Shown: piece by piece, positions 1 to 64,000 of the stretch
Layout of the letters: each line of letters starts with the position of its first letter
Position numbering within the stretch: position 1 is the first letter of the stretch
IMG/VR virus record: IMGVR_UViG_3300022723_000240
Coordinates: 1 to 64,000 of that record
DNA length: 64,000 bases
Source: a virus
Reading direction: 5' to 3' (one strand)
Position numbers and translations under genes: made by a program
Notes under the pieces: generated by a model
What the model saw: the letters and a program-made list of their open reading frames with translations, nothing else
Databases searched by the model: none
Told to the model about the DNA's origin: nothing

Positions 1-60
1 CACGGATTTTCTCCTATGTGGGGTTCTATCAGTTTGTAACAATTATCAGCTAACAATTAA
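1..60 (-). promoter_or_regulatory. Promoter and RBS of a gene leaving the left edge
   Basis: Read on the minus strand, a TTAATTG box (60-54) is followed after 12 bp by TGTTACAAAC (41-32), then by AGGAG and, 7 bases on, a GTG at 3-1. This has the same layout as the boxes before the genes starting at 7916, 15152 and 17165. A minus-strand gene probably starts at position 3 and lies outside the window. The promoter call is inferred from the repeated motif. Confidence 0.5.
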
Positions 61-309
61 TTATAATAGATGTGGCTGAATTATCACACGACTGTTGCGC
101 TGTTCAATGGTGGCCTCTGCATTATCAATCTGCTTACGCAAGCCTTCCGCAAAAGTATGGGCTGTATCAATATCCTCAGGGGTTACTCCCCCCATCTGAA
201 AATCGATAACAAGCTTATCACCATATCGATACCGCAACTTACCATCTATTTGCGGTGCATATAGCTTATACAAATTCTCAATAATAGTATTTGTTGTAGT
301 AGCCATCAT
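61..309 (-). CDS. Small hypothetical protein (82 aa)
   Basis: Not recognised. The 82-residue product has no membrane segment or cysteine motif and reads as a small soluble alpha/beta protein with a helical C-terminal half. Two consecutive ATG codons (309 and 306) follow an AAGGGGG ribosome-binding site at good spacing, which supports the start. It ends with TAA just before the promoter box of the next minus-strand gene. It lies downstream of the DUF932-like gene, from which it is separated by a strong hairpin, so it probably has its own transcript or depends on read-through. Confidence 0.6.
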   Translation of the reverse strand: MMATTTNTIIENLYKLYAPQIDGKLRYRYGDKLVIDFQMGGVTPEDIDTAHTFAEGLRKQIDNAEATIEQRNSRVIIQPHLL

Positions 310-343
310 GCGGCACCCCCTTTATATTTGGAAGAAGGGAGAA

Positions 344-381
344 CCCCTCCCGATACTTATTTGTTACAGTATCGGGAGGGG
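344..381. terminator. 13-bp inverted repeat, probable terminator
   Basis: CCCCTCCCGATAC (344-356) pairs perfectly with GTATCGGGAGGGG (369-381) around a 12-base loop. It lies just after the stop of the minus-strand gene 390-1604. There is no clean T-run on either side, so it may be an imperfect terminator or an RNA-stabilising stem. Confidence 0.6.
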
Positions 382-389
382 TATTTCTA

Positions 390-1604
390 CTACCCGATTT
401 CCTTATCATCGTCATCTTCGTGTGCATCTTTGGAATCCGTCAAATACAGATCCTTGGAACGATCACGACGAATCGTATCGCCCTCCAAATCAAACCCAGC
501 ATCATCCGAGAGGGTTTGACCAATGAAAGATGACAGTCGCTTAGCCTGATTTGGATCAGCCCGATGGGTCGAAATCTCACTGACCAAATCGACAATATCC
601 TTAACTGAGCAATCGATCGGCACCAACGAACGCTTCTTGTAGGAAATCTGGTCCAGACTAACCAAACCATTTTCCTTCATGAAAGTATCGCCCACCATAC
701 TCTGGAGTACTAGCTCCAGGTCACTAAAGCCCTTATCACCAGAACGATGGCGATGAGCGGTCTTCATCGAATCAGTCGTAAGCAACTTGTAAGCCTTGTA
801 GAATTCCTCCAAGCTGGCTGGGGTTTCTGCAGCCGTCTTAAGACGGCTGGTCATGATTTGGAATCCTTCTTCATTATTGTGGGATTCGATGAACTTCTTG
901 AGCGTGGGAATAGCATCATTGACGATGTTGCCGCCCTTGGTCACCACCCGATTGTCACCAAGCTCAACAGCCGATCGGAATGCTGGCGCTTCTCCAATCA
1001 TGCCATTGGAACAGACCAAACGAGTAATCTGCAGATAAGCCGACGGCTTGCTCCACCCGTCAATTGGCACATCCATCACGAAACGACGAACCACGTCGTC
1101 ATCACCAATCTGGAATTCACTATCCCCGAACATCGATGGCTTGTGTTCGCTACGAACCACTCCGTCATGGTAGGAAAGACCACTATCAGGAATATCGAGC
1201 TTCTTGTATAGCTCCCACAGGTCAAACGACTCGACATATGGTTTATTAACATTCAATGCGCCTAGCACACGAGGCAGATGGCTACCCTGGCGCTGCTCGA
1301 TGCATAGACGAACCTTATCACCCTTACCGAGCCCAAGTAGACGGTCAATTACCTCATCTGGCGAGAAAAGGTTGAACGTAGACCGCGAAATACCAAATAT
1401 CGCCAAGAATGAGATCATGAATCGTTCAGAGAACTCAACCTCTCCGACACCCTTGATCTCCATGCGATCTACATGGGCTTTTTGGTTACTGGATCGAGGG
1501 GTCATCTCGATAAGGATATCCTTAAGATCGACCACGCGGTAGTCAATCTTTGGAATCGGGCTGTCCATCGCAACGGACAAAATATGCGAATCGTGGTGTC
1601 TCAT
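390..1604 (-). CDS. DUF932-like phage protein
   Basis: A 404-residue soluble protein. A segment around residues 190-202 (ITRLVCSNGM) resembles the arginine-cysteine-asparagine-glycine core of the DUF932 / phage-plasmid-like family, whose biochemical role is not established. The C-terminal 30 residues are highly acidic and probably disordered. The ATG follows AGGAGA at 7 bases, and a TGTTATAAAT promoter box ends 16 bases upstream of the ATG, so the mRNA leader would be very short. It ends with TAG before a 13-bp hairpin. The family assignment rests on one motif and overall length. Confidence 0.55.
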   Translation of the reverse strand: MRHHDSHILSVAMDSPIPKIDYRVVDLKDILIEMTPRSSNQKAHVDRMEIKGVGEVEFSERFMISFLAIFGISRSTFNLFSPDEVIDRLLGLGKGDKVRLCIEQRQGSHLPRVLGALNVNKPYVESFDLWELYKKLDIPDSGLSYHDGVVRSEHKPSMFGDSEFQIGDDDVVRRFVMDVPIDGWSKPSAYLQITRLVCSNGMIGEAPAFRSAVELGDNRVVTKGGNIVNDAIPTLKKFIESHNNEEGFQIMTSRLKTAAETPASLEEFYKAYKLLTTDSMKTAHRHRSGDKGFSDLELVLQSMVGDTFMKENGLVSLDQISYKKRSLVPIDCSVKDIVDLVSEISTHRADPNQAKRLSSFIGQTLSDDAGFDLEGDTIRRDRSKDLYLTDSKDAHEDDDDKEIG

Positions 1605-1620
1605 TAATTATCTCCTACCC

Positions 1621-1630
1621 ATTTATAACA
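1621..1630 (-). promoter_or_regulatory. TGTTATAAAT promoter box
   Basis: Minus-strand TGTTATAAAT lies immediately upstream of the AGGAGA ribosome-binding site of the 1604 start. A TAATTTA sequence lies 15 bp further upstream, looser than the 12-13 bp spacing seen at the other copies. The box matches both an extended -10 (TGnTATAAt) and the T4 late box TATAAAT. Confidence 0.45.
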
Positions 1631-1660
1631 GAGAGTATATGGGTATAAATTATTATGGGA

Positions 1661-3844
1661 TTATCTCCCCCTACGACGACCACGCCGCAACTTATAATTA
1701 ACCGCTCTAAGCTTCTTCAGAACTTCGGCATTACTGTCGTCTAAAGAGGACTCAGCCAATCGCTTAATAGTATTGCGAGCAATCCTATCGATATTTTCGT
1801 TACGGTCAATTCGTTCCCAATGATCGTCTTGCCAGACCATTTGCCGTTGGGCAATATTGGCAGTACGAGTAAACGGCCACTTGGTTTGAGTGGATTGAAC
1901 AATATTGGTAACAGGAATATTTTCATGTGGTCTAAGCACACGACCTGCCATCTGAATGGTGGGAAGGCGACCACTATCACGCACAAAAACTGTTCGAAGT
2001 TCAGGACAATTACCAATAATCGCCACTTTACCATTTCTTCTTGTTACGATTGTATTTAGCCTGTTTTTAATGCACCAAACCTTCCCTGAATAAACATGAT
2101 CATTAATTTTACCAGCTCTCTGATCAATTGGGTCAGATGTAATTTTAGTCCTATTTCTGACTGACACACGCCAAATAGTCTTACCAGACTCACATTTAAA
2201 AGACGCACAACTAGACGATTTACCTCTCAAAATTGCCGCTTTCATTAACTCATCAACTGTTTCTTTATGTTCACACCAAAGCCATCCAGAAGAATTTTCT
2301 CTAGATTTATTGCCATCTCCTTTTAAAGCTTCAAGCCAAAATATTTCAAACTGTTCAATAGTCATACCATGCAAAAGACTACTGAATTTTTTGTCTAAAT
2401 ATTCTTCTAACTTACCCCAGCCGTTTCTTGGCTGTGCTTTACTAGTGCCCTTTGGGATTTGAAACTCATGCCATTTTTTAGGAGTTTTTGTGTAATTGCT
2501 TCGTCTGTTGTCATCAGTGTATTCAATATAATCAATGCACAGCCTGTCAAGCAGGTTTCTAATGTCATCAATAAGCTCTTTAGTTTTAGACTGTCCAATA
2601 CACAAACTAGTATTTTGTATCCAACCATCAGTCATGTGCCAAGCGACTAGTCTTATTTCATCGTCTGTCAATGGTATACCATCAAATACCATTCCAATAC
2701 CAGGGGCTAATGGTAAAGAATAAGACGACCGCCTATTAACAAAATCTTTAGCGTTTTTAACTAGATATGAACCATTTAGAGATCCACCCTCATTAGGACT
2801 TCTGTACTGGTAATATATTTTATGATTTTCAGTTACCAATATATCAACATGCTGACTTTTAAAATTAATCATTTTTTCGTTTTCACTTATTTCGCGAACA
2901 CCGTACCCATCAATATCAACAACTTCTAGTGTGTCATCATTTAAGTTAAGAGCATACACCATATCGGTTTCACTAACTTGTTCATATCCTTTCCATCCGT
3001 CAGTAGTTAATATCTCTGTATCTTCTGACAAACAATCAAAGCCTTCCGTAAGAACAAACATATTAACCAAAACATCTAGCTCATCATTTTCGAATGCCGC
3101 AAGTTGAGCATCTCGATCAGTCTCTCCAGTAACAAGATCAACCCTTACACCGGCTGCCTTAAGCCTTGAAACTGCTTCCTGGCAGTCTTCACGCTTACGG
3201 AAAAACATGATACTCTTACCCCAATGTTCAGGGTCATCCAAGTATCTGGTAACTACCATTTCTGGTGTCCAATTAGGAATATTCCAATGGTCGAAATCAG
3301 CTAACCACCCTTCGTCTATCAGGGTATAGAACCCAGCCGTCTTATAGTTCTTCTGGAAACACAATTTGGCCCGATCAGTCCGAATGGGAGTTGCAGAAAG
3401 TCCAAGCATATATCCAGGATCGAAAGCATTAATAATGTTATGCATGGTGCTGCATGCTTCGTGATGGGCTTCATCCACTACCAGCAGCCGATGCTTAAAA
3501 TCATACAAGCCACAGTCGTGGACATCAGTAGCAAATTGTGAAACGAAAAATACGTCATCACATTGAACTAGCGACTCATTCTCTTTTTCGGCTTGCTTAA
3601 GTAAATTACGGCGACCAGCAATCCAACCAATGCCGACATCCTTAGGGTCCCACCCAGCAATAGCAGACGCTTGCTCTTTGAACATTTTAGCTAAACGAAA
3701 AGCCGTCAGAGTCTTTCCGCTACCAGGCGGTAATTCAATCAATGTGGAAGTAATCTTGACGCCATACTCGTTCCTGCCATGCCAATCATCAACTATTTCT
3801 TTCATTAATTGGACTTGGTATGGCCGATCTTGCAGGGTGCGCAT
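1661..3844 (-). CDS. SF2 DEAH helicase interrupted by an intein
   Basis: An ATP-dependent superfamily 2 helicase of the UvsW/RadD type, expected to act on branched or forked DNA during replication and repair. With the ATG at 3844, Walker A PPGSGKT is at about residues 39-45, DEAH at 124-127 and the SAT motif at 150-152. Motif V (LTEGFD) is followed by a 342-residue intein, and motif VI (QMAGRVLR) comes after it. The spliced protein would be about 385 residues. A TTG at 3874 gives a 10-residue longer form, but the promoter-like box at 3849-3858 lies downstream of it and helicases of this type usually begin a few residues before the RPYQ motif, so 3844 is preferred. There is no clear Shine-Dalgarno site. 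The C-terminus is strongly basic. Confidence 0.85.
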   Translation of the reverse strand: MRTLQDRPYQVQLMKEIVDDWHGRNEYGVKITSTLIELPPGSGKTLTAFRLAKMFKEQASAIAGWDPKDVGIGWIAGRRNLLKQAEKENESLVQCDDVFFVSQFATDVHDCGLYDFKHRLLVVDEAHHEACSTMHNIINAFDPGYMLGLSATPIRTDRAKLCFQKNYKTAGFYTLIDEGWLADFDHWNIPNWTPEMVVTRYLDDPEHWGKSIMFFRKREDCQEAVSRLKAAGVRVDLVTGETDRDAQLAAFENDELDVLVNMFVLTEGFDCLSEDTEILTTDGWKGYEQVSETDMVYALNLNDDTLEVVDIDGYGVREISENEKMINFKSQHVDILVTENHKIYYQYRSPNEGGSLNGSYLVKNAKDFVNRRSSYSLPLAPGIGMVFDGIPLTDDEIRLVAWHMTDGWIQNTSLCIGQSKTKELIDDIRNLLDRLCIDYIEYTDDNRRSNYTKTPKKWHEFQIPKGTSKAQPRNGWGKLEEYLDKKFSSLLHGMTIEQFEIFWLEALKGDGNKSRENSSGWLWCEHKETVDELMKAAILRGKSSSCASFKCESGKTIWRVSVRNRTKITSDPIDQRAGKINDHVYSGKVWCIKNRLNTIVTRRNGKVAIIGNCPELRTVFVRDSGRLPTIQMAGRVLRPHENIPVTNIVQSTQTKWPFTRTANIAQRQMVWQDDHWERIDRNENIDRIARNTIKRLAESSLDDSNAEVLKKLRAVNYKLRRGRRRGR
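2009..3034 (-). mobile_element. Intein in the SF2 helicase
   Basis: A 342-residue in-frame insertion begins with Cys (CLSEDTEILTTDGW, block A) and ends with VAIIGN before a Cys that starts the C-extein (CPELRT). Block B is TENH. The middle carries two degenerate LAGLIDADG-type motifs (LVAWHMTDGW and FWLEALKGDG), so it probably still encodes a homing endonuclease or its relic. It is inserted just after helicase motif V. All splice-junction residues are present, so splicing is expected. Confidence 0.92.
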
Positions 3845-3848
3845 AGCA

Positions 3849-3878
3849 ATTTGTAACAAATACGAATATGGCAATTAA
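3849..3878 (-). promoter_or_regulatory. Bipartite promoter before the helicase
   Basis: Minus-strand TTAATTG (3878-3872), 13 bp, then TGTTACAAAT (3858-3849). The ATG at 3844 is only four bases after the box, so a transcript from here would be essentially leaderless. The box overlaps the extra codons of the longer TTG-start reading. Confidence 0.45.
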
Positions 3879-3907
3879 TTCCACCACTTTATCGGCAAAA
3901 TTATAAT

Positions 3908-4735
3908 ATGTATGATTGGAGCTTTATAGATGATAGTGGCCCATTGTTTTATTATTGGTTGGGATGGATGTTAGCTGACGGATGTATACGAGATAGAGGA
4001 GTCAAGGGGATATCAATAAAATTGGCTATCAATTCTAAAGATAGACATATACTTAAGTTCTTTAATGATCAGATTAGCCCGCATCTAGAAATTAAGCAAT
4101 ACTATAACAATCTATGCGAAAGATCTTGGTCATTAGACAGAAAATATTTAAACACATTACAGAGACATGGCTTCGTGCAAAATAAGACATATTTAACAAA
4201 TGGTCTTGATATGATTATGGAATTACCAGATCACGAATATTATCAATTTATGGTTGGATTTATAGAAGGGGATGGTTGCGTTTCTATTAAGAAGATGCGC
4301 AGAAAACATTACAATTACGACATGTTAACCATTGGAATTACCAGTAATCCATCTGTGCTGGATACAATAAATCAAAAGATGATTTCACTTAATTATAAGA
4401 ATAGAATGACATCGTCTAGAATTGGAAATTTTGCAGGTGATTACAGAGTATGCGGGTCAGAAGCAATACGTTTGTATCATGAATTAATGAAGTGTAAATA
4501 CAAATTGCTAAGCAGAAAATGGGACATAGACATAGATAATACAAGTGGGTCGAATGTCACTGAACACGTTAACCTTAATGAACATATTTCTTATATGCGC
4601 CACAATAATATTGGTGGAAGTTACACATATAACAAGATAATCAACGAAGGTAGAAAGCCAAGACATATTCATTCCAGACCATGGAAAAAATTCAACATGA
4701 CTATTAAACAATTTTTCGAATTGGTTCGTGGTTAA
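3908..4735 (+). CDS. Free-standing LAGLIDADG homing endonuclease
   Basis: A 275-residue protein with two LAGLIDADG-type motifs, WLGWMLADGC near residues 17-26 and FMVGFIEGDG near 113-122. This is the layout of a monomeric two-motif homing endonuclease. It lies between the divergent helicase gene and a fibre gene rather than inside a gene, so it spreads as an intergenic element. A TATAAT sequence (3902-3907) abuts the ATG at 3908 with no ribosome-binding site, so translation would be leaderless or weak. The cleavage target cannot be read from the sequence; the intein-less helicase or a neighbouring allele is the usual expectation. Confidence 0.85.
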   Translation: MYDWSFIDDSGPLFYYWLGWMLADGCIRDRGVKGISIKLAINSKDRHILKFFNDQISPHLEIKQYYNNLCERSWSLDRKYLNTLQRHGFVQNKTYLTNGLDMIMELPDHEYYQFMVGFIEGDGCVSIKKMRRKHYNYDMLTIGITSNPSVLDTINQKMISLNYKNRMTSSRIGNFAGDYRVCGSEAIRLYHELMKCKYKLLSRKWDIDIDNTSGSNVTEHVNLNEHISYMRHNNIGGSYTYNKIINEGRKPRHIHSRPWKKFNMTIKQFFELVRG

Positions 4736-4747
4736 AATTTAAAGCAG

Positions 4748-6718
4748 ATGTTCGACAATAACCCACAAGACTTAGATAGATCTTTCGGCAATCGGAAGAG
4801 TTATATCTTCAATACTGAAGATGATACTTGGAAAAACTTTGGTACCACTAACGATGTCTCGCTGGTATCCAGAAATAACGATGGGCTAGTTTACCCAGAC
4901 CTATACGAGATCCTAAAAGAGCTAGAACTCAGAGCCAAAAATGGTGAACTTAACAACCTTAAATTAACTGATAATAAGCCTTATTTTTACTTCTTTTACA
5001 ATTCAGATAATTTCATTAAAGTATCTCCAGAAGGCAATTACCTAAGACTAGAAGTTAATAAGGGAGCCTTAAATAGAAGGCTTGCTAAGCCACCTTGTGT
5101 TGGTCAGCGTGGTATTCGTGGAGCACAGGGACAAGCTGGTCGTAACGGTGTTCCAGCGGCCAATGAACGCTTTCGTTCAACTTATCCAGATGGTTCATTT
5201 GATATTACAGTTCAAACGCCATTATTTTCAGAGGAACCCATTAGTTTGCGTGGGTATAATGCATTTCAACTGGAGTTTGAAGTTTTAATTGAAGCAGATG
5301 GTACTATAACCGATCCAAATAATGGCATTGATAGTTTACAATTGATTGGTAACTTTGACGATGGTCAAGTCAATATATTGGGTAAGATAAGCGATCCCAA
5401 CTTAAGATTTAAAATTCGTCAAAGAGGACCTAGGGGAAATCAAGGGGAAGACGGTGTAAATCATATTCAAGTAATTGTTGACGATGCCCCCACTAATGGT
5501 CAGTTTACGCAAGTTGTGGGCATGCTTCGTTATAATGGGGCAATCAATACCTTCATTTTTAAGAAGACATCAGTCAACGAACTACTTAATAATGTTATCA
5601 ATCTCCAGTCACAAGTAGATTTACCATTTGGTCAGTACTGGGCTGCAGTTGAAGTGACATCCAACTTACGCAAAGCAGTTGAATATCATAGATTTATACC
5701 TCAGCTTAAAAAGCCAAGGCTCGATCTACCAAGCTACACACCATTATCTGGATGTTACAATCAAAGACGATATGCACTTGGTTATATCAATGAAGAATTC
5801 GATTCTGCTACGAAAGAAGTTTGGACTAATAGCAGTCCATTCACTATCTTGGGGGATCCAATACCAGAATTAGTCAATTGTAAAGAACCTTATTGGTTCT
5901 GCGGCAATACTGGGGATGAATGTGATTTCCGAATTGATGTAGATCCTGGAGAACCGAATCCCCCATTTGATACTTCATCATCATCTGACACTTCAACTTC
6001 AGATTCATCATTAACTTCTGAATCTTCTGAATCGGAAAACTCTTCTGAATCTTCTGAATCGGAAAACTCTTCTGAATCGGAAAACTCTTCTGAATCTGAA
6101 TCAGATGAGCTGTCTGAGTTATCCGAGCTGTCTGAGCTGTCTGAAGTATCCGAGCTGTCTGAGTTATCCGAGCTGTCTGAGTCTGAAGCATCTGAGCTGT
6201 CTGAAGCATCTGAGCTATCCGAGCTGTCTGAAGCATCTGAGTTGTCTGAAGCATCTGATCAATCTATGGGGGATCCCCCAGGGTGCCCATCTCCACCCAC
6301 ATTTGACATTGTAAGCGAAACAGATGGAACTTGGACCACTAGTGGCAATTCAACATCTGCAACAGTACGCTTTGATTTCGTTGATAGTGCTAACTGTGGA
6401 GGCCCCGGTGGTGCTGGATTTGGTGAAGTATGCTACTCACTCTTTGCAAGTAGTTCAGGCTCCATTGACATTTTTGCCAGTGGTGTCATTGAAGATGAAG
6501 ATTCCGGATTTGACGAGTTAACTGTAACAGTAGATGGAACTCAAGAGCTGTTTGTAACAAGTAATGACAATGGTGGTGGGTGTGGAATGGAATCCAGATC
6601 AGATTCAACCAGTGTACCAGTATCCGCTGGGTGGCACGAAATAATAGTCACAGTTGGAAATAATGATGATTTATTCCACGTAGGTGCTTTCTGGGAGGTT
6701 GATACAACAGTAACATGA
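4748..6718 (+). CDS. Collagen-like virion fibre protein with Ser/Glu repeat
   Basis: A 656-residue probable tail-fibre or virion-surface protein. The N-terminal region resembles those of the fibre proteins starting at 47154 and 49106: a short conserved head with a WKNF motif, then an asymmetric middle with two collagen-like Gly-X-Y stretches (GQRGIRGAQGQAG near residue 118 and RGPRGNQGEDG near 226). Residues about 410-505 are almost only Ser, Glu and Leu in SELSE/SEASE units. The C-terminal 130 residues are a Cys- and Gly-containing beta-rich domain that could be a receptor-binding tip. It starts 12 bases after the endonuclease gene and ends with TGA overlapping the next ATG. Confidence 0.75.
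   Translation: MFDNNPQDLDRSFGNRKSYIFNTEDDTWKNFGTTNDVSLVSRNNDGLVYPDLYEILKELELRAKNGELNNLKLTDNKPYFYFFYNSDNFIKVSPEGNYLRLEVNKGALNRRLAKPPCVGQRGIRGAQGQAGRNGVPAANERFRSTYPDGSFDITVQTPLFSEEPISLRGYNAFQLEFEVLIEADGTITDPNNGIDSLQLIGNFDDGQVNILGKISDPNLRFKIRQRGPRGNQGEDGVNHIQVIVDDAPTNGQFTQVVGMLRYNGAINTFIFKKTSVNELLNNVINLQSQVDLPFGQYWAAVEVTSNLRKAVEYHRFIPQLKKPRLDLPSYTPLSGCYNQRRYALGYINEEFDSATKEVWTNSSPFTILGDPIPELVNCKEPYWFCGNTGDECDFRIDVDPGEPNPPFDTSSSSDTSTSDSSLTSESSESENSSESSESENSSESENSSESESDELSELSELSELSEVSELSELSELSESEASELSEASELSELSEASELSEASDQSMGDPPGCPSPPTFDIVSETDGTWTTSGNSTSATVRFDFVDSANCGGPGGAGFGEVCYSLFASSSGSIDIFASGVIEDEDSGFDELTVTVDGTQELFVTSNDNGGGCGMESRSDSTSVPVSAGWHEIIVTVGNNDDLFHVGAFWEVDTTVT
5971..6264 (+). repeat. Low-complexity Ser/Glu-coding repeat
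   Basis: About 290 bases of short imperfect tandem units (variants of TCTGAGCTGTC, TCTGAAGCATC and TCTGAATC) encode a Ser/Glu/Leu-rich linker in the fibre protein. The opposite strand is accidentally open here. Such repeats change length easily by slippage, so fibre length could vary between isolates. Confidence 0.9.
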
Positions 6719-7062
6719 GACTTTCAGCCTCAACTAGAGCAAAGCGGTGCAATGCTTGCAGATCATGTGGTCATAATAAAACACAGCCAAATGGTCGTGC
6801 CGAATGGTGCGACCATTTGCCAAATGATGTCCAATTAGCTGCTTACCGCGAAAACTCTGCTTCTACCTGTCCAGAAAATAAATGGCCCGACCAAGACTGG
6901 CGTGATAGCATAGAATCATTTAAACAAGAAATCAACGATAACAAATCACAAGATAAATTGAATGAAATCTTACGCAATATTAGCAATACAGATGTGAACA
7001 CGCAGATTAAAAATACCATGCGTGAATACATAATAGCATATTACAATAAGATAGCCAAGTGA
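6715..7062 (+). CDS. Small Cys-rich hypothetical protein
   Basis: A 115-residue protein with a clustered N-terminal cysteine motif (CNACRSCGH, then WCDHL and STCPENKW), probably a small zinc-binding module, followed by a helical acidic and lysine-rich C-terminal half. The ATG overlaps the TGA of the fibre gene, so translation is probably coupled. The same order as the fibre gene suggests an accessory or assembly role, but no function is recognised. It ends with TGA inside a hairpin shared with the convergent macro-domain gene. Confidence 0.7.
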   Translation: MRLSASTRAKRCNACRSCGHNKTQPNGRAEWCDHLPNDVQLAAYRENSASTCPENKWPDQDWRDSIESFKQEINDNKSQDKLNEILRNISNTDVNTQIKNTMREYIIAYYNKIAK

Positions 7063-7083
7063 TCTGCTGGCCCCTATCACTTG
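7056..7083. terminator. Hairpin between convergent genes
   Basis: CAAGTGAT (7056-7063) pairs with ATCACTTG (7076-7083) around a 12-base loop. It lies between the stop of the plus-strand gene at 7062 and the end of the minus-strand gene at 7098, and probably acts as a weak bidirectional terminator. Confidence 0.45.
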
Positions 7084-7097
7084 CGCTATTAAATATT

Positions 7098-7622
7098 TCA
7101 AGAGTTAATTAAATGCTGATATTTATCAACGCTGGAAGGGTGCAATACACAGGTTACTGGACAAAGCGGACACCAAATTTCTTCGATTAATGTTGAAACA
7201 ATATACCAGTCGCCCCCAGCAAGATCACAGCCAAACAAAGGGCAATGAATCTCAACTTTATCGCCAAACATTTCCAGTTTGCCAGCAACATCCATCATAG
7301 CAAGGCACAAAGCGCTATATCGAACTGGTGGCTTGCCATCATCGCCAATAGCATGACCATTTTCATTTTCACCAGTCTTAACGCCATTCTGGCCGATCAT
7401 ATTACAAATGACAACGCGATCGTCTACTTCTTTAACATAAGAGACGGTGCCCAACTTCATGAAAGACTCATGATACTTATCCTTTACTTTGGGCCACCTA
7501 TTATATAGGGCTTTAGCAACCCCAGATCCCATTACATCAATATTATTACAACAATGTGGAATGAATACCATCTCACGCTCATGAGGAATATCACGAACGT
7601 CACCAACAACATATTTGATCAT
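7098..7622 (-). CDS. Macro-domain protein (ADP-ribose 1''-phosphatase-like)
   Basis: A 174-residue single macro domain. The N-terminus IKYVVGDVRDIP is followed by HCCNNIDVMGSGVA, where the Asn-Asn-Asp and Gly-rich loop match the ADP-ribose-binding loop of the Poa1/ADP-ribose 1''-phosphatase branch. The later PLFGCDLAGGDW is the second conserved loop. The family removes the phosphate from ADP-ribose 1''-phosphate, a by-product of tRNA 2'-phosphate removal, or removes ADP-ribose from acceptors. An AAGGA site favours ATG 7622 over the upstream start at 7640. In a phage it may serve NAD+/ADP-ribose salvage or reverse host ADP-ribosylation; this is inference. Confidence 0.85.
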   Translation of the reverse strand: MIKYVVGDVRDIPHEREMVFIPHCCNNIDVMGSGVAKALYNRWPKVKDKYHESFMKLGTVSYVKEVDDRVVICNMIGQNGVKTGENENGHAIGDDGKPPVRYSALCLAMMDVAGKLEMFGDKVEIHCPLFGCDLAGGDWYIVSTLIEEIWCPLCPVTCVLHPSSVDKYQHLINS

Positions 7623-7640
7623 GGGTTTCCTTCCAGGCAA

Positions 7641-7916
7641 CTAGACGGGCTCTGGTTCCGTCCTACTCAACTCGGAAGCAAACCCACGCATTTTTCGTAC
7701 CCAATTTATCTCGATTCCATTAAGTCGATAGGTATCCATATGACAGTTATATAATTCACCAAATTGGGCAGCCATGTCAAAAGGCGCAGAAAATGGCTCT
7801 TCTGAATTATCCATAATATAAACACTACCACAACCGTCATAAGCCAGCCGAATTCGATCATAGACCTTTTCAATGGCTGCATATCTAAGGTCTGATGAGG
7901 CACCAAATTGGGTCAT
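7641..7916 (-). CDS. Small hypothetical protein (91 aa)
   Basis: Not recognised. A 91-residue soluble protein beginning MTQFGASSDL. The ATG at 7916 follows AGGAG at 6 bases and lies 33 bases downstream of a good bipartite promoter box, so the much longer open frame reaching back to 8270 is not used; that extension runs antisense to the plus-strand gene at 8032. It stops with TAG a few bases before the macro-domain ribosome-binding site, so the two are probably one transcript. Confidence 0.7.
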   Translation of the reverse strand: MTQFGASSDLRYAAIEKVYDRIRLAYDGCGSVYIMDNSEEPFSAPFDMAAQFGELYNCHMDTYRLNGIEINWVRKMRGFASELSRTEPEPV

Positions 7917-7949
7917 GACGACTCCTGCATGAGGGTAATAAGGGTATGT

Positions 7950-7978
7950 ATTTATAACAGTACTGTGCTGGTAGTTAA
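7950..7978 (-). promoter_or_regulatory. Bipartite promoter TTAACTA-N12-TGTTATAAAT
   Basis: Minus-strand TTAACTA (7978-7972) lies 12 bp before TGTTATAAATA (the 10-base core is 7959-7950), with an AGGAG site and ATG 7916 downstream. It is one of the best copies of the recurrent promoter motif of this genome. Confidence 0.55.
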
Positions 7979-8031
7979 CAGGCATATAAATCACATTGAG
8001 AAGCAAACCTATAATAGGAGTGTATATATCC

Positions 8032-8490
8032 ATGTCTTTTAGACTAATGCAGAGCATAATGCTTGAAAATAACGGCAAGCTAGAAATTCTTGAAGAAGGT
8101 ACCGTCATATCTGAACTAACCTTAGATTTGGACGCTGAAACAGACCAAACGGCCATGTCTAAAGAAAAAATGATGAGTATCATACAAGATTGGGTGACCA
8201 AATACAAAGATTCATTTGGTGCTAGCTGGTCCAAAGTTATCGACTTCTTACAACCAGCTATTGACGCCATTCATGAAAATGATCTCGACTTACTAAAGTC
8301 AGTCACCATTAAGTTGGCCGACAGATCCGAAAAACTAGCAGAAACCAACCCCAAAGCCAAAGAAGCATTCGATCGCATTCATAACCTGTATGTTAAATTA
8401 CTTGGCATGGCCAGAAGAGCCTTTGGCGAAAGTATCGATGAAGTTATCGATATTATCACAGAGTGCCGCGAAAGAATCAGAGCGATCTAA
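8032..8490 (+). CDS. Hypothetical helical protein (152 aa)
   Basis: Not recognised. A 152-residue acidic, mostly alpha-helical protein without cysteines or membrane segments. The ATG at 8032 has AGGAG about 11 bases upstream; a longer open frame to 7996 lacks such a site. It is divergent from the 91-residue gene and ends with TAA two bases before a strong hairpin terminator, so it appears to be a single-gene transcript. Confidence 0.7.
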   Translation: MSFRLMQSIMLENNGKLEILEEGTVISELTLDLDAETDQTAMSKEKMMSIIQDWVTKYKDSFGASWSKVIDFLQPAIDAIHENDLDLLKSVTIKLADRSEKLAETNPKAKEAFDRIHNLYVKLLGMARRAFGESIDEVIDIITECRERIRAI

Positions 8491-8492
8491 AA

Positions 8493-8518
8493 TGGGAGGG
8501 AACCATGGCCCCCTCCCA
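8493..8518. terminator. Bidirectional hairpin terminator
   Basis: TGGGAGGG (8493-8500) pairs with CCCTCCCA (8511-8518) over a 10-base loop. It is flanked by AAAA on the left, giving TTTT after the stem on the minus strand. It separates convergent genes 8490 and 8524. Confidence 0.7.
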
Positions 8519-8523
8519 AAATA

Positions 8524-8766
8524 TTATCCTTTGCGCTGATGAGAGTTGGGTTTCCCACAAAGATCATTAAGATTTGCGTGCAAACTAGTAATCTTATTAG
8601 ATCTAATTAAAACGTCCAGCATGAGTCCACCCATATAATCTATGTGGGGTTTTTTTAGAGCAGCTTTGTCTTCCTTCTGTTCTTTGACCAATTCTTTCAA
8701 AGAGGATCGAACCTCCTCAATTTGGTCACGACGTTCATCGATAGTCAGTTCCGTTAAATCAGACAT
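8524..8766 (-). CDS. Small coiled-coil-like hypothetical protein
   Basis: An 80-residue highly charged helical protein (EELRRDQIEE-like heptads in the first 45 residues), no recognised family. AAGGAAG precedes ATG 8766 at good spacing; the longer start at 8805 has none. It is followed by the bidirectional terminator. It lies 86 bases downstream of the Pth2-like gene and may share its transcript. Confidence 0.6.
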   Translation of the reverse strand: MSDLTELTIDERRDQIEEVRSSLKELVKEQKEDKAALKKPHIDYMGGLMLDVLIRSNKITSLHANLNDLCGKPNSHQRKG

Positions 8767-8852
8767 GGTTTTCTTCCTTAGGGTTAGTGAGTTGTTAAAA
8801 CACACACCTTAAGGAGGTCCGCGAGACATTCAGAAAAAGATATATTGGTATA

Positions 8853-9200
8853 TCATTTTCCGTACCTCCATAGCCTGAATTTAGATAAACATTTTTTCTC
8901 TTCCACTGTTAGAGGCGATGTAGCCACAGCGGTAAGCTGATTTCCGATATCAGGCTCATAAAACCTGACTAATGGAATGTTTTTGTTATCTAATTTCTTT
9001 ATAACTTGTTGCAGGCGCAATTCAGAATTGGCTTCGCAAACAACAACGGCATTAATTCTATCACTATCGCCATATTTTATCCCAGCTTCATGGGCAGCAT
9101 GCACTGCCTGAACTAATTGTTGTTCTACTGGTAGGTCAGTGCGCACAAAAACAAAAAAGTGTTTCTGCGCTCACTCGTAGGCGGTGTTTTTGTTCATCAT
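8853..9200 (-). CDS. Pth2-like peptidyl-tRNA hydrolase with in-frame TGA
   Basis: The 97-residue part from GTG 9146 resembles archaeal/eukaryotic-type peptidyl-tRNA hydrolase 2: RTDLP then QAVHAAHEA (helix with the catalytic-type His) and YEPDIGNQLTA (the Asp-Gly loop). The family frees tRNA from stalled peptidyl-tRNA. The open frame continues upstream of GTG as HFFVFV, which completes the first beta strand of the fold, but meets a TGA at 9173-9171. Beyond it the same frame has ATG ATG at 9200, directly after a TATAAATA box. The product is therefore either translated through UGA (115 residues, Trp at codon 10), started inefficiently at GTG without a ribosome-binding site, or a damaged gene. 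The tRNA with anticodon UCA at 13.7 kb makes the first option worth testing. Confidence 0.6.
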
Positions 9201-9203
9201 ACT

Positions 9204-9233
9204 TATTTATATTTACTTACGACTGGTAGTAAA
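9204..9233 (-). promoter_or_regulatory. Bipartite promoter TTTACTA-N12-AAATATAAATA
   Basis: Minus-strand TTTACTA (9233-9227) precedes a TATAAATA box (9211-9204) with the same 12-bp geometry as the copy at 7950. Only AGT separates the box from ATG 9200, so a transcript would begin at or next to that ATG. Confidence 0.5.
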
Positions 9234-9489
9234 CAAATGGCTTTTTGATTGCCAATAGAAGTCCTTGCACAAAGTGTTCCAAATTTGTCCAATGCAATTA
9301 ACAAATAATTCCTCATAACCGGAAAAGTTATTTATAGACACTCTGAAAGTTGGCTGTTGATCACAATGAAGAACGTATTTAACAACTTGTTGCTAGATCT
9401 TAAACCGATCATTCTTCTTTAAACCAACGACCACAACCATTACAATGGATGTAGGGTAATTTCTCTCTGCATCTGAAGCCGGGGGAACC
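9234..9489. other. Intergenic region upstream of nrdA
   Basis: No confident gene is seen. On the minus strand a second TATAAATA lies at 9336-9329, followed by a 37-codon open frame (ATG 9316 to TAA 9203) without a ribosome-binding site; its tail runs through the next promoter. On the plus strand the nrdA ribosome-binding site GGGGGAA is at 9481-9487. No clear sigma70 promoter for nrdA was found in the 150 bases before it. Confidence 0.4.
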
Positions 9490-12400
9490 ATGATTTTAAA
9501 TATGCTCACGAACGGACAATTTGATGAAGCTCGTGATCACAAATTATCAGAGATTTCTAATAAAGTTAATGGTCGAAGTTCTTGGGATAGCCCTCAGTAT
9601 AATGCTAATAAAGAAATCCAAAAGTCCATAAAAATTGACGAAAGTAGAGATGCATTACTAACTTATGCTGGTCTTTGTCAGTTGTATAATCGTTATTTTC
9701 TCAAAGACAAAGACGGCATTACAGTAGAAACACCACAAAGCTTTTTCGCTCGCGTTGCCACAGGCGTTTGCCGTGGCGATGTAAAATTTGCTCAAAGACT
9801 TTATGATCGTCTCAGCCAATTACATTTTATGTTAGCTACTCCAGTTATCTGCAACGCAGGTACTAATCGTGGTCAACAAATCAGTTGCCTTACCGGTGAC
9901 AACAAAATAAACACTAAAGATGGGTTTAAAAATATCTCTAATATTAATGTTGGTGATGAAGTATTAACACATACCGGAAGTTGGAAAAAAGTAATCGGAT
10001 TCAAAAAACAAGAATCTAGTGATATATGGGCACTAAAAACATACAAAAGATCCACTGAAATAAAGATAACTGGCAATCACACAGTGCTAACGAACAATGG
10101 TTGGAAAAGAATCGATCAAATCAATATCAATGAAGACTATATTGCAATAAATAAACATATACAATGCGATAATAGCAACTTGATATTGGATATGATGGAA
10201 TATTGCACTTATGGCAGTTTAGCATTAGTCAATGACGGAAAGATATACAAAAAGACATCAGATAAACGACTTAGAAGTGGTCCCACAAATGACAACTACT
10301 TGCCAATAAAAGAAAGGGTAGAAGTAAACGAAGATCTAGCTTGGATCATTGGTTTGTGGCTAGCCGAAGGGTCATTAGGAAAAAACTTCATTAGGGTGAC
10401 ACTGCATGCTGATGAATCCCATTTAGGAGATAAGTTCCTGAATATCATAAACAACATGTTTGGAGCAGACGGTAATCAGTACTTATCAGAAGCAAAAAGA
10501 AATGGGAAAATAAACAAGTGGCGTAATGCTTATGCAAATAGCTCTATACTAGAAAGAATGTTTAATAATCTGTTCTATGATGAAAACAAAAACAAAACTA
10601 TACCCAGCAGATTCTTAGATCTACCACCAAATGTCAAAAAATCTTTAATAAAAGGATTTTTTGACGGTGATGGTTGCATCCATGCTGATGGAAGATATAA
10701 CACCACAATTATAAATAATGAAAATCTTTGTGGCCAATTGTATTTAATGGCTACATCAATCGGGTACGATTGCTCCTTACGACTAGACAAACCAGCCGGA
10801 AAATTATCTAAAAACGAATTTAATCAGACATTATCTCTATTTGTAGATGGATTTAATGAAAAATCATCCCAAAAAATAATCGATGGAGACAAAGTAAAAT
10901 ACTCTAGGATCAGGTACTTGCACCGTATCGATGACTATGAAGATACTGTTTACGATATTCAAGTTGAAGATGATGAATCATTTTCTGTATCTGGTGTGGT
11001 AGTCCACAATTGCTTCTTGAATCGCTGCGAAGATTCTATTGAGGGAATCTTTGATGATATGATCGCTGAAAATGCACAAATAAGTAAAGGCGGCGGCGGC
11101 ATTGGAACTTATATGGGCGACGTTCGTGGCAAGAATGCTAGGATCAGCATTGGTGGTAAAAGTGAAGGAATAATCCCATTTGTTAAAATGATTGACTCTC
11201 TTGTCCCAGCCATCAAGCAGGCTGGTATGCGTAAAGGTGCTGCTGCAGTCTATCTAAATGTAGACCACCCAGATATCGAAGATTTCATTAGAGTTCGCGA
11301 CCCGACTGGCGGTGATGAGAACCGCCGTTGCATGAATTTAAATAATGCTGTAGTTGTCACGGACACTTTCATGAAAGCCGTGCGCGATGGTGAAGATTAT
11401 GACTTGATTTGCCCCAACACCAAAAAATCAGTGAAGAAAATTAGTGCTCGTTACATCTGGGAAGAACTAATTCGGATTCGTTCAAAGACTGGTGAGCCAT
11501 ACATCTTATTTTATGACACCATAAACAGGAATATCCCAGATCACCACCAAGAAATGGGCCTAGAAGTCGTACAAAGCAATCTTTGTGCTGAAATCACCTT
11601 GCCCACCAATTACGAACGAACTGCCGTTTGCTGCTTAGGATCAGTAAACTTCGAGACCTTCGACCAGTGGGAAAATGAAATTGATGGGGTCACAGAGGAC
11701 ATCTGCCGTGCTCTCGATAATGTGCTAGAAAACTTCATAGAAAATGCACCAGATCGTTATGCCAGGGCCAAATACTCGGCAAGAATGGAACGATCCATCG
11801 GAGTTGGCGCTATGGGATACCATGGCTACTTGATGGGCAAAGGATGGGCATTCTCATCAGATGTCGCCAGATGCTTCAATAAAAACGTATTCTTAAAAGT
11901 AAAGAAAGGTCTGATAGCTGCATCCGAAAAATTGGCCGTCGAACGCGGACCTTGTCCTGATGGCGGCAATCGACGCAATTCCAACCTTATGGCAATTGCA
12001 CCTACTGCTACCATTTCTACCATTGCTGGGTCCGCTACACCTTGTATCGAGCCTGTTTATGCTAATTCCTACCCTATAGAAACTATGGATGGAACTTTTA
12101 TGATGCGTAACAAATATCTTACACCAATCCTTGATAAATACGGTCAAAACACTCCTAAGATTTGGCGCTCTATCTCTAATAAGAAAGGGTCTGTACAACA
12201 CTTAGACTTCCTATCTAATAAGGAAAAAGAAGTATTCAAGATTGGCGATGAGCTAGACCAGAGAGAAATCATTGTGCAAGCTGCTCATCGTCAGCACGCC
12301 ATGGACCATGGTAAAGGCGGGCAAAGCCAGAGTGTTAATCTATTTTATAAAACTCCTATGGACATCCAAGACCTCCATGAATCCCACATGATGGCCTGGA

Positions 12401-12573
12401 AACTAGGGCTAAAGAGCCTATATTATTTGCGCTCTACTGCTTCATCAGAGGCAGACACTGCTGACAAAATTAAGCAACGCAGTAATAAATTGACAGCTGT
12501 AAGCGACGATGCTCCTAAGGTTTGTACTCTAAACCCAGGAACAAACCCCGAAGAATGCTCTGTTTGCCAATAG
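9490..12573 (+). CDS. nrdA: Class I ribonucleotide reductase large subunit with intein
   Basis: The large subunit reduces ribonucleoside diphosphates to deoxynucleotides with NrdB. It is 1027 residues, of which 133-507 are an intein, leaving a 652-residue enzyme. The first redox cysteine (ISCFL) is the residue right after the intein. The catalytic SNLCAEI loop, the second redox region AVCCLGSVN and the C-terminal CSVCQ relay pair are present. The extein is shorter than the 761-residue E. coli NrdA because the N-terminal ATP-cone is absent, so dATP feedback through that domain is not expected. GGGGGAA precedes the ATG. A terminator separates it from nrdB 60 bases downstream. Escape from the host dNTP limit during phage replication is the usual role. 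Confidence 0.95.
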   Translation: MILNMLTNGQFDEARDHKLSEISNKVNGRSSWDSPQYNANKEIQKSIKIDESRDALLTYAGLCQLYNRYFLKDKDGITVETPQSFFARVATGVCRGDVKFAQRLYDRLSQLHFMLATPVICNAGTNRGQQISCLTGDNKINTKDGFKNISNINVGDEVLTHTGSWKKVIGFKKQESSDIWALKTYKRSTEIKITGNHTVLTNNGWKRIDQININEDYIAINKHIQCDNSNLILDMMEYCTYGSLALVNDGKIYKKTSDKRLRSGPTNDNYLPIKERVEVNEDLAWIIGLWLAEGSLGKNFIRVTLHADESHLGDKFLNIINNMFGADGNQYLSEAKRNGKINKWRNAYANSSILERMFNNLFYDENKNKTIPSRFLDLPPNVKKSLIKGFFDGDGCIHADGRYNTTIINNENLCGQLYLMATSIGYDCSLRLDKPAGKLSKNEFNQTLSLFVDGFNEKSSQKIIDGDKVKYSRIRYLHRIDDYEDTVYDIQVEDDESFSVSGVVVHNCFLNRCEDSIEGIFDDMIAENAQISKGGGGIGTYMGDVRGKNARISIGGKSEGIIPFVKMIDSLVPAIKQAGMRKGAAAVYLNVDHPDIEDFIRVRDPTGGDENRRCMNLNNAVVVTDTFMKAVRDGEDYDLICPNTKKSVKKISARYIWEELIRIRSKTGEPYILFYDTINRNIPDHHQEMGLEVVQSNLCAEITLPTNYERTAVCCLGSVNFETFDQWENEIDGVTEDICRALDNVLENFIENAPDRYARAKYSARMERSIGVGAMGYHGYLMGKGWAFSSDVARCFNKNVFLKVKKGLIAASEKLAVERGPCPDGGNRRNSNLMAIAPTATISTIAGSATPCIEPVYANSYPIETMDGTFMMRNKYLTPILDKYGQNTPKIWRSISNKKGSVQHLDFLSNKEKEVFKIGDELDQREIIVQAAHRQHAMDHGKGGQSQSVNLFYKTPMDIQDLHESHMMAWKLGLKSLYYLRSTASSEADTADKIKQRSNKLTAVSDDAPKVCTLNPGTNPEECSVCQ
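9886..11010 (+). mobile_element. Intein in NrdA with LAGLIDADG endonuclease
   Basis: A 375-residue intein begins CLTGDNKINTKDGF and ends VVVHN before the C-extein CFLNRC. Block B is TGNH, and the endonuclease motifs are IIGLWLAEGS and IKGFFDGDGC. It is inserted immediately before the redox-active cysteine, so the unspliced protein should be inactive. All junction residues for standard splicing are present. Confidence 0.95.
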
Positions 12574-12588
12574 TGTATCTAAAATTGT

Positions 12589-12614
12589 AAGCCACGCTTA
12601 AAGGCGTGGCTTTT
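12589..12614 (+). terminator. Rho-independent terminator between nrdA and nrdB
   Basis: AAGCCACGC (12589-12597) and GCGTGGCTT (12604-12612) form a 9-bp stem with a 6-base loop, continuing into TT and CTATCTT. It lies between nrdA and the nrdB ribosome-binding site, so it may lower or time nrdB expression. Confidence 0.8.
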
Positions 12615-12634
12615 CTATCTTCCAAAGGAACATC

Positions 12635-13693
12635 ATGTCTGAGTACAATCTACTAAACGCTCGTCCTACTTATAAGCCGTTCCAATATCCGTGGGCCTAT
12701 AATGCTTACCATGCCCAAAATGGTATTCATTGGCTTCCAGAAGAAATCCCAATGGAAGATGATATTAGTGATTATTGGAATAAACTAACAGAAAATGAGC
12801 GAAACACGCTTACACAAATTCTACGATTTTTTGTGCAGTCAGATTTAGAAGTTCAAAACAATTATATGACCAATATCGGTCAAGTGTTCCGCACTCCTGA
12901 ATGCGCAATGATGTTAATGGCATTCGCTAATATGGAAGGCATTCACGTTCAAGCCTATGCTCATTTGATTGATACTCTGGGACTCCCAGAGATTGAATAT
13001 TCTGCATTCCTAAGTTACAAGGAAATGAGCGACAAAGCAGACTACATTCACCATTTCGATCTCAGTGACAAAGAGACCCCAGAGGGCAAATACCAAATCG
13101 CCCGTAACATTGCGGTATTTGGTGCCTTTATGGAAGGCGTACAACTATTTAGTTCTTTCTGCGTGTTCATGAGTTTTACTCGTCGTGGACTAATGAAAGG
13201 CACTGGTAAAATCATTAAATTTTCAATTAAGGATGAAAGTCTCCATTCTAAAACAATGGCTCTACTGTTTCGAACCTTTTTAGAAGAAAATCCAGATGTT
13301 GATCGTAAAGCACTAAAGGAAGAACTCAATAACATTTGCAAAGACATGATTAACTTAGAAGACCATTTTATCGATCTGTGCTTTGAAATGGGCGATCTTG
13401 AAGGCCTCACAGCCCAAGAAGTAAAAGACTATATCCGCTATATGGCAGACATTCGCCTTATGGATTTTGGCTTGCCAACGCTATACGGGATCGAAGAAGA
13501 TCCTTGCCCCTGGATGGAAGATCTAATTGGCGGCAAAGAACTGGCTTTATTCTTTGAGCAGAAAGTTGCTGAATACAGCAAAGGCGCTACCGCATTAGAT
13601 GGCAAAATCGACTGGAATAAACCGCTTGATTATGACCACGGTCTCAAATGCGAGATTAATGATATCGGAACTGGCCGATTCTCAAAAACCTAA
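12635..13693 (+). CDS. nrdB: Class I ribonucleotide reductase small subunit
   Basis: The radical-generating beta subunit (352 residues) that pairs with NrdA. Metal ligands fit the family pattern: D70, E101 and H104 (MEGIH), then the E of MEGVQLF and ESLH near residue 220. The radical tyrosine is Y108, seven residues after E101, so this is a tyrosyl-radical enzyme rather than a Tyr-less subclass. AAAGGAA precedes the ATG. It directly follows nrdA behind a hairpin terminator and ends with TAA just before the convergent tRNA gene. Confidence 0.95.
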   Translation: MSEYNLLNARPTYKPFQYPWAYNAYHAQNGIHWLPEEIPMEDDISDYWNKLTENERNTLTQILRFFVQSDLEVQNNYMTNIGQVFRTPECAMMLMAFANMEGIHVQAYAHLIDTLGLPEIEYSAFLSYKEMSDKADYIHHFDLSDKETPEGKYQIARNIAVFGAFMEGVQLFSSFCVFMSFTRRGLMKGTGKIIKFSIKDESLHSKTMALLFRTFLEENPDVDRKALKEELNNICKDMINLEDHFIDLCFEMGDLEGLTAQEVKDYIRYMADIRLMDFGLPTLYGIEEDPCPWMEDLIGGKELALFFEQKVAEYSKGATALDGKIDWNKPLDYDHGLKCEINDIGTGRFSKT

Positions 13694-13698
13694 AAATA

Positions 13699-13773
13699 CG
13701 GGCCGTGTGGGATTCGAACCCACAACCAGCGGTTTTGAAGACCGCCGCTCTAGCCAATTGGAGCTAACGGCCC
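13699..13773 (-). tRNA. tRNA with anticodon UCA (UGA-reading, tRNA-Trp-like)
   Basis: The minus strand folds into a complete cloverleaf: acceptor GGGCCGT/ACGGCCC (7 of 7 pairs), D stem GCTC/GAGC, anticodon stem GCGGT/ACCGC, loop CTTCAAA, 5-base variable region, T stem GTGGG/CCCAC with loop TTCGAAT, and discriminator G. The anticodon is UCA, which pairs with UGA. The short variable arm and 7-bp acceptor exclude a selenocysteine tRNA. G73, the AATTGG D-loop and the TCAAA loop resemble tRNA-Trp, so it is probably a tRNA-Trp(UCA) suppressor, able to read UGA and perhaps UGG. CCA is not encoded. Its 5' end abuts the stop codon of the gene at 13774. Confidence 0.9.
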
Positions 13774-14079
13774 TTAAATATCTCTCATATTCGCCAAGCC
13801 ATAAATGGCTTTTGCACCATACGCTGCCACTTTTTCAGTCGGCAACGTACTATTATTGATAAGATCCTCAACTTCATTAATAATCTTAGTGGCTAAATCA
13901 ACGGCCAGATCATCTTCGTCAGATAAAGGATCCTCTTCGAACAACTGCTTATTTGCTAGATGTCTAACAGCAGCGCCCACTACCATTGTAAAAATATCTT
14001 CCTTAGTTAATTCACCTTTGTGTTCTTCAAACAGATGGTTAACAGTTTCTTCAATATTCGTGCTTTCCATTGTTTTCAT
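13774..14079 (-). CDS. Small acidic hypothetical protein (101 aa)
   Basis: Not recognised. A 101-residue helical protein rich in Glu and Asp, with a middle acidic run (EEDPLSDEDD). ATG 14079 follows AAAGGCG at suitable spacing; the GTG at 14094 would only add five residues. A TTATAAAC box lies about 17 bases upstream of the ATG. Its stop codon TAA is immediately followed by the first base of the tRNA, so the tRNA is probably processed from the same transcript. Confidence 0.65.
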   Translation of the reverse strand: MKTMESTNIEETVNHLFEEHKGELTKEDIFTMVVGAAVRHLANKQLFEEDPLSDEDDLAVDLATKIINEVEDLINNSTLPTEKVAAYGAKAIYGLANMRDI

Positions 14080-14157
14080 AGCTACGCCTTTCACAAGTTT
14101 ATAAGCACCAACAAATCAATTTAAGTCATTTCTTGGTTTTCTTATTCCTATAACCTA

Positions 14158-14304
14158 TCACCTCAAAACATCTGAGCAACTTGGGCAAGATGCCCTAAAA
14201 TCATCACCGCTTCTAAAATAATATTCAAACTTATCTTCGGAACACTCTGGGTGCAAGCACATTAATGTTACACGCAACTCACTTTCATGCCAATGACTAA
14301 TCAT
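14158..14304 (-). CDS. 48-residue zinc-ribbon protein
   Basis: A short gene that starts with an ATG overlapping the TGA of the ligase C-terminal gene (ATGA). The product is 48 residues and contains C-x4-C (CLHPEC) and C-x2-C (CPSC), spaced 19 residues apart, a typical small zinc ribbon. It ends with TGA then TAG. Translational coupling is likely because no separate ribosome-binding site is visible. It might be an accessory to the ligase, but that is only inferred from the coupling. Confidence 0.65.
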   Translation of the reverse strand: MISHWHESELRVTLMCLHPECSEDKFEYYFRSGDDFRASCPSCSDVLR

Positions 14305-15152
14305 GCCAACATACCATCGAACTCGTCCATTCCAATAATCTGAACACCAGCCTTACGGGCCTTTTCCGCCTTACTGCTGGTGCTGGCCGGATCTTTGAGC
14401 ACTAAATAGGTAAGATCCTTTCCTACGGACTTCTTTTCTTCACCGCCCAAGTCTTCAAAGGTAGATTTCTGATCAGCGGTCATTCGCACACCAGAGAAGC
14501 AGAATGTTTGCCCCGACAGTTTTCCGTCAGTAATCTTCTTCTTAGGCTGTAGGATCTTAACGTGCTCCCTCAAACGCAGTATTAGGTCCCTGCGCTTCTT
14601 GAGCGACTCATGAACCTCGTTGGCTGTTTCTTGTCCGTATTTGCCAGTATCACTGCACGGCATTCCAACAAAGTTGCTAGCATCGGCATTTAGATAATAG
14701 TCAGTATTATCAAATCCGTGATCGATTAGTAGAGCGGCACGACTGCGCCCCAAGTGTTTGATAGACAAGGATCCAATAAACAGATCAATTGGAATCTCTC
14801 GGGTCTTGTCAATCTCTTTTAGGATTTTCTTGGCATTACTGCCAATTTTCCCCTTGCCAATAGGCAACGCTGCTACTTCATCTTCGTCGAGAGTGTAGAG
14901 ATCATCTACTTCCTTGACCATACCATTATCAATCATGGACATAAGAGCAGTATCGCCAAGCTGCTTGATGTTGGTCTTATTCACCCAATTTCGAATACGC
15001 TGGAAATTAAGATCAGGGCAGTCCTCGTCAGTAACCTTCCAATCACGCCCTTCTCGAACCAGAGGATAACCCTTCCAATCAGTAGGAGGCGAATGGAAAT
15101 CCTTATTAATAGCTTTTAATATTATATTAACACCACCACAACGAATAGCCAT
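14301..15152 (-). CDS. ligB: NAD-dependent DNA ligase, C-terminal subunit (HhH and BRCT)
   Basis: A 283-residue protein equal to the C-terminal part of bacterial LigA. It begins near the zinc-finger end (GYPLVREG then TDEDCPD), has helix-hairpin-helix motifs over about residues 50-190 and a BRCT domain (LSGQTFCFSG, then GGEEKKSVGKDLTYLV) over the last 80. It lacks the adenylation domain, which is encoded at 15996-17165 on the same strand, with an endonuclease gene in between. The start has AGGAGA and a promoter box, so it is separately expressed and should pair with the N-terminal subunit. Phage T5 has a comparable two-gene NAD ligase. Confidence 0.88.
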   Translation of the reverse strand: MAIRCGGVNIILKAINKDFHSPPTDWKGYPLVREGRDWKVTDEDCPDLNFQRIRNWVNKTNIKQLGDTALMSMIDNGMVKEVDDLYTLDEDEVAALPIGKGKIGSNAKKILKEIDKTREIPIDLFIGSLSIKHLGRSRAALLIDHGFDNTDYYLNADASNFVGMPCSDTGKYGQETANEVHESLKKRRDLILRLREHVKILQPKKKITDGKLSGQTFCFSGVRMTADQKSTFEDLGGEEKKSVGKDLTYLVLKDPASTSSKAEKARKAGVQIIGMDEFDGMLA

Positions 15153-15166
15153 TTATGTCTCCTACA

Positions 15167-15195
15167 ATTTGTAACAAGAACAAGTGATTTAGTAA
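15167..15195 (-). promoter_or_regulatory. Bipartite promoter before ligB
   Basis: Minus-strand TTACTAA (15195-15189), 12 bp, then TGTTACAAAT (15176-15167), followed by TGTAGGAGA and ATG 15152. The leader would be about a dozen bases, starting near the ribosome-binding site. Confidence 0.5.
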
Positions 15196-15206
15196 ACCAC
15201 AATCAA

Positions 15207-16010
15207 ATGTACTTAATGAAAAGGCAGCGACATTATAACATTCAATCACATGAACTAAAATTATTATATGAAAACGGTTACTCCCAAAGTAAATTATCTG
15301 AATATTTTAAATGTAGTCACACAGTTATTGAAAATCGAATGAAAGAATATAATATCGAAAGGCGATCTTATGCTAAAGCATCATCGATCCGGAACAAAAC
15401 AATTAAACTAAATGAATCACAGGAACAATTGATTATTGGATCCCTATTAGGTGACGCTTGTTTAGTGGAAGCCAATTATATCAGCAACAAAAAGTCCAAA
15501 TCTAAACTTAAAACTTACCGACTATTATTCGCTCACAGCGAAAAACAAATTGAATATCTTAAGCACAAGAAAAATATATTGGGCGGATCTAAAATAGGAA
15601 CCAGAAAGAGTGGTCATGGTGCCACAATCAAACATTTTGCATTTTGTAGTAAACCAACTTTAGAGCCATTCGCCAAAATCTGTCTACGGGACAACAAAAA
15701 ATCAGTAACTAAAGAATGGTTGTCCCAACTAAAACCGGAAGGATTGGCCTATTGGTTTATGGATGATGGCTATACCATAAAACGCAGTCGAACCTCTCAC
15801 GGTGCGTACCTGTGTACGGACAGTTTCAACGAAGAGGAAATTAAATTGATCCAAGATTGTTTAATCAGAATGGGCCTTGAAACTAAAGTGAGTCACACTA
15901 AAACTGGTCCTAGGGTAAGATTTCCGTCTACTGATATCACAAATTTATTATTTGACATCATTAAGCCATGGGTCATCAAATCCATGGAGTATAAACTAGT
16001 CGGTGTCTGA
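15207..16010 (+). CDS. LAGLIDADG homing endonuclease between the ligase halves
   Basis: A 267-residue protein with an N-terminal helix-turn-helix-like region (SQSKLSEYFKCSHTVIENR, residues about 26-45) and two LAGLIDADG-type motifs, IIGSLLGDAC near residue 76 and LAYWFMDDGY near 180. Tandem repeats are absent. It is on the strand opposite to the ligase genes and its end overlaps the end of the ligase N-terminal gene by 15 bases. The location fits insertion at the zinc-finger junction of a once continuous ligase gene. No good ribosome-binding site precedes ATG 15207. Confidence 0.88.
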   Translation: MYLMKRQRHYNIQSHELKLLYENGYSQSKLSEYFKCSHTVIENRMKEYNIERRSYAKASSIRNKTIKLNESQEQLIIGSLLGDACLVEANYISNKKSKSKLKTYRLLFAHSEKQIEYLKHKKNILGGSKIGTRKSGHGATIKHFAFCSKPTLEPFAKICLRDNKKSVTKEWLSQLKPEGLAYWFMDDGYTIKRSRTSHGAYLCTDSFNEEEIKLIQDCLIRMGLETKVSHTKTGPRVRFPSTDITNLLFDIIKPWVIKSMEYKLVGV

Positions 16011-17165
16011 TGGTATCTGATGGTGTTTCTCCTGCGCCGGATAATCACCAACAAATCCGCATTTTGGGCACTTATAATCAACCCCGACAACCGCTAGGAT
16101 ATGTGGTATCACGTCTCCCGCTTTTTCGATAATAACCTCATCTCCGATTTTTAAGCCTAAGTCCTCAATATATTCAAAATTATTTAATAGACAGTGGGTG
16201 ACATTGGTGCCTGCCAATTTTATCGATTCAACCACCGCTGTTGGAATGATCTTACCGGTATGCCCTATTGTGTTCTCAATATCAATTACTCTCGTAATGC
16301 CCCTTTCTGAGTCAAACTTCCAAGCGATCATTCCAACTGGCCTACTACCACCATCTGAGTAACCAAGCTTTTCTTGGACGGCTAAGTCATTAATTGCCAC
16401 AATCATGCCGTCAATCTCAAAATCCAACGTTTTGCGATCTTCTTCGTAGTGCTCTCGGCACTTTTCTAGCTCTTCTAAATTCTGGCACCGAAAGAACCGT
16501 ACCGTACCGAAGCCCAATTTCTGCAAAGCGATGAACTTATGTCGTTGCTCTTTGAAATTTACCTCAGGATGAACAATATCAAATGCGTGAAAAGTGATGT
16601 GCTTATTACGGTCAAAACCAGAATCGCAGACGGTAATTCCGTTACCGGCATTGCGAGGATTAGCCATTTCGGGAAAATTCTTTTTCCAGTTTTCCACCGA
16701 AAGCTGCGCTTCACCACGAACGATCAGACGTTTACTAACATCAATCTTGCTAGGAAGACCAGACCACAGCTTGGCATTCTTAGTGACATCCATGCCCGTA
16801 GTGCCATCGCCACGAGTAGCGACTCTCAACAGCTTGCCGCCTTCATAGACTGCTTCCATACTACTACCATCTAGTTTATCTGAGACTACTACCTCTGGCT
16901 GGTTATATTTATCATACCAGCTTTTAAGATCTTCAGCATCTTTGGCCTTGTTCTGGCTGCCCATATGCATAAAGAGCTTCACCTCTTTACGATGGGCAGG
17001 GACTGGAGCACCAACCTCTTCAAAAAAGGCATGATCCGGAGAGATCTTCTTTAGATGGTCACGAAGCTTATCAAACTCCAGATCAGTCATTAATGCCTTC
17101 TCACCATTATAATAAGCATGAGAAGCTTTTCGAAGAGTATTCGCTATTTGATCAACACTTGGCAT
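15996..17165 (-). CDS. ligA: NAD-dependent DNA ligase, N-terminal subunit (adenylation and OB)
   Basis: A 389-residue protein covering the Ia, adenylation and OB domains of bacterial LigA. The lysine that takes AMP from NAD+ is K97 (DKLDGSS). EIDGMIVAIND, VGMIAWKF and NTIGHTGKIIPTA are further conserved motifs. It ends in the first half of the zinc finger (YKCPKCG), 20 residues later, at TAG. HhH and BRCT domains are in the separate gene at 14301-15152. CGGAGAA precedes the ATG, and a bipartite promoter lies just upstream. The two proteins together should seal nicks; the adenylation part alone is expected to be weak on DNA. Confidence 0.9.
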   Translation of the reverse strand: MPSVDQIANTLRKASHAYYNGEKALMTDLEFDKLRDHLKKISPDHAFFEEVGAPVPAHRKEVKLFMHMGSQNKAKDAEDLKSWYDKYNQPEVVVSDKLDGSSMEAVYEGGKLLRVATRGDGTTGMDVTKNAKLWSGLPSKIDVSKRLIVRGEAQLSVENWKKNFPEMANPRNAGNGITVCDSGFDRNKHITFHAFDIVHPEVNFKEQRHKFIALQKLGFGTVRFFRCQNLEELEKCREHYEEDRKTLDFEIDGMIVAINDLAVQEKLGYSDGGSRPVGMIAWKFDSERGITRVIDIENTIGHTGKIIPTAVVESIKLAGTNVTHCLLNNFEYIEDLGLKIGDEVIIEKAGDVIPHILAVVGVDYKCPKCGFVGDYPAQEKHHQIPSDTD

Positions 17166-17179
17166 TGATTTCTCCGACT

Positions 17180-17208
17180 ATTTGTAACAGCAACTAAATA
17201 GCAATTAA
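17180..17208 (-). promoter_or_regulatory. Bipartite promoter TTAATTG-N12-TGTTACAAAT
   Basis: Minus-strand TTAATTG (17208-17202), 12 bp, TGTTACAAAT (17189-17180), then CGGAGAA and ATG 17165. It is a close match to the copies at the left edge and before the helicase. Confidence 0.55.
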
Positions 17209-17226
17209 CTACACGCACCATCAAAG

Positions 17227-17559
17227 ATGTATTTTACATACATGGATTTATTAGGTGCTTGCCTATTTGGATTTGTTTTGGGTGCTGTATTAAGCTATCG
17301 TGTCATCAAAAAGATAGCAAGAAGCAATAAGCAACAATTTATAACTAAATTAAGTGAAAAATATAATGTCAGCAATACACCTAAGGGTGAAATGATAGTT
17401 GATGCTATTGGCAGCGAAATCGATTTGCTTATGAAGCACCATGGAGAGCGCGTTAAAGTAGAAGATGGCCATTATTACATGTGCTGGATCGATCAAGACT
17501 TAATAGCTCTACCCAGCAATTGCTTGGTTCCTATACATGATCAAGCAGAATCTGAGTAA
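17227..17559 (+). CDS. Small membrane-anchored hypothetical protein
   Basis: A 110-residue protein with one N-terminal transmembrane segment (about residues 7-24, LLGACLFGFVLGAVLSY), a basic juxtamembrane stretch and a soluble domain. Not recognised. It is divergent from the ligase N-terminal gene; ATG 17227 or 17242 could be the start. It overlaps the convergent gene by 29 bases. Confidence 0.6.
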   Translation: MYFTYMDLLGACLFGFVLGAVLSYRVIKKIARSNKQQFITKLSEKYNVSNTPKGEMIVDAIGSEIDLLMKHHGERVKVEDGHYYMCWIDQDLIALPSNCLVPIHDQAESE

Positions 17560-17971
17560 TATCCTTAAAGGCTTTACTTTTCTTTAGTTGTTGTAAGTGA
17601 ATTGACTCATTACCGTTAAAGGGCTCCTCAACCTCTATGAAATCATAATGCATGCTCGATTTAGTCGGCTTAATATCAACGGAATTTTCGGCATAATCTC
17701 TGAGATCTTTTAGCGCACCAGACTCGTTAAAATAACCAAACAATTTCGCAATTTTCTGATTATTGTTTAAGGTCTCCCAACCAGCGATATTCTCGCGGCC
17801 AAATACCTCTACTTGCGGATTATCAAGCATTTGACCAATAACAAATACTTGCAGATTTAACCATTGAACGTCTGCTTCCATCAAAATGCGATGAGTCTCT
17901 GCTATAAACGGGTCACTCAAACTGTCGCAATACTGCTCTATAATGTTTTTAGCTTGAGCAGTGAGGTTCAT
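17531..17971 (-). CDS. Hypothetical protein (146 aa)
   Basis: Not recognised. A 146-residue soluble, mainly helical protein without cysteine motifs. Its ATG overlaps the TGA of the preceding small gene, making it the last member of a minus-strand run from 22.9 kb down to here. The 3' end overlaps the convergent membrane-protein gene. Confidence 0.6.
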   Translation of the reverse strand: MNLTAQAKNIIEQYCDSLSDPFIAETHRILMEADVQWLNLQVFVIGQMLDNPQVEVFGRENIAGWETLNNNQKIAKLFGYFNESGALKDLRDYAENSVDIKPTKSSMHYDFIEVEEPFNGNESIHLQQLKKSKAFKDITQILLDHV

Positions 17972-18147
17972 AGCTTATTTTTTAATGACCTAGAAGTATC
18001 ATACCAAATTTTAATACGATCATTAAAGTCAGGGTCAATCTCTTTGTACAGTTGATTGAACACTTCTTCTAGTAGATCATCATTGTAATGGTCATATTTT
18101 GACAAATAAAGATCACATGCTTTGTCAACAACTTCTTTAGTCGTCAT
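17968..18147 (-). CDS. Small hypothetical protein (59 aa)
   Basis: Not recognised. A 59-residue helical acidic protein starting MTTKEVVDKA. ATG 18162 would add five residues and is equally possible; neither has a strong ribosome-binding site. The gene overlaps the end of the zinc-ribbon gene and stops with TGA over the next ATG, so coupled translation is likely. Confidence 0.5.
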   Translation of the reverse strand: MTTKEVVDKACDLYLSKYDHYNDDLLEEVFNQLYKEIDPDFNDRIKIWYDTSRSLKNKL

Positions 18148-18358
18148 AATCTTCGTCATCATCCTCCTCTAGAATTTCCTCTATTGAATAAAAATCATTA
18201 TATTCTATAACTAAAAATGGCTCATTGCATTCATCACATTGTTCTCTATCAGCGTTTTCGATACCTAGGCCCTCACGGGCACGCCACTCTTCAACACTGA
18301 CATCATATGCATGCCCACATATTGGACAAACAAGTGCGTCCGAGCCCTGTAGGTCCAT
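18137..18358 (-). CDS. Zinc-ribbon protein (73 aa)
   Basis: A 73-residue protein with CPICGHAY near residue 11 and CDECNEPF near 41, forming a four-cysteine zinc ribbon, and a strongly acidic C-terminus (EEDDDEDYDD). AGGAGG before ATG 18358 supports the start. Such small ribbons in phages often bind nucleic acid or a polymerase, but nothing here shows which. Confidence 0.65.
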   Translation of the reverse strand: MDLQGSDALVCPICGHAYDVSVEEWRAREGLGIENADREQCDECNEPFLVIEYNDFYSIEEILEEDDDEDYDD

Positions 18359-18389
18359 ATTACCTCCTGAGCGTTATCTTATACTTTGC

Positions 18390-19088
18390 TCAGAAATTTA
18401 GAGGCAATTCAGGAACTTCAATAAGATTAGCGTTTTCGTCCACTCTTAAAACATTATCAGTACGTGGCCACCAATGTTCGCCTGCATATCCAACAGCGAT
18501 AACAATTTGATGGCCCAAGTGGGTAGGAGTCTTCGTATCCCTTTGAGAATCAAACACACGCCAACGCGGAGATATGGCAGTCGAAATCTGCACATGCTGA
18601 GCTAAAATAACTTGTTCGTCATACATAAACTGATTACGCATAGAATTCCAAGCATCCTTAGCGGATGCAGCATGAATTTCATGCGATACACTATTGTCCG
18701 CATTACGCATCTGAAAGTGGTAAGCTACTTTAGGACCTTCAACTTGATCAGTAAGATAAAGGCCGACTTGATCTTTAAGAGCTGGCTCGCTTTTAACATC
18801 CGGCCCTACGACTTGCACTCCATTATCATCAACCAAAACCAAGTCACGCTTATTCACAAGAATTGCGCCTCTCTTGAGGGCTTCTTCTTCGCTGCGACCC
18901 TTGATTTGAAACCAGCCCTTAAAATCGAATAGTTTCCAAGCCCCCTTAAGAAGCTTGGCTACATTGATATCCTCAGTGGATCCAAGTTCATATTTAATGC
19001 GTTCGCGAGCCTTGCGGGTGGCTTCATCAGAACTACGACCCTTAATCGTGAACCAGCCATTACAAGAATACTCTTTCCAATTGGACAT
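18390..19088 (-). CDS. Protein with tandem GWF-IKGRS repeats
   Basis: A 232-residue protein with two related N-terminal units, NGWFTIKGRSSDEATRKA near residue 10 and KGWFQIKGRSEEEALKRG near 56, and a third possible divergent unit (SHEIHAASAKDAWN) near 135. The pattern of a beta hairpin followed by a helix suggests small alpha/beta repeats that may bind a ligand or nucleic acid. No family is recognised. AGGAG precedes ATG 19088. Confidence 0.6.
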   Translation of the reverse strand: MSNWKEYSCNGWFTIKGRSSDEATRKARERIKYELGSTEDINVAKLLKGAWKLFDFKGWFQIKGRSEEEALKRGAILVNKRDLVLVDDNGVQVVGPDVKSEPALKDQVGLYLTDQVEGPKVAYHFQMRNADNSVSHEIHAASAKDAWNSMRNQFMYDEQVILAQHVQISTAISPRWRVFDSQRDTKTPTHLGHQIVIAVGYAGEHWWPRTDNVLRVDENANLIEVPELPLNF

Positions 19089-19121
19089 AATATGCTCCTG
19101 ATTGTTGATAACAAAACAGTC

Positions 19122-19766
19122 CTATAAGTTAATAGGAGACAAAAGACCATTATTATTCTTAATTAGTCCACGACTAAGGCTAACTACAAAAAACTCGTGG
19201 GCATACATAAACGGTTTTAAATTATAAAGATAATTCTGCCATGCCACTTTAGGCACTTCTTTAGCGCCAATATGTTGTTGAACCCATGCTGCAAGATGGC
19301 CAATTCCAAACTCTCTGCGGTTTTTAGTAATTAACCGACCACCAACCGCTTGTGGCTCCAACGGTAACTTACTCCACCATTCCCAAAAATCTCTAAGAAC
19401 TTCCTCTGGGAGGCCCCCAGGAAACGCTTCTTCCATAACCTTATTTAAACTAACAAGAACCCCTTTTTCAGCAAACCACAGCCGAAGAGGTATCTCACCA
19501 TAATTTTCAGAGATAATCGACAACATCCGCGTATCAGCGCCATAACGTCTAACGAAATTCTCATTAGCACATAATGGCACACATCTATTAGTATCAATAT
19601 ATTCTAAGTCATGCTGAGAAAAGTTTTTATTAGTATCAACATTCTTAACTTCAATATTAGATACATTTCTTAAAAATGCCAGCCATTCATCATCTGTCAG
19701 AGTTACCTTCGTTATTGTCTCTGATCTCTTTTCGTTGAGGGGGGCTGTGAATTTCTCTATTTCCAT
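19122..19766 (-). CDS. Hypothetical protein (214 aa)
   Basis: Not recognised. A 214-residue soluble protein with Trp-rich central segment. A TATAAATA box (19774-19767) abuts the ATG at 19766, so a leaderless transcript could start here, inside the preceding gene, which it overlaps by 77 bases. It ends with TAG. Confidence 0.6.
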   Translation of the reverse strand: MEIEKFTAPLNEKRSETITKVTLTDDEWLAFLRNVSNIEVKNVDTNKNFSQHDLEYIDTNRCVPLCANENFVRRYGADTRMLSIISENYGEIPLRLWFAEKGVLVSLNKVMEEAFPGGLPEEVLRDFWEWWSKLPLEPQAVGGRLITKNRREFGIGHLAAWVQQHIGAKEVPKVAWQNYLYNLKPFMYAHEFFVVSLSRGLIKNNNGLLSPINL

Positions 19767-19938
19767 TATTTATAGTTACGCTTCTGCCATCTTTCCATGC
19801 ACTAAAACACAATTTCTTTAGGGGCAGAAGAGGATCTTCCTCATTTTCTATCGACAAGTTAGTAGAAGACCACCATTCCTCAAATAGTTCTTCATCATCA
19901 AGCACGACGGACAGTTCTAGTTGATGGTTGCTCAACAT
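19690..19938 (-). CDS. Small hypothetical protein (82 aa)
   Basis: Not recognised. An 82-residue acidic protein (LDDEELFEEWW) with a polar C-terminus. It overlaps the membrane-protein gene before it by 41 bases and the following 214-residue gene by 77, unusual even in this packed region, and has no clear ribosome-binding site. The amino-acid composition looks natural over the first 60 residues. Confidence 0.4.
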   Translation of the reverse strand: MLSNHQLELSVVLDDEELFEEWWSSTNLSIENEEDPLLPLKKLCFSAWKDGRSVTINNGNREIHSPPQRKEIRDNNEGNSDR

Positions 19939-20179
19939 CTGTAACCAGATTTTTAATTAATTCTGAAATATGTTTTTTAGCCCATTGATGACCACGCACT
20001 CTTTCGTATTCCTGATAAAGTCCTTCATATATTTCTTGCACTTTGTTTTTCTCCACCATTGCTTCTGCTCGTTCCGCCCTTAAGCGACAGATCAGCAATA
20101 GTAGAAACGCTAACAAAGTACTAGCAGTAACCACGAACAAGATAACCAGCATTGGTATTAGATTAATATTATTAAACAT
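19898..20179 (-). CDS. Membrane-anchored coiled-coil protein (93 aa)
   Basis: A 93-residue protein with an N-terminal transmembrane helix (about residues 8-30) followed by a charged helical segment likely to form a coiled coil (ERAEAMVEKN). The topology is like that of phage inner-membrane spanins, but nothing else supports that role and no lysis partner adjoins it. GGAGG with 8 bases to ATG 20179 favours this start over 20194. Confidence 0.55.
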   Translation of the reverse strand: MFNNINLIPMLVILFVVTASTLLAFLLLLICRLRAERAEAMVEKNKVQEIYEGLYQEYERVRGHQWAKKHISELIKNLVTDVEQPSTRTVRRA

Positions 20180-20480
20180 CGCTAGGACCTCCATCGTTAC
20201 TTTGTAATGACAGGTGAATAGTTAGACAATCCTCTAATTGGTCTCTGACCTTATGTAGCCAATTATCAAGATCGCCTTGAAAATCTTCTCGAAAATCTTC
20301 TTCAGATTTTAAAATACTAACTTTATTTTCTTTTGAAGGAATGATCACAACATCGAAACGACTTCCGAACGGACGTTCATGTTCCAACCAATCAGACAGC
20401 TGCTTAATCTTGGCCGCAACCACCCAAGATTCTAGCTCACTAACATCGATATACCAAACAACATACTCACGTTTCTTCAA
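20172..20480 (-). CDS. Hypothetical protein (102 aa)
   Basis: Not recognised. About 102 residues with alternating strands and helices. GGAGG lies 6 bases before a TTG at 20480, which is a better start than the ATG at 20504 that gives 110 residues. It begins within the end of the UDP-sugar dehydrogenase gene and stops just inside the next gene. Confidence 0.55.
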   Translation of the reverse strand: MKKREYVVWYIDVSELESWVVAAKIKQLSDWLEHERPFGSRFDVVIIPSKENKVSILKSEEDFREDFQGDLDNWLHKVRDQLEDCLTIHLSLQSNDGGPSDV

Positions 20481-22710
20481 CGTAATCCTCCGATACTGCA
20501 CCATCGATGGTTAACCAATCCTTATTTTTCCGGTAATTAGCATTATCATTCCATGCTGCTGCCATAACTTTGGCACTAGATCCATTTCCTTTAGCTAAAC
20601 TCATTAAAGCATTTAAGTCTTTGGGGAAACAATTAGCAGTCAACAGATTTCCAGAAGTAATGAAATTTTCATTGTCTTCTACTTGTGTAGAATACACTTC
20701 AGTAGGATCGTCTATCAACAATATCTCTATTACTCTAACTAGCGTATAATGATCAAGCTCAATATAGTGAGTATACCCGCTACCCCCATCTTGCATATTG
20801 TTTGACTTATCTCTTATAAAATAATTTCTCTCTTGTTCAATAAGATTAAGATAGTTAGAAACTGCGATAATATCATCCTTACAATTAATATTTAACTGAT
20901 GAGATATCCCAGATGATTTTTTGCCTGTCTTCTGACAATAAGAAGCAAACACTTTTATGTTTCTTAAGATACTATTAATCTGTTCAATTAAAATCTTACT
21001 TTGGCTTGCAATATTTAATCCAATATGTTTCCCATAACCATTCTTGACCGTTCCATCACCTCTAAAATAAGACGACAAACAAACTCTTATTAAGTGACTA
21101 TCGTTAAATATACAATCCGGTATTTTCTTATTTTTACTATTAATGCCACATCCCAACTTGCCCAATATATATCCTAAAACAGAATTTTTAACTACCACGA
21201 CACTACTATCGTGATTGTAATACTTATCGATTTTGTGATAGTACTCATATCCTTTACAAGATAACGACTCACATAAGTCATTAATATAATAATCTTTATG
21301 AAATCCAAATGAAAAATAGGTTAATGGATTTCCTCTATCATCGATAGTAATATTTCCTCCAGCTAAATAATACCCAACAATTTTAGCATAGTCATCATCA
21401 ATTGTTATTAATTCATCAAATTCAGATGAAGTATTGGTTTTAATTTTTACAACATCAGACTGATTAATCCTTAATGCAATGCACGCCTGCTTAGATATTA
21501 AAGATCTGTCACCGTTTAGCAATCTAGTTTTTTGATCTCTAGATATGATATCATTACCATACAAAAACTGTATTTCATCATCAGTAATATTTCTATTAAT
21601 TTTAACCCATTTAACCTTTTCATATGGCAATAAATTAATAGTAGAAGTAATTTTATCCCTAGAAATTGGGACATTAACACTGGCTACGTAATCACCAATC
21701 TTCAAATCAGATACTTTAACTTTCTCAAAAGTTCTAGATTCTGGATTAAAAACTAAATGATTGTGATCAATAGATGAAGTAACTCTTGATCCCTTATCAG
21801 TTTTAATCATTAATAACTGATTAACCACCCTTTTCCTTACACCTTCTATGGGTTTAAACTCAACAGCAGCACTAAAACGATTATAGCTAGCAACACTAAT
21901 CTTATGATCATCTTGTAGATCGAATAAATCTCTAAAATAATATAAATTTGGCATACAATTATCCAATTTGGCGTGAACTACTTCATCACCGACTAGGCAC
22001 TTACCACCAAATCCAAAATCACCATCAGGGCCTGGAACCTGTAAATGGGTTGGGCCAACTCTACTATCTAAAGAGAAGGCACGCACTATATCATCCCAAT
22101 CTCCTGAAACCATATCTTTATCAGTTAGGATATTCCACAACTGATGGTATTCGTTCATCAATGACACCTTAACTGAGAACCAAACATTAGTCATGTACTT
22201 AGCCATCATAGCTGATTCTGCCGTGACCTCAGCATACATAATATCTTGTGGGGCATTACGATAAACAAAAAGATACAATTCTTTTAATAGTGATATGTCA
22301 TCCTTATCACCACCCAATAGTATCCATTCAGTATTAATAAAGTCTTCCCTAGCTCTTCGCTCCGTTAAGAATTCAGGATTAGTCACTATACGTAATGTTG
22401 GAAACCATTTTCTAAACTTACATACTGATGTTGGCAAAAGAGTCGATTTAATTACCGCAACGCCCGAATAATGCTCTGTCTCCAATTCACGCAAAACATT
22501 CTGTACAATAGAGTCATCAATAGCACCACCCTTACACATAGGTGTCGGCACGCATATAAATATTATATCTTTATCAATGACCCTGCTAATAGTAGATCCT
22601 AAAATTTTCGGGTCATGAACCGCAATATTTGTGACACCAAAATACTCAAATCCATTCTTGAGCGCATCACCAACGAACCCAAGACCAATAATACCAATTG
22701 ATTTGTCCAT
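20467..22710 (-). CDS. UDP-glucose/GDP-mannose dehydrogenase-like protein with intein
   Basis: NAD-dependent nucleotide-sugar dehydrogenase of the UDP-glucose 6-dehydrogenase family, which would make UDP-glucuronate or a related acid. The N-terminal GLGFVGDAL Rossmann loop, FICVPTP and the EFLTERRAREDF signature are present. The catalytic motif GFGGK-CFPKD is split by a 456-residue intein placed right before the active-site cysteine (residue 694 of 747). After splicing only about 291 residues remain, so the C-terminal UDP-binding domain of the usual 400-residue enzyme is missing. It may be a short phage form or act with another subunit. Confidence 0.85.
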   Translation of the reverse strand: MDKSIGIIGLGFVGDALKNGFEYFGVTNIAVHDPKILGSTISRVIDKDIIFICVPTPMCKGGAIDDSIVQNVLRELETEHYSGVAVIKSTLLPTSVCKFRKWFPTLRIVTNPEFLTERRAREDFINTEWILLGGDKDDISLLKELYLFVYRNAPQDIMYAEVTAESAMMAKYMTNVWFSVKVSLMNEYHQLWNILTDKDMVSGDWDDIVRAFSLDSRVGPTHLQVPGPDGDFGFGGKCLVGDEVVHAKLDNCMPNLYYFRDLFDLQDDHKISVASYNRFSAAVEFKPIEGVRKRVVNQLLMIKTDKGSRVTSSIDHNHLVFNPESRTFEKVKVSDLKIGDYVASVNVPISRDKITSTINLLPYEKVKWVKINRNITDDEIQFLYGNDIISRDQKTRLLNGDRSLISKQACIALRINQSDVVKIKTNTSSEFDELITIDDDYAKIVGYYLAGGNITIDDRGNPLTYFSFGFHKDYYINDLCESLSCKGYEYYHKIDKYYNHDSSVVVVKNSVLGYILGKLGCGINSKNKKIPDCIFNDSHLIRVCLSSYFRGDGTVKNGYGKHIGLNIASQSKILIEQINSILRNIKVFASYCQKTGKKSSGISHQLNINCKDDIIAVSNYLNLIEQERNYFIRDKSNNMQDGGSGYTHYIELDHYTLVRVIEILLIDDPTEVYSTQVEDNENFITSGNLLTANCFPKDLNALMSLAKGNGSSAKVMAAAWNDNANYRKNKDWLTIDGAVSEDYVEET
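20632..21999 (-). mobile_element. Intein at the catalytic cysteine of the nucleotide-sugar dehydrogenase
   Basis: A 456-residue intein begins CLVGDEVVHA and ends SGNLLTAN, followed by Cys of CFPKD. A TSSIDHNH segment fits block B. LAGLIDADG-type motifs are degenerate (IVGYYLAGGN and LSSYFRGDG). The terminal Asn and +1 Cys are present, so splicing is expected. It is the largest of the three inteins here. Confidence 0.93.
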
Positions 22711-22713
22711 ATG

Positions 22714-22926
22714 TTATCTACTAATTAAATTTCTAATCTTAAGCTCATCTACTTTTTCAGACAGCTTCTTGAAATAATAGACATTCCAATCTTCGTCCCC
22801 ATGCGTATAGTCAACATGAGACTTAATGTTTTGAAGAACTGTCCAGCCTTTTCTCTTTTCGCCAAGGCTAACATAATGTTCGACAATGGCCTTCTCTAAG
22901 CCATCAATCTTATCTTCAATAAGCAT
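22714..22926 (-). CDS. Small hypothetical protein (70 aa)
   Basis: Not recognised. A 70-residue charged protein with two helices. TAGGAAAAG precedes the ATG. It sits three bases before the dehydrogenase gene and nine bases after thymidylate synthase, so it belongs to that transcript. Confidence 0.6.
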   Translation of the reverse strand: MLIEDKIDGLEKAIVEHYVSLGEKRKGWTVLQNIKSHVDYTHGDEDWNVYYFKKLSEKVDELKIRNLISR

Positions 22927-22935
22927 TTTCTTTTC

Positions 22936-24543
22936 CTATACTGCTACGGGAGCTTTAATAGCAGGATGTGGGTCGTAACCCTCTACCTTTATATCTTCAT
23001 GTGTAAATGAAGTTAGGGTTTCTATACCTTTGCCCTTCAACCGATCATTAATAGTTAACGTGGGCAATTTCCTAGTTTCTCTGCTCAATTGTTCTTCAAC
23101 TTGATCCATATGATTTTTATAGATATGAAGATCGCCAAAGCTGTGAATAAATTCACCTACCTCTAAGTCACACGCCCAAGCAATTAAATGCGTAATCAAG
23201 GCATAAGATGCTAGATTAAACGGCACACCCAAAAAGAAATCAGCGCTTCTTTGATGCAGTTTAATGCTTATCTTGCCATCACGCACATAAGCTTGCCATA
23301 AAGTATGGCAAGGTGGTAGACAGACCGTGTTTGCTTCTTTAGGATTCCAACCTGTTACGATCAACCTACGTGAATTTGGATTAGTCATAATCTCATTAAT
23401 CAGCCAAGCTATTTGATTAAAAGTAGTTCCATACCTATAATTATTATCAATTTCTTTAAAGGTCCAGCCTTTATGACTCCCTCCTTCTCTTAAACATTTA
23501 GAAATTTTACTTCTATCAAGGTCATGAATATTGGCAAATTCATTCTGATTTATGTGAATATGGGTCTCGCCCTCTGGGGATATTGCCTCGAATGATTTAT
23601 TTTTAGTGTACAGTGAATTTCTATCTTTCCTAAGCCAAATACAAGTATCAGGAGAATATACTTCAGATTTATAGTGATCTTTATCAATTTGATATAAGGA
23701 TGGGTTACCTAATTTCATATTGAAATTAGGTAACAATTTAGAATCACTATAGAAATTAGCATAGTTTAGCCATCTCTTGCAAACAGTTATTCCTTTAGCA
23801 CCATAGTATTCATACTCTTTGCAATTTTGATTATAACATCTTTCTAACATATGGACCCATGTCTTCTTCAAATTATCATTAAAATCATCATCATATTCAG
23901 TGCATTTTATACCAACATACCCAATGCCACACACAGACGGCTCAAATTCATCCTTTATTCTTCCATGCAAGGCCGCATCTTTTCTAACTTCCTTAATTCT
24001 ACCAGACATAAATCTAACTAAAACTAGCGGTCTTCCTTGATCATCGTTGCCAATTGGACTGGTGGAATATGTAAAAGATTTTCCATTAGCTGACCATGGA
24101 GCATATGGTTTATCTAACTCATCAGTATTACAATATTTTTCTAATTGTGGGTCTACACTACACCACTCAGATGGCGCCCTGGGATCAACTTTAACTATTC
24201 CGTCATCACTCCCAAAATATGCCCATTGTTTGCCATAAATAGGACCCAAATCGCCTTCTTTACGATCAAATCGTGCGCATTGCTCTTCTGTTGCCCACTC
24301 GTCCCATATTGTGCAATTTAAATCCTGTAAAAATTGCACATCGGTTCGACCACGCATGAACCACATTAATTCGGATACAATCGACTTCAAATGGACTTTT
24401 TTAGTAGTCAATAACGGAAATCCTTCAGATAAATCAACACGATATTGATGACCAAAAAGAGAATAAGTACCAACCCCAGTGCGGTCACCACTATTAACAC
24501 CGGTATCATAGATTTCTTTAAGAAGTTCGAGATATGCTTTCAT
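22936..24543 (-). CDS. thyA: Thymidylate synthase with in-frame endonuclease-like insertion
   Basis: Makes dTMP from dUMP and methylene-tetrahydrofolate. Residues 1-115 match the N-terminal half of ThyA (GDRTGVGT, FPLLTTKK, DLGPIYGKQW). Residues 374-535 are the C-terminal half, with the catalytic cysteine C412 (LPPCHT), the QRSADFFLGVPFN segment and HIYKNH. Between them is a 258-residue continuous insertion. Without it, the enzyme has the normal size of about 277 residues. GGAG precedes the ATG. It is part of the dNTP set with nrdA, nrdB and dut. Confidence 0.92.
   Translation of the reverse strand: MKAYLELLKEIYDTGVNSGDRTGVGTYSLFGHQYRVDLSEGFPLLTTKKVHLKSIVSELMWFMRGRTDVQFLQDLNCTIWDEWATEEQCARFDRKEGDLGPIYGKQWAYFGSDDGIVKVDPRAPSEWCSVDPQLEKYCNTDELDKPYAPWSANGKSFTYSTSPIGNDDQGRPLVLVRFMSGRIKEVRKDAALHGRIKDEFEPSVCGIGYVGIKCTEYDDDFNDNLKKTWVHMLERCYNQNCKEYEYYGAKGITVCKRWLNYANFYSDSKLLPNFNMKLGNPSLYQIDKDHYKSEVYSPDTCIWLRKDRNSLYTKNKSFEAISPEGETHIHINQNEFANIHDLDRSKISKCLREGGSHKGWTFKEIDNNYRYGTTFNQIAWLINEIMTNPNSRRLIVTGWNPKEANTVCLPPCHTLWQAYVRDGKISIKLHQRSADFFLGVPFNLASYALITHLIAWACDLEVGEFIHSFGDLHIYKNHMDQVEEQLSRETRKLPTLTINDRLKGKGIETLTSFTHEDIKVEGYDPHPAIKAPVAV
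23425..24198 (-). mobile_element. HNH/AP2-type endonuclease-like insertion in thymidylate synthase
   Basis: Residues about 116-373 do not belong to ThyA. They contain a phage HNH/AP2-like block (WVHMLERCYNQ, YYGAKGITVCKRW, then YQIDKDHY and YSPDTCIW) and a NUMOD-like DNA-binding end (EFANIHDLDRSKISKCLREGG). No intein splice residues flank it (no N-terminal Cys/Ser motif block, no His-Asn), and the frame stays open, so it may remain in the protein as a surface loop or be removed as an intron. The borders are estimates from the ThyA pattern. Confidence 0.75.
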
Positions 24544-24685
24544 TGTGATCTCCGCAGATTAAATACGCAAAGTTACTTTGTGAAGTTATCTGTTTTAAAC
24601 GAGTTTTCTGCACTATATGGACGCAGCGCCCATCGAAGGCGTTACCTTGATCGGTTTCCATCTCAATACTTTCGTAACAAAAAGC

Positions 24686-25468
24686 CTAAGAAGAAGGACG
24701 CTCAAAAGAAGGCAAAGACTTAAATCGTTGCTTAAATTCAGCTTCAAACGCCAGATAAGCAATACGAGCAATCAAGCCGTCTTCCAAGCATTTTTTATTA
24801 GCTTCGTTTAGCTCACGATATACTTCATTTAAATCATCATTGACTTGATAGCCATAACTGGTTAGCATCGCTAGTATAATCCCACGTAAGTTGTTGTCCG
24901 TACCAGTTTTATATGAACGTATTTCTTCAATATGACTATAAAAACTGTTAGCCATATGATCTAAAGAAGCCGGATCTTTTATTAAATCAACCGAACTGTT
25001 TTTATCACCGTGGGCAATTCCAAATTCGTCAACTGCACCATAAAATTCAAGACTTCTGGTGCTACCCCTATGAATAGCAATAGAATCTTTGCCTTCCTCC
25101 ATAAGATAGGCATAATTCATTCTTAATAAAAATATCTTTTTGATATATTCATCTTGATGCAAACAGCGTTCAAGCCTATTCTTGAATTTTTTAATATCAC
25201 AAACTTGCATCCACTCCGTAATCTGGTTATCAACAAATGTTTCTGGATTTCCTAAACTAAAATCCCACCCAAATAGATCATTATAAACTACATGATAAGC
25301 ACCCAAAACTTCCAAAGGATACAACTTATCTCCATGTTTTGGGTCGTATCTAAGAGCTATTTTTCGTAATCTATCAATAGTATCACCAGTTTTTTGAACT
25401 AGTTCGTGTATGATCTCTCCAGAAGGCAACACCCTGCGAACTATCTGGTTTTCATTTTTGTCATTCAT
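24686..25468 (-). CDS. Hypothetical protein (260 aa)
   Basis: Not recognised. A 260-residue soluble alpha-helical protein with no metal or nucleotide motif. GGGAGG precedes ATG 25468. It is divergent from the gene at 25522 and 142 bases upstream of thymidylate synthase on the same strand. The 142-base gap between them has no clear gene. Confidence 0.6.
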   Translation of the reverse strand: MNDKNENQIVRRVLPSGEIIHELVQKTGDTIDRLRKIALRYDPKHGDKLYPLEVLGAYHVVYNDLFGWDFSLGNPETFVDNQITEWMQVCDIKKFKNRLERCLHQDEYIKKIFLLRMNYAYLMEEGKDSIAIHRGSTRSLEFYGAVDEFGIAHGDKNSSVDLIKDPASLDHMANSFYSHIEEIRSYKTGTDNNLRGIILAMLTSYGYQVNDDLNEVYRELNEANKKCLEDGLIARIAYLAFEAEFKQRFKSLPSFERPSS

Positions 25469-25506
25469 TTTCAGCCTCCCAAAACATTCTTTACAGTCTA
25501 AAATAC

Positions 25507-25517
25507 AAATATAAATA
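25507..25517 (+). promoter_or_regulatory. TATAAATA box before the 25522 gene
   Basis: AAATATAAATA on the plus strand ends four bases before ATG 25522. A TTTACAG lies 10 bp upstream, slightly closer than in the other bipartite copies. A transcript starting 5-7 bases after the box would have almost no leader. Confidence 0.45.
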
Positions 25518-25521
25518 GACC

Positions 25522-26472
25522 ATGGATTTCACTCAAAGACTAAATTCTATATTAGCAGAAGATGCCAACACATTCGCTGATTCATTCGGTCTTCCCAGGA
25601 TATCTCCATGGATAGTTCAACAATACAATAAGGGCCATCAATCTTTCAAAGACTATGAAAATATCGTGCGCTGGGTCACCAACAGCAACCCTAATATCCA
25701 AGATTATGACTTTTATAGCGCATTAAAACAAGCACAAGAATACTGTAGCAGCATGCGCCAAGATGGTTTCGACCCTTATACAGAATTGCAATCAAAAAAT
25801 GTGGTAATTGATTTTGATAGTGGCAAAAAATGGCTTGCCATCGGACCAGAGGACTGTAACACCATTTGTCATCGTCTACGATATGATTGTAGCGCAGAAT
25901 TACAAGCTGTTGTAGACGGAGACTGTAACTGCTACGCCCTACAGGATCCTCAAGACAACACTATCTGCATATTTTTAGATTCTGAACCTTATCGACTAAT
26001 CGGCCAATTCGGTAATCCTGTAACCAACTGTCATCAAGAAATAAAAGGACTTTGTGTCCGTAAGGGTATTGATATTGTTCCAGAAGCCTACAGCGATTTA
26101 GAGCTACCTAAAGCATTGGCTACAAAAGAATTAAATATTGATGATGTTCCAGATCTATCGACAGTTATGAAACGTCTATCTTCAATAGATATAATCAATT
26201 GTAACTTAATTAATTATGCTCACTATTCTACATTAAAATCGGTTTATGACTTATATAACAAAACAGGACACAATTGCTTACTAGTATATGCTATTTGTTA
26301 CTTGGTAGCTAACGGGCACACTAAAACTCAGGCGTACAACACTGTCAAAGCAGCGGTGTCGCAAAATCCAGAAGTTGCTTCAACTATTGAAAACGATGGT
26401 TCAGACAATCGCTTCTATATCAAATTAATGGACGATGCTGCTGCCGAAATTAGCTCTCTTCAGAGACATTAA
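25522..26472 (+). CDS. Hypothetical protein with Cys-rich centre (316 aa)
   Basis: A 316-residue protein. The central part (residues about 110-180) has CNTICHRLRY, CNCYALQD, ICIFLDSE and LIGQFGNPV, which vaguely resembles the PcfJ-like conjugation/phage family, where an HCV motif and IxQxxGxxN motif occur. The match is weak. There is no ribosome-binding site, only a TATAAATA box next to the ATG. It converges with RarA, ending two bases before it. Confidence 0.5.
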   Translation: MDFTQRLNSILAEDANTFADSFGLPRISPWIVQQYNKGHQSFKDYENIVRWVTNSNPNIQDYDFYSALKQAQEYCSSMRQDGFDPYTELQSKNVVIDFDSGKKWLAIGPEDCNTICHRLRYDCSAELQAVVDGDCNCYALQDPQDNTICIFLDSEPYRLIGQFGNPVTNCHQEIKGLCVRKGIDIVPEAYSDLELPKALATKELNIDDVPDLSTVMKRLSSIDIINCNLINYAHYSTLKSVYDLYNKTGHNCLLVYAICYLVANGHTKTQAYNTVKAAVSQNPEVASTIENDGSDNRFYIKLMDDAAAEISSLQRH

Positions 26473-26474
26473 AA

Positions 26475-27590
26475 CTAAAGATATTTCTTTTTAACCTTAG
26501 TATAACCTAGGTTGGTGTTATGATTTTGGCTACCAGCGTGCACTGCTAGTACGTTTTCACCATTCTCTACATCACTTATAGCTTTGGCGATAGCATCATT
26601 AGCTGTTCTATCTCTGTTACTATTTGCTATTTCAATAACGGTATGGGCCATTGGAATCTTACACTCTGGATATCCTATATCCTTGGCTGCAATATACGCA
26701 TTATTAGCTATAATAGCCGCATTCGGATTGGAACAAGCATCCTCAGAACTGCTGATCAATATTCTCCGCGCAATATATACTGGATCCTCGCCACTTAATA
26801 ACCATTTGGCTAACCAATAAATAGCGCTGTCGGCATCACTACATTGAATAGCGCATTGCATGTTCTGAGCACAATCGAAATGCTCATTGCCCGTCTTATC
26901 AAAGTAATAATATTTATCAGGCATGGCTGTATCGATATCATCAGATGTCACTTCACAGTTATCATCCATTAATACTTCAACAACTGTCTCCATAGTTGTC
27001 ATCAGTTTACGGATATCTCCACTGCAACGCTTGATTAAGCGAATTGCAGCTTCTTTGCTGATCTTGATATCTCTATTTCGTTCCTTATAATAGTCGACTA
27101 CTTTCTTAATAGCGAGTATCATATCTTTATGCGTCAATGGATATAATTCAAAACTCTGCAGGCGCGATAGGAGCGCACCATTAACAGCAAAAGCTGGCTT
27201 TTCAGTGGTGCTTCCCACCAAAACAATAGTGCCATCTTCCACAGTCGGCAAAAGCGTATCCTGTATGTTTTTGGCCCATCTATGAACTTCATCGACAAAT
27301 GCTACAGTAATAGTGCCATTTTTCTTTCTCGCCTCTGCTTGCGAAACTGTTTTGCGAATGTCAGCAATCTTAGAATTAGTAGCATTAAGTTCTACAAATT
27401 CAGCGGCGGAATCATAAGCCAAACAACGCGCAATGGTCGTTTTACCAATGCCCGCTGGACCAGTTAATAGCATAGATTTAATAGAGTCTTTATCAGCCAT
27501 CTTTCGAATAGGCTTACCTGGACCAATTAAATGCTCTTGACCAATAACATCATTTAGAGTTTTAGGACGAAGGACATCTGCAAGTGGCAT
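26475..27590 (-). CDS. RarA/MgsA-like AAA+ ATPase
   Basis: A 371-residue AAA+ protein of the RarA (MgsA/WRNIP1) family, which acts at stalled replication forks and interacts with single-strand DNA-binding protein or clamp loaders in bacteria. MPLADVLRPKTLNDVIGQEHL is the typical family start, Walker A is GPAGIGKTT near residue 44, Walker B VAFVDEVHR near 97, and GSTTEKPAFAVNGALLSR the sensor/arginine region. It is shorter than the 447-residue E. coli protein. AGGAG precedes ATG 27590. Confidence 0.88.
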   Translation of the reverse strand: MPLADVLRPKTLNDVIGQEHLIGPGKPIRKMADKDSIKSMLLTGPAGIGKTTIARCLAYDSAAEFVELNATNSKIADIRKTVSQAEARKKNGTITVAFVDEVHRWAKNIQDTLLPTVEDGTIVLVGSTTEKPAFAVNGALLSRLQSFELYPLTHKDMILAIKKVVDYYKERNRDIKISKEAAIRLIKRCSGDIRKLMTTMETVVEVLMDDNCEVTSDDIDTAMPDKYYYFDKTGNEHFDCAQNMQCAIQCSDADSAIYWLAKWLLSGEDPVYIARRILISSSEDACSNPNAAIIANNAYIAAKDIGYPECKIPMAHTVIEIANSNRDRTANDAIAKAISDVENGENVLAVHAGSQNHNTNLGYTKVKKKYL

Positions 27591-27601
27591 TATCTGCTCT
27601 C

Positions 27602-27949
27602 CTATACTTTTTCAGATACCATAGACACCAGAAAATCACCTTTATTTTCTTCTATCTTAAGCATATCCAAATCTACGAATAATTCTAAAACCAACTGTGC
27701 CTGATTTTTATCATGAATGGATCTGGGTAATTCTAAAAGCCCTTTGCTATCTAAAAATTGATAGATTACTGTTTTAAATATAGCCGGATCATAATAGCAT
27801 ACGCCATTAACTTCAACACACAGATTAATATGTTGATCATCATCGATGTCAGGAAAGCCATCATTATAATTTTCTACAATAAGAGCATATAATTCTTCTA
27901 AATCAACATTATTCAGAAAGACCACCGATTGTTCGTCGTTCGATGTCAT
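27602..27949 (-). CDS. Hypothetical acidic protein (115 aa)
   Basis: Not recognised. A 115-residue protein with helices and a short acidic loop (DIDDDQH). It overlaps the end of the cupin gene by 41 bases and precedes RarA by 11, so it is in the same transcript. No good ribosome-binding site; the start could be downstream of ATG 27949. Confidence 0.5.
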   Translation of the reverse strand: MTSNDEQSVVFLNNVDLEELYALIVENYNDGFPDIDDDQHINLCVEVNGVCYYDPAIFKTVIYQFLDSKGLLELPRSIHDKNQAQLVLELFVDLDMLKIEENKGDFLVSMVSEKV

Positions 27950-28268
27950 CTGGACTCAACTCTGTCCAGTATATCTCTAATGCTTCGCACGGTTCATCCG
28001 ACACGTTGTGAAACTTATGGTATATATTAGGCTTAATAGTATATTCATCAAATGGCACGAGGTCAACTACATCTGGGTCCTTGTCGGCTCCAGACTTCCA
28101 AGTTTCGACTCTCAATGCGCCCTTGAGAATTAAAAATCTATTATACTTCATCTTATGGTAGTGCTCAGAACAAAAGCCATTTGGATTAATTTCCATATGG
28201 TGGATCTCAACATTGTTTTGGAAGAATACTCTTCTAGTACACCCCCAATATTTTCCGGCCTTATCCAT
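27909..28268 (-). CDS. Cupin-domain protein
   Basis: A 119-residue single cupin barrel similar to the C-terminal domain of type II phosphomannose isomerase/GDP-mannose pyrophosphorylase. It starts with KYWGCTRRVF; the metal-binding motif is SEHYHKMKYNRFLILKG, with the second motif around YHKFHNVSDEP. Such domains isomerise sugars or bind a small ligand. Given the GDP-mannose-derived pathway genes, it could act on mannose phosphates, but as a stand-alone domain this is only a suggestion. Its ATG overlaps the stop of the preceding gene (TAATG). Confidence 0.75.
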   Translation of the reverse strand: MDKAGKYWGCTRRVFFQNNVEIHHMEINPNGFCSEHYHKMKYNRFLILKGALRVETWKSGADKDPDVVDLVPFDEYTIKPNIYHKFHNVSDEPCEALEIYWTELSPDDIERRTIGGLSE

Positions 28269-28753
28269 TACTTCTTTTTCTTCCTTGTGCGGCTACAGAT
28301 GGTAAAGTTTTCGAGCATTTGATCATATCGTTTTTCGAAATAATCTTGTGCTGCCATCATCCCCAGTTTTCTAGATTTAAAATTTAATTCCTCATGATTA
28401 TTTATCTTATTAATATTGCCACAACTTGGGCAGTACCATTCTTGCTTATAATAACCATCTGGAAGCGGCGTTTTATAACCACATTCACACGTTAAATTTA
28501 CCTGCGACACACTACTTACAGGGACCATATAAAAAATCGATAACTTATCAGGACTTCTCTCCCTCAGATACTTAGAAAGAAACTTTCTCTCTTCTGCAAA
28601 CTGTTCCTTATTAAAGACATACAACTCCTCTTCACTCTCATTAGACTGATCAAAACCATCAGGTTTTGAATGAATATAAGGGCCTTTCATCTTAAGTCCC
28701 TCAGTCTTATCTTCGGAAACTAATGAATAAAATATGTATATTGGCGTAGTCAT
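28268..28753 (-). CDS. Hypothetical protein with zinc ribbon (161 aa)
   Basis: A 161-residue protein with a central four-cysteine ribbon (CECGYKTPL near residue 88, then CPSCG near 110) and a basic C-terminus (RTRKKKK). No family recognised. A TATAAAGA box lies three bases before ATG 28753, the same box-to-ATG contact seen elsewhere in this genome. It is followed directly by the cupin gene. Confidence 0.6.
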   Translation of the reverse strand: MTTPIYIFYSLVSEDKTEGLKMKGPYIHSKPDGFDQSNESEEELYVFNKEQFAEERKFLSKYLRERSPDKLSIFYMVPVSSVSQVNLTCECGYKTPLPDGYYKQEWYCPSCGNINKINNHEELNFKSRKLGMMAAQDYFEKRYDQMLENFTICSRTRKKKK

Positions 28754-28788
28754 ATATCTTTATATTAAAGAGACTTTAGTGGTAAACT

Positions 28789-29400
28789 TTACTTACCTGA
28801 TGACCCAAAACCATTAGATCCACGAGCACTTGGTCTAAGTTCTTGCGCTTCTTCAATCGGAAACGGATAGGTCCTGGCTAAAATTATTTGGGCTAAACGA
28901 TCTCCATGATAAACTTTAACTTTACAAGTATTAGTGTTATGAACTTGAACTAATATCTCTCCACGATAATCATCAATTATTCCTTCAATAACACGCAATC
29001 GATGATTTTTCTCAGTACTGGAACGATGGATTATGCGACCGTAATAGCCTACTGGAAATTCCATATAAATACCTGTATGGAGGATTTCGCGCTCATTTGG
29101 CCAAACTTCAATCCCACCATGTTTACGATGTGCCTCACTTAAAATAACTGGCAAATCGATCCCAGCATCACCAGGATAAGCACGCTTTAGGGGCGATTTT
29201 TTATGAATTTCTCTAGCTTCTTTACCAAATTCGTTGTCCAGATACTTATACTTTATCTTACTATTCATTATTCCTTTAAGATAAGACAAGTGATTGATCT
29301 TTAAAAAATCTTCAACAACTTCTGGATCTAAACCATATGTATTTTGGAATTTTAACTTTAGTCTGTTGATCTCAGAACTTAATTCATTGTTGTCAAACAT
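28789..29400 (-). CDS. dut: dUTPase
   Basis: Hydrolyses dUTP to dUMP, protecting DNA from uracil and feeding thymidylate synthase. The five trimeric dUTPase motifs are present: YPGDAGIDL, GRIIHRSS, the GIIDDYRGE segment, GDRLAQIIL and RGSNGFGSSGK at the end. The 203 residues include an extra N-terminal helical region of about 45 residues not found in the 150-residue core enzyme. AGGAGAGG precedes ATG 29400. Confidence 0.93.
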   Translation of the reverse strand: MFDNNELSSEINRLKLKFQNTYGLDPEVVEDFLKINHLSYLKGIMNSKIKYKYLDNEFGKEAREIHKKSPLKRAYPGDAGIDLPVILSEAHRKHGGIEVWPNEREILHTGIYMEFPVGYYGRIIHRSSTEKNHRLRVIEGIIDDYRGEILVQVHNTNTCKVKVYHGDRLAQIILARTYPFPIEEAQELRPSARGSNGFGSSGK

Positions 29401-29443
29401 GGTCCTCTCCTAGATAAAAATAAAATACGTATTTGAGGTATAG

Positions 29444-29734
29444 ATGACAATCTGGCGCTATATTGGATGTGAGATTGATAAAGTCCCCAAGGAAATCTTA
29501 TCAGAAGATTGCCTTTCTCCTCAACAAATCCGTGAACTTTTAGATACGATGCCACTTGTTGAGGGGCATATCGAAGCTGTAACGGTAGATTCTCTGACCG
29601 CTCTTCTTCTAAATGATAACATTTTCCCTATTAAAATCCACCCGCAAGATGGCGATGAATCTCAAATGGACCGCCTAAAACGTCTTCAGAGCCTAGCAAG
29701 ACAACAAATTAAGCGCGACAAGAAAAACCGTTAG
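29444..29734 (+). CDS. Hypothetical protein (96 aa)
   Basis: Not recognised. A 96-residue protein with a helical, basic C-terminus. GAGGTATAG precedes ATG 29444. It diverges from dut and its end overlaps the end of the convergent structural gene by four bases. Confidence 0.55.
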   Translation: MTIWRYIGCEIDKVPKEILSEDCLSPQQIRELLDTMPLVEGHIEAVTVDSLTALLLNDNIFPIKIHPQDGDESQMDRLKRLQSLARQQIKRDKKNR

Positions 29735-30828
29735 TTAAAGACAACCGTCCAACGGGTAGTAATCTCAAAGGACGATGACTTCTGTACAGGCGTGCTTAAG
29801 ATACGATGGCTAAATAGTTTTAAAGTATCTCTAAATACACCAATATCGCCAACCAGTGCAGCACCATCGCTATCCACTGGCACCCTATCTAATTCCAAGT
29901 CTCTGCCGCCGCTTGTTCCTACTACCAAATAATGAGGATTGATTTGATCTAATGTGGTGTGATCGTCTTGTGTCCCACCCCTATTAACAATTTTAATCTG
30001 GTCGCCCTGCTTAAACAAAGCCACCGAAGAAGCAGGCTCTCCAGAGTCAATGCTGATAATGTTAGTGCCATTGGCAATAGCACTAACAGAAATCTCATAT
30101 TCTGCCGGGCTGGTGCCACCAGTTGTGTTATCGACACCTTGCAAAAATAAATCTCTTGGCACTAAGCCACAAGACCCAACACAACTATCAAATTTACGGC
30201 CACCTGCCAAAGCAACTTCTGTTATCGTAAAGAAATCGCTAGCGGTATTACTAAAACCATTATACTCGTCAGTGTTAACAACTGTCTCGAATATCACAAT
30301 ATTATTTATAGCCCGTACATCACCATCAACTAATGGGCTTCCTGTTGGCTGATAGGTATTATTAAAAGATATACTCTCTATGCGCTTTAATGGGCTATCT
30401 GGTTCTGCAATTGGTATTGCATTAATCAAACCGCCGTCGTTAGTGGCCGCAGGAGTTAAGCGAACAGGGACAAACTGACCAGTAACAGCATCTTGCTGAT
30501 AAAAACGCGTGTCATCAGTCCCTAAAGCAGTGCCGTTATCGTCAAATGACGCACCAAACAAAATGTATCTCGCAGCGTACTCTTCATCAGGGTCAATATT
30601 AGTGTCAACCCACCCACCAGATCCACCATTGGCTTCTGGATCCCAAACTTCAGAGCTTGGCAAACGATGAGATAACATTTCTTTGGCGAATACTTTGATG
30701 ACATTCTTTTCAACGATATGATCTACAACCCTACCATTTCTATCTTTAATGATAAATTCAATTATACCGACAGTTCCATGCTTGTCGTCCGGTCCAATCA
30801 TATTGTAAATCTCTGGTAATGACAGCAT
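29731..30828 (-). CDS. Probable tail/baseplate structural protein (365 aa)
   Basis: A 365-residue, beta-rich, acidic protein with repeated NxIxF and Asp/Gly-rich turns and no catalytic motif, typical of phage baseplate or fibre proteins. It is the last gene of a minus-strand structural run from 36.1 kb to 29.7 kb. GAGGGAT precedes ATG 30828. No homologous fold is identified with confidence; assignment comes from composition and neighbours. Confidence 0.6.
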   Translation of the reverse strand: MLSLPEIYNMIGPDDKHGTVGIIEFIIKDRNGRVVDHIVEKNVIKVFAKEMLSHRLPSSEVWDPEANGGSGGWVDTNIDPDEEYAARYILFGASFDDNGTALGTDDTRFYQQDAVTGQFVPVRLTPAATNDGGLINAIPIAEPDSPLKRIESISFNNTYQPTGSPLVDGDVRAINNIVIFETVVNTDEYNGFSNTASDFFTITEVALAGGRKFDSCVGSCGLVPRDLFLQGVDNTTGGTSPAEYEISVSAIANGTNIISIDSGEPASSVALFKQGDQIKIVNRGGTQDDHTTLDQINPHYLVVGTSGGRDLELDRVPVDSDGAALVGDIGVFRDTLKLFSHRILSTPVQKSSSFEITTRWTVVFN

Positions 30829-30830
30829 TA

Positions 30831-31472
30831 TTATCCCTCAGCCGGTACTGTTTCTGATTTGATTGCCGTGATCTTTTCTAACTTTACCGTAAAGGTCTGG
30901 TTAGGTTCCGAATTTACGCCAACCAAGTTGATTTGGTTTGGCGTTTGAGAATCAATAATTGTCTTTCTGGGATCAACCAATAAACCTTCAATATAAACAA
31001 AAGCTTGCATTCCATTAGTTGCAGAGTATTCTTGAAATTCAATGGGAATCGGAATTGAATCTACTTCATCAGCAGTAAACACCCCAGACCAAACCACTTT
31101 AGGCCCTGTAAACGCCAACGAACTCATTATATCATCAATAATAGACTGAAGAGATGACATCCCGACAGTTCCTTCATCATCCGCACTTTCAACACTTAAG
31201 TATTTGGATATAGAATCGAATTCTTCACCATCATATAGCAACATTAATCCCAACGTCTTATTAAACCATGTAGTTCCAATGCGCTTCTCAAACGGTTCAT
31301 CTTCTCCAGAGGAGGACTGATGAGACAACAGCCCGATCAGAAAACTACGCATAAAATCAAAACGCGCTTGAGTATTGGGATTTGGATAGTCACTATGTAG
31401 CTGATCAACATCATCAGCAGCGGTGAAATCTACTGGAGTCTGATCTAGCCTGATCCTGTTATCATCGCCCAT
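30831..31472 (-). CDS. Probable structural protein (213 aa)
   Basis: A 213-residue protein: N-terminal helical part (residues 20-130) with TWFNKTLGLMLLYDGEEF, a pattern common in phage fibre and tail-connector proteins, and a beta-rich C-terminal part ending with VEGLLVDPRK-like strands. It is part of the same structural operon. GGAG with 7 bases to ATG 31472, which lies inside the end of the preceding gene. Confidence 0.6.
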   Translation of the reverse strand: MGDDNRIRLDQTPVDFTAADDVDQLHSDYPNPNTQARFDFMRSFLIGLLSHQSSSGEDEPFEKRIGTTWFNKTLGLMLLYDGEEFDSISKYLSVESADDEGTVGMSSLQSIIDDIMSSLAFTGPKVVWSGVFTADEVDSIPIPIEFQEYSATNGMQAFVYIEGLLVDPRKTIIDSQTPNQINLVGVNSEPNQTFTVKLEKITAIKSETVPAEG

Positions 31473-31734
31473 CTAATGACTCCAAGCGGCGAGATATACG
31501 CTCACCAATCTTACTTTTCTTACTCTTCTTGGCTCTTCCACTAGCATCCATTGTGCCTGTTATATACTGCTTGCTGGCATCCTCATCATTAGCAAAGAAT
31601 GACCTATCAGCTTTTGTAGTCTTTTTCTTCTTAAGACTTTTCATCAACCCAGGATGATCCATCTGAACAGCAAAGCTGCCCATCCTCTGCGGCTTTTCTA
31701 ATAAAATGTCGTCTAATTGCTCTTGGAAATTCAT
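31462..31734 (-). CDS. Small basic hypothetical protein (90 aa)
   Basis: Not recognised. A 90-residue protein rich in lysine and arginine, helical, ending TGATAA. Its ATG overlaps the TGA of the 142-residue gene. Its position inside a tail gene run suggests a small assembly or accessory protein. Confidence 0.55.
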   Translation of the reverse strand: MNFQEQLDDILLEKPQRMGSFAVQMDHPGLMKSLKKKKTTKADRSFFANDEDASKQYITGTMDASGRAKKSKKSKIGERISRRLESLDGR

Positions 31735-32159
31735 GCTAGAGACCTAAAGTGTTGGCGGTAAAACTCATCAAGACAACAAGCTAAATCACTAATAGGGCAG
31801 TTTAACTTGCAGCATTGAGGGTAACGCTTGGAGAAACGCCTCCCGAAGTCTGTCGAGTCGAAATACCAGCATTTCTCAAACGGCTTAGCTTGGCAAGATA
31901 ACAGCTTACTACGATAAACAATATCACAGCAGTTGGTCTTAATCATAACCTTAAGATGAGGATTTAGCTGCCGGATTTCTACAGCAATATCTGCACACAT
32001 CTTATCAATCGCTTCTCTTAACTCTTCTTCGGCGTCTTTAATCTGTCTCTTTAGGTCACTAATTTTAGAAACATGCTGTTCAACATTATCATAATGGACA
32101 TGCGCCATCTGGACGTTATCCAAAGCATTATCTAAAGATTCTAAAAATATGCTACTCAT
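31731..32159 (-). CDS. Coiled-coil and Cys-containing protein (142 aa)
   Basis: A 142-residue protein with a coiled-coil-like region (residues 25-60, SKISDLKRQIKDAEEELREA) and a C-terminal half with CCDIVYR, CWYF, CCKLNCP and CCLDEFY cysteines. The number of cysteines suggests metal binding. Not recognised. GAGGATTA precedes ATG 32159, and the gene follows the large tail protein gene by 37 bases. Confidence 0.55.
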   Translation of the reverse strand: MSSIFLESLDNALDNVQMAHVHYDNVEQHVSKISDLKRQIKDAEEELREAIDKMCADIAVEIRQLNPHLKVMIKTNCCDIVYRSKLLSCQAKPFEKCWYFDSTDFGRRFSKRYPQCCKLNCPISDLACCLDEFYRQHFRSLA

Positions 32160-32196
32160 ACTTAATCCTCAATGATATCTTTGATCTATTTACAGA

Positions 32197-35100
32197 CTAT
32201 GATGAACTACTGGATTCATTAGTCGAATCAGAACTTGGACTTTGAACATCTTCGGGAATAAATGCTTCTAAAGGGTCAGTCCAAAACAAATCATCATCCT
32301 GCGGGTTTTCAGGATCACCCCATTTATAAATAGTCTTACTGGATGCTTCATCTTCTGCTAAAATTGAAAAGCCAAAAGTTGGAGAAGTTGGCTCATCAGT
32401 GGAGCTAACCCAGTGGGGGCCATCAGTAGTCAAAGCAGCAACATTGGCTTGAAGAGCACAATCTACACCATAAGAGAACGGTGCATCAAACTGCTGATCA
32501 CCACAAGTCACATTGGTTTGGAAAAACCCAACAACTACTTCAGATCCTTCAGCGTCTATAATGACATCGCCTAGCGAGTCAATCTTAATAATTTTTCTAA
32601 CTGTCGAAATAACACCCTTACGAAATATTTTAAAAGATCCCTTGCTGGATTCTACATAACCATCTGATTCTTCACCTGGAACACGTGGATCTTTAGTAAC
32701 TACAGTGATATCCATGGTATCTTCCATGAATATCCAATCTACTTCATAAATAATGCCATAGTCATCCTGGAATCTAAATTCGCCAGATTCCGGCGTAGCG
32801 CAAGAATCATTAAGACAAAACAGGTTAGCCAGATCATTATTTGTAAGACGATCACATAACGTCATCGTCTCTCTTAGAGCGATTGCAAGATCTACTTCTA
32901 ATTTATCACAATCAGGATCAAAATTGCCATCTTTATCATATAAGACACTCTGATTACAGGATACACCATCTACGCCAGTCGGATCATTAGTTCCGCATGA
33001 GCTATTAAGACAAGCGCAATCTAAACGATAGGGAACAAAAAAACGATATAACACATCAGAAGACTGAATATGCTCCATTGAATTGCCGAAAAAACGCGCT
33101 TCAGTACTGGTAGACTCACTAAAATCAATACATAGAGCTTTGGCAATGGCCTCACGGTCTAGAATTCCTATTGAAGTTCCAACTGTGCCTTCATCACAAA
33201 AAGTGAATTCATCACTTGAACCACCATTAACAAAAGTCTCTTTATCAGTAGTGGTTAAACCAACTACCGCTGGGTAACCACCTATAAAATCTTCATTAGC
33301 CGTATCACAATTACTATCAAATATTGGTCCTGTCACAACAGACTCAGTATCAATGGAGTCAGAATCAGTAAAGACAGTGCTTTCGAAAGTTAAGGAGGGA
33401 TGGCCAGGCCCTGACGATTGATAAATCTTATGCGTAATGATCCGGCCATCACTAACATCACCATGATCAGAAAGAGAAGGAATATCTGGAATTAAACCAT
33501 TCCCAGAATACACTAGATCCTGACTATCCCAAGTAAGTTCCTGATCACCATCTGTCTTTGTTATTAGCTGCGCATTTAGTAAATCAGGGAAACCACACTG
33601 GCTCAATTCATCCCAAGGGCGCTGCCGGGCTTCATCAAATTCTAAGCACCCATCAGCGACAGCAGTATCCGTGTAATTATAATCCGACTCTAGAGCGTTC
33701 ATGCTCAAGAACTTATGGGAGGGGAACCCAAGATTGTCCTTCTCAATATTGATATTAATTGGCGCGATAGCTAAGGTATTATTAGCTAACTGATCAAAGA
33801 AAGGCTGATCTGTATAATGCAGTGACACTCGGCCAGCGCGACGAACAATACGCTGACGCAAAAGACCTCTATTTTGGCCGTCCAAATCAGACTTATTGGG
33901 GTGTTCTTCCCAATAAACAACATTACCCATTCCGGGTCCACAAGGGTTGCATCTATATCGATCAACAACAGGAATAGTAAGGATCTGACTTAGATTATCC
34001 TGTACACGACCCTTATAACAGTAGTCAAGCTTTTGTGGATTTGTTCCACAGAGTGTCTCGCGATCATCCAGTTCATGATCATAATCAGGAAGATCAACAT
34101 CAGTTACTGATTCAACAACACCATCATCAACAACCTTGTCTTGCCCTTCTGGAGTTAACGCACAATCGTCAGGTGATAGTGCTTTCCAAGCTTGAAATTC
34201 ATGCTCTAAACCTTCTAATATCAAATTACGTAATATTAAATCAGAATTATTGAATCCTCGCTCACCGTCTTCTTGACAACTAGGATCAATGGGAATGATT
34301 GCTGGCGGCGATTGAAGATCACCTAAGTCAGTTCCAGGCTCGAATGGATCTTTACCATCTACACAAGTGTCAATGACATTATAAACATCGAAACATTCAA
34401 TGGGCACCTTAATCTTACGAAGAAGAGAATGAAAGCCTTTTAAATTAAACACAAAATCAAGTAAGAACTGTAACAAATTAAAATCAATTGTGATATCTTG
34501 ACGACTAATAAATTCAACGTCGAATTTATTAGTCCTAGTATTCGATAATTGTGAAGGAATATTAATTTTCAAACGTTCGTAAGAAGCGAACACGAAGACC
34601 TTGGCATTTCGATCGACACTTAACTCATGATCAAAAAACAAATTAAGCGTGTTCGTAGTTCTATTATATATGATATTATTACTGTTTAAAACCGGCCTTC
34701 CCATAGATCCATCAGTATCACCTACAACAACTGTACTATACCCAATAATCCCATTTTGCGGGGCAATTCCAATATCACTAACAAATGATGGTTCTAAGAT
34801 TCCATTGACATTAACTGAAGTACCATCAATATTCTCAGATTCCAGATCTGAAGATAAGCCATCAGATATCGCCAACAGTTCTTGATATTTAACACTTCCG
34901 TCTTCAACTATCCAAGCATGCAAAGCAACCTGCGAATCACGTCTTGGGCGATAAACAAAGGGCACTTCGCCAACACCAAAACCAGCAGCTGCGAAGTCAG
35001 ATAAAACGATATCTGTTTGAGTTACTAATTGAGTATCCAAACCATCATTAGGAGCTAAATAGCAATTACCATCAACACTGGCATGCAGATTTATAATATC

Positions 35101-36057
35101 AACAACAAATCCGAACATGTCAAATAATTCGACCAATACTCTTCTCGAACTTTTTAGCTTTTGTAACCCAGCCCCTCTACGTAATATGCTTCTACGTAAA
35201 TTATCAGTAGTACCAGGGAAATTAGGTAAATCAACACCTATTAAAAAAGCAAGGTATGGAATATATTCTGCCGGAATGGTGTCAATTTGGTTAACACCAT
35301 CCAAGAAGTTCTGTTCATCAAATAAATCCTGTAAAATGTCTGCGAACGGCCTGTAGAATTTTAAGGTGGGGTCATCTTGAATATTATTGTTTTCGAAATC
35401 GAAATACAACATTGGGGTGAGCCTAAACATGTGCTCATGAACATCACCAGGATGATTGACATCAAAAATTAACTGAGCCAGTCCTTGATCGCTAGCCAAG
35501 CACTTGAAGTCACCAGTAGCTGTGGGCAGTCTTCTAAAAAAGATGGACTCCCATACAAAGAAATATCTCTTAGGTCTTGGTAACTGGTCAGGGTTAATAG
35601 CAATATCTGAAACATCATAGTAATAAGCGTCAGGATAGTAGACAGTTGTACTAGTTGGAGTGCTGCCTGCTATCGGCCCCCGCATCGTATACTCAAAGGT
35701 GTCACCTTCTTCAGCATCAACAAACGACTTTTCAATACCATCTTGCCCAAAAAACCGTAAGCCCCTAAGATCTAGTTGTCTTGTAGTTAAATCAACTGCA
35801 GACAACTGAATTTCAAATAAAGATTCATCTGGGATTCTAAGGTTCTGGTTAAATGGGCCGTTAACCCTAGCTGGGTCTGGGGCATCCACCACATAATAAC
35901 GAACAGCTAATGCTTCAGTATCCGCAATACCATTCCCATTTTCATCAATTCGTCTTGGCTCAACATATAATACCGGCAACGCAAATGGTTGATAACCAGT
36001 GCGATTATTATTAATCGGAAATAATACAAAATGGGGATTATTGCGAATGTCTGCCAA
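32197..36057 (-). CDS. Large tail protein with P2 gpI-like domain (1286 aa)
   Basis: A 1286-residue structural protein. Residues about 220-320 (IPAEYIPYLAFLIGVDLPN, then RRSILRRGAGLQKLKSS) match the tail-protein-I family of contractile-tail phages, found at the baseplate wedge edge. The remainder is beta-rich with many Asp/Asn turns and cysteine pairs (CLNSSCG, CNPCG), compatible with a fibre or adhesin. The last 20 residues are Ser-rich. The start is TTG 36057 with AGAGG upstream. The Ser-rich tail could be a glycosylation target, which is inference. Confidence 0.75.
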   Translation of the reverse strand: MADIRNNPHFVLFPINNNRTGYQPFALPVLYVEPRRIDENGNGIADTEALAVRYYVVDAPDPARVNGPFNQNLRIPDESLFEIQLSAVDLTTRQLDLRGLRFFGQDGIEKSFVDAEEGDTFEYTMRGPIAGSTPTSTTVYYPDAYYYDVSDIAINPDQLPRPKRYFFVWESIFFRRLPTATGDFKCLASDQGLAQLIFDVNHPGDVHEHMFRLTPMLYFDFENNNIQDDPTLKFYRPFADILQDLFDEQNFLDGVNQIDTIPAEYIPYLAFLIGVDLPNFPGTTDNLRRSILRRGAGLQKLKSSRRVLVELFDMFGFVVDIINLHASVDGNCYLAPNDGLDTQLVTQTDIVLSDFAAAGFGVGEVPFVYRPRRDSQVALHAWIVEDGSVKYQELLAISDGLSSDLESENIDGTSVNVNGILEPSFVSDIGIAPQNGIIGYSTVVVGDTDGSMGRPVLNSNNIIYNRTTNTLNLFFDHELSVDRNAKVFVFASYERLKINIPSQLSNTRTNKFDVEFISRQDITIDFNLLQFLLDFVFNLKGFHSLLRKIKVPIECFDVYNVIDTCVDGKDPFEPGTDLGDLQSPPAIIPIDPSCQEDGERGFNNSDLILRNLILEGLEHEFQAWKALSPDDCALTPEGQDKVVDDGVVESVTDVDLPDYDHELDDRETLCGTNPQKLDYCYKGRVQDNLSQILTIPVVDRYRCNPCGPGMGNVVYWEEHPNKSDLDGQNRGLLRQRIVRRAGRVSLHYTDQPFFDQLANNTLAIAPININIEKDNLGFPSHKFLSMNALESDYNYTDTAVADGCLEFDEARQRPWDELSQCGFPDLLNAQLITKTDGDQELTWDSQDLVYSGNGLIPDIPSLSDHGDVSDGRIITHKIYQSSGPGHPSLTFESTVFTDSDSIDTESVVTGPIFDSNCDTANEDFIGGYPAVVGLTTTDKETFVNGGSSDEFTFCDEGTVGTSIGILDREAIAKALCIDFSESTSTEARFFGNSMEHIQSSDVLYRFFVPYRLDCACLNSSCGTNDPTGVDGVSCNQSVLYDKDGNFDPDCDKLEVDLAIALRETMTLCDRLTNNDLANLFCLNDSCATPESGEFRFQDDYGIIYEVDWIFMEDTMDITVVTKDPRVPGEESDGYVESSKGSFKIFRKGVISTVRKIIKIDSLGDVIIDAEGSEVVVGFFQTNVTCGDQQFDAPFSYGVDCALQANVAALTTDGPHWVSSTDEPTSPTFGFSILAEDEASSKTIYKWGDPENPQDDDLFWTDPLEAFIPEDVQSPSSDSTNESSSSS

Positions 36058-36081
36058 TTTTGCCTCTGCTTAGGTATATTT

Positions 36082-36573
36082 TCATCCTAATTGGTGGTAA
36101 TACGAACACGTCTTAAGGTTGAAAGTACCCTGCAAAACAAATCCAGATAAGTTAGCATTTAATTGCTTTACATATACTTGATCATCAGTGTTCAACGACG
36201 GATGATGCCCTTCCCCCTGTTTGTATTTATCTTTCAAAAACAATACTGATTGAACAAGAACACCATTAATAGAGACCTTTAATATAGGCCTCTTCACCGA
36301 TTGGGATGCATTCTTGATTAGTTGAATTAAGTTAATATTAAAAATAGAAGATTTGGAACTATTAATATGAATATATTTCACATACATTAATACCGCAATC
36401 TTTACCGATTCAGCCTCATCCACCGAAATAGATTCCCAACGATAGTCATCAGTTTCTCCGCGCAAGGCCTGCAATAAACTTGCTTTACCAGCATAACGAC
36501 ATAAGAATGGCAGACATTCATCGATCGCGCCAGTATGCTCCTCTTCTATCTTAATTAAACTGCTTAAGAACAT
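36082..36573 (-). CDS. Hypothetical protein (163 aa)
   Basis: Not recognised. A 163-residue mixed protein. The ATG at 36573 lies inside the end of the aminotransferase gene with AGAGG upstream. It separates the sugar aminotransferase from the large tail protein, so it may be a structural accessory. Confidence 0.55.
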   Translation of the reverse strand: MFLSSLIKIEEEHTGAIDECLPFLCRYAGKASLLQALRGETDDYRWESISVDEAESVKIAVLMYVKYIHINSSKSSIFNINLIQLIKNASQSVKRPILKVSINGVLVQSVLFLKDKYKQGEGHHPSLNTDDQVYVKQLNANLSGFVLQGTFNLKTCSYYHQLG

Positions 36574-37655
36574 ACCTCTTCAAGGACAGCACATATCTTC
36601 GGAACTTCTTCTAAATCCATCCCAGGGCCACTAGGCAGCGTAATTCCTCGATCGGCCAGAAATTCTGCTACAGGATAACTATTATCTTTCTCTTGGCTTT
36701 GCCACGGCGGCATCTTGGGCATAGTCTGGAAGATTGGCCTAGTATCATACCCGGCAGTCTTCAAAGCTTCTGAAGCCAATTCATAAAAATGCGGCTTTTG
36801 CGGATGCATAACTGAAAACATCCACCAACAATGTTGCCCATTATCACTTTCTTCCTGAGTCCTCAACACTTTAGGCATACATTCAATATAGATATCTGCC
36901 AATTTCTTGGCCCTATTGACAAGATTCCATTTCCTTTTATACTGCGAAATTACCAGAGCGGATTGCATGTTAGTTATCCTAAAATTATGACCGATAGCTT
37001 CATGCCAAAACCTTCTCTTTTTAGACAGAGCTTGACTCCTAAATAAGCTAGCCCTTTCATTGACAAATTCCAAGTCCGTTAGAAGCATGCCTCCTTCACC
37101 ACCTGTAATCATCTTATTACCATAAAAACTAAACACTGACACATCACCTAATTTTCCCGCCTCACAATCCGCATACCAAGATCCCATTGCCTCACAAGCA
37201 TCTTCAATGATATAGAACTTATATTTTTGGGATAGTTCCTTTAGTTTAATATAATCATAAGCATTGCCATAATTGTGAACTGCAATAACTGCATCAATAC
37301 GTTGTTTTTTGCAAGCTTCTTCTAACAACCCAAGATCCATATTCCAAGTGCGCTGGTCCGCATCTATAAAAATTGTTTCACAATTAACGTAAGCCGGTGC
37401 AAATCCAACAGCAGCAAATGAGCAAGCCGGTACCGCTATTGTCTTTCTTTCTAAATTGAGCCCAACCAAAGCAAGGTGCAAAGCGGCAGTGCCGTTTGAA
37501 CATGCTAATGCGTACTTCCTACGATATTCATCTCTAAAAGTCGATTCTAGTTGATTTGTCTCTGGTCCAATATGCGTTACAAATTGAGACATGACTACAT
37601 CATATACCGATCTAGCATCATCTTCTGTAAATATCGGGTTATAAACAGGAATCAT
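36564..37655 (-). CDS. DegT/DnrJ/StrS-family sugar aminotransferase
   Basis: PLP-dependent aminotransferase for keto-deoxysugars (363 residues, normal length). Motifs: GPETNQLE, CSNGTAALHLAL, EDACEAMGSWY with the conserved Asp, and SFYGNKMITGGEGGM containing the PLP lysine. Closest role is a GDP-perosamine-synthase-type enzyme converting GDP-4-keto-6-deoxymannose, the product of the Gmd at 62.4 kb; an ArnB-like role on UDP-4-keto-arabinose is the alternative because a UDP-sugar dehydrogenase and a formyltransferase are also here. It diverges from the gene at 37672 by 16 bases. Confidence 0.88.
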   Translation of the reverse strand: MIPVYNPIFTEDDARSVYDVVMSQFVTHIGPETNQLESTFRDEYRRKYALACSNGTAALHLALVGLNLERKTIAVPACSFAAVGFAPAYVNCETIFIDADQRTWNMDLGLLEEACKKQRIDAVIAVHNYGNAYDYIKLKELSQKYKFYIIEDACEAMGSWYADCEAGKLGDVSVFSFYGNKMITGGEGGMLLTDLEFVNERASLFRSQALSKKRRFWHEAIGHNFRITNMQSALVISQYKRKWNLVNRAKKLADIYIECMPKVLRTQEESDNGQHCWWMFSVMHPQKPHFYELASEALKTAGYDTRPIFQTMPKMPPWQSQEKDNSYPVAEFLADRGITLPSGPGMDLEEVPKICAVLEEVCS

Positions 37656-37671
37656 TTTCAGTACCTAAAAT

Positions 37672-38328
37672 GTGGTTTATAACCTTACTCATAAAATTAT
37701 TTATCAACCTAGCCAGTTTGGAATTTACGGTATTGAATCATTAAGAGTAGTCGAATGCATGTACGCCATTCAATACTCCAAAATAACTGGTGCTGATGTT
37801 GTTAAGTCTTTCCTAATTAAAACAGGCCGTAGACCTAACCAATCAGAGTTAGATTATATCAACAGAGTATTCGAAGGTGAGAAAGCGCCTACCGGTGTTT
37901 ATCAACACAACTGGATTGTCTATAGCTCGCAGAACTTATCACTAAAACACCCTTACCTCTTACCTAGTACTAGAGAAGTTAGAGAAATAACCGAAAACAC
38001 ATTTGGCCACAGAGTAAACAATGACATCGTCAATCTTGTAGCCGCCCTATCTAGCAACAAAGTATATTCCTTGCAAGGGGGGTATTATGGCGTAAACATC
38101 TGGCAACCAATTGAAATATGCTGTGCGCTCGATAGTGCAGAAGTAGAACGAAATGATACTGCTATACGCCTCTTGTTCAATAAAATATATAAAAGAGATC
38201 CGATACCCGAAGAGATACTTATCTGTAAATCTTTACAGCTGACCACACCCCAGGAAATCCAAAATGAAATTGAACAAATTGTCAAGGTACGAAACAAAGG
38301 ACCTGTTAGTTCAAGAAGCCCTAGATGA
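37672..38328 (+). CDS. Hypothetical protein with DUF4214-like repeats (218 aa)
   Basis: A 218-residue protein. Two segments (VKSFLIKTGRRPNQSELDY near 40 and FNKIYKRDPIPEEI near 165) resemble the helical DUF4214 repeat found in surface and phage proteins. GTG 37672 is the only in-frame start, without a ribosome-binding site. It begins a short plus-strand run of acidic genes; role unknown. Confidence 0.5.
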   Translation: MVYNLTHKIIYQPSQFGIYGIESLRVVECMYAIQYSKITGADVVKSFLIKTGRRPNQSELDYINRVFEGEKAPTGVYQHNWIVYSSQNLSLKHPYLLPSTREVREITENTFGHRVNNDIVNLVAALSSNKVYSLQGGYYGVNIWQPIEICCALDSAEVERNDTAIRLLFNKIYKRDPIPEEILICKSLQLTTPQEIQNEIEQIVKVRNKGPVSSRSPR

Positions 38329-38626
38329 ATTAGATATCAGCGCTAAAAGCGAATTAGATGGCATTGAAGAAGACGACGAACTTGAGGATGACCTTGATGG
38401 AGTGGAAACTGACATTGACGTAGGAATAGAAGACGCCCCCAAGATTGAAACCCAAGAAAACGACTACGGAATTAAAAATATTTCCGATCAACTTGACGGC
38501 ATGATCGAGCATTGGTTTGAGATAGCACAATCGGTCCCAGCAAAAAAGAAGGAAGCATTCTTAAAGCTCGGTGACAGATTATCAGAATTATCTGATGTCC
38601 TCCAATCGGAGTTTTTAGATGCCTAG
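38264..38626 (+). CDS. Acidic helical protein (120 aa)
   Basis: Not recognised. A 120-residue protein with a long acidic stretch (residues about 28-65, EEDDELEDDLDG) and a helical C-terminus. AGGAAAT precedes ATG 38264, which overlaps the upstream gene by 65 bases. Acidic small proteins like this in phages include DNA mimics, but there is no specific evidence. Confidence 0.55.
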   Translation: MKLNKLSRYETKDLLVQEALDELDISAKSELDGIEEDDELEDDLDGVETDIDVGIEDAPKIETQENDYGIKNISDQLDGMIEHWFEIAQSVPAKKKEAFLKLGDRLSELSDVLQSEFLDA

Positions 38627-39278
38627 AGACGCTGAAGAGATATTAAACGATCCAATTAGTGCAGACGATTTTCAGTCAGAAGATTTTCCTGAAGCTGAAG
38701 AACAGGAAGATATGGACCCTGATGAACTAATGGGGGATGACGATCTAGACATAGAAGATGATGAGATTGACCCAGTAGGTGACATTGGGCTCGGCGGAAC
38801 CGATTTTAATACAGAATTAGAAGATGATTCTTTAGATTTACCAGACAACGAGCCTGAACAACCTAAAATTGTTGCCCCAGAAGAACAAGTGCGTTGGACC
38901 GTCGTACCTCAAGAAAACGGAGATATTTGGTCCGAACACGTCAACGGTTTTGTATTGAGGGCTAGGCCACTAAGTGCCCAAAAAGGCCCCCAGATCAAAT
39001 ATGCGGCACAGTTATTTAAAGATCAAAAGATGATCGAAAATGGCACTATTTGGATCGATAAAGATACTGATGCAACTGAATATCTGCAAAATGTTGCTGA
39101 TAGGATCCTAGATCGAATGGGGCTCACCAATCTAAGTAAAATGCAAGCAGAGCCAGAAGAAATAAGCAATATCGCTAATGACTTGGGTCTTGAAGAACCT
39201 AAGCCCGAAGAAGAATTAGACCTCGATCTTGGAGAAGATGAGGTAGATCTTGATATTGATGTTGATGAAGATCAATAG
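38619..39278 (+). CDS. Very acidic hypothetical protein (219 aa)
   Basis: A 219-residue protein with acidic N-terminal (residues 1-85) and C-terminal (LDLDLGEDEVDLDIDVDEDQ-like) tails around a folded centre (residues 90-165, RWTVVPQENGDIW to YLQNVADRIL). GGAG precedes ATG 38619. The end overlaps the convergent VWA gene by seven bases. Possible DNA-mimic or scaffold-type protein; no family recognised. Confidence 0.6.
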   Translation: MPRDAEEILNDPISADDFQSEDFPEAEEQEDMDPDELMGDDDLDIEDDEIDPVGDIGLGGTDFNTELEDDSLDLPDNEPEQPKIVAPEEQVRWTVVPQENGDIWSEHVNGFVLRARPLSAQKGPQIKYAAQLFKDQKMIENGTIWIDKDTDATEYLQNVADRILDRMGLTNLSKMQAEPEEISNIANDLGLEEPKPEEELDLDLGEDEVDLDIDVDEDQ

Positions 39279-40567
39279 TCATCATCAACATAATCTTTAC
39301 CAATAAATATAACCTCGCCCCAAAATCTAGAAGTTTGTCCTTTCCATATTGAATCAATCAAAACCCACAAAAATGGATAGGGGCGTGGTTCTGGTATCGG
39401 AGCGTGGCCATCTGTAAGCATGATGTTCATCTTACCAATTAGCCCATTTTCTTCAGCAAATTCTAAGCAATTTGTAAAAGAAGTGCCGCCACGACCTTTA
39501 ACTTCAATAGACTTCCAATCGCCTTTATGATAGTCTTTTGCTTGCTGCACTTGATGGTCAAATTCTACAAGCCTGATTTTAAAATATTGAGAAGCACTTT
39601 CAATTTCCCCGAAGAACTTTTGTAGCATCTTGTCTGATACTGAGCCACTAGTGTCCACATAAATGGTCAACGGAACCCTGTTTCTTTTGGAATAGCCTTT
39701 AATTCCAAATTGATCGCGCTTACGATGGCGCTTTGCAAAAGTCCAGCGCTTCCCACCTGCCGCTCTACCAACTGCACTACGAAGCAAATAAGTCCAATTG
39801 ATCTCTGCTTTCTCAAGTTGCTTAATAGCTTCCGTTAAATGGCCAGGTGCATTACCACAAGCACGAGTAGCAGCCCTAGCCAAACTTTTAGCAGTATTGC
39901 GCATTTCCTCTGGGCTTGCTTCACTATCTGCCCAAGTGTCATGATTATCAAAGGCATCTACAGATAAGGGATAGTCAGACCCTTTTGGTGTTAAAACAGA
40001 TCCAACGCCACTACAATTGCCGCCACCAACGCCACTACAATTGCCGCTACTATCGCCATCGAAGGAAAAATTCTTTCGTTCGGTGTTATCATGCAACCAC
40101 TTAAAGAATTCCTCTGTGGTCATACTAACTCTTAAGTCTTTTATCTTAGTCTTGGACCATATCCCAGGATTTTGTTTACTAGGAATATAACAGCCATTGG
40201 GTGGCAAATCCGCAATACGAGGATCATCTGATTCACCATTAATAACCCAATCAGCCGCAATATTCCAAGACTCATGAGCATGGCGATTGTTTTTTAATTG
40301 TTTGCTACGTGGAATATGCATACGAATTATATGTTCAATTTCATGCTTAATAACTGCAATTAATTGCTCTGTTTCCATCTCTTCCACAAAAGATGGAGAA
40401 TACACACATTCTACTTTACCCAAGCGTAGAATCCGAACACCCATAGTTCCAACGTTCTCTTGGGGCACCCAAATCATTCTAGTTGCAATTACCCCATACC
40501 AAGGGTCCGTCATCATAGCACGACAACGAGCATTAGTAAGCTTAGTCTTAGGACTTACAACGTTCAT
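39272..40567 (-). CDS. DUF2201-type VWA protein with HExxH motif
   Basis: A 431-residue protein with an N-terminal putative metallopeptidase domain (HEIEH, residues 75-79, inside VIKHEIEHIIRMH) and a C-terminal von Willebrand factor A-like domain (VDTSGSVS near 305, MIDAS-type DxSxS; later LTDGHAP). This is the architecture of DUF2201 proteins, which pair with MoxR ATPases. ATG 40567 overlaps the TGA of the MoxR gene; a TTG at 40570 is less likely. Expected to be a metal-ion-dependent protein-binding or chaperone partner. Confidence 0.85.
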   Translation of the reverse strand: MNVVSPKTKLTNARCRAMMTDPWYGVIATRMIWVPQENVGTMGVRILRLGKVECVYSPSFVEEMETEQLIAVIKHEIEHIIRMHIPRSKQLKNNRHAHESWNIAADWVINGESDDPRIADLPPNGCYIPSKQNPGIWSKTKIKDLRVSMTTEEFFKWLHDNTERKNFSFDGDSSGNCSGVGGGNCSGVGSVLTPKGSDYPLSVDAFDNHDTWADSEASPEEMRNTAKSLARAATRACGNAPGHLTEAIKQLEKAEINWTYLLRSAVGRAAGGKRWTFAKRHRKRDQFGIKGYSKRNRVPLTIYVDTSGSVSDKMLQKFFGEIESASQYFKIRLVEFDHQVQQAKDYHKGDWKSIEVKGRGGTSFTNCLEFAEENGLIGKMNIMLTDGHAPIPEPRPYPFLWVLIDSIWKGQTSRFWGEVIFIGKDYVDDDY

Positions 40568-41877
40568 CAATCAGCCAATTCACCCAAATGACTACTCTGC
40601 ATAAGCTTATTTAGTTCTTTATCTTCATGCATCCTAGACCAAAGTGGTGTGCGCAACTTTTTACTCTTCTGCATAATTCTCTGAATACTCTCATTAGCAA
40701 AAGCCAATCTTCGAACATTATCAGATTCCTGCTCGCGCTTAAGCAAGCTATCAAAATAACCAACAGCCAAATCACGATTATCAGCGTGTTTGCGTGATGC
40801 TTCTACCAAAATCCATCGCCCAAAAGCAACCAGATTGTCCATCTGGCTATCTGACCATTTCTTAATTCGATTAGCATACGCAGTAACACCCCAAGACAAA
40901 GCTTGAATCTGATTGCGCTCTAAATCCTTAACTTTGGATTTAACCGAAGAGAATCCAGCAATCACTTCTTGTGGAGTTACTTCTACAATATCCTCAAGAT
41001 ACTGATTGGCTGTCTCTTGACCAACAATGCCTCGCAATAATTCAAAACGAATACGCTGCAAGTCATCATTGCTTACACCAGTGCCACGAAGCTTCAAGAT
41101 GGTGTGCTCAATTTTAGAAAGCAAAGTCCAACTACGTGGGCTAGGGGTTACAACAATATCTTCGTGTTCCGTGTCATGACTTAAGTGATCTGGATGAGCA
41201 GAACAGAAATGCGTAATATGGTTAATAATAGAGGGATCGACATCCAGACCAGCCATAAAATTGATCCAGCTTTTCATGTATTCTTCGTCAATGTTAACAA
41301 ATACATGTGCAAATCGGTCTTTAAAGGCATCTTCATGCATGAACTGATTCACAATGAAATTACCACCAGAAGGATTGCCGGTGGCAACGATTGACCAGCC
41401 AGTCGGAACATGCCAATCACCAATTCGGTAGTCATAGACTAACTGAAATAGAGCCTGATGGATATCGTCTTCGGCACGATTGACCTCTTCCAACACCAAA
41501 ATACCGCGATGAAGAGTCCATTGAATATCATCAGTGTCTTCAGGCTTCTCTGAGCCCGGCTCTCCGAATACCTCACCTTTATTATTGATCCACTCTCCAC
41601 GTGGCAGTTCATCAGGTGGAAAATAGACCATTCTTTGGGTCGCTAAATCTTTATCAGGTAAACCACGAAGCTCCGAAGATTCCATGCTTGCACAACGAAG
41701 ATCAACATATCCATAAGGAATGCTGCCATCGCCGTCATCAGAGTAGAAATGAAAATTGCTACTCGTGTAGAGCATGGTAGAAATGCTCTTGCCTAAACCC
41801 TGAATTCCATGGATAAAGAGAGACACCCTGGCTCGGTGGGTGATGCCAATTGCGATCACCAGGTCATCAATATTCAT
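40567..41877 (-). CDS. MoxR-type AAA+ ATPase
   Basis: A 436-residue AAA+ ATPase, Walker A GIQGLGKS (residues 24-31), Walker B ILVLEEVNR (126-134) and a GNPSGG sensor region. MoxR proteins with a VWA partner act as chaperones that mature or remodel specific complexes. GGAG precedes ATG 41877. The gene is directly coupled to the VWA gene. The phage substrate is unknown; metallo-enzyme activation (for example the iron-dependent NrdB) or capsid assembly are guesses. Confidence 0.85.
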   Translation of the reverse strand: MNIDDLVIAIGITHRARVSLFIHGIQGLGKSISTMLYTSSNFHFYSDDGDGSIPYGYVDLRCASMESSELRGLPDKDLATQRMVYFPPDELPRGEWINNKGEVFGEPGSEKPEDTDDIQWTLHRGILVLEEVNRAEDDIHQALFQLVYDYRIGDWHVPTGWSIVATGNPSGGNFIVNQFMHEDAFKDRFAHVFVNIDEEYMKSWINFMAGLDVDPSIINHITHFCSAHPDHLSHDTEHEDIVVTPSPRSWTLLSKIEHTILKLRGTGVSNDDLQRIRFELLRGIVGQETANQYLEDIVEVTPQEVIAGFSSVKSKVKDLERNQIQALSWGVTAYANRIKKWSDSQMDNLVAFGRWILVEASRKHADNRDLAVGYFDSLLKREQESDNVRRLAFANESIQRIMQKSKKLRTPLWSRMHEDKELNKLMQSSHLGELAD

Positions 41878-41887
41878 TTATGCTCCG

Positions 41888-42343
41888 TTAGTACTTGTTC
41901 TGCTTTTTGTAACCGCGCTTTTGCAACCGATTAATAAGAGCGGCGTAATCTTTCATAACATAAGACATCACTTTATGAGCCTTACCATTATATGTATTAA
42001 TAGATCTATATTCGGCACCATTAGGATCAATGATCGCATAAGTCCTGCAAATCACAGAATCATTAAAATCATTGGACTTAACCCATACCTCATAACCATT
42101 TGGCAAATCAGCAAAAGGATCAAATTCATTTGTTTCCATCGTGCAGCTTTCTTCTTTTGGCATCACTCTATCAGGGAAGATCCGAATCATTTCACCGTTA
42201 GGTCTCTTGATTCGATAGCAGTCTTTCTTGATTTCAATTAAAATGCACACCTCATCAGAAACTGTGCCTTCATTGTTAATATAAAACACTTCATCATCGA
42301 CTTTCATGGCGGTTTTTATCAGGTCAAGAAATCCCGTAAACAT
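41888..42343 (-). CDS. Hypothetical protein (151 aa)
   Basis: Not recognised. A 151-residue protein, beta-rich in the first 70 residues (KDCYRIKRPNGEMIRIFPDR, a KOW/SH3-like pattern). ATG 42343 lies only eight bases from the ATG of the divergent ligase gene, and no ribosome-binding site is visible; ATG 42307 is an alternative. Confidence 0.5.
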   Translation of the reverse strand: MFTGFLDLIKTAMKVDDEVFYINNEGTVSDEVCILIEIKKDCYRIKRPNGEMIRIFPDRVMPKEESCTMETNEFDPFADLPNGYEVWVKSNDFNDSVICRTYAIIDPNGAEYRSINTYNGKAHKVMSYVMKDYAALINRLQKRGYKKQNKY

Positions 42344-42351
42344 TATTGTTA

Positions 42352-42960
42352 ATGGCGCAATTGTCACAAAAAGGCATGGGTTGGAGATCCATAGAACCAA
42401 ATAAGCCGATTAGAGCTGGCGACGACTTTCTAGAAGACATTAACGATAAGTACATCGTGGACGCCAAACTAGACGGTTGGAGGCTTGAAATCTGCAAATT
42501 CGATGGAGAGATAAAGATACACAGCAGGACCAATAAACCCAGAGAACTTCCACTGGAATTGATAAATCAGCTTAAGAAAATGCCAGAAGGCATGTCTCTC
42601 GATTGTGAGTGGATCAATCAATCACGAATCAAGGCAATCAACACGAGCTTGAACGTAGACCTACCACTTGTTGACAATTTGATAGTTTTTGATATCCGCT
42701 GGCTAAATGGTCGATACATCGCCAAAATGCCTCTAGCAGAAAGACGTCAAATTAAGTTCTACGCAAAGCTTCTCAAAACTGATCTAAATGGTCTATTCTC
42801 CGCAAACCATCGTATTTTTCAAGCCATACACACAAAAGGAGGGAAAGCAAAAAGCTTCTATAAAAAACAAAAAGACTTTGCAATTAGTGAAGGTATTGTC
42901 GTAAAACGTTTAGACGGGGGTTTAAGCGCTAACTGGTATAAGGTCAAATACCGAGAATAA
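42352..42960 (+). CDS. Minimal ATP-dependent DNA ligase (nucleotidyltransferase domain)
   Basis: A 202-residue protein with the adenylation-domain motifs of ATP-dependent ligases: KLDG (K39, motif I), DCEW (motif III), LIVFDIRWLNG (IIIa), EGIVVKRLDG (IV) and WYKVKYRE (V). There is no OB fold, so it is a minimal form like some phage and virus ligases. It is present in addition to the split NAD-dependent ligase. The start could be 42352 or ATG 42376, which has AAGG next to it. Confidence 0.8.
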   Translation: MAQLSQKGMGWRSIEPNKPIRAGDDFLEDINDKYIVDAKLDGWRLEICKFDGEIKIHSRTNKPRELPLELINQLKKMPEGMSLDCEWINQSRIKAINTSLNVDLPLVDNLIVFDIRWLNGRYIAKMPLAERRQIKFYAKLLKTDLNGLFSANHRIFQAIHTKGGKAKSFYKKQKDFAISEGIVVKRLDGGLSANWYKVKYRE

Positions 42961-42994
42961 TATATCAGGATGAACGATACTACGTGTCTAGCTC

Positions 42995-43022
42995 TTGACA
43001 ACGCCTTCCGAACTGTTATAGT
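42995..43022 (+). promoter_or_regulatory. Sigma70-type promoter before the sigma-like gene
   Basis: TTGACA (42995-43000), a 16-bp spacer, then TATAGT (43017-43022), an almost consensus host promoter, 60 bases before the ATG. It would make the sigma-like gene an early gene transcribed by host RNA polymerase. Confidence 0.65.
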
Positions 43023-43082
43023 CCACAGACGGTCCCAACAGGGGGCCAATTAAATCCGCTATAACACATTATCACAGGAGAA

Positions 43083-44243
43083 ATGATGGACGATGAGTTC
43101 CAGGGCGACTTTGTCGCCACCGGACATAGCAGTCCTGTGCTTTGCAAGACAATCCAGCCTTGGAAAGTACATTCCCATGAGGATATAATCAGGGATCTCA
43201 TGGGGTGCATTCTTGGATGGTGGAGCCACTATCGGGAGAAATTCAATGCTCCCTATAGCCAAGCTGACGCCATCAGCGATGCTTATACTCTTGGCATTCT
43301 CAAAGCCATAGACAAGGATCGCGGTGCACCGACTTGCGCCGGTAAACAGATCAAGTGCGAGCACTGCCGCTCAATGTTTCAGGCACCAAACGAGATGCCA
43401 GGAGACGAGCGGGCCAATAAGATTTACGCTGAGGCACCAGCTAATCGGGTTCCCACCAAGCGTCAAATAAGAGTGACTTGTACTAAATGCGATCACGATA
43501 ACATAGTGGTAATCGAAAAAGTGATCTTCTCTACCTTGGTCTTCCCCAATATTCGTGCTGCTATCCAGCGCGGTGTAATGAGGGTCTGTAGCAAGAAAGG
43601 CATCGTTAGCATCGAAGGCGATGAAGAGCATAATCTCAACAACGTCTTAGAAGCCAACCAAGAAGAACACAAGTCTGAAGTCCCAGAAGACATCAAAGTA
43701 GCACTTGAAGAAGCTATTGGCTCCTTATCTGAGCGCCAACGTTTTGTACTGGCTATGTTCCACGGTATCGGCGGAATCTACCACGAGACTATCGAGCGGG
43801 AAGTTACTTGCCCGCATTGCGTGCGCCAGTATGAATATCTTGAAAAGAAAGACCAAAATAAACTCAAGGAGTCAGGCGATACTCCTACACCATTTACTGT
43901 GGCTGTAGATTATAGCGTCGCCAACAACTTCATTGAGTGTCCGTCTTGTGGTCTTGAAGTGAAGATCGACATGGCAATGAGTCAAACCGACATCGCTAAG
44001 CATCTGTCAGTTTCAAAACAGCGCATATGCAGCACTATTAAGGGCATTATGTCCAAGCTGCGTGGCGATGTAAAAGAAATGGATAAGGACTACTGCTTAT
44101 GGAAGGAATTTTCGAGCAATCTCACTAGACTAATGTACAACTATGGTATCGGTGAAACTGCTCCTAGCCCTATCATTAGTAGAATGCCCGACAGCTTTGT
44201 GTTGCATCCGCGTTATCGCCTAGTCGAAAACAACGAAGATTAA
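43083..44243 (+). CDS. RNA polymerase sigma-factor-like protein with two zinc insertions
   Basis: A 386-residue protein. Residues 38-80 (GWWSHYREKFNAPYSQADAISDAYT) and 146-172 (FPNIRAAIQRGVMRV) read as sigma70 region 2; residues 207-230 (ALEEAIGSLSERQRFVLAMFHGIG) and 298-327 (MSQTDIAKHLSVSKQRICSTI) are region 4 with its helix-turn-helix. Each region is split by a four-cysteine insertion: C92/C95 with C133/C136, and C243/C246 with C286/C289. The protein may redirect RNA polymerase to phage promoters. AGGAGAA precedes ATG 43083/43086, and a sigma70-type promoter lies upstream. Confidence 0.75.
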   Translation: MMDDEFQGDFVATGHSSPVLCKTIQPWKVHSHEDIIRDLMGCILGWWSHYREKFNAPYSQADAISDAYTLGILKAIDKDRGAPTCAGKQIKCEHCRSMFQAPNEMPGDERANKIYAEAPANRVPTKRQIRVTCTKCDHDNIVVIEKVIFSTLVFPNIRAAIQRGVMRVCSKKGIVSIEGDEEHNLNNVLEANQEEHKSEVPEDIKVALEEAIGSLSERQRFVLAMFHGIGGIYHETIEREVTCPHCVRQYEYLEKKDQNKLKESGDTPTPFTVAVDYSVANNFIECPSCGLEVKIDMAMSQTDIAKHLSVSKQRICSTIKGIMSKLRGDVKEMDKDYCLWKEFSSNLTRLMYNYGIGETAPSPIISRMPDSFVLHPRYRLVENNED

Positions 44244-44848
44244 GGCTTATTCAGTCTTCTATATTTTGCTATTGGCCTCTGGCTATGATCGACTTTCGAA
44301 ATTTGGTCTTTAAACCTTGGTTCGAAATACTCGACATAGCCATGCCATAGCTCTGGGCCTTGTAACACAAGATAGTCAACGTCTAGTTTACCTGCTGAAA
44401 ACCTAGTAATACTATTGGTAACGTGCTTACGAGTCGGACCAACTATTATTTTTCTTTGTGGTACAAAAAACACTTTAGGACGATAAATGTCAAAAACCCC
44501 ATGGTAATTCATTTTCTCATACAATTGATTTGGCGTAGCCGCAGTCAGTTTTTTAACTTTCGTATTTTTCTCTGATCTATTTGGCTTGACTTCTGTATGT
44601 TGTGACTTGCCCCTGATTACCATATGGGGATACCGATCCATCATAAAATCAATTAATTGCTGTTCTTTACCGCGAGACTTTATCTCAGCGTAAATGTTCT
44701 TCATCTTTTTACTGTTAGATTTACAACCTTCATTCAACTGCAGATGATTAAGCAATTTTTGATGTAATTCCGCATCAACATTCTTTAGGAATGCTTGAAA
44801 ATCTTTAGCTCTTGATAGACCGCAAAATCGGCTTTCGTGAATTTTCAT
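44240..44848 (-). CDS. Hypothetical protein (202 aa)
   Basis: Not recognised. A 202-residue basic protein without clear motif. Its ATG overlaps the TGA of the fibre gene (ATGA), so it is the last gene of the fibre operon. The end overlaps the end of the convergent sigma-like gene by four bases. Confidence 0.6.
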   Translation of the reverse strand: MKIHESRFCGLSRAKDFQAFLKNVDAELHQKLLNHLQLNEGCKSNSKKMKNIYAEIKSRGKEQQLIDFMMDRYPHMVIRGKSQHTEVKPNRSEKNTKVKKLTAATPNQLYEKMNYHGVFDIYRPKVFFVPQRKIIVGPTRKHVTNSITRFSAGKLDVDYLVLQGPELWHGYVEYFEPRFKDQISKVDHSQRPIAKYRRLNKP

Positions 44849-47154
44849 ATCACCGGGAACGCAATTGAAGTTATAACTGAGGTGTCACCTAATGAAGCTA
44901 AAACATCCCCAGATTGAATTTTATCTATGATCATATTTGTTAGTGTTTTATCTACCTCTACTTCTATAAATGCACTTTCTCCTCTAGGTAATCCGAAGAA
45001 GGTTTCTCCATCAGTAGTCGGCCACGCTAAAGCTGGTTGTTGACCGTTAGCATTAATAAAATCGCTAATAAATGGTGTATTGCTGTACTCACCACCACCA
45101 CAACTGCAGTCGGCACCAATACTTCTAAACACTACCAGGAATTCACTTCCGCCCACTTCTACATAGACGCCACAAGCATTCTTAGTACGCCATCCTCTTT
45201 CATAGAATTCTGCATGGGATACAGAAATCATAGAAGTTAAAGATGGAAATTGGGTATTAGTTAAGCTACCAGAACAACCCAAAGCATAAGTAAATTCAGC
45301 ACCAACTTCATCCGTTGTAACAACAATCAGAACATTAGTCCCGTTTTCTTCTAAGTCCGTATACGGAAACGTTAAAGAACCTGTGCCCAACACTGAGCCA
45401 GTAGTACCAACCAAGTTTGCTGAATCCTCAGTTGGCGGATGATATACATTCAGGGTGCTTCTCTTATCAAAAAAGTCATAAATCAATGTAACATCTGTAG
45501 GATTGTCTCCTAGAGCATGGATCAGTGTCTTACCGGGTTCCTGCCCCACAATGAAGAAATCACTATCGCATTCAATACTATTTGCTATACATGCCTCACT
45601 TTGAAAACATGTGGATGGTTGTAAACATAGCTTTATTTCATTACCTGATCCAAATGATGGAACAGGGTCTAGATAAACTTCAACTTGACCACCATCATGT
45701 CGTATAGCTAAACTATCTCCGATATACTGTTCACGATCTTCACCAGCCAAAAAGAAACCGCGATCATTCAATCTGACAGTCTTGACCCCATTCTCTGGGT
45801 CATTATACACGACATTAAACACACCAGTGCCACCAACACCATCATGGAATATGCAGCATTCAGCTATAGTGAACACATAATCAAACGCAGGAAGATCTAG
45901 CTTAACTGATCTACTTGAACCCAAATTGGTTCTATTAAGTGTGATGTCTACATAACATTCTCGGCAGCCAAATTGGATTGGACTTAAATCTAAATTACCA
46001 TTAATGACCACGTTTTGTTCAGCAGGCCCAACGGGAGTCTGAGGAACAAACTGGGCTGGATCCTGTTGAGGATCTGTTCTAGGTTGAAGTTCATCAATTT
46101 GGTCGCTAACAGAAAAAGCATATCCAGCTTGGGCAGCTTGATAACGTCCATTAGACCAAATGTTTCTAATATTTTGATTAACTTTCCTAGATATCACCGC
46201 CTCTAAAGCACAACATACAGCTTGACGCTGTTGCGCGAATACTTTCGCTAGAGCCAGTATAAAATTATTAGCTAACCCTTGTTTCTCTTCTCTAAGATCA
46301 TCCAGAATCTTATCAGCACGACTTACTAATTTATCGATTATTGGTTCTAAGTCCAAGTGGAATAACTGACCAGTGGGTACACATTCTGGCGGTAAGTTAG
46401 GACATACAAACGGAGCTTCACTGAGACCTAAAATCCAATTGCTGTTTTTATCCTTCCAAGAAACCGTCTTTGGCCCAACATCGGGATTACCAATATTGCC
46501 GATCGTAACTATAATCTTGCTGGGGTTAGTCGGGTCATTAACAACATCAACCACCGCTTTATTAGTTGGCAGACTCTCGTTTAGGTCTTCAATTAATGCA
46601 CCCGCAAATGGGGCATTAGCACCAGCAGGGCCATCTTCTCCAACAGGCCCAGTATCTAAACGATCTATGCCAGGATCCCCTTGATCGCCTGGGTCTCCTG
46701 GATCACCAGGGGTCTCTCTAACTGTAAAATTACCGCGTTTCTTCAACTCGTCAATAAGCTGCGGAATATTAATCCTAAAATCTATTCCAATAGTATTATC
46801 ATGAATAATGAATTCATTTTCTTGAATTGATCCGTTGGGATTAAATAACTTCAGCTTCTCAGTAATCTCTAATGCCGCTTTAGTGCTAACTAATTCTACG
46901 CGACCTTCTTTAAAGGTAGTATCACATTCTTCCGTAGTAAGCGTAGTGCTAAAAGAAGGCAACAAAATGTCTTCTACTTTAGCAAAATCCTCTTTGGTCA
47001 TTAGACCGGCTTCACTAACAGAAGCAGTAGTTATATTATTAGCACCACTAATGCGATTCCAGCATCTTTTAGATAAGCTGTACTGATAAATTACTTCTGG
47101 AGTAACCTCAAAAACCTCACCATCTTCTGGGTTCTTAGGAAAGCCAATACTCAT
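44845..47154 (-). CDS. Collagen-like fibre protein (769 aa)
   Basis: A 769-residue probable virion fibre protein. ATG 47154 begins MSIGFPKNPEDG and overlaps the TGA of the gene before it; the longer start at 47172 is unlikely. Residues about 155-190 are Gly-X-Y (GDPGDPGDQGDPG, then GPVGEDGPAG). A helical coiled-coil segment follows (about 275-320), then a beta-rich C-terminal half with scattered cysteine pairs. Head and order match the fibre at 47151-49106. Confidence 0.75.
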   Translation of the reverse strand: MSIGFPKNPEDGEVFEVTPEVIYQYSLSKRCWNRISGANNITTASVSEAGLMTKEDFAKVEDILLPSFSTTLTTEECDTTFKEGRVELVSTKAALEITEKLKLFNPNGSIQENEFIIHDNTIGIDFRINIPQLIDELKKRGNFTVRETPGDPGDPGDQGDPGIDRLDTGPVGEDGPAGANAPFAGALIEDLNESLPTNKAVVDVVNDPTNPSKIIVTIGNIGNPDVGPKTVSWKDKNSNWILGLSEAPFVCPNLPPECVPTGQLFHLDLEPIIDKLVSRADKILDDLREEKQGLANNFILALAKVFAQQRQAVCCALEAVISRKVNQNIRNIWSNGRYQAAQAGYAFSVSDQIDELQPRTDPQQDPAQFVPQTPVGPAEQNVVINGNLDLSPIQFGCRECYVDITLNRTNLGSSRSVKLDLPAFDYVFTIAECCIFHDGVGGTGVFNVVYNDPENGVKTVRLNDRGFFLAGEDREQYIGDSLAIRHDGGQVEVYLDPVPSFGSGNEIKLCLQPSTCFQSEACIANSIECDSDFFIVGQEPGKTLIHALGDNPTDVTLIYDFFDKRSTLNVYHPPTEDSANLVGTTGSVLGTGSLTFPYTDLEENGTNVLIVVTTDEVGAEFTYALGCSGSLTNTQFPSLTSMISVSHAEFYERGWRTKNACGVYVEVGGSEFLVVFRSIGADCSCGGGEYSNTPFISDFINANGQQPALAWPTTDGETFFGLPRGESAFIEVEVDKTLTNMIIDKIQSGDVLASLGDTSVITSIAFPVI

Positions 47155-49106
47155 ATTATGGTACTCACACATCTACTGCAATGTGATAAGGACAGTTCTA
47201 TAACACCAGTAGATCTATCACGTGCCACTGCCTCAATGACCAGACGATCATTATCTTCTATAACTGCACCGATCGCCAGTTCAGTGATCGGACCTATGAG
47301 GTATGATTCTTCAACTTCATCTTTGTCAAATGGGTTTTGGACAAGAGAAGATGTAGGCCATGGTATTTCCATCTCCTCTACATCCCCATCTTCATTTGTA
47401 TGAAATTTCGTAAGAACCAAACCGATTTTGTTAGTACCAGATCCCACCACATACCCGCACTGTGTATTACCAGCATCAAATATGGAGCCACCACGATACT
47501 GGAGGATATAGCCACCAGCCACCAAATTAGCACCAGTTGGTCCAGTTATGACTTGGGATTCACCAGCGGCTATTCTAATTATACCAAGATTAGTAGTGCT
47601 ACTGGTTTTACAAAAATCATCTACGTTAGTGTTAGAAAATCCACTAGCCTTCAAAATCGAATTAGCGAAAGCACAAATACCAGTAGTGAATTGGTCAAAA
47701 TCACTAGCTGATGGAATCGAACAATCAGAAACAGCTTGCGTGGACACCAGACCGCTATTTTGCGATAGCGTGGGTATGTCGTAGCTATTTGTTACTTCGG
47801 TAGATATGTTTTTAGTAGTGCTAGATTGGCCGGATGACAATGCTAAAGTAGATGTCCCAAGACATTCACATAAACCATCAATAGCTGTACTAAGATTGTT
47901 TAAACCGCAGAGAGTAAAGTTTCCAGGATTATTATAAGGATCTTGTCTGAACTTTTTCAGTTCATTGCATTCACACTGACCGCAGATGCCATTGTCGGCC
48001 AAACTCATGCAATATTCAAACGGCTCTTTAAATTCTTCATCTGACAATTTCTGAACTAAAGCATCTAAAGCCTTACGGGCTTCCTCATCTTTACGGAATA
48101 TAAATTCCTTTAATTCCTCATCATATTGTTCATTAATATCTGCTACTTGTCCTTCTAAATTGACTACCACTTGATCAACATAATCTGTTAATCTTTTAGC
48201 GATCACTTCCGCAGAATCTGCTTCCTCACAGCAACAACCTTCCGCTGCTACCTTTAGCTTGCGATTTTGCTTAGGATCAAAATCATTGCCATAGGCTAAT
48301 ACAAAAGGATCAACCGCAGCCTCAATAGGATCTGTCACCCCAGGAACCGTCACCACTCGATAATCAAAAGTATCATCATCCGTAAATTCAATATCCCTAA
48401 TGACAGGGCTAGTGACTACTTCACTGGCGGGGGTGTTTTCATCGGGAACCAAAGCATCCGATTTGGTAATAGACAAGATAGCATTTGGAGCATCTAAAAA
48501 TATCTCCGTAACTGCCGAAGAATAAAAAGATTCATCAAAAACTACTTCTACTTCACTAACATCAGACACGCCAACAGCATCAACACCAGCATCCCCAGAC
48601 AACCCTTGAGGGCCGTCACCAGTGCCAGGCTTGCCCTTAGGCCCTTTAATTCCTTTGCGTCCTTTAGGCCCCTTTTCTGCTGGGACCTCCACACACATAC
48701 TCTCCAAGAAATCATCACTAAAATTAATGTCGATTACCGGATGACGGTTAAGTTCTGGGTTAAGTGGAGCATTAACACAAGTGATATCGAACGCATTGGA
48801 CACCATTTTAACATCACCACTTAAAACACCATTAAACCCATTAGTTTGAGTCTTACCAAAAGAGAATTTAGTAACAATACCAAAGCCGCCCGCTTTTTCA
48901 CTTACACTATTAATTAACTGTTTAAATTGAGGTGATAGTAATCCAATATTTTCTTCATCAGCTAGGGGGATATCTGGTGCAAACCCGTCAAATCGCCAGC
49001 TTTTTTCATTAGAATCGAATCGCCAACGACGCCGCCAAGAATCCGTAAAGCGCATTCCGTTGAACGGTCGATTTGGAAATTTAACGATGTTTGCCATGTT
49101 TGCCAT
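47151..49106 (-). CDS. Collagen-like fibre protein (651 aa)
   Basis: A 651-residue probable virion fibre protein with N-terminal MANMANIVKFPNRPFNGMRF, two Trp-rich strands (RRRWRFDSNEKSWRF), a collagen-like stretch near 148-180 (KGPKGRKGIKGPKGKPG), a coiled-coil segment near 280-345 and a beta-rich end. It is adjacent to and similar in plan to the next fibre gene. A TATAAATA box lies seven bases before ATG 49106, with no ribosome-binding site; alternative starts would be codon 4. Confidence 0.75.
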   Translation of the reverse strand: MANMANIVKFPNRPFNGMRFTDSWRRRWRFDSNEKSWRFDGFAPDIPLADEENIGLLSPQFKQLINSVSEKAGGFGIVTKFSFGKTQTNGFNGVLSGDVKMVSNAFDITCVNAPLNPELNRHPVIDINFSDDFLESMCVEVPAEKGPKGRKGIKGPKGKPGTGDGPQGLSGDAGVDAVGVSDVSEVEVVFDESFYSSAVTEIFLDAPNAILSITKSDALVPDENTPASEVVTSPVIRDIEFTDDDTFDYRVVTVPGVTDPIEAAVDPFVLAYGNDFDPKQNRKLKVAAEGCCCEEADSAEVIAKRLTDYVDQVVVNLEGQVADINEQYDEELKEFIFRKDEEARKALDALVQKLSDEEFKEPFEYCMSLADNGICGQCECNELKKFRQDPYNNPGNFTLCGLNNLSTAIDGLCECLGTSTLALSSGQSSTTKNISTEVTNSYDIPTLSQNSGLVSTQAVSDCSIPSASDFDQFTTGICAFANSILKASGFSNTNVDDFCKTSSTTNLGIIRIAAGESQVITGPTGANLVAGGYILQYRGGSIFDAGNTQCGYVVGSGTNKIGLVLTKFHTNEDGDVEEMEIPWPTSSLVQNPFDKDEVEESYLIGPITELAIGAVIEDNDRLVIEAVARDRSTGVIELSLSHCSRCVSTII

Positions 49107-49113
49107 GTTTAAC

Positions 49114-49121
49114 TATTTATA
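49114..49121 (-). promoter_or_regulatory. TATAAATA late-type promoter before the fibre genes
   Basis: Minus-strand TATAAATA, identical to the T4 late promoter core, with GTTAAAC then ATG 49106. No TTAATTG-like upstream box is found here, unlike the copies before replication genes. It follows a hairpin terminator. Confidence 0.55.
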
Positions 49122-49132
49122 TTTGAGATACA

Positions 49133-49165
49133 CTGGAACCCGATCAGTTTTAGACCGGGTTCCAG
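49133..49165. terminator. 10-bp hairpin between the lipoprotein and fibre genes
   Basis: CTGGAACCCG (49133-49142) pairs with CGGGTTCCAG (49156-49165) around a 13-base loop. It lies after the minus-strand gene ending at 49174 and before the TATAAATA promoter, so it separates two transcripts. Confidence 0.65.
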
Positions 49166-49173
49166 CGCTCAAA

Positions 49174-49662
49174 TCAATCCGAAGTGGGAAAACCAGCAGC
49201 TTCGTTATGCTTTTTACTCTCTTCTCTAACGACATTGTAAGCCGCTTCTAAAGAAGAAGCGTATTCTGCAATGATCTTTTCACGTTCTGTAAACTCATCT
49301 ACTTTACCATCACCATCAATATCCTCTGGAATTTTAGGCTTCTCTATCTTAGGAGGAACCGGACGATAAGACGGAGCATTAACGTAGAACCTAAAACAGC
49401 CAGAAAGAAGCGGTAGAGCACACAGCAAGATTAGGAGGCCGACATTCCAATTAGAAACCGTTACGGGCTTCTTTTTAGACTCCTTAACGGCTTTTCGGTA
49501 TCGCGCTTCCTCCTCTTTCCCTACCTTGATGGATTTCAACTGCTGTTTAGCTGATTTAGCCTCCCACTTAGCCGCCTCTGCTTTCTCCTTCTCGAAATAC
49601 GCAACCACGCTCTCGATTATCGAAGAAAACAGAGACTTAGCCAAAGAAGACAGCCAGCCCAC
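49174..49662 (-). CDS. Lipobox-containing protein (162 aa)
   Basis: A 162-residue protein with a helical basic N-terminal part, a hydrophobic segment at about 73-88 ending in the lipobox LLSGC (C89), then a Pro-rich stretch (YRPVPPKIEKPKIPED) and a helical tail with a DxDxDG-like turn (DIDGDGKVDE). The Pro-rich region after a lipobox recalls Rz1-type outer spanins, but a 70-residue N-terminal part before the lipobox is not typical. GTG 49662 overlaps the TAG of the gene before it. Confidence 0.55.
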   Translation of the reverse strand: MGWLSSLAKSLFSSIIESVVAYFEKEKAEAAKWEAKSAKQQLKSIKVGKEEEARYRKAVKESKKKPVTVSNWNVGLLILLCALPLLSGCFRFYVNAPSYRPVPPKIEKPKIPEDIDGDGKVDEFTEREKIIAEYASSLEAAYNVVREESKKHNEAAGFPTSD

Positions 49663-50357
49663 TAGTCTACTCCGAGAAGATCCTTACCCTTATCGACAAG
49701 AAACTCCGAAGCCTTATCGGATAGCATATTCTTTACACTATCTGGCAAGAAGGCCTGAACGTTATCTGGAAGTTTTGTTATTAATTTCGTGAGGATTCTA
49801 TCTAACAAGTTATCTAGCTCACGTTCGCCTAACTGTTCAATAAGTTCAACATTTTCAGAAGCGAACTTCTTGAGAACCCTCGTCTTAACGTATTTCTTAA
49901 GGCTGTCAAAATGATCCTTCCATTGGAAACCATTACCATCAGTGGCGTCCTTAATAATCGGCATCATTTGGGTCAGCAGCCAATGTTCAGCTGTACTAAT
50001 GGCGAAAGGAATCAACCTATTGTCAATAATGAAGTTCTTCTGTTCCATCAAAGACTTAGTGGTATCAATCTTGGCTTTGGTTTCTTCAGCACCCCATTTC
50101 TTTTTCAGGAAACCGCCTAAAAATGTAATGACAACGGTTAAAATAGTGCCTAGAATAGTAACCCACGCAGGAACTCCACCTTCTTCTTTAGACTCTTCAG
50201 CTGGGGCAGAATCCTCAGATGAAGCGTCAGAGGACACTTCCGTTGGCATCTCCTCAACAGCCTCAGCAGGTGCTTCCGCAGGCTCTTCGCTAGCAAGATA
50301 CACAGGGGCCATTGTTAATGGAATAGCCATTAATAGTAAGACAAGTAATTTTCTCAT
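49662..50357 (-). CDS. Exported/membrane protein, possible lysis component (231 aa)
   Basis: A 231-residue protein with a signal peptide (MRKLLVLLLMAIPL, cleavage near 22), an Ala/Glu-rich acidic segment, one transmembrane helix at about 62-84 (VPAWVTILGTILTVVITFLGG) and a long helical C-terminal part. AGGAGG before ATG 50357 rules out the longer 248-residue form. The pair with the next lipoprotein suggests an envelope role such as lysis; there is no specific family evidence. Confidence 0.6.
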   Translation of the reverse strand: MRKLLVLLLMAIPLTMAPVYLASEEPAEAPAEAVEEMPTEVSSDASSEDSAPAEESKEEGGVPAWVTILGTILTVVITFLGGFLKKKWGAEETKAKIDTTKSLMEQKNFIIDNRLIPFAISTAEHWLLTQMMPIIKDATDGNGFQWKDHFDSLKKYVKTRVLKKFASENVELIEQLGERELDNLLDRILTKLITKLPDNVQAFLPDSVKNMLSDKASEFLVDKGKDLLGVD

Positions 50358-50414
50358 TGGGTTCCTCCTATATGAGTGTACCCGGTATATTTTCCCGCTG
50401 TATATCAAATTTCG

Positions 50415-50621
50415 ATGAATAAACTAGAAGAAACCGATTTTGAATTAGTATACAGGCGCTTAAGAAAACTTTTTCATCATAGGTCTGATTTGGCAATCAA
50501 TAGAGCTGCCCTAATAACAGAGTTCGAACCAGAGATAATTGACCTAATGGTAGACTTAAAAATATTATCTAACAATGATAATAATTACAAAATGGTAGGA
50601 CGCCTTACCTACAAGCTTTAA
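50415..50621 (+). CDS. Small hypothetical protein (68 aa)
   Basis: Not recognised. A 68-residue helical protein; residues about 18-55 (LFHHRSDLAINRAALITEFE) may form a winged or simple helix-turn-helix. ATG 50415 is preceded by TATATCAAAT, a weak promoter-like box. It overlaps the end of the convergent structural gene by four bases. Confidence 0.5.
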   Translation: MNKLEETDFELVYRRLRKLFHHRSDLAINRAALITEFEPEIIDLMVDLKILSNNDNNYKMVGRLTYKL

Positions 50622-52324
50622 CCTATCCAGGTTTCGGATAAACCATCATATCGTTTGAAGGTAGTACCGTCAAACCACTCATCGCCATGAATGGGATTAC
50701 GGCCAAACAGCTTTTTAAGCCTAGGTAGAACGTCCGTATCGTAGTCAAATTTAGCATCATTCGCAGTATTGACTAATAGAGTTACAGATTTTCTGAGGAA
50801 TGCTCCAGAGTAACCAGGTGATTGAATGTCGCTGTTCTCATCAAATTCATCAAAGGTGACTTCATCACCTAACCCTTGGTCCTGTTCTGTCACAAAACGA
50901 TTATCATCAGACGGATGAAGAGGAACCGTTCTTCTAGCAGTGCTGCCAGATAATGCTTGAGCCTCCCCGATAGTCGGAATATTAAAAGGAGTCCGGTGAA
51001 CAGCGAATTCGTTTAATTGCGCACTAAACGACCTATCAGCAGGCTCATCAACAATACCTGTAAAACTATCAAAAAAGTCGCTGATAGCTGTATCAGTAGC
51101 CCATGTAGAGCTTAATTTGACGAACCCAGAACCAAAATTCTGGAAAAATAACTGAGAAGAAGCATCAATATTATCACGTAGATTAAATAAGGGCGTAATC
51201 TCAAGAATATCGCCTGGGCTGCCTGTTCTTGAGATAGTAACCGAAGCAAACTCGATTAAAGCGTCAGAAGTACTACCAATAATCGTATTTGTGGTACTAA
51301 ATACTAATTGTAGTTCATCAGCAGAAACATCTAGCCTACGGATTCTAGTTAACGATACCTTATAATTTTCAACAAGACTGTCTGATCGATCACCCATCGG
51401 AGCCGTAATAATAAAATGATCAAAGAGCAATGTCGGAATAGTGCTTTTTAAATCATTGGACACCAAACTAGTGTCCGCTCTCCAAGGATAACTTAAAGCA
51501 GTTAAAACCGAGTTTTCATCTACACCAACTGGTGGGATTACATTGTAAGCGCTCGACACGAGCAAGCCAGATCCATGCGACACGACAACGTTACTGAAAT
51601 CATCAGTTACATCTGGACCACCAGCTACAGAGTCTGAGATCTCATAATCAATTGGATCAACACCAGAAGTAGTGCCACTAGTGCCTTCTGGAGGTACCAA
51701 TGCAGCCAAGAAATCAGAGTTGTCATCGGTATCGACGGTTCGGAATATAACAAATCCAGCTAAGGTCTGATGCTGATTCGAAGCAATTGGGTTGGCATCT
51801 TCAGCAATAGTAGCAGGCACTATGCTACGAATTTGATAAGTCAAATCGCTATCGATTTCATAGTCTACATAGAATAAGCCGACTTCTGTTGAACTGCCAA
51901 CCATATTAGCAGTGAAAACGAAACGGATCGCACCCGTAAAAGTATCGTCAGTTACATCGCTCTCACCAGCAAAACGCTGTAATCTGGCTAGTCTCAAATT
52001 TTCCCAAGTATCTGGAATAGAGACGTGCATGTCCCAAATCCAACTTAATGGTAAGGATAAACTATTGGTCGCCACCTCAACGGTAGCTGGATTTAAGAAT
52101 GGGAAATTGGCTTGATGGCTAATCCGAAGTCCAAGTTGATCAATCGACTTAGCTAAAATTAATTGTCTGACAACAATATCGCCCATCGGGCGGTTATAAG
52201 TATCAAAGAAATGTGGGTCCTGAGCAACAAGAAATCGTACAGCTAAAGTAGGTGTTTCCGTTATAGTCGGAAACACATTACCAGGAGTTACCAGTGGAAT
52301 TAATGATGGATCTATAGCAGGCAT
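50618..52324 (-). CDS. Probable structural protein (568 aa)
   Basis: A 568-residue, beta-rich, acidic protein without catalytic motif; Asp/Ser/Thr-rich turns and a C-terminal FKRYDGLSETWIG, similar in style to the C-terminal ends of phage fibre proteins. GGAAGACATT precedes ATG 52324. It is the last gene of a minus-strand run from the glycan cluster. Probable baseplate or fibre component. Confidence 0.6.
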   Translation of the reverse strand: MPAIDPSLIPLVTPGNVFPTITETPTLAVRFLVAQDPHFFDTYNRPMGDIVVRQLILAKSIDQLGLRISHQANFPFLNPATVEVATNSLSLPLSWIWDMHVSIPDTWENLRLARLQRFAGESDVTDDTFTGAIRFVFTANMVGSSTEVGLFYVDYEIDSDLTYQIRSIVPATIAEDANPIASNQHQTLAGFVIFRTVDTDDNSDFLAALVPPEGTSGTTSGVDPIDYEISDSVAGGPDVTDDFSNVVVSHGSGLLVSSAYNVIPPVGVDENSVLTALSYPWRADTSLVSNDLKSTIPTLLFDHFIITAPMGDRSDSLVENYKVSLTRIRRLDVSADELQLVFSTTNTIIGSTSDALIEFASVTISRTGSPGDILEITPLFNLRDNIDASSQLFFQNFGSGFVKLSSTWATDTAISDFFDSFTGIVDEPADRSFSAQLNEFAVHRTPFNIPTIGEAQALSGSTARRTVPLHPSDDNRFVTEQDQGLGDEVTFDEFDENSDIQSPGYSGAFLRKSVTLLVNTANDAKFDYDTDVLPRLKKLFGRNPIHGDEWFDGTTFKRYDGLSETWIG

Positions 52325-52354
52325 AATGTCTTCCGGTTAGTGTATATTTGACAC

Positions 52355-52579
52355 TTATTTGCTGAGGGGCATCCGCCCCCTATTACTTTTGGCTTGTTCT
52401 TTAACTTTCGAGCGATGAACTGCTTTAATATCAATGTGCTTCCACATGTCTTGTATTTGCTGAACTTCTTGCTTTAACTGATTATAAGTTGCATCTCGTG
52501 AAGATGGTGGGATTGAATCTAACGCCTCCATCAACTTAGTGCATCTAACATCGGTCAGCTTAAGCCAAGTATTTTTCAT
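52355..52579 (-). CDS. Small hypothetical protein (74 aa)
   Basis: Not recognised. A 74-residue helical basic protein. Its ATG overlaps the TGA of the preceding gene. It sits between the glycan genes and the structural gene and is probably co-transcribed with them. Confidence 0.55.
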   Translation of the reverse strand: MKNTWLKLTDVRCTKLMEALDSIPPSSRDATYNQLKQEVQQIQDMWKHIDIKAVHRSKVKEQAKSNRGRMPLSK

Positions 52580-53001
52580 TTCTTCTTCTTTTTAGGATCT
52601 TTTCTTGCACATATGTTACCACTATATATCCCATCTTCACATTTAGTTACCTCAAGATACTTAGAAGAGTCTTTAACCATAATCAGCATTTCATAAAAAG
52701 AATCGATATCCATTAACAGGTCGCTAAGGGCTGTCAATACTTCTTCATTATCATTATATTTTTCCATTAGTTCTCTAATGTCACTGATCAGCACTTCTGT
52801 TTTACGGAGTGCTTCACCACTAGTGACATAATACATATATGGACTTATAATTACTTTGCCATCACATTTTATATCAGGAAAACTACGACGAATGTCTGGA
52901 AACATCCAAACGTTCTTAACCTTCTTGTCTTCAGAAATTTCACCTAGTCTAGGATAAGGTGTGATTTCAATGCATTTGTCGTAATATAGTTCTAAGTCCA
53001 T
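52576..53001 (-). CDS. Hypothetical protein (141 aa)
   Basis: Not recognised. A 141-residue protein with a helical middle and a lysine-rich C-terminus (KDPKKKKK). The start follows the TAA of fcl without a gap (TAAATG), so it is coupled to the glycan operon. Confidence 0.55.
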   Translation of the reverse strand: MDLELYYDKCIEITPYPRLGEISEDKKVKNVWMFPDIRRSFPDIKCDGKVIISPYMYYVTSGEALRKTEVLISDIRELMEKYNDNEEVLTALSDLLMDIDSFYEMLIMVKDSSKYLEVTKCEDGIYSGNICARKDPKKKKK

Positions 53002-53934
53002 TTAATTCCTCTTATACCAAGATACAGTTTTAGAAAGCCCGTCTTTTAAATTTGTAGAAGGCCCCCAATCTAATATCTGCCTAGCTCTGCTAATATCAAG
53101 ACATCTTCTCATTTGGCCATTAGGTTTAGAACTATCCCATACAAACTCACCATTAAAACCCAATAGATCGCCTAAAGTTTCAACTAATTCTTTGATGGTA
53201 ATTTCTTGACCAGTGCCAATATTGATTGGTTCTATTCCTGTTTCATCCATTATAACAGCCTTATAAATAGCCTCTGCACAATCCTCAACATATAAGAATT
53301 CTCGCGACGGTGACCCATCACCCCAAACATCTACTAGATCCTCCCCACCACTAACTGCAGACTCAATCTTATTGATCATTGCTGGGATAACATGCGAGTT
53401 TTCAAGATCAAAATGATCATGGGGACCATACATATTAACAGGAACCAAATTCGCAATCTTCATTGAAAATTCAGAATATGCTGCTTGCGCACCAATTAAT
53501 CCATTCAACTTGGAGATGCCATAAGCACGATTTGTTGGCTCAGGCATGCCATGATTCATTAAATCATCTTCTGAAAATGGAACTGGGCAATGAGCAGCAT
53601 AACTGCAAACAGTTCCTATCATCACTACTTTTTTGACATTTTCAGCCAAACAGGCGTCTAGAACATTAGCAGTAATACGTGTAGTAGCGGACCACAACTG
53701 ATATGGCTTTATCTTATTTAATCCAATTCCACCACACATAGCTGCAAGATTTATAACATGAGTAATACCATTATTAGATATCCAGCTCTTTAAACTCTCA
53801 TAAACCGTAGCATCAACTTGAAAATTGCCTTCTAATCTCCTACTACCTGGGACTGCTATGACACCTTTATCTTCCAAAAAGTGCATAACATTAATTCCTA
53901 AGAAACCACTAGCACCCAATACACCTACTTTCAT
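53002..53934 (-). CDS. fcl: GDP-L-fucose synthase-like epimerase/reductase
   Basis: A 310-residue NADPH-dependent SDR of the Fcl/WcaG type, converting GDP-4-keto-6-deoxymannose (made by Gmd) to GDP-L-fucose. NAD(P)-binding GASGFLG is at residues 8-14, LAAMCGGIG and GTVCSY near 105-110, and catalytic YGISK near 139; the VWGDGSPSREFLYVED motif is typical of this family. The length is normal. It shares ATGA overlap with the GT9-like gene upstream. Confidence 0.9.
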   Translation of the reverse strand: MKVGVLGASGFLGINVMHFLEDKGVIAVPGSRRLEGNFQVDATVYESLKSWISNNGITHVINLAAMCGGIGLNKIKPYQLWSATTRITANVLDACLAENVKKVVMIGTVCSYAAHCPVPFSEDDLMNHGMPEPTNRAYGISKLNGLIGAQAAYSEFSMKIANLVPVNMYGPHDHFDLENSHVIPAMINKIESAVSGGEDLVDVWGDGSPSREFLYVEDCAEAIYKAVIMDETGIEPINIGTGQEITIKELVETLGDLLGFNGEFVWDSSKPNGQMRRCLDISRARQILDWGPSTNLKDGLSKTVSWYKRN

Positions 53935-54872
53935 TTATTCTCCTTAGCAATCCATTCAATAACCCTTGCTGGGTCTATGCTAGACTTATAAAATATATTA
54001 TTATCAGTATATCCGCACTTATTCATTAAAATCGATTCTGAAACACCGACTTCAATAATCTTAGGCTGATTAGGAGCACAACAAGCCAGCATAGTAATAC
54101 CAGAACCAACTCCGACCATAAAGTCACACAATGATAAGATCGCAATCGTCTGACGCCAAGGAATCCCACGTCCATCAACTGTACCCGGAACTATGCCTTC
54201 TTTCTTACCAGCAAAAGATATACAATGATAACCCATCCTCTTAGCCATATCTGAAAACTTTTTGAATTTATCCACTCTCCATCCAACAGGATGAGAGTAG
54301 CTGTGGTATTCTAAGGCGATACACTTTTGACCATTTACAAAATTATTAGCAAACGCCCTATCTTCTTCTGTAATCGGGGCATGTAATTTACCACCACCCC
54401 GAATAGATCCTGGAGGTCTAATCTCAGCGTTATGAAAATACTGATGAGAAATTTGCGGATAAGACCAAGTATGTGATTTCCAAACTTCTCCAAATGGATG
54501 AATTGCAGGACATAGTATTTTATCAATACCAGTTATTTCTTTCATCATAAAATTGCCAAGCTTAATACGATCTTGACCAGAAATACTTGAATTAATAGGC
54601 ATAATCATATCAAAATCTTCATTATGCTCATGAACATTAAAATAGGCACTACCAACTATAAAAGCAATTTTACAATTTGGATAGACAGTCTTATAATGCC
54701 TAGCTATCGGGGTGACATGTAGTGTATCGCCTAAATTTTTAGTCAATTTGATCAAGATGCGCATGTCTGTATTTTGGCTGCACAACCATTTAGCAGCCTC
54801 TAAAATTCTAACTTTAGCCGTTTGAAGTGGGTTTCTAATCCCTTTATCAACTCTAATAACTTTTCTACTCAT
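53931..54872 (-). CDS. GT9-like (heptosyltransferase-family) glycosyltransferase
   Basis: A 313-residue protein with a GT9-like beginning (RILIKLTKNLGDTLHVTPIA, the pattern of ADP-heptose LPS transferases) and late GSGITMLACC, the C-terminal nucleotide-binding region. It would transfer a sugar to a glycan, LPS or protein. It resembles the next gene and looks like a tandem duplicate that has diverged. Start and stop overlap its neighbours. Confidence 0.75.
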   Translation of the reverse strand: MSRKVIRVDKGIRNPLQTAKVRILEAAKWLCSQNTDMRILIKLTKNLGDTLHVTPIARHYKTVYPNCKIAFIVGSAYFNVHEHNEDFDMIMPINSSISGQDRIKLGNFMMKEITGIDKILCPAIHPFGEVWKSHTWSYPQISHQYFHNAEIRPPGSIRGGGKLHAPITEEDRAFANNFVNGQKCIALEYHSYSHPVGWRVDKFKKFSDMAKRMGYHCISFAGKKEGIVPGTVDGRGIPWRQTIAILSLCDFMVGVGSGITMLACCAPNQPKIIEVGVSESILMNKCGYTDNNIFYKSSIDPARVIEWIAKENK

Positions 54873-55774
54873 TTCTTTGAGTATCCCCTAATACACTTAT
54901 TTATCGCTTCAGCTATTTTAGCGACGTTATCTGTTTTAATGGAAACAGACGGGACACCATACATGCTTTTAACTGCTATTGCGTCTCCAATATTAATCTC
55001 AATGATAAAAGTATTGACTCCCTCGCTGCATGCTAACACACTTAATCCGCTGCCACATCCAACTAAACAACCCGCACGTTCTATCATCACTTTAGCCTGT
55101 GACCAAGTGCACCCACGGGCATCAATGCCATGTTCCAATGGCGGATCATCAACAGATGCCGTATAAACCACAGGACATTTAACAAGTTTAATTAACTCGT
55201 TATACTTATCTAATGACCAAGTACAATCATGCGGAGGTTTAGACAAAGTATAGCTGTTATACTCTAAAACTGCATATTGCCTGCCACGAAGATTATGCCT
55301 TTTACAAAATCTATCATGCCAAGAATAATCTTCTCCGCTATGAGGGAAAAACGGTTTTCTAGGAACCTTAAGCTTTTTAATCTCTGCATTATGAAGAACA
55401 TTATCCACGATGCTTCCTGCAACATCAAAACCAGAAACAGCACAAAGTGGGCACACGATTTTAAATAGGCCTAATTTTTCGAATTCTTTCTTCCAGTTTT
55501 GACGATCTTCGCTGCTCACATTATGAGGCAAATTGAACGCCACCACACCCATAGCATCTGCTGCTATACGAAATTGTTTAAAATATTTTTCGGTAATCCC
55601 CCATAGAATCATGTGATTTGGATAAACTTTACGAAGATGCCTAACAACCACTGATGAATGTAGCGTATCCCCAAAATTCTTAAGACCCTCTACAAATATA
55701 GTCTTTTCTTTGGGCCATTTAAAATGGTCCAAAGTCCTTTTTAAATTATCGATACCTTTTTCGTAAGCGTTCAT
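54869..55774 (-). CDS. GT9-like glycosyltransferase, tandem paralogue
   Basis: A 301-residue protein similar to the gene before it: KNFGDTLHSSVVVRHLRKVYPN at residues about 32-53 corresponds to KNLGDTLHVTPIARHYKTVYPN, and GCGSGLSVLACS matches VGVGSGITMLACC. ATG 55774 overlaps the TGA of the formyltransferase; the start at 55798 is less likely. Two transferases of one family imply that two linkages or acceptors may be served. Confidence 0.75.
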   Translation of the reverse strand: MNAYEKGIDNLKRTLDHFKWPKEKTIFVEGLKNFGDTLHSSVVVRHLRKVYPNHMILWGITEKYFKQFRIAADAMGVVAFNLPHNVSSEDRQNWKKEFEKLGLFKIVCPLCAVSGFDVAGSIVDNVLHNAEIKKLKVPRKPFFPHSGEDYSWHDRFCKRHNLRGRQYAVLEYNSYTLSKPPHDCTWSLDKYNELIKLVKCPVVYTASVDDPPLEHGIDARGCTWSQAKVMIERAGCLVGCGSGLSVLACSEGVNTFIIEINIGDAIAVKSMYGVPSVSIKTDNVAKIAEAINKCIRGYSKK

Positions 55775-56478
55775 GCCATCCCTGTCTCTAAAGCACATTT
55801 TGGAATCGCCAGCAATTTAAAGCCATCAACATTATAGAAAGCTCCTTCATGTGGTGGGTGCCAAAATGCTCTAGTTTTTCTTTCTACTATTAATCTATTA
55901 TCGGTGTTTTTGATCTCTCTTAAAGATTCAAAATCTTTCATACTAAAGTAAGTACCACCACTCTGAGTGATTCTTGAAACATCACCAATTTTAAACATGT
56001 TCATTACTTCTTTAAAAATGTTAAATAGTTCATAATGTGAGCGAGACGCTAAACTATAAGCTGTTTCTTGATGAGAGATATCAAATTCGTTTACTTTAAT
56101 TAAATCGCCAGTATCAATGCCACTATCAATATAATGAGCAGAAACACCCCAACTTCTCGTACCATTTAAAATTCCTCTAGTATAAGGTGCTACCCCTTTG
56201 TACTCTGGCAATGGCGCAGGGTGAAAATTGATGCACCCTAAAGCAGCACAAGATAGAATTGGTTCTTTAATAATTTTAGGATATAAAAATGACACTACTA
56301 AGTCAGGCTTAAATGCATTTCTAGTGATCCTGCCAATAAATTGCTCTTCACTTATGGCTGATGCATGAAAATCGTCATTGGAAACTAAGCATATTTTGGA
56401 AAATCGGCCACTGTCTTTGCACCATTGATAAACCAATTGCGAAGTTGGCTTGTTCTTAGTCATCAATACAATATTCAC
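55771..56478 (-). CDS. Sugar N-formyltransferase-like protein
   Basis: A 235-residue protein with the formyltransferase core: INFHPAPLPEYKG (Asn and His of the N-H-D catalytic set) and SAHYIDSGIDTGDLI (the Asp), as in methionyl-tRNA, purine and sugar formyltransferases. Next to sugar genes, a dTDP- or GDP-amino-sugar N-formyltransferase is most likely, for example making N-formyl-perosamine from the aminotransferase product. Start is GTG 56478, overlapping the TGA of the gene before it. Confidence 0.8.
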   Translation of the reverse strand: MNIVLMTKNKPTSQLVYQWCKDSGRFSKICLVSNDDFHASAISEEQFIGRITRNAFKPDLVVSFLYPKIIKEPILSCAALGCINFHPAPLPEYKGVAPYTRGILNGTRSWGVSAHYIDSGIDTGDLIKVNEFDISHQETAYSLASRSHYELFNIFKEVMNMFKIGDVSRITQSGGTYFSMKDFESLREIKNTDNRLIVERKTRAFWHPPHEGAFYNVDGFKLLAIPKCALETGMA

Positions 56479-57746
56479 CGAACAACCCCATGAATTTTGT
56501 TCTTCTCTTTTTCATAACTTCTAAATCTGGTTCTAGCATCATTAATATCTATCTGACTTTGATATAGTTCCATATGTTTTTCATCTTGCGGAGGAGTTTT
56601 ATTTCCAATCCACAATTTTAGATCTTCATATAGCTGCGCCATATCTTGGTCAGATGGCTTTTTTAATTTATGTGCCCACAAATAGGCATCTTGAGGAAAA
56701 TCAGGAAATAGTTTTTGCAACACAATGTTTTGAGCTTCTTTAGCATCATCTAACTCAGTTCTAAGTCTATCAAGTTTTTCTTTGCTTTTACGCCGATCTT
56801 CATCAGTATATTTAGCAGCAGCTTTCTTGGCCTTCGCTTCTTCAGCTTTCTTCTGCTGTTCCGCCTTTCTAGTATACATCCCTTCCGTTTTTTCATTTTT
56901 AGGCAGCATACTAGTGGCTGATTCAACAGCATCTTCTACGCTAATAAATGGGAATACTTTCAAGGCGCTGTCTGGATTACAATTGAATACTTCGAATCCA
57001 ACTGCATCAAAATGTTCTTTTAGATTACCAAACCATTCTTTCATACTATTATAAGTGTTCATATTACCGCTAATACTACCTCGATTACGATCCTGAGGGA
57101 AATGATACTTATTTTTCTCATCCATATGCAAATCAACGCCAAGAAGATATAGGCGTCTAATACCTAACAAAAACAGAATACGCACAGCTGCCATAAAAAC
57201 AGATCGCCCACCACCAACATTAGAATGATTACCCCAGTTAATTGTATCTTCATACATATACTGGTCAGTGTTTACTACTTCATTTCTGCGGTAATAAACC
57301 ACATTAGGACAATCACCTACTTTAGTTTTAGTGTCTCGCCAAGATTCACTGTCAAATAAATTCTTATGAATATGAGAGATGGGCACAATTTTTTGAATTT
57401 TAGGGTCAAGCCAAATAGAAGCCAGAAAATTCGACGGACTATCAACACATGTCCATAAATTTGGTCTAAAACTAGCAGGGCTATTATTCAAACCCATTGT
57501 TAATATTCCAGGTTGATCCAATAAGCTTCTATCGACCTGAGCAAAACTGGGGCCACTAGCGATTAAAAAAGCGTGCCCATCACGATATAATCCTTCTAAG
57601 GGAACATTAGCCAAGTTTTGAGTAAAAAACATTGGCGGAGCTGCAAAATAATCCGCAAATCTTAGATCACCATTATCATATTCAGTCCTTTTTACATTGA
57701 CTTTTTGATAGTCTTCTTCAATAGGTTGGTCATACTTTATATCCAT
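56475..57746 (-). CDS. DUF115-like glycosyltransferase-type protein
   Basis: A 423-residue protein whose N-terminal 280 residues resemble the DUF115/MAF glycosyltransferase fold: FLIASGPSFAQVD, MGLNNSPASFRP, VGGGRSVFMAAVRILFLLGIRRLYLLGVDLH. The following 85 residues are a highly charged coiled-coil (AEQQKKAEEAKAKKAAAKY). Some members of this fold transfer sialic-acid-like sugars to proteins. It opens the glycan operon on this strand. There is no good ribosome-binding site at 57746. Confidence 0.65.
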   Translation of the reverse strand: MDIKYDQPIEEDYQKVNVKRTEYDNGDLRFADYFAAPPMFFTQNLANVPLEGLYRDGHAFLIASGPSFAQVDRSLLDQPGILTMGLNNSPASFRPNLWTCVDSPSNFLASIWLDPKIQKIVPISHIHKNLFDSESWRDTKTKVGDCPNVVYYRRNEVVNTDQYMYEDTINWGNHSNVGGGRSVFMAAVRILFLLGIRRLYLLGVDLHMDEKNKYHFPQDRNRGSISGNMNTYNSMKEWFGNLKEHFDAVGFEVFNCNPDSALKVFPFISVEDAVESATSMLPKNEKTEGMYTRKAEQQKKAEEAKAKKAAAKYTDEDRRKSKEKLDRLRTELDDAKEAQNIVLQKLFPDFPQDAYLWAHKLKKPSDQDMAQLYEDLKLWIGNKTPPQDEKHMELYQSQIDINDARTRFRSYEKEKNKIHGVVR

Positions 57747-57763
57747 GCTTTAGATACTGATGC

Positions 57764-57795
57764 TCCACCCAGAAAGGCTAACATCTCTGGGTGGA
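57764..57795. terminator. 10-bp hairpin after the 911-residue virion gene
   Basis: TCCACCCAGA (57764-57773) pairs with TCTGGGTGGA (57786-57795) across a 12-base loop. It separates the minus-strand virion gene that ends at 57816 from the glycan operon. A T-run is not seen after the stem. Confidence 0.6.
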
Positions 57796-57815
57796 TCAAA
57801 AGAACCAAATATTGA

Positions 57816-60551
57816 TTAGCAGTTGATTTTCAACTGCCCAAGCATGAATTCGTTAAAGCCTTCATTTTGGTCACGTACTTCAACATCTCTAATGACCGCT
57901 CCTGGCCACATACGCAAACCAACCTTGCCCACTGGCAAGGAACTAATTGGGAAATAAGGAGTAGATACTGCCACTGGAGTTGGCAATTCAGCAGAACCTT
58001 CTGCACTTGGTGTCACCAAGAGATTGTTCCACCAGACCCACAGCTGAGATCCACGCTTCATGATCATCAATTCATTCCACTTTTCAGTAGAATCCCCAAC
58101 AGGTGCTGGCAAGAATCCGCCATCGTAGACTCTAAAATCGTCTGGATTAGACTCTACATCAGCACCAATACCGTCATTGATAAAACCAGTCTGAATAAAA
58201 GCATCGCTAATAGTGAATTCACCTGGTAAGAACCCACGGACAAAATCATCCTGGAAATTGTCAGGATCATCTAAGCTATAAGCAGTGCTCATGCTCAACG
58301 TACCAGCTAGAACTTGTAACTGAACTGACTCTTGATCAGCAGTTCTATTAATGCTAAATGATAGTCTAGTCGCAGGAGCAGTATAATCCTCATGCAACAG
58401 TTGAACGATAGTGGTGTTTTCTGACATGGCAACTAGCGCATCAGCTGTCACATCGGTAACATTGTTCACAGTTACGGCAGTGCCACTAGCAAATTGCTGA
58501 ATAAAGTCCTCATCAAATGGAAATACATCTTCCGTACCAACAAGGATAGCTCTTTCACCATCGAAAATTTTATGGTTATATTTCCAAACGATGTCTCGAT
58601 AAACTCCAGTCATGATTCTCAGAACGCCACGAGACGGTAGCTCATCCCACTCAGTACCAGTTACGACAATAAAAGGCATACTCATGAACGGGCCGGTCTC
58701 ATAAATGCCGCGTTCAGTCACCTTCATATAAAGATCTTCATAACTATCTATTGGGCCACCAGTGACGATATCAATAGGAGGGAAACTATCAATCTCTTCA
58801 GTGGGTAAGCCAACCTTAACTCTCAATAAAAAATTACCATGATTTTGGCGATCCCACAACCAAATTGGCCGGTCACTAGTACCAACAGCAGCAACATTCA
58901 TGTTAGTTGCCAGTATACCCAAATCTTTAACATCAATAACGCCATCGCTATTTAAATCTGCATCGGCATTATAAGCTGACTCATCACTGGTAGTACCAAT
59001 TAAGGCCATTAAGATGTTGAGATCATCCTCATCAACAACTCCATCACCATTCAGATCACCACGAGTATCTCGCGGAGTCTCTTGGACTTTGAGGCCAGGT
59101 ATGCTAGTATCCACGACCGCTTGAATATTATTATTAATCAACGTGCCGCCAGGCTCATAAACACCAGCAGAATTGATTTCTCCATCGTCAGCTAACAGTA
59201 AGTCATTTTCGTAGTGGGTAATACCCCAGCTATCATGTTCAAATAGTCTAACATCAGAAATAGGCTTAATCGCGGCATCTTTTTCAGTGCCAGTACCAGT
59301 AACGCCAATCACATGGTTGATATCATCACGAGACTCCAATAAATCACCAAAACGAACACCATTAGAATAAGCCCAAATATGCGACGGATTTAAATTAGGC
59401 TTTTTGTTGAAATAAGATTTAAATGTTCTGCTGCCATTGACATCACTAATTGTGAATTGGTAGAGTTCAACGACCTCACCAACGCTCAATAGCTGAACTG
59501 TCTTGTCTAATACCAGAGAAGTAGGCGTAGCATCCCCATTCTCTGGGTTATTGTATTTCCAAATATTTTGAGCTGTAAATTCTTCTCCAAGCGTTTCTTC
59601 ATCCTCTACCTGCCACATTTTTACTTTGTAGAGGTTGGTATCAAGGACTGTTTCTTCGTAACCAGTAATAATCGCATTTCGCCTAGTTATAGTCGCGCCA
59701 TTATAAAGAATAGCACCAATTAATCCAGGCTCTTGTTCCTGCATTAACTCAAACTCGATTTGCCTACCTTCTCGATCACTTCCAACATACCAAATGGCCT
59801 CCGGGATACCGTTAGACCCCGGAGTCATAGACCAACCAACATTGGTAGTCAGGTCATCGCGACGCTTCAGGATTACATGATGTTCAGCAGTATTTGACTC
59901 ATTACCATTTTCATACCTGCGGAATGTAATTGTGGGCATCATGCCCTTCTGATCGAAGAAATCAGTCGGACGATTAGGATTAAAAATCTGATTTTCTGGG
60001 TAGGTATAGATGCTAAAGGAGCCATATCCAGTGATGTCTGGCATAATGCCATTACAGCTAGGTGGTCTGACCGCTCTAGACTCTGATTCATCTTGAATCC
60101 AATAAATCTGAGCGCATTCTTCGCAATTGCAACTAAGAGGTATCGGAGAATCTACAGTAAAACGAATAACATTACCAACACGCTCCAAACTAATAAATTC
60201 ACTGCCAGCCGCTAATATGACATCGCCTTGCATCCACCCGCCATCGTCGGGGAATCCAGCACCCTGAAACCCTAAAACGCCAAGGCGAGTCTGAGTTAAG
60301 GCATCTAATCTTGCCTTATCCTCAGCGGACATCAAACCGCGTAAGAACGGAGAAGATTCTGGAATTGGATCAGTCGTTACGTGTGTCTGACCATGGAAAG
60401 CAGGAATGATTACCTGGGATTCTTTGTTGATGTATGTATTAGTTTCCAAGTCATATTGAAACGACTTTATACTGCCATCAGGACCAGATACTTCAACAAA
60501 CTGTCTGTCGACTACCGAACTAGATGGGGGTAATCCAATTTTTACTGTCAT
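57816..60551 (-). CDS. Large virion protein with dockerin-type repeats (911 aa)
   Basis: A 911-residue structural protein. The first 110 residues contain a helical segment typical of phage fibre bases (GLMSAEDKARLDAL). Residues about 495-550 are two dockerin-type units, DLNGDGVVDEDDLNIL and DLNSDGVIDVKDLGIL, each with a calcium-binding loop. The C-terminal 200 residues resemble a laminin-G/lectin-like jelly roll (KWNELMIMKRGSQLWVWWN). Probably a tail fibre or host-binding protein with a calcium-dependent module. AGAGG precedes ATG 60551. Confidence 0.75.
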   Translation of the reverse strand: MTVKIGLPPSSSVVDRQFVEVSGPDGSIKSFQYDLETNTYINKESQVIIPAFHGQTHVTTDPIPESSPFLRGLMSAEDKARLDALTQTRLGVLGFQGAGFPDDGGWMQGDVILAAGSEFISLERVGNVIRFTVDSPIPLSCNCEECAQIYWIQDESESRAVRPPSCNGIMPDITGYGSFSIYTYPENQIFNPNRPTDFFDQKGMMPTITFRRYENGNESNTAEHHVILKRRDDLTTNVGWSMTPGSNGIPEAIWYVGSDREGRQIEFELMQEQEPGLIGAILYNGATITRRNAIITGYEETVLDTNLYKVKMWQVEDEETLGEEFTAQNIWKYNNPENGDATPTSLVLDKTVQLLSVGEVVELYQFTISDVNGSRTFKSYFNKKPNLNPSHIWAYSNGVRFGDLLESRDDINHVIGVTGTGTEKDAAIKPISDVRLFEHDSWGITHYENDLLLADDGEINSAGVYEPGGTLINNNIQAVVDTSIPGLKVQETPRDTRGDLNGDGVVDEDDLNILMALIGTTSDESAYNADADLNSDGVIDVKDLGILATNMNVAAVGTSDRPIWLWDRQNHGNFLLRVKVGLPTEEIDSFPPIDIVTGGPIDSYEDLYMKVTERGIYETGPFMSMPFIVVTGTEWDELPSRGVLRIMTGVYRDIVWKYNHKIFDGERAILVGTEDVFPFDEDFIQQFASGTAVTVNNVTDVTADALVAMSENTTIVQLLHEDYTAPATRLSFSINRTADQESVQLQVLAGTLSMSTAYSLDDPDNFQDDFVRGFLPGEFTISDAFIQTGFINDGIGADVESNPDDFRVYDGGFLPAPVGDSTEKWNELMIMKRGSQLWVWWNNLLVTPSAEGSAELPTPVAVSTPYFPISSLPVGKVGLRMWPGAVIRDVEVRDQNEGFNEFMLGQLKINC

Positions 60552-60578
60552 GTCGCTAGACCTCTTTGTAGATTTGAA

Positions 60579-60836
60579 TTAAACGGTAGCTACCGACAGC
60601 CATACTGCCCTAACGTTTGAAATCTTTTTACGCTTATATAGTACGTTCTGCCTCGAATTATAGTAATACTCAGTATGGTTAGTCAATGGGTCTGGTTCCC
60701 AAAACTGAACTAACACTTTATCACCAAGTATTTTTTCAATCAGAGTTAGAGGAAGACCACCATCACTAGGTATGCCTCTTATCCTAGATAGTTCTTCAAA
60801 GAACTCTTCCCTAAAATCAACATCAGTAGCCATCAT
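60579..60836 (-). CDS. Small hypothetical protein (85 aa)
   Basis: Not recognised. An 85-residue protein starting MMATDVDF. ATG 60836 follows TATAAAATATAAA, a promoter-like AT-rich box, without a ribosome-binding site; the start at 60854 would begin inside the endonuclease gene. It is a likely partner of the 911-residue virion protein located 27 bases after it. Confidence 0.5.
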   Translation of the reverse strand: MMATDVDFREEFFEELSRIRGIPSDGGLPLTLIEKILGDKVLVQFWEPDPLTNHTEYYYNSRQNVLYKRKKISNVRAVWLSVATV

Positions 60837-60844
60837 TTTATATT

Positions 60845-62377
60845 TTATAAACACTTTTCAAATTTTAACTTGTTTTTACCCCAGACTTTGGTATACCCAT
60901 GCTTAGCAGCATAATCTTTTTCTTTCATGCCCATATTTACTGCCCTATTATATAAAGTTTTCTTATGCATTACCCATCCATCGCCATCAACATACCAATA
61001 GTCTGGCTTGACTTCACCTACTAAAACAAAATTGCTAGCTTTGTAAACAGATCCATCATGATTATAAGTGGTATCACAATAAGAAATTATCTTAGAAACT
61101 CCAGTTTTCTTAATTTCTTTAAGAGATCTAGCTATAAACCATGACCCAAAATTTTTCTTCTGAAATGAGGGGTGAATACACAGTCTACTCAATTCTTTGG
61201 CATTATTATCAATATTTTGTCTAATCATTGGACTAAAAACACAAACAGCTATCAGCTGATCTAAATAGTACGCACCAATGGCAGTACCCCCTCTACCAGC
61301 ACTACTCAAATAATGATATTTAGATAATAACTCTCTATATTCATTCGACTTTGATTTTCTTATAGCCACATCATTAAAAGAAAAGTCAACATAGTCAACA
61401 GAACTAATCCCAAGCCAATATTTTATAGTCTCTACCACTCTATCTTTAAATAGAAACTCATGATCCCAGATATACTTAACTTCGCAATTTGGAAAGTTGT
61501 TACTAATATAGGACAATTTTTGATTATCCCTTAAAATATTGCCAGGTTGACTGTGCCAATATTCTCCTTGAACTTCAATCAATATATTTTTGCAACCTGT
61601 AGGAATAACACAGTCAAATGAATACGGTCCTATACTACATTCTTTGTCATCACTGCCATCGTTTCTTTCACGAAAATATTTAACACCAAGATCATCAAGT
61701 ATAGTATAAAGAATTTCTTGTTGACTACTAACTTTTTTGGTATTATCTAGTACAACTTTCATCTTAGATCTAAATTCATCATTTTCCCATTGTTTCAGTG
61801 CAGCATTTCTTGATCTATCAATATTGCAAGACTTAGAAGCATATGATTTAAGTTTATTAATTATTGTTTGTCGATATACTTTATCGTTAGACCATTTTTC
61901 AGATATTGACTTTTTTCGTTTTTCCTTAGCATTATCTGAATGAACATTCTTCAAAAAGAATTCAGTATTACTCTTAGCAATATCAGTCATATGTTTCTTA
62001 TAAGACTCATCATTCCATTTATCAGCCATTTCTTTAGAACGTTGGGCACAAAAATCCTCGTCTGATTTTAGACTTCTTGATTTTTTAGTAATGTTACTTC
62101 TATAGTCTTCATCTTTCCATGCATTTAACGCTTTAGCACTATTACTGCATTTCTTGCATGCAGAATTATTCTTTATAGCGCGATACAAACTGCTCTTATT
62201 TTTAAAAACTATCTTTTCATCACATTTAGGGCATTTGTAAGCATCATGTTTCTTCAGCTTTTTTGAATTACACTTTTTACATAATGAGCCATTTCTTATT
62301 GAATTATTTAATGATCTTTTAGAGCTATAATTTATTATAGAATGGCACTTTGGACATAATTTTTCGAAAGATTCCAT
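60845..62377 (-). CDS. Composite endonuclease with zinc fingers and GNAT/Mom-like domain
   Basis: A 510-residue multidomain protein. Residues 1-75 hold two CxxC zinc ribbons with a similar helical linker. Residues about 85-215 contain four short repeats (WKDEDYRSN, WNDESYKKH, WSNDKVYRQ, WENDEFRSK), resembling NUMOD DNA-binding units. Residues 220-325 resemble the Vsr/EDxHD-type nuclease of homing endonucleases (FDCVIPTGCKNILIEVQGEYWH). The rest looks like a GNAT fold of the Mom type (YHYLSSAGRGG, SFQKKNFGSW). It starts right after the gmd stop (TAAATG). Confidence 0.65.
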   Translation of the reverse strand: MESFEKLCPKCHSIINYSSKRSLNNSIRNGSLCKKCNSKKLKKHDAYKCPKCDEKIVFKNKSSLYRAIKNNSACKKCSNSAKALNAWKDEDYRSNITKKSRSLKSDEDFCAQRSKEMADKWNDESYKKHMTDIAKSNTEFFLKNVHSDNAKEKRKKSISEKWSNDKVYRQTIINKLKSYASKSCNIDRSRNAALKQWENDEFRSKMKVVLDNTKKVSSQQEILYTILDDLGVKYFRERNDGSDDKECSIGPYSFDCVIPTGCKNILIEVQGEYWHSQPGNILRDNQKLSYISNNFPNCEVKYIWDHEFLFKDRVVETIKYWLGISSVDYVDFSFNDVAIRKSKSNEYRELLSKYHYLSSAGRGGTAIGAYYLDQLIAVCVFSPMIRQNIDNNAKELSRLCIHPSFQKKNFGSWFIARSLKEIKKTGVSKIISYCDTTYNHDGSVYKASNFVLVGEVKPDYWYVDGDGWVMHKKTLYNRAVNMGMKEKDYAAKHGYTKVWGKNKLKFEKCL

Positions 62378-63397
62378 TTAAGTTATATTTGCAATGTGAG
62401 CTTCTTTTTTAGCTAGTTCATAGTCATGTTCAATCATTATTTTAACTAGGTCATCAAACATTACCTCTGGCTTCCAGCCCAATTTAGTATTAGCCTTTGA
62501 ACAGTCACCAAGCAGAATATCAACTTCTGCCGGTCTATAATACTTCGGGTCAATTTCGACATAGTTCTTGTAGTCTAAATTGAAATACCCAAACGCTTTT
62601 TCGCAAAACTCTCTAACTGTGTGTGTCTCTCCAGTTGATATCACATAATCATCTGGCTCATCTTGCTGCAACATCATCCACATAGCTTTAACATAGTCAT
62701 CACTAATACCCCAATCGCGCTTAGCATCAAGATTACCTAAATATAATTTTTTCTGTAATCCAAGAGCTATTCTTGATACTGCCCTAGTTATCTTCCTAGT
62801 GACAAACGTCTCACCCCTTTTAGGGCCTTCATGATTAAACAATATTCCATTGCTGGCATGAAGACCATAAGATTCGCGATAATTAACCGTAAGATAATAA
62901 GCAGCAACTTTAGCACATCCGTAAGGAGATCTTGGATAAAAAGGAGTGCTCTCTGATTGTGGTACTTCTTGCACTTTCCCATACATTTCACTAGAAGATG
63001 CTTGATAAAATCTTATTTTAGGATTTATATGTTTAATAGCTTCAAGCAGCCTGCAAACACCAGTAGCATCAACATCCATAGTGTATTCTGGATCATCAAA
63101 AGATACTCGAACATGACTCATTGCTCCAAGATTATAAACTTCATTTGGCTTAATATGATCAATTAGCTTAAAAAGATTAGATCCTGACGACAGATCTCCA
63201 TAATGTAGAGACAACCTCACATTTTCTTCGTGTGGGTCTTGATAAATATCATCAATCCTCTCAGTATTAAAAACAGACGACCTCCTTATTAATCCATGAA
63301 CCTCATATCCTTTATCTAATAACAATTTGGCTAAGTTGGATCCATCCATTCCAGTTATACCAGTAATCAATGCTTTCTTAGGAACAGAATATTTCAT
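62378..63397 (-). CDS. gmd: GDP-mannose 4,6-dehydratase
   Basis: A 339-residue complete enzyme making GDP-4-keto-6-deoxymannose from GDP-mannose, the entry step to GDP-fucose, GDP-rhamnose and GDP-perosamine. [12 protein letters not shown] (NADP loop) is at residues 13-24, [15 protein letters not shown] (catalytic Ser/Thr region) near 135-142 and YGCAK near 158. GGAGAAATT precedes ATG 63397. The gene is next to a homing-type element and upstream of the virion and glycan genes. Confidence 0.95.
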
Positions 63398-63441
63398 AAT
63401 TTCTCCAATAACGTATTTACCAACAGAAGTATTTTAATATT

Positions 63442-64000
63442 ATGAGATGCGACCTGCACCGACATCTAGGCGGATCAATTAGCACTACTACCGTTGCTAG
63501 ATTACTAAAAAAGCCTTTAAAAAAAGTAGTCAAACAAATGACTTACGCCGATGGAGAAGAGTTCAACTACGATACTTTCTTCGATAAATTTAAGATTCTA
63601 GATACTGTGGAGTGGACTCAAGAAAACATTAGACATACTATAGAAGATGTCATTTGGAGATTAAAAAGCGAAAAAATTGAATATTCAGAGATAAAATTTT
63701 CCGTCAATAAATATCTTCCATACTTAGAAATGGATCTAGAAAAAACTATATTATGGTTCGCTAACTGTTTTGACGAATTATGCTCTAAATGGGGTATACA
63801 AATCGATCTGATCCTGTCCTTAAAACACGATATGGACAAAGCCAAACAGATTGAAATAGGAAACGTAATCGGTAACGACCTCATTGCAGAGTGTATATCT
63901 GGCATTGATATCGTAGGCAACGAAAAATATTTTAACGTTGACTTCTATAAGCCTATCTTCCAAAGATGGCATGATGCTGGCAAAGCTTGTATGGCCCATG
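63442..64000 (+). CDS. Adenosine-deaminase-like protein, truncated by the window edge
   Basis: An open frame of at least 186 codons begins at ATG 63442 and runs off the right edge. MRCDLHRHLGGS is the N-terminal zinc-binding HxH motif of adenosine deaminase, and GIDIVGNE near residue 155 with WHDAGKACMAH matches the later Asp/His metal region. The family deaminates adenosine or deoxyadenosine to inosine, or related nucleosides. The gene is divergent from gmd. In a phage it might salvage purines or change nucleoside pools; a homologue acting in anti-defence is possible but not shown. No ribosome-binding site is evident. Confidence 0.85.
   Translation, partial: MRCDLHRHLGGSISTTTVARLLKKPLKKVVKQMTYADGEEFNYDTFFDKFKILDTVEWTQENIRHTIEDVIWRLKSEKIEYSEIKFSVNKYLPYLEMDLEKTILWFANCFDELCSKWGIQIDLILSLKHDMDKAKQIEIGNVIGNDLIAECISGIDIVGNEKYFNVDFYKPIFQRWHDAGKACMAH

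What the first reader, a model, noticed from the sequence alone, without database searches (positions are those of the whole stretch)
13699..13773. tRNA with anticodon UCA in a genome that uses TGA as a normal stop
The sequence shows a well-formed tRNA whose anticodon loop is CTTCAAA, so the anticodon UCA reads UGA. It is Trp-like (G73, short variable arm, AATTGG loop) and not a selenocysteine tRNA. At least 20 genes in the window end in TGA, often as ATGA overlaps, so UGA is still a stop. Lytic phages with recoded stops and matching suppressor tRNAs are known; here termination and decoding of UGA would have to coexist, perhaps as regulated read-through of coupled genes. Read-through would extend most TGA-ending genes by only 3-30 residues before another stop (for example 4748-6718, 7098, 8853).
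Basis: partly seen in the sequence, partly recalled or inferred. Interest (0 to 1): 0.85.

Follow-up and report, generated by a model that had tools for sequence, protein, structure and literature searches.

The report
Suppressor tRNA that unlocks one gene
This virus of bacteria carries a tRNA that reads the stop signal UGA although UGA still ends its genes normally; the tRNA seems to exist so that one small gene, locked by a UGA near its start, can be made, and many other large phages carry the same lock and key, usually with UAG.

Summary
The tRNA is real (13773-13699, minus strand; Rfam tRNA 63.7 bits) and the phage fragment uses the standard code (94% coding under table 11; TGA ends 23 of 64 ORFs of at least 80 aa). 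What it reads was missed: the Pth2-like peptidyl-tRNA hydrolase gene at 9200-8853(-) has an in-frame TGA at codon 10, with no usable start codon between that TGA and the first conserved strand. The arrangement recurs. Of 109 phage loci with this Pth2-like gene, 65 have an early in-frame TAG, 5 a TGA, none a TAA; 60 of the 65 TAG loci carry a CUA tRNA within 10 kb and 4 of the 5 TGA loci a UCA tRNA, with no crossed pair in these windows. All 97 suppressor tRNAs lie on the Pth2 strand; the base after the early TAG is a purine in 59 of 60. An HD-motif partner gene carries the same lock in some phages and predicted suppressor tRNAs elsewhere in 3 of 4 genomes. Best reading: suppression-gated expression of a tRNA-recycling enzyme, probably as feedback on the suppressor. 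Reports on phages XacN1 and Atu_ph07 left the targets of their suppressor tRNAs open; candidates are given here. Nothing was tested experimentally.

The parts
13699..13773 (-). tRNA with anticodon UCA (opal suppressor, Trp-like anticodon arm)
8853..9200 (-). Pth2-like gene read through its early TGA: MMNKNTAYE[TGA]AQKHFFVFVRTDLPVEQQ...
   Evidence: frame; coordinates; Pth2 identity
9171..9173 (-). in-frame TGA, codon 10; next base G; no ATG/GTG/TTG from here to the conserved first strand (the first GTG, at 9146, lies inside the strand and has no Shine-Dalgarno match)
9195..9200 (-). ATGATG, proposed start; only a weak Shine-Dalgarno (TAAG, 4 nt before the second ATG)
8853..9146 (-). ORF as listed mechanically (GTG start), lacking the first residues of strand 1
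13774..14094 (-). 106-aa ORF of unknown family directly upstream of the tRNA on the same strand (its stop codon abuts the tRNA)

Best explanation
The UCA tRNA is a dedicated opal suppressor kept to gate one gene. Ribosomes start at ATG 9200 (or 9197) on the Pth2-like mRNA and normally stop at the UGA at codon 10, giving a 9-residue peptide. When the phage's UCA tRNA has been made, matured and charged (probably with Trp), it competes with release factor 2 at this UGA and the Pth2-like peptidyl-tRNA hydrolase is made. The rest of the genome keeps UGA as a stop; its genes can tolerate some read-through because another stop usually follows soon. Related large phages use the same lock with UAG and a CUA tRNA, and sometimes lock a partner gene (HD-motif protein) or an HD-Pth2 fusion. 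Shown: tRNA, gene, early stop, match of stop and anticodon across phages, shared strand, purine after the stop. Inferred: that read-through happens, what amino acid is inserted, and the purpose. The purpose I think most likely is feedback: the enzyme that clears peptidyl-tRNA is made only in proportion to suppressor activity, so it limits or repairs the harm of suppression; the lock also delays expression until the phage tRNA is ready.
For: Window gene: in-frame TGA, no usable start after it. Pth2 identity: PF01981 matches 32 of 37 family members, profile hits in the PDB led by Pth2 enzymes, AlphaFold model pLDDT 96, the first 13 Foldseek hits all Pth2, query TM 0.70-0.82. Covariation over 109 loci: 65 early TAG, 5 early TGA, 0 early TAA, while TAG ends only 12% of ORFs in 80 of these loci; at 70% identity clustering 31 TAG+CTA, 4 TGA+TCA, 0 crossed (p 1.9e-5). 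All 97 suppressor tRNAs on the Pth2 strand. Base after the early TAG: purine 59 of 60, against 42% at ordinary TAG stops (p 2e-21) and 62% for first bases of early codons (p 2e-11). Opal-tRNA phages found by tRNA alone then showed TGA in Pth2: G001, G017, G006. Cultured Atu_ph07, with a UCA tRNA, has SD-ATG ATT GGC GAA CAC TTT TGA in one of its Pth2 genes. Forecasts from the HD-motif gene: G027 (TGA) has two UCA tRNAs, G025 and CM1 (TAG) have CUA tRNAs; G026 failed. Canonical Pth2 paralogues whose N-termini were read (XacN1, CM1, G025) have no early stop.
Against: No expression, charging or peptide data. The window's start has a weak Shine-Dalgarno, and a non-AUG start after the TGA cannot be ruled out. 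The tRNA lies 4.5 kb from the gene with oppositely directed nrdA/nrdB between. Some Pth2-like genes have no early stop yet a suppressor tRNA is near (10 clusters; e.g. L125, L137, L151), so the tRNA may have other targets, or Pth2 may act on the tRNA. Exceptions: L132/G022 has TAG in Pth2 but two UCA tRNAs elsewhere on its partial contig; L123, L158, L253 and G026 (contigs, mostly partial) show no suppressor tRNA in what was searched; mycobacteriophages have a well-placed GTG just after the TAG.
Confidence: 0.82

Rival explanations
1. Pre-emergent or late-gene recoding: the tRNA serves (or will serve) wholesale reassignment of UGA in genes outside this 67.8-kb fragment, as in crAss-like phages.
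For: Suppressor tRNA without visible reassignment has been described as an incipient code change (PMC7886860); several UCA-tRNA phages in hand gain much coding density when TGA is read as sense (G008, G012, G014); this fragment lacks identified head and terminase genes.
Against: The window, including putative tail-fibre genes, gains nothing with TGA as sense (94.0 to 94.1%). The early stop in Pth2 with a matching tRNA recurs in many phages without sign of wholesale recoding.
Confidence: 0.08
2. The early stop is a short upstream reading frame that tunes translation of Pth2 by re-initiation at a later start; the suppressor tRNA is unrelated.
For: In mycobacteriophages a GTG with a good Shine-Dalgarno follows the TAG; a few others have an ATG after it (L142, L153).
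Against: In most loci no start codon lies between stop and strand 1; stop identity tracks tRNA anticodon and is never TAA; the base after TAG is purine in 59 of 60.
Confidence: 0.06
3. The tRNA is mainly a Trp tRNA for UGG (U34 reads G as well as A), and UGA reading is a side effect.
For: Trp-like anticodon arm, 80% identity to Mycoplasma tRNA-Trp(UCA).
Against: Trp is 1.42% of residues in the window, so no special demand is evident; phages L003, L005 and L006 carry a Trp(CCA) tRNA as well as the UCA tRNA; it does not explain the Pth2 pattern.
Confidence: 0.04

Closest known systems
Phage stop-codon recoding with suppressor tRNAs (crAss-like, Lak and other large phages; PMC7886860, PMC13037316)
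   Same: Phage-encoded suppressor tRNA reads a stop codon as sense; UAG and UGA versions exist.
   Different: There many genes, mostly late ones, carry in-frame stops. Here one gene (or a gene and its partner) has a single stop near its start, and the genome keeps the codon as terminator.
Early in-frame UGA of prfB (release factor 2 autoregulation; PMC12421855)
   Same: An early in-frame stop makes expression depend on competition at that stop, for a protein of the termination/recycling machinery.
   Different: prfB is rescued by a programmed frameshift; here the downstream gene is in the same frame and a dedicated suppressor tRNA is encoded by the phage.
PTH2 genes of jumbo phages (PMC7824862)
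   Same: Same enzyme family, reported across jumbo phages and proposed to act in ribosome rescue and tRNA repair.
   Different: The passages found in that paper make no link to suppressor tRNAs or an early stop; the short paralogue is often unannotated or N-truncated.
XacN1 CUA tRNAs and Atu_ph07 UCA tRNA (PMC5852040, PMC6102473)
   Same: Jumbo phages with suppressor tRNAs and ordinary use of stop codons.
   Different: The XacN1 authors could not identify target genes; the Atu_ph07 authors proposed several, unnamed. Here a TAG at codon 3 of XacN1's HD-Pth2 fusion and a TGA at codon 7 of an Atu_ph07 Pth2 are candidates.

Membership tests
Transfer RNA | cloverleaf scoring above Rfam's cut-off | tested here: met
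   RF00005 63.7 bits, cut-off 29
Selenocysteine tRNA | long acceptor and long variable arm | tested here: not met
   7-bp acceptor, 5-nt variable loop in the Rfam alignment
Opal suppressor tRNA | anticodon UCA in a normal elongator body | tested here: met
Opal suppressor tRNA | charged and active on UGA in cells | not testable with these tools
   needs tRNA sequencing, charging assay or reporter
Genome with UGA reassigned (code 4 or 25) | coding density rises and genes contain TGA when TGA is sense | tested here: not met
   94.0 vs 94.1%; TGA 1.05 per 1000 codons in long frames against 13.6 in G001
Pth2 peptidyl-tRNA hydrolase | sequence profile similarity | tested here: met
   PF01981 in 32 of 37 members, best 4e-7; the window member alone is weak, E 0.021, below the curated cut-off
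Pth2 peptidyl-tRNA hydrolase | fold | tested here: met
   model pLDDT 96; first 13 PDB hits are Pth2 structures
Pth2 peptidyl-tRNA hydrolase | conserved active-site residues | tested here: inconclusive
   invariant D7, Q16, H19, E67, P68 in 37 members; not mapped residue by residue on a solved active site
Pth2 peptidyl-tRNA hydrolase | hydrolase activity | not testable with these tools
   enzyme assay needed
Suppressor-gated Pth2 cassette (proposed here) | early in-frame stop matching the anticodon of a suppressor tRNA on the same strand | tested here: met
   window TGA + UCA, same strand

The most novel reading that the evidence does not exclude
A natural genetic circuit found across many large phages: a phage-encoded suppressor tRNA and a matching early stop form a lock and key on a divergent Pth2 enzyme and its HD-motif partner. 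The enzyme acts on the suppressor's own peptidyl-tRNA products, so the circuit senses and limits stop-codon suppression. Stop and anticodon have switched together between UAG and UGA.
Probability: 0.4. Interest if true: 0.93.

Novelty: new variant of a known kind. Interest (0 to 1): 0.86.

Why it matters
Suppressor tRNAs in phages that keep the standard code have been an unexplained annotation; the XacN1 report says outright that no target could be identified (PMC5852040). If right, this gives a common target, a reason it was overlooked (the frame before the stop is usually only a few codons long, so annotation misses or truncates the gene), and cultured phages in which it can be tested. It would also be a natural case of suppressor-tRNA-gated expression, a device so far known to me from synthetic biology (e.g. 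PMC7969014, abstract only).

Tried and rejected
DNA similarity of 15 kb of the window to sequenced phages: no match. RNR small subunit and the MoxR-like ATPase as routes to close relatives: one distant locus and none. C-terminal read-through of TGA-ending genes as the purpose: extensions after TGA are not longer than after TAA or TAG. Global TGA reassignment in the window: rejected. The exact anticodon arm in bacterial genomes mostly found Mycoplasmatota tRNA-Trp(UCA), which fits a Trp-like arm but was selected by the pattern itself. ARAGORN at a low score threshold gives many false suppressor tRNAs and was used only where BLAST against known ones agreed. No HD-motif partner was found in the window or in the parts searched of G006, G017, G009 and Atu_ph07. 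The code of G001 stayed ambiguous: under TGA-sense some long frames may be antisense shadows. Literature searches with Pth2, suppressor and phage terms found no report of the link.

Full report
Observation. One tRNA lies at 13773-13699 on the minus strand, anticodon UCA, scoring 63.7 bits against the Rfam tRNA model, with an ordinary variable loop. The window is G000:1-64000 of a 67,768-base virus record. Code 11 covers 94.0% of it; reading TGA as sense adds nothing. Of 64 ORFs of at least 80 aa, 26 end in TAA, 23 in TGA and 15 in TAG. So a UCA tRNA sits in a standard-code phage fragment. The nearest tRNAs in hand are a UCA tRNA of phage G001 (84%), one of phage L006 (81%), then Mycoplasma/Spiroplasma tRNA-Trp(UCA) and the Trp(CCA) tRNA of G001 (80%).

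How the target was found. Seventeen viral contigs with a UCA tRNA were collected by the anticodon-arm pattern alone. Comparing window proteins with them by tblastn gave an unexpected signal: the small ORF 8853-9146(-) has homologues next to the UCA tRNA in three of these contigs. Its sequence resembles Pth2 peptidyl-tRNA hydrolase. Reading the frames upstream showed an in-frame TGA close to an ATG in the window (MMNKNTAYE[TGA]AQKHFFVFVRTDL), in G001 (MES[TGA]VLDKTYVYVFVRKDL) and in G017 (MH[TGA]IANTHSYVFVRYDL). A whole-record search of the 17 contigs found a fourth, G006: MKQPLS[TGA]VSCKTYLYTISRRDIPL. In G009 the Pth2-like gene starts at an ordinary ATG.

The amber version. Sequenced phages with a homologue showed the same layout with TAG and a CUA tRNA: Acinetobacter phage ME3, Serratia phage BF, Erwinia phage Kaldavass, Salmonella phage Arash, Cronobacter phage GAP32, Pectobacterium phage CBB, Xanthomonas phage XbC2 and a metagenomic phage. 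The gene is unannotated in BF and starts too late in GAP32 and CBB.

Scale and statistics. A search of viral contigs with an alignment of the family returned 80 loci, a second search 44, partly overlapping. Over 109 loci scored by one rule, 65 have an early in-frame TAG, 5 a TGA, none a TAA; 60 of the 65 TAG loci have a CUA tRNA within 10 kb and 4 of the 5 TGA loci a UCA tRNA. Three CUA tRNAs missed by default ARAGORN were recovered by similarity. After clustering at 70% identity: TAG+CUA 31, TAG alone 3, TGA+UCA 4, TGA alone 1, no stop with CUA 10, no stop and none 13; stop type against anticodon has no crossed cell within these windows (Fisher p 1.9e-5), TAG against CUA p 4.5e-6. Clusters are not fully independent. 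In the 80 loci TAG ends only 291 of 2,423 ORFs. All 97 suppressor tRNAs are on the strand of the Pth2-like gene. The base after the early TAG is A in 40, G in 19, C in 1; at ordinary TAG stops in the same loci purines are 42%, in early codons 62%. From general knowledge of nonsense suppression, a purine after the stop favours suppression.

Forecasts. A scan, blind to homology, for SD-ATG-short-stop-open frame in the same loci picked out a second gene, an HD-motif protein (HDxGKPF; no Pfam family) that lies beside Pth2-like genes or is fused to them. It has an early TAG in L107, L131, L138, L150 and L164 and in the HD-Pth2 fusions of XacN1 (MK[TAG]TIKAMK), CM1, L101 and L149, and an early TGA in L129. 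No suppressor tRNA was within reach of L101, L149, L129 or CM1 in their first loci, so their whole records were searched: G025 (L101) has two CUA tRNAs, CM1 one CUA (and a UUA), G027 (L129) two UCA tRNAs; G026 (L149) has none on its contig. XacN1 is reported to carry CUA tRNAs of unknown target (PMC5852040). Atu_ph07, reported with a UCA tRNA (PMC6102473), has a Pth2 gene with a Shine-Dalgarno, ATG ATT GGC GAA CAC TTT TGA, and no start codon between the TGA and strand 1; the annotated CDS begins at a later internal ATG. Canonical Pth2 paralogues whose N-termini were read in XacN1, CM1 and G025 have no early stop.

The protein. The family matches PF01981 in 32 of 37 members, Pth2 chains in the PDB by profile (2zv3, E 9e-6), and folds with pLDDT 96 into a model whose first 13 PDB hits are Pth2. 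The window member alone scores weakly against Pfam. The tail that carries the stop is variable, and the 66 distinct suppressor tRNAs in these loci differ widely (median pairwise identity 57%, discriminator A in 43 and G in 16). This suggests that reading the stop matters, not the residue inserted.

Mechanism. Shown by sequence: lock (early stop), key (matching tRNA), same strand, suppression-friendly context, both UAG and UGA versions. Inferred: read-through in cells and its purpose. Suppressor tRNAs also accompany Pth2-like genes that have no early stop (10 clusters), so the enzyme and the tRNA probably work together, the stop being a control layer. Feedback on suppression, or repair of peptidyl-tRNA that suppression produces, fits best; a simple timing switch is the main alternative purpose.

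Limits. The window's own start has a weak Shine-Dalgarno; its tRNA is 4.5 kb from the gene. G022 carries TAG in Pth2 but UCA tRNAs elsewhere on the contig. In mycobacteriophages of cluster C a GTG with a good Shine-Dalgarno follows the TAG, although a CUA tRNA lies about 0.5 kb downstream. The literature search covers only the open-licence library.

Noticed in passing
window 9490-12573 (+) and 20467-22710 (-): Ribonucleotide reductase large subunit and a UDP-glucose dehydrogenase-like protein each contain an intein with a LAGLIDADG domain.
   Followed up: no
window 14301-17165: NAD-dependent DNA ligase is split into two minus-strand ORFs (adenylation/OB part and a C-terminal part) with a LAGLIDADG endonuclease ORF on the opposite strand between them.
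   Followed up: no
window 22936-24543 (-): Thymidylate synthase ORF of 535 aa with a long insertion between its two Pfam-matched stretches.
   Followed up: no
window 39272-41877 (-): MoxR-like ATPase next to a DUF2201 VWA/metallopeptidase protein, both with homologues in several jumbo phages, which suggests that the record is a fragment of a larger phage.
   Followed up: partly
window 8524-8805 (-): Small protein just downstream of Pth2 has homologues near the Pth2-like gene in L130 and L144.
   Followed up: no
L123 about 9650-10243: An upstream ORF that looks NADAR-like to me (no profile search done) ends in TAG in frame with the Pth2-like core, so read-through would make a fusion.
   Followed up: no
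L125, L133, L135, L137, L260, L261: Sub-family MSYIYSIIRKD without an early stop keeps an adjacent suppressor tRNA, CUA in five and UCA in one; the anticodon changed while Pth2 needs no suppression.
   Followed up: partly
L134 about 15.1 kb, L268, L287, CM1 176611: UUA-anticodon (ochre) tRNAs also occur near Pth2-like genes or in the same phage; no early TAA was seen.
   Followed up: no
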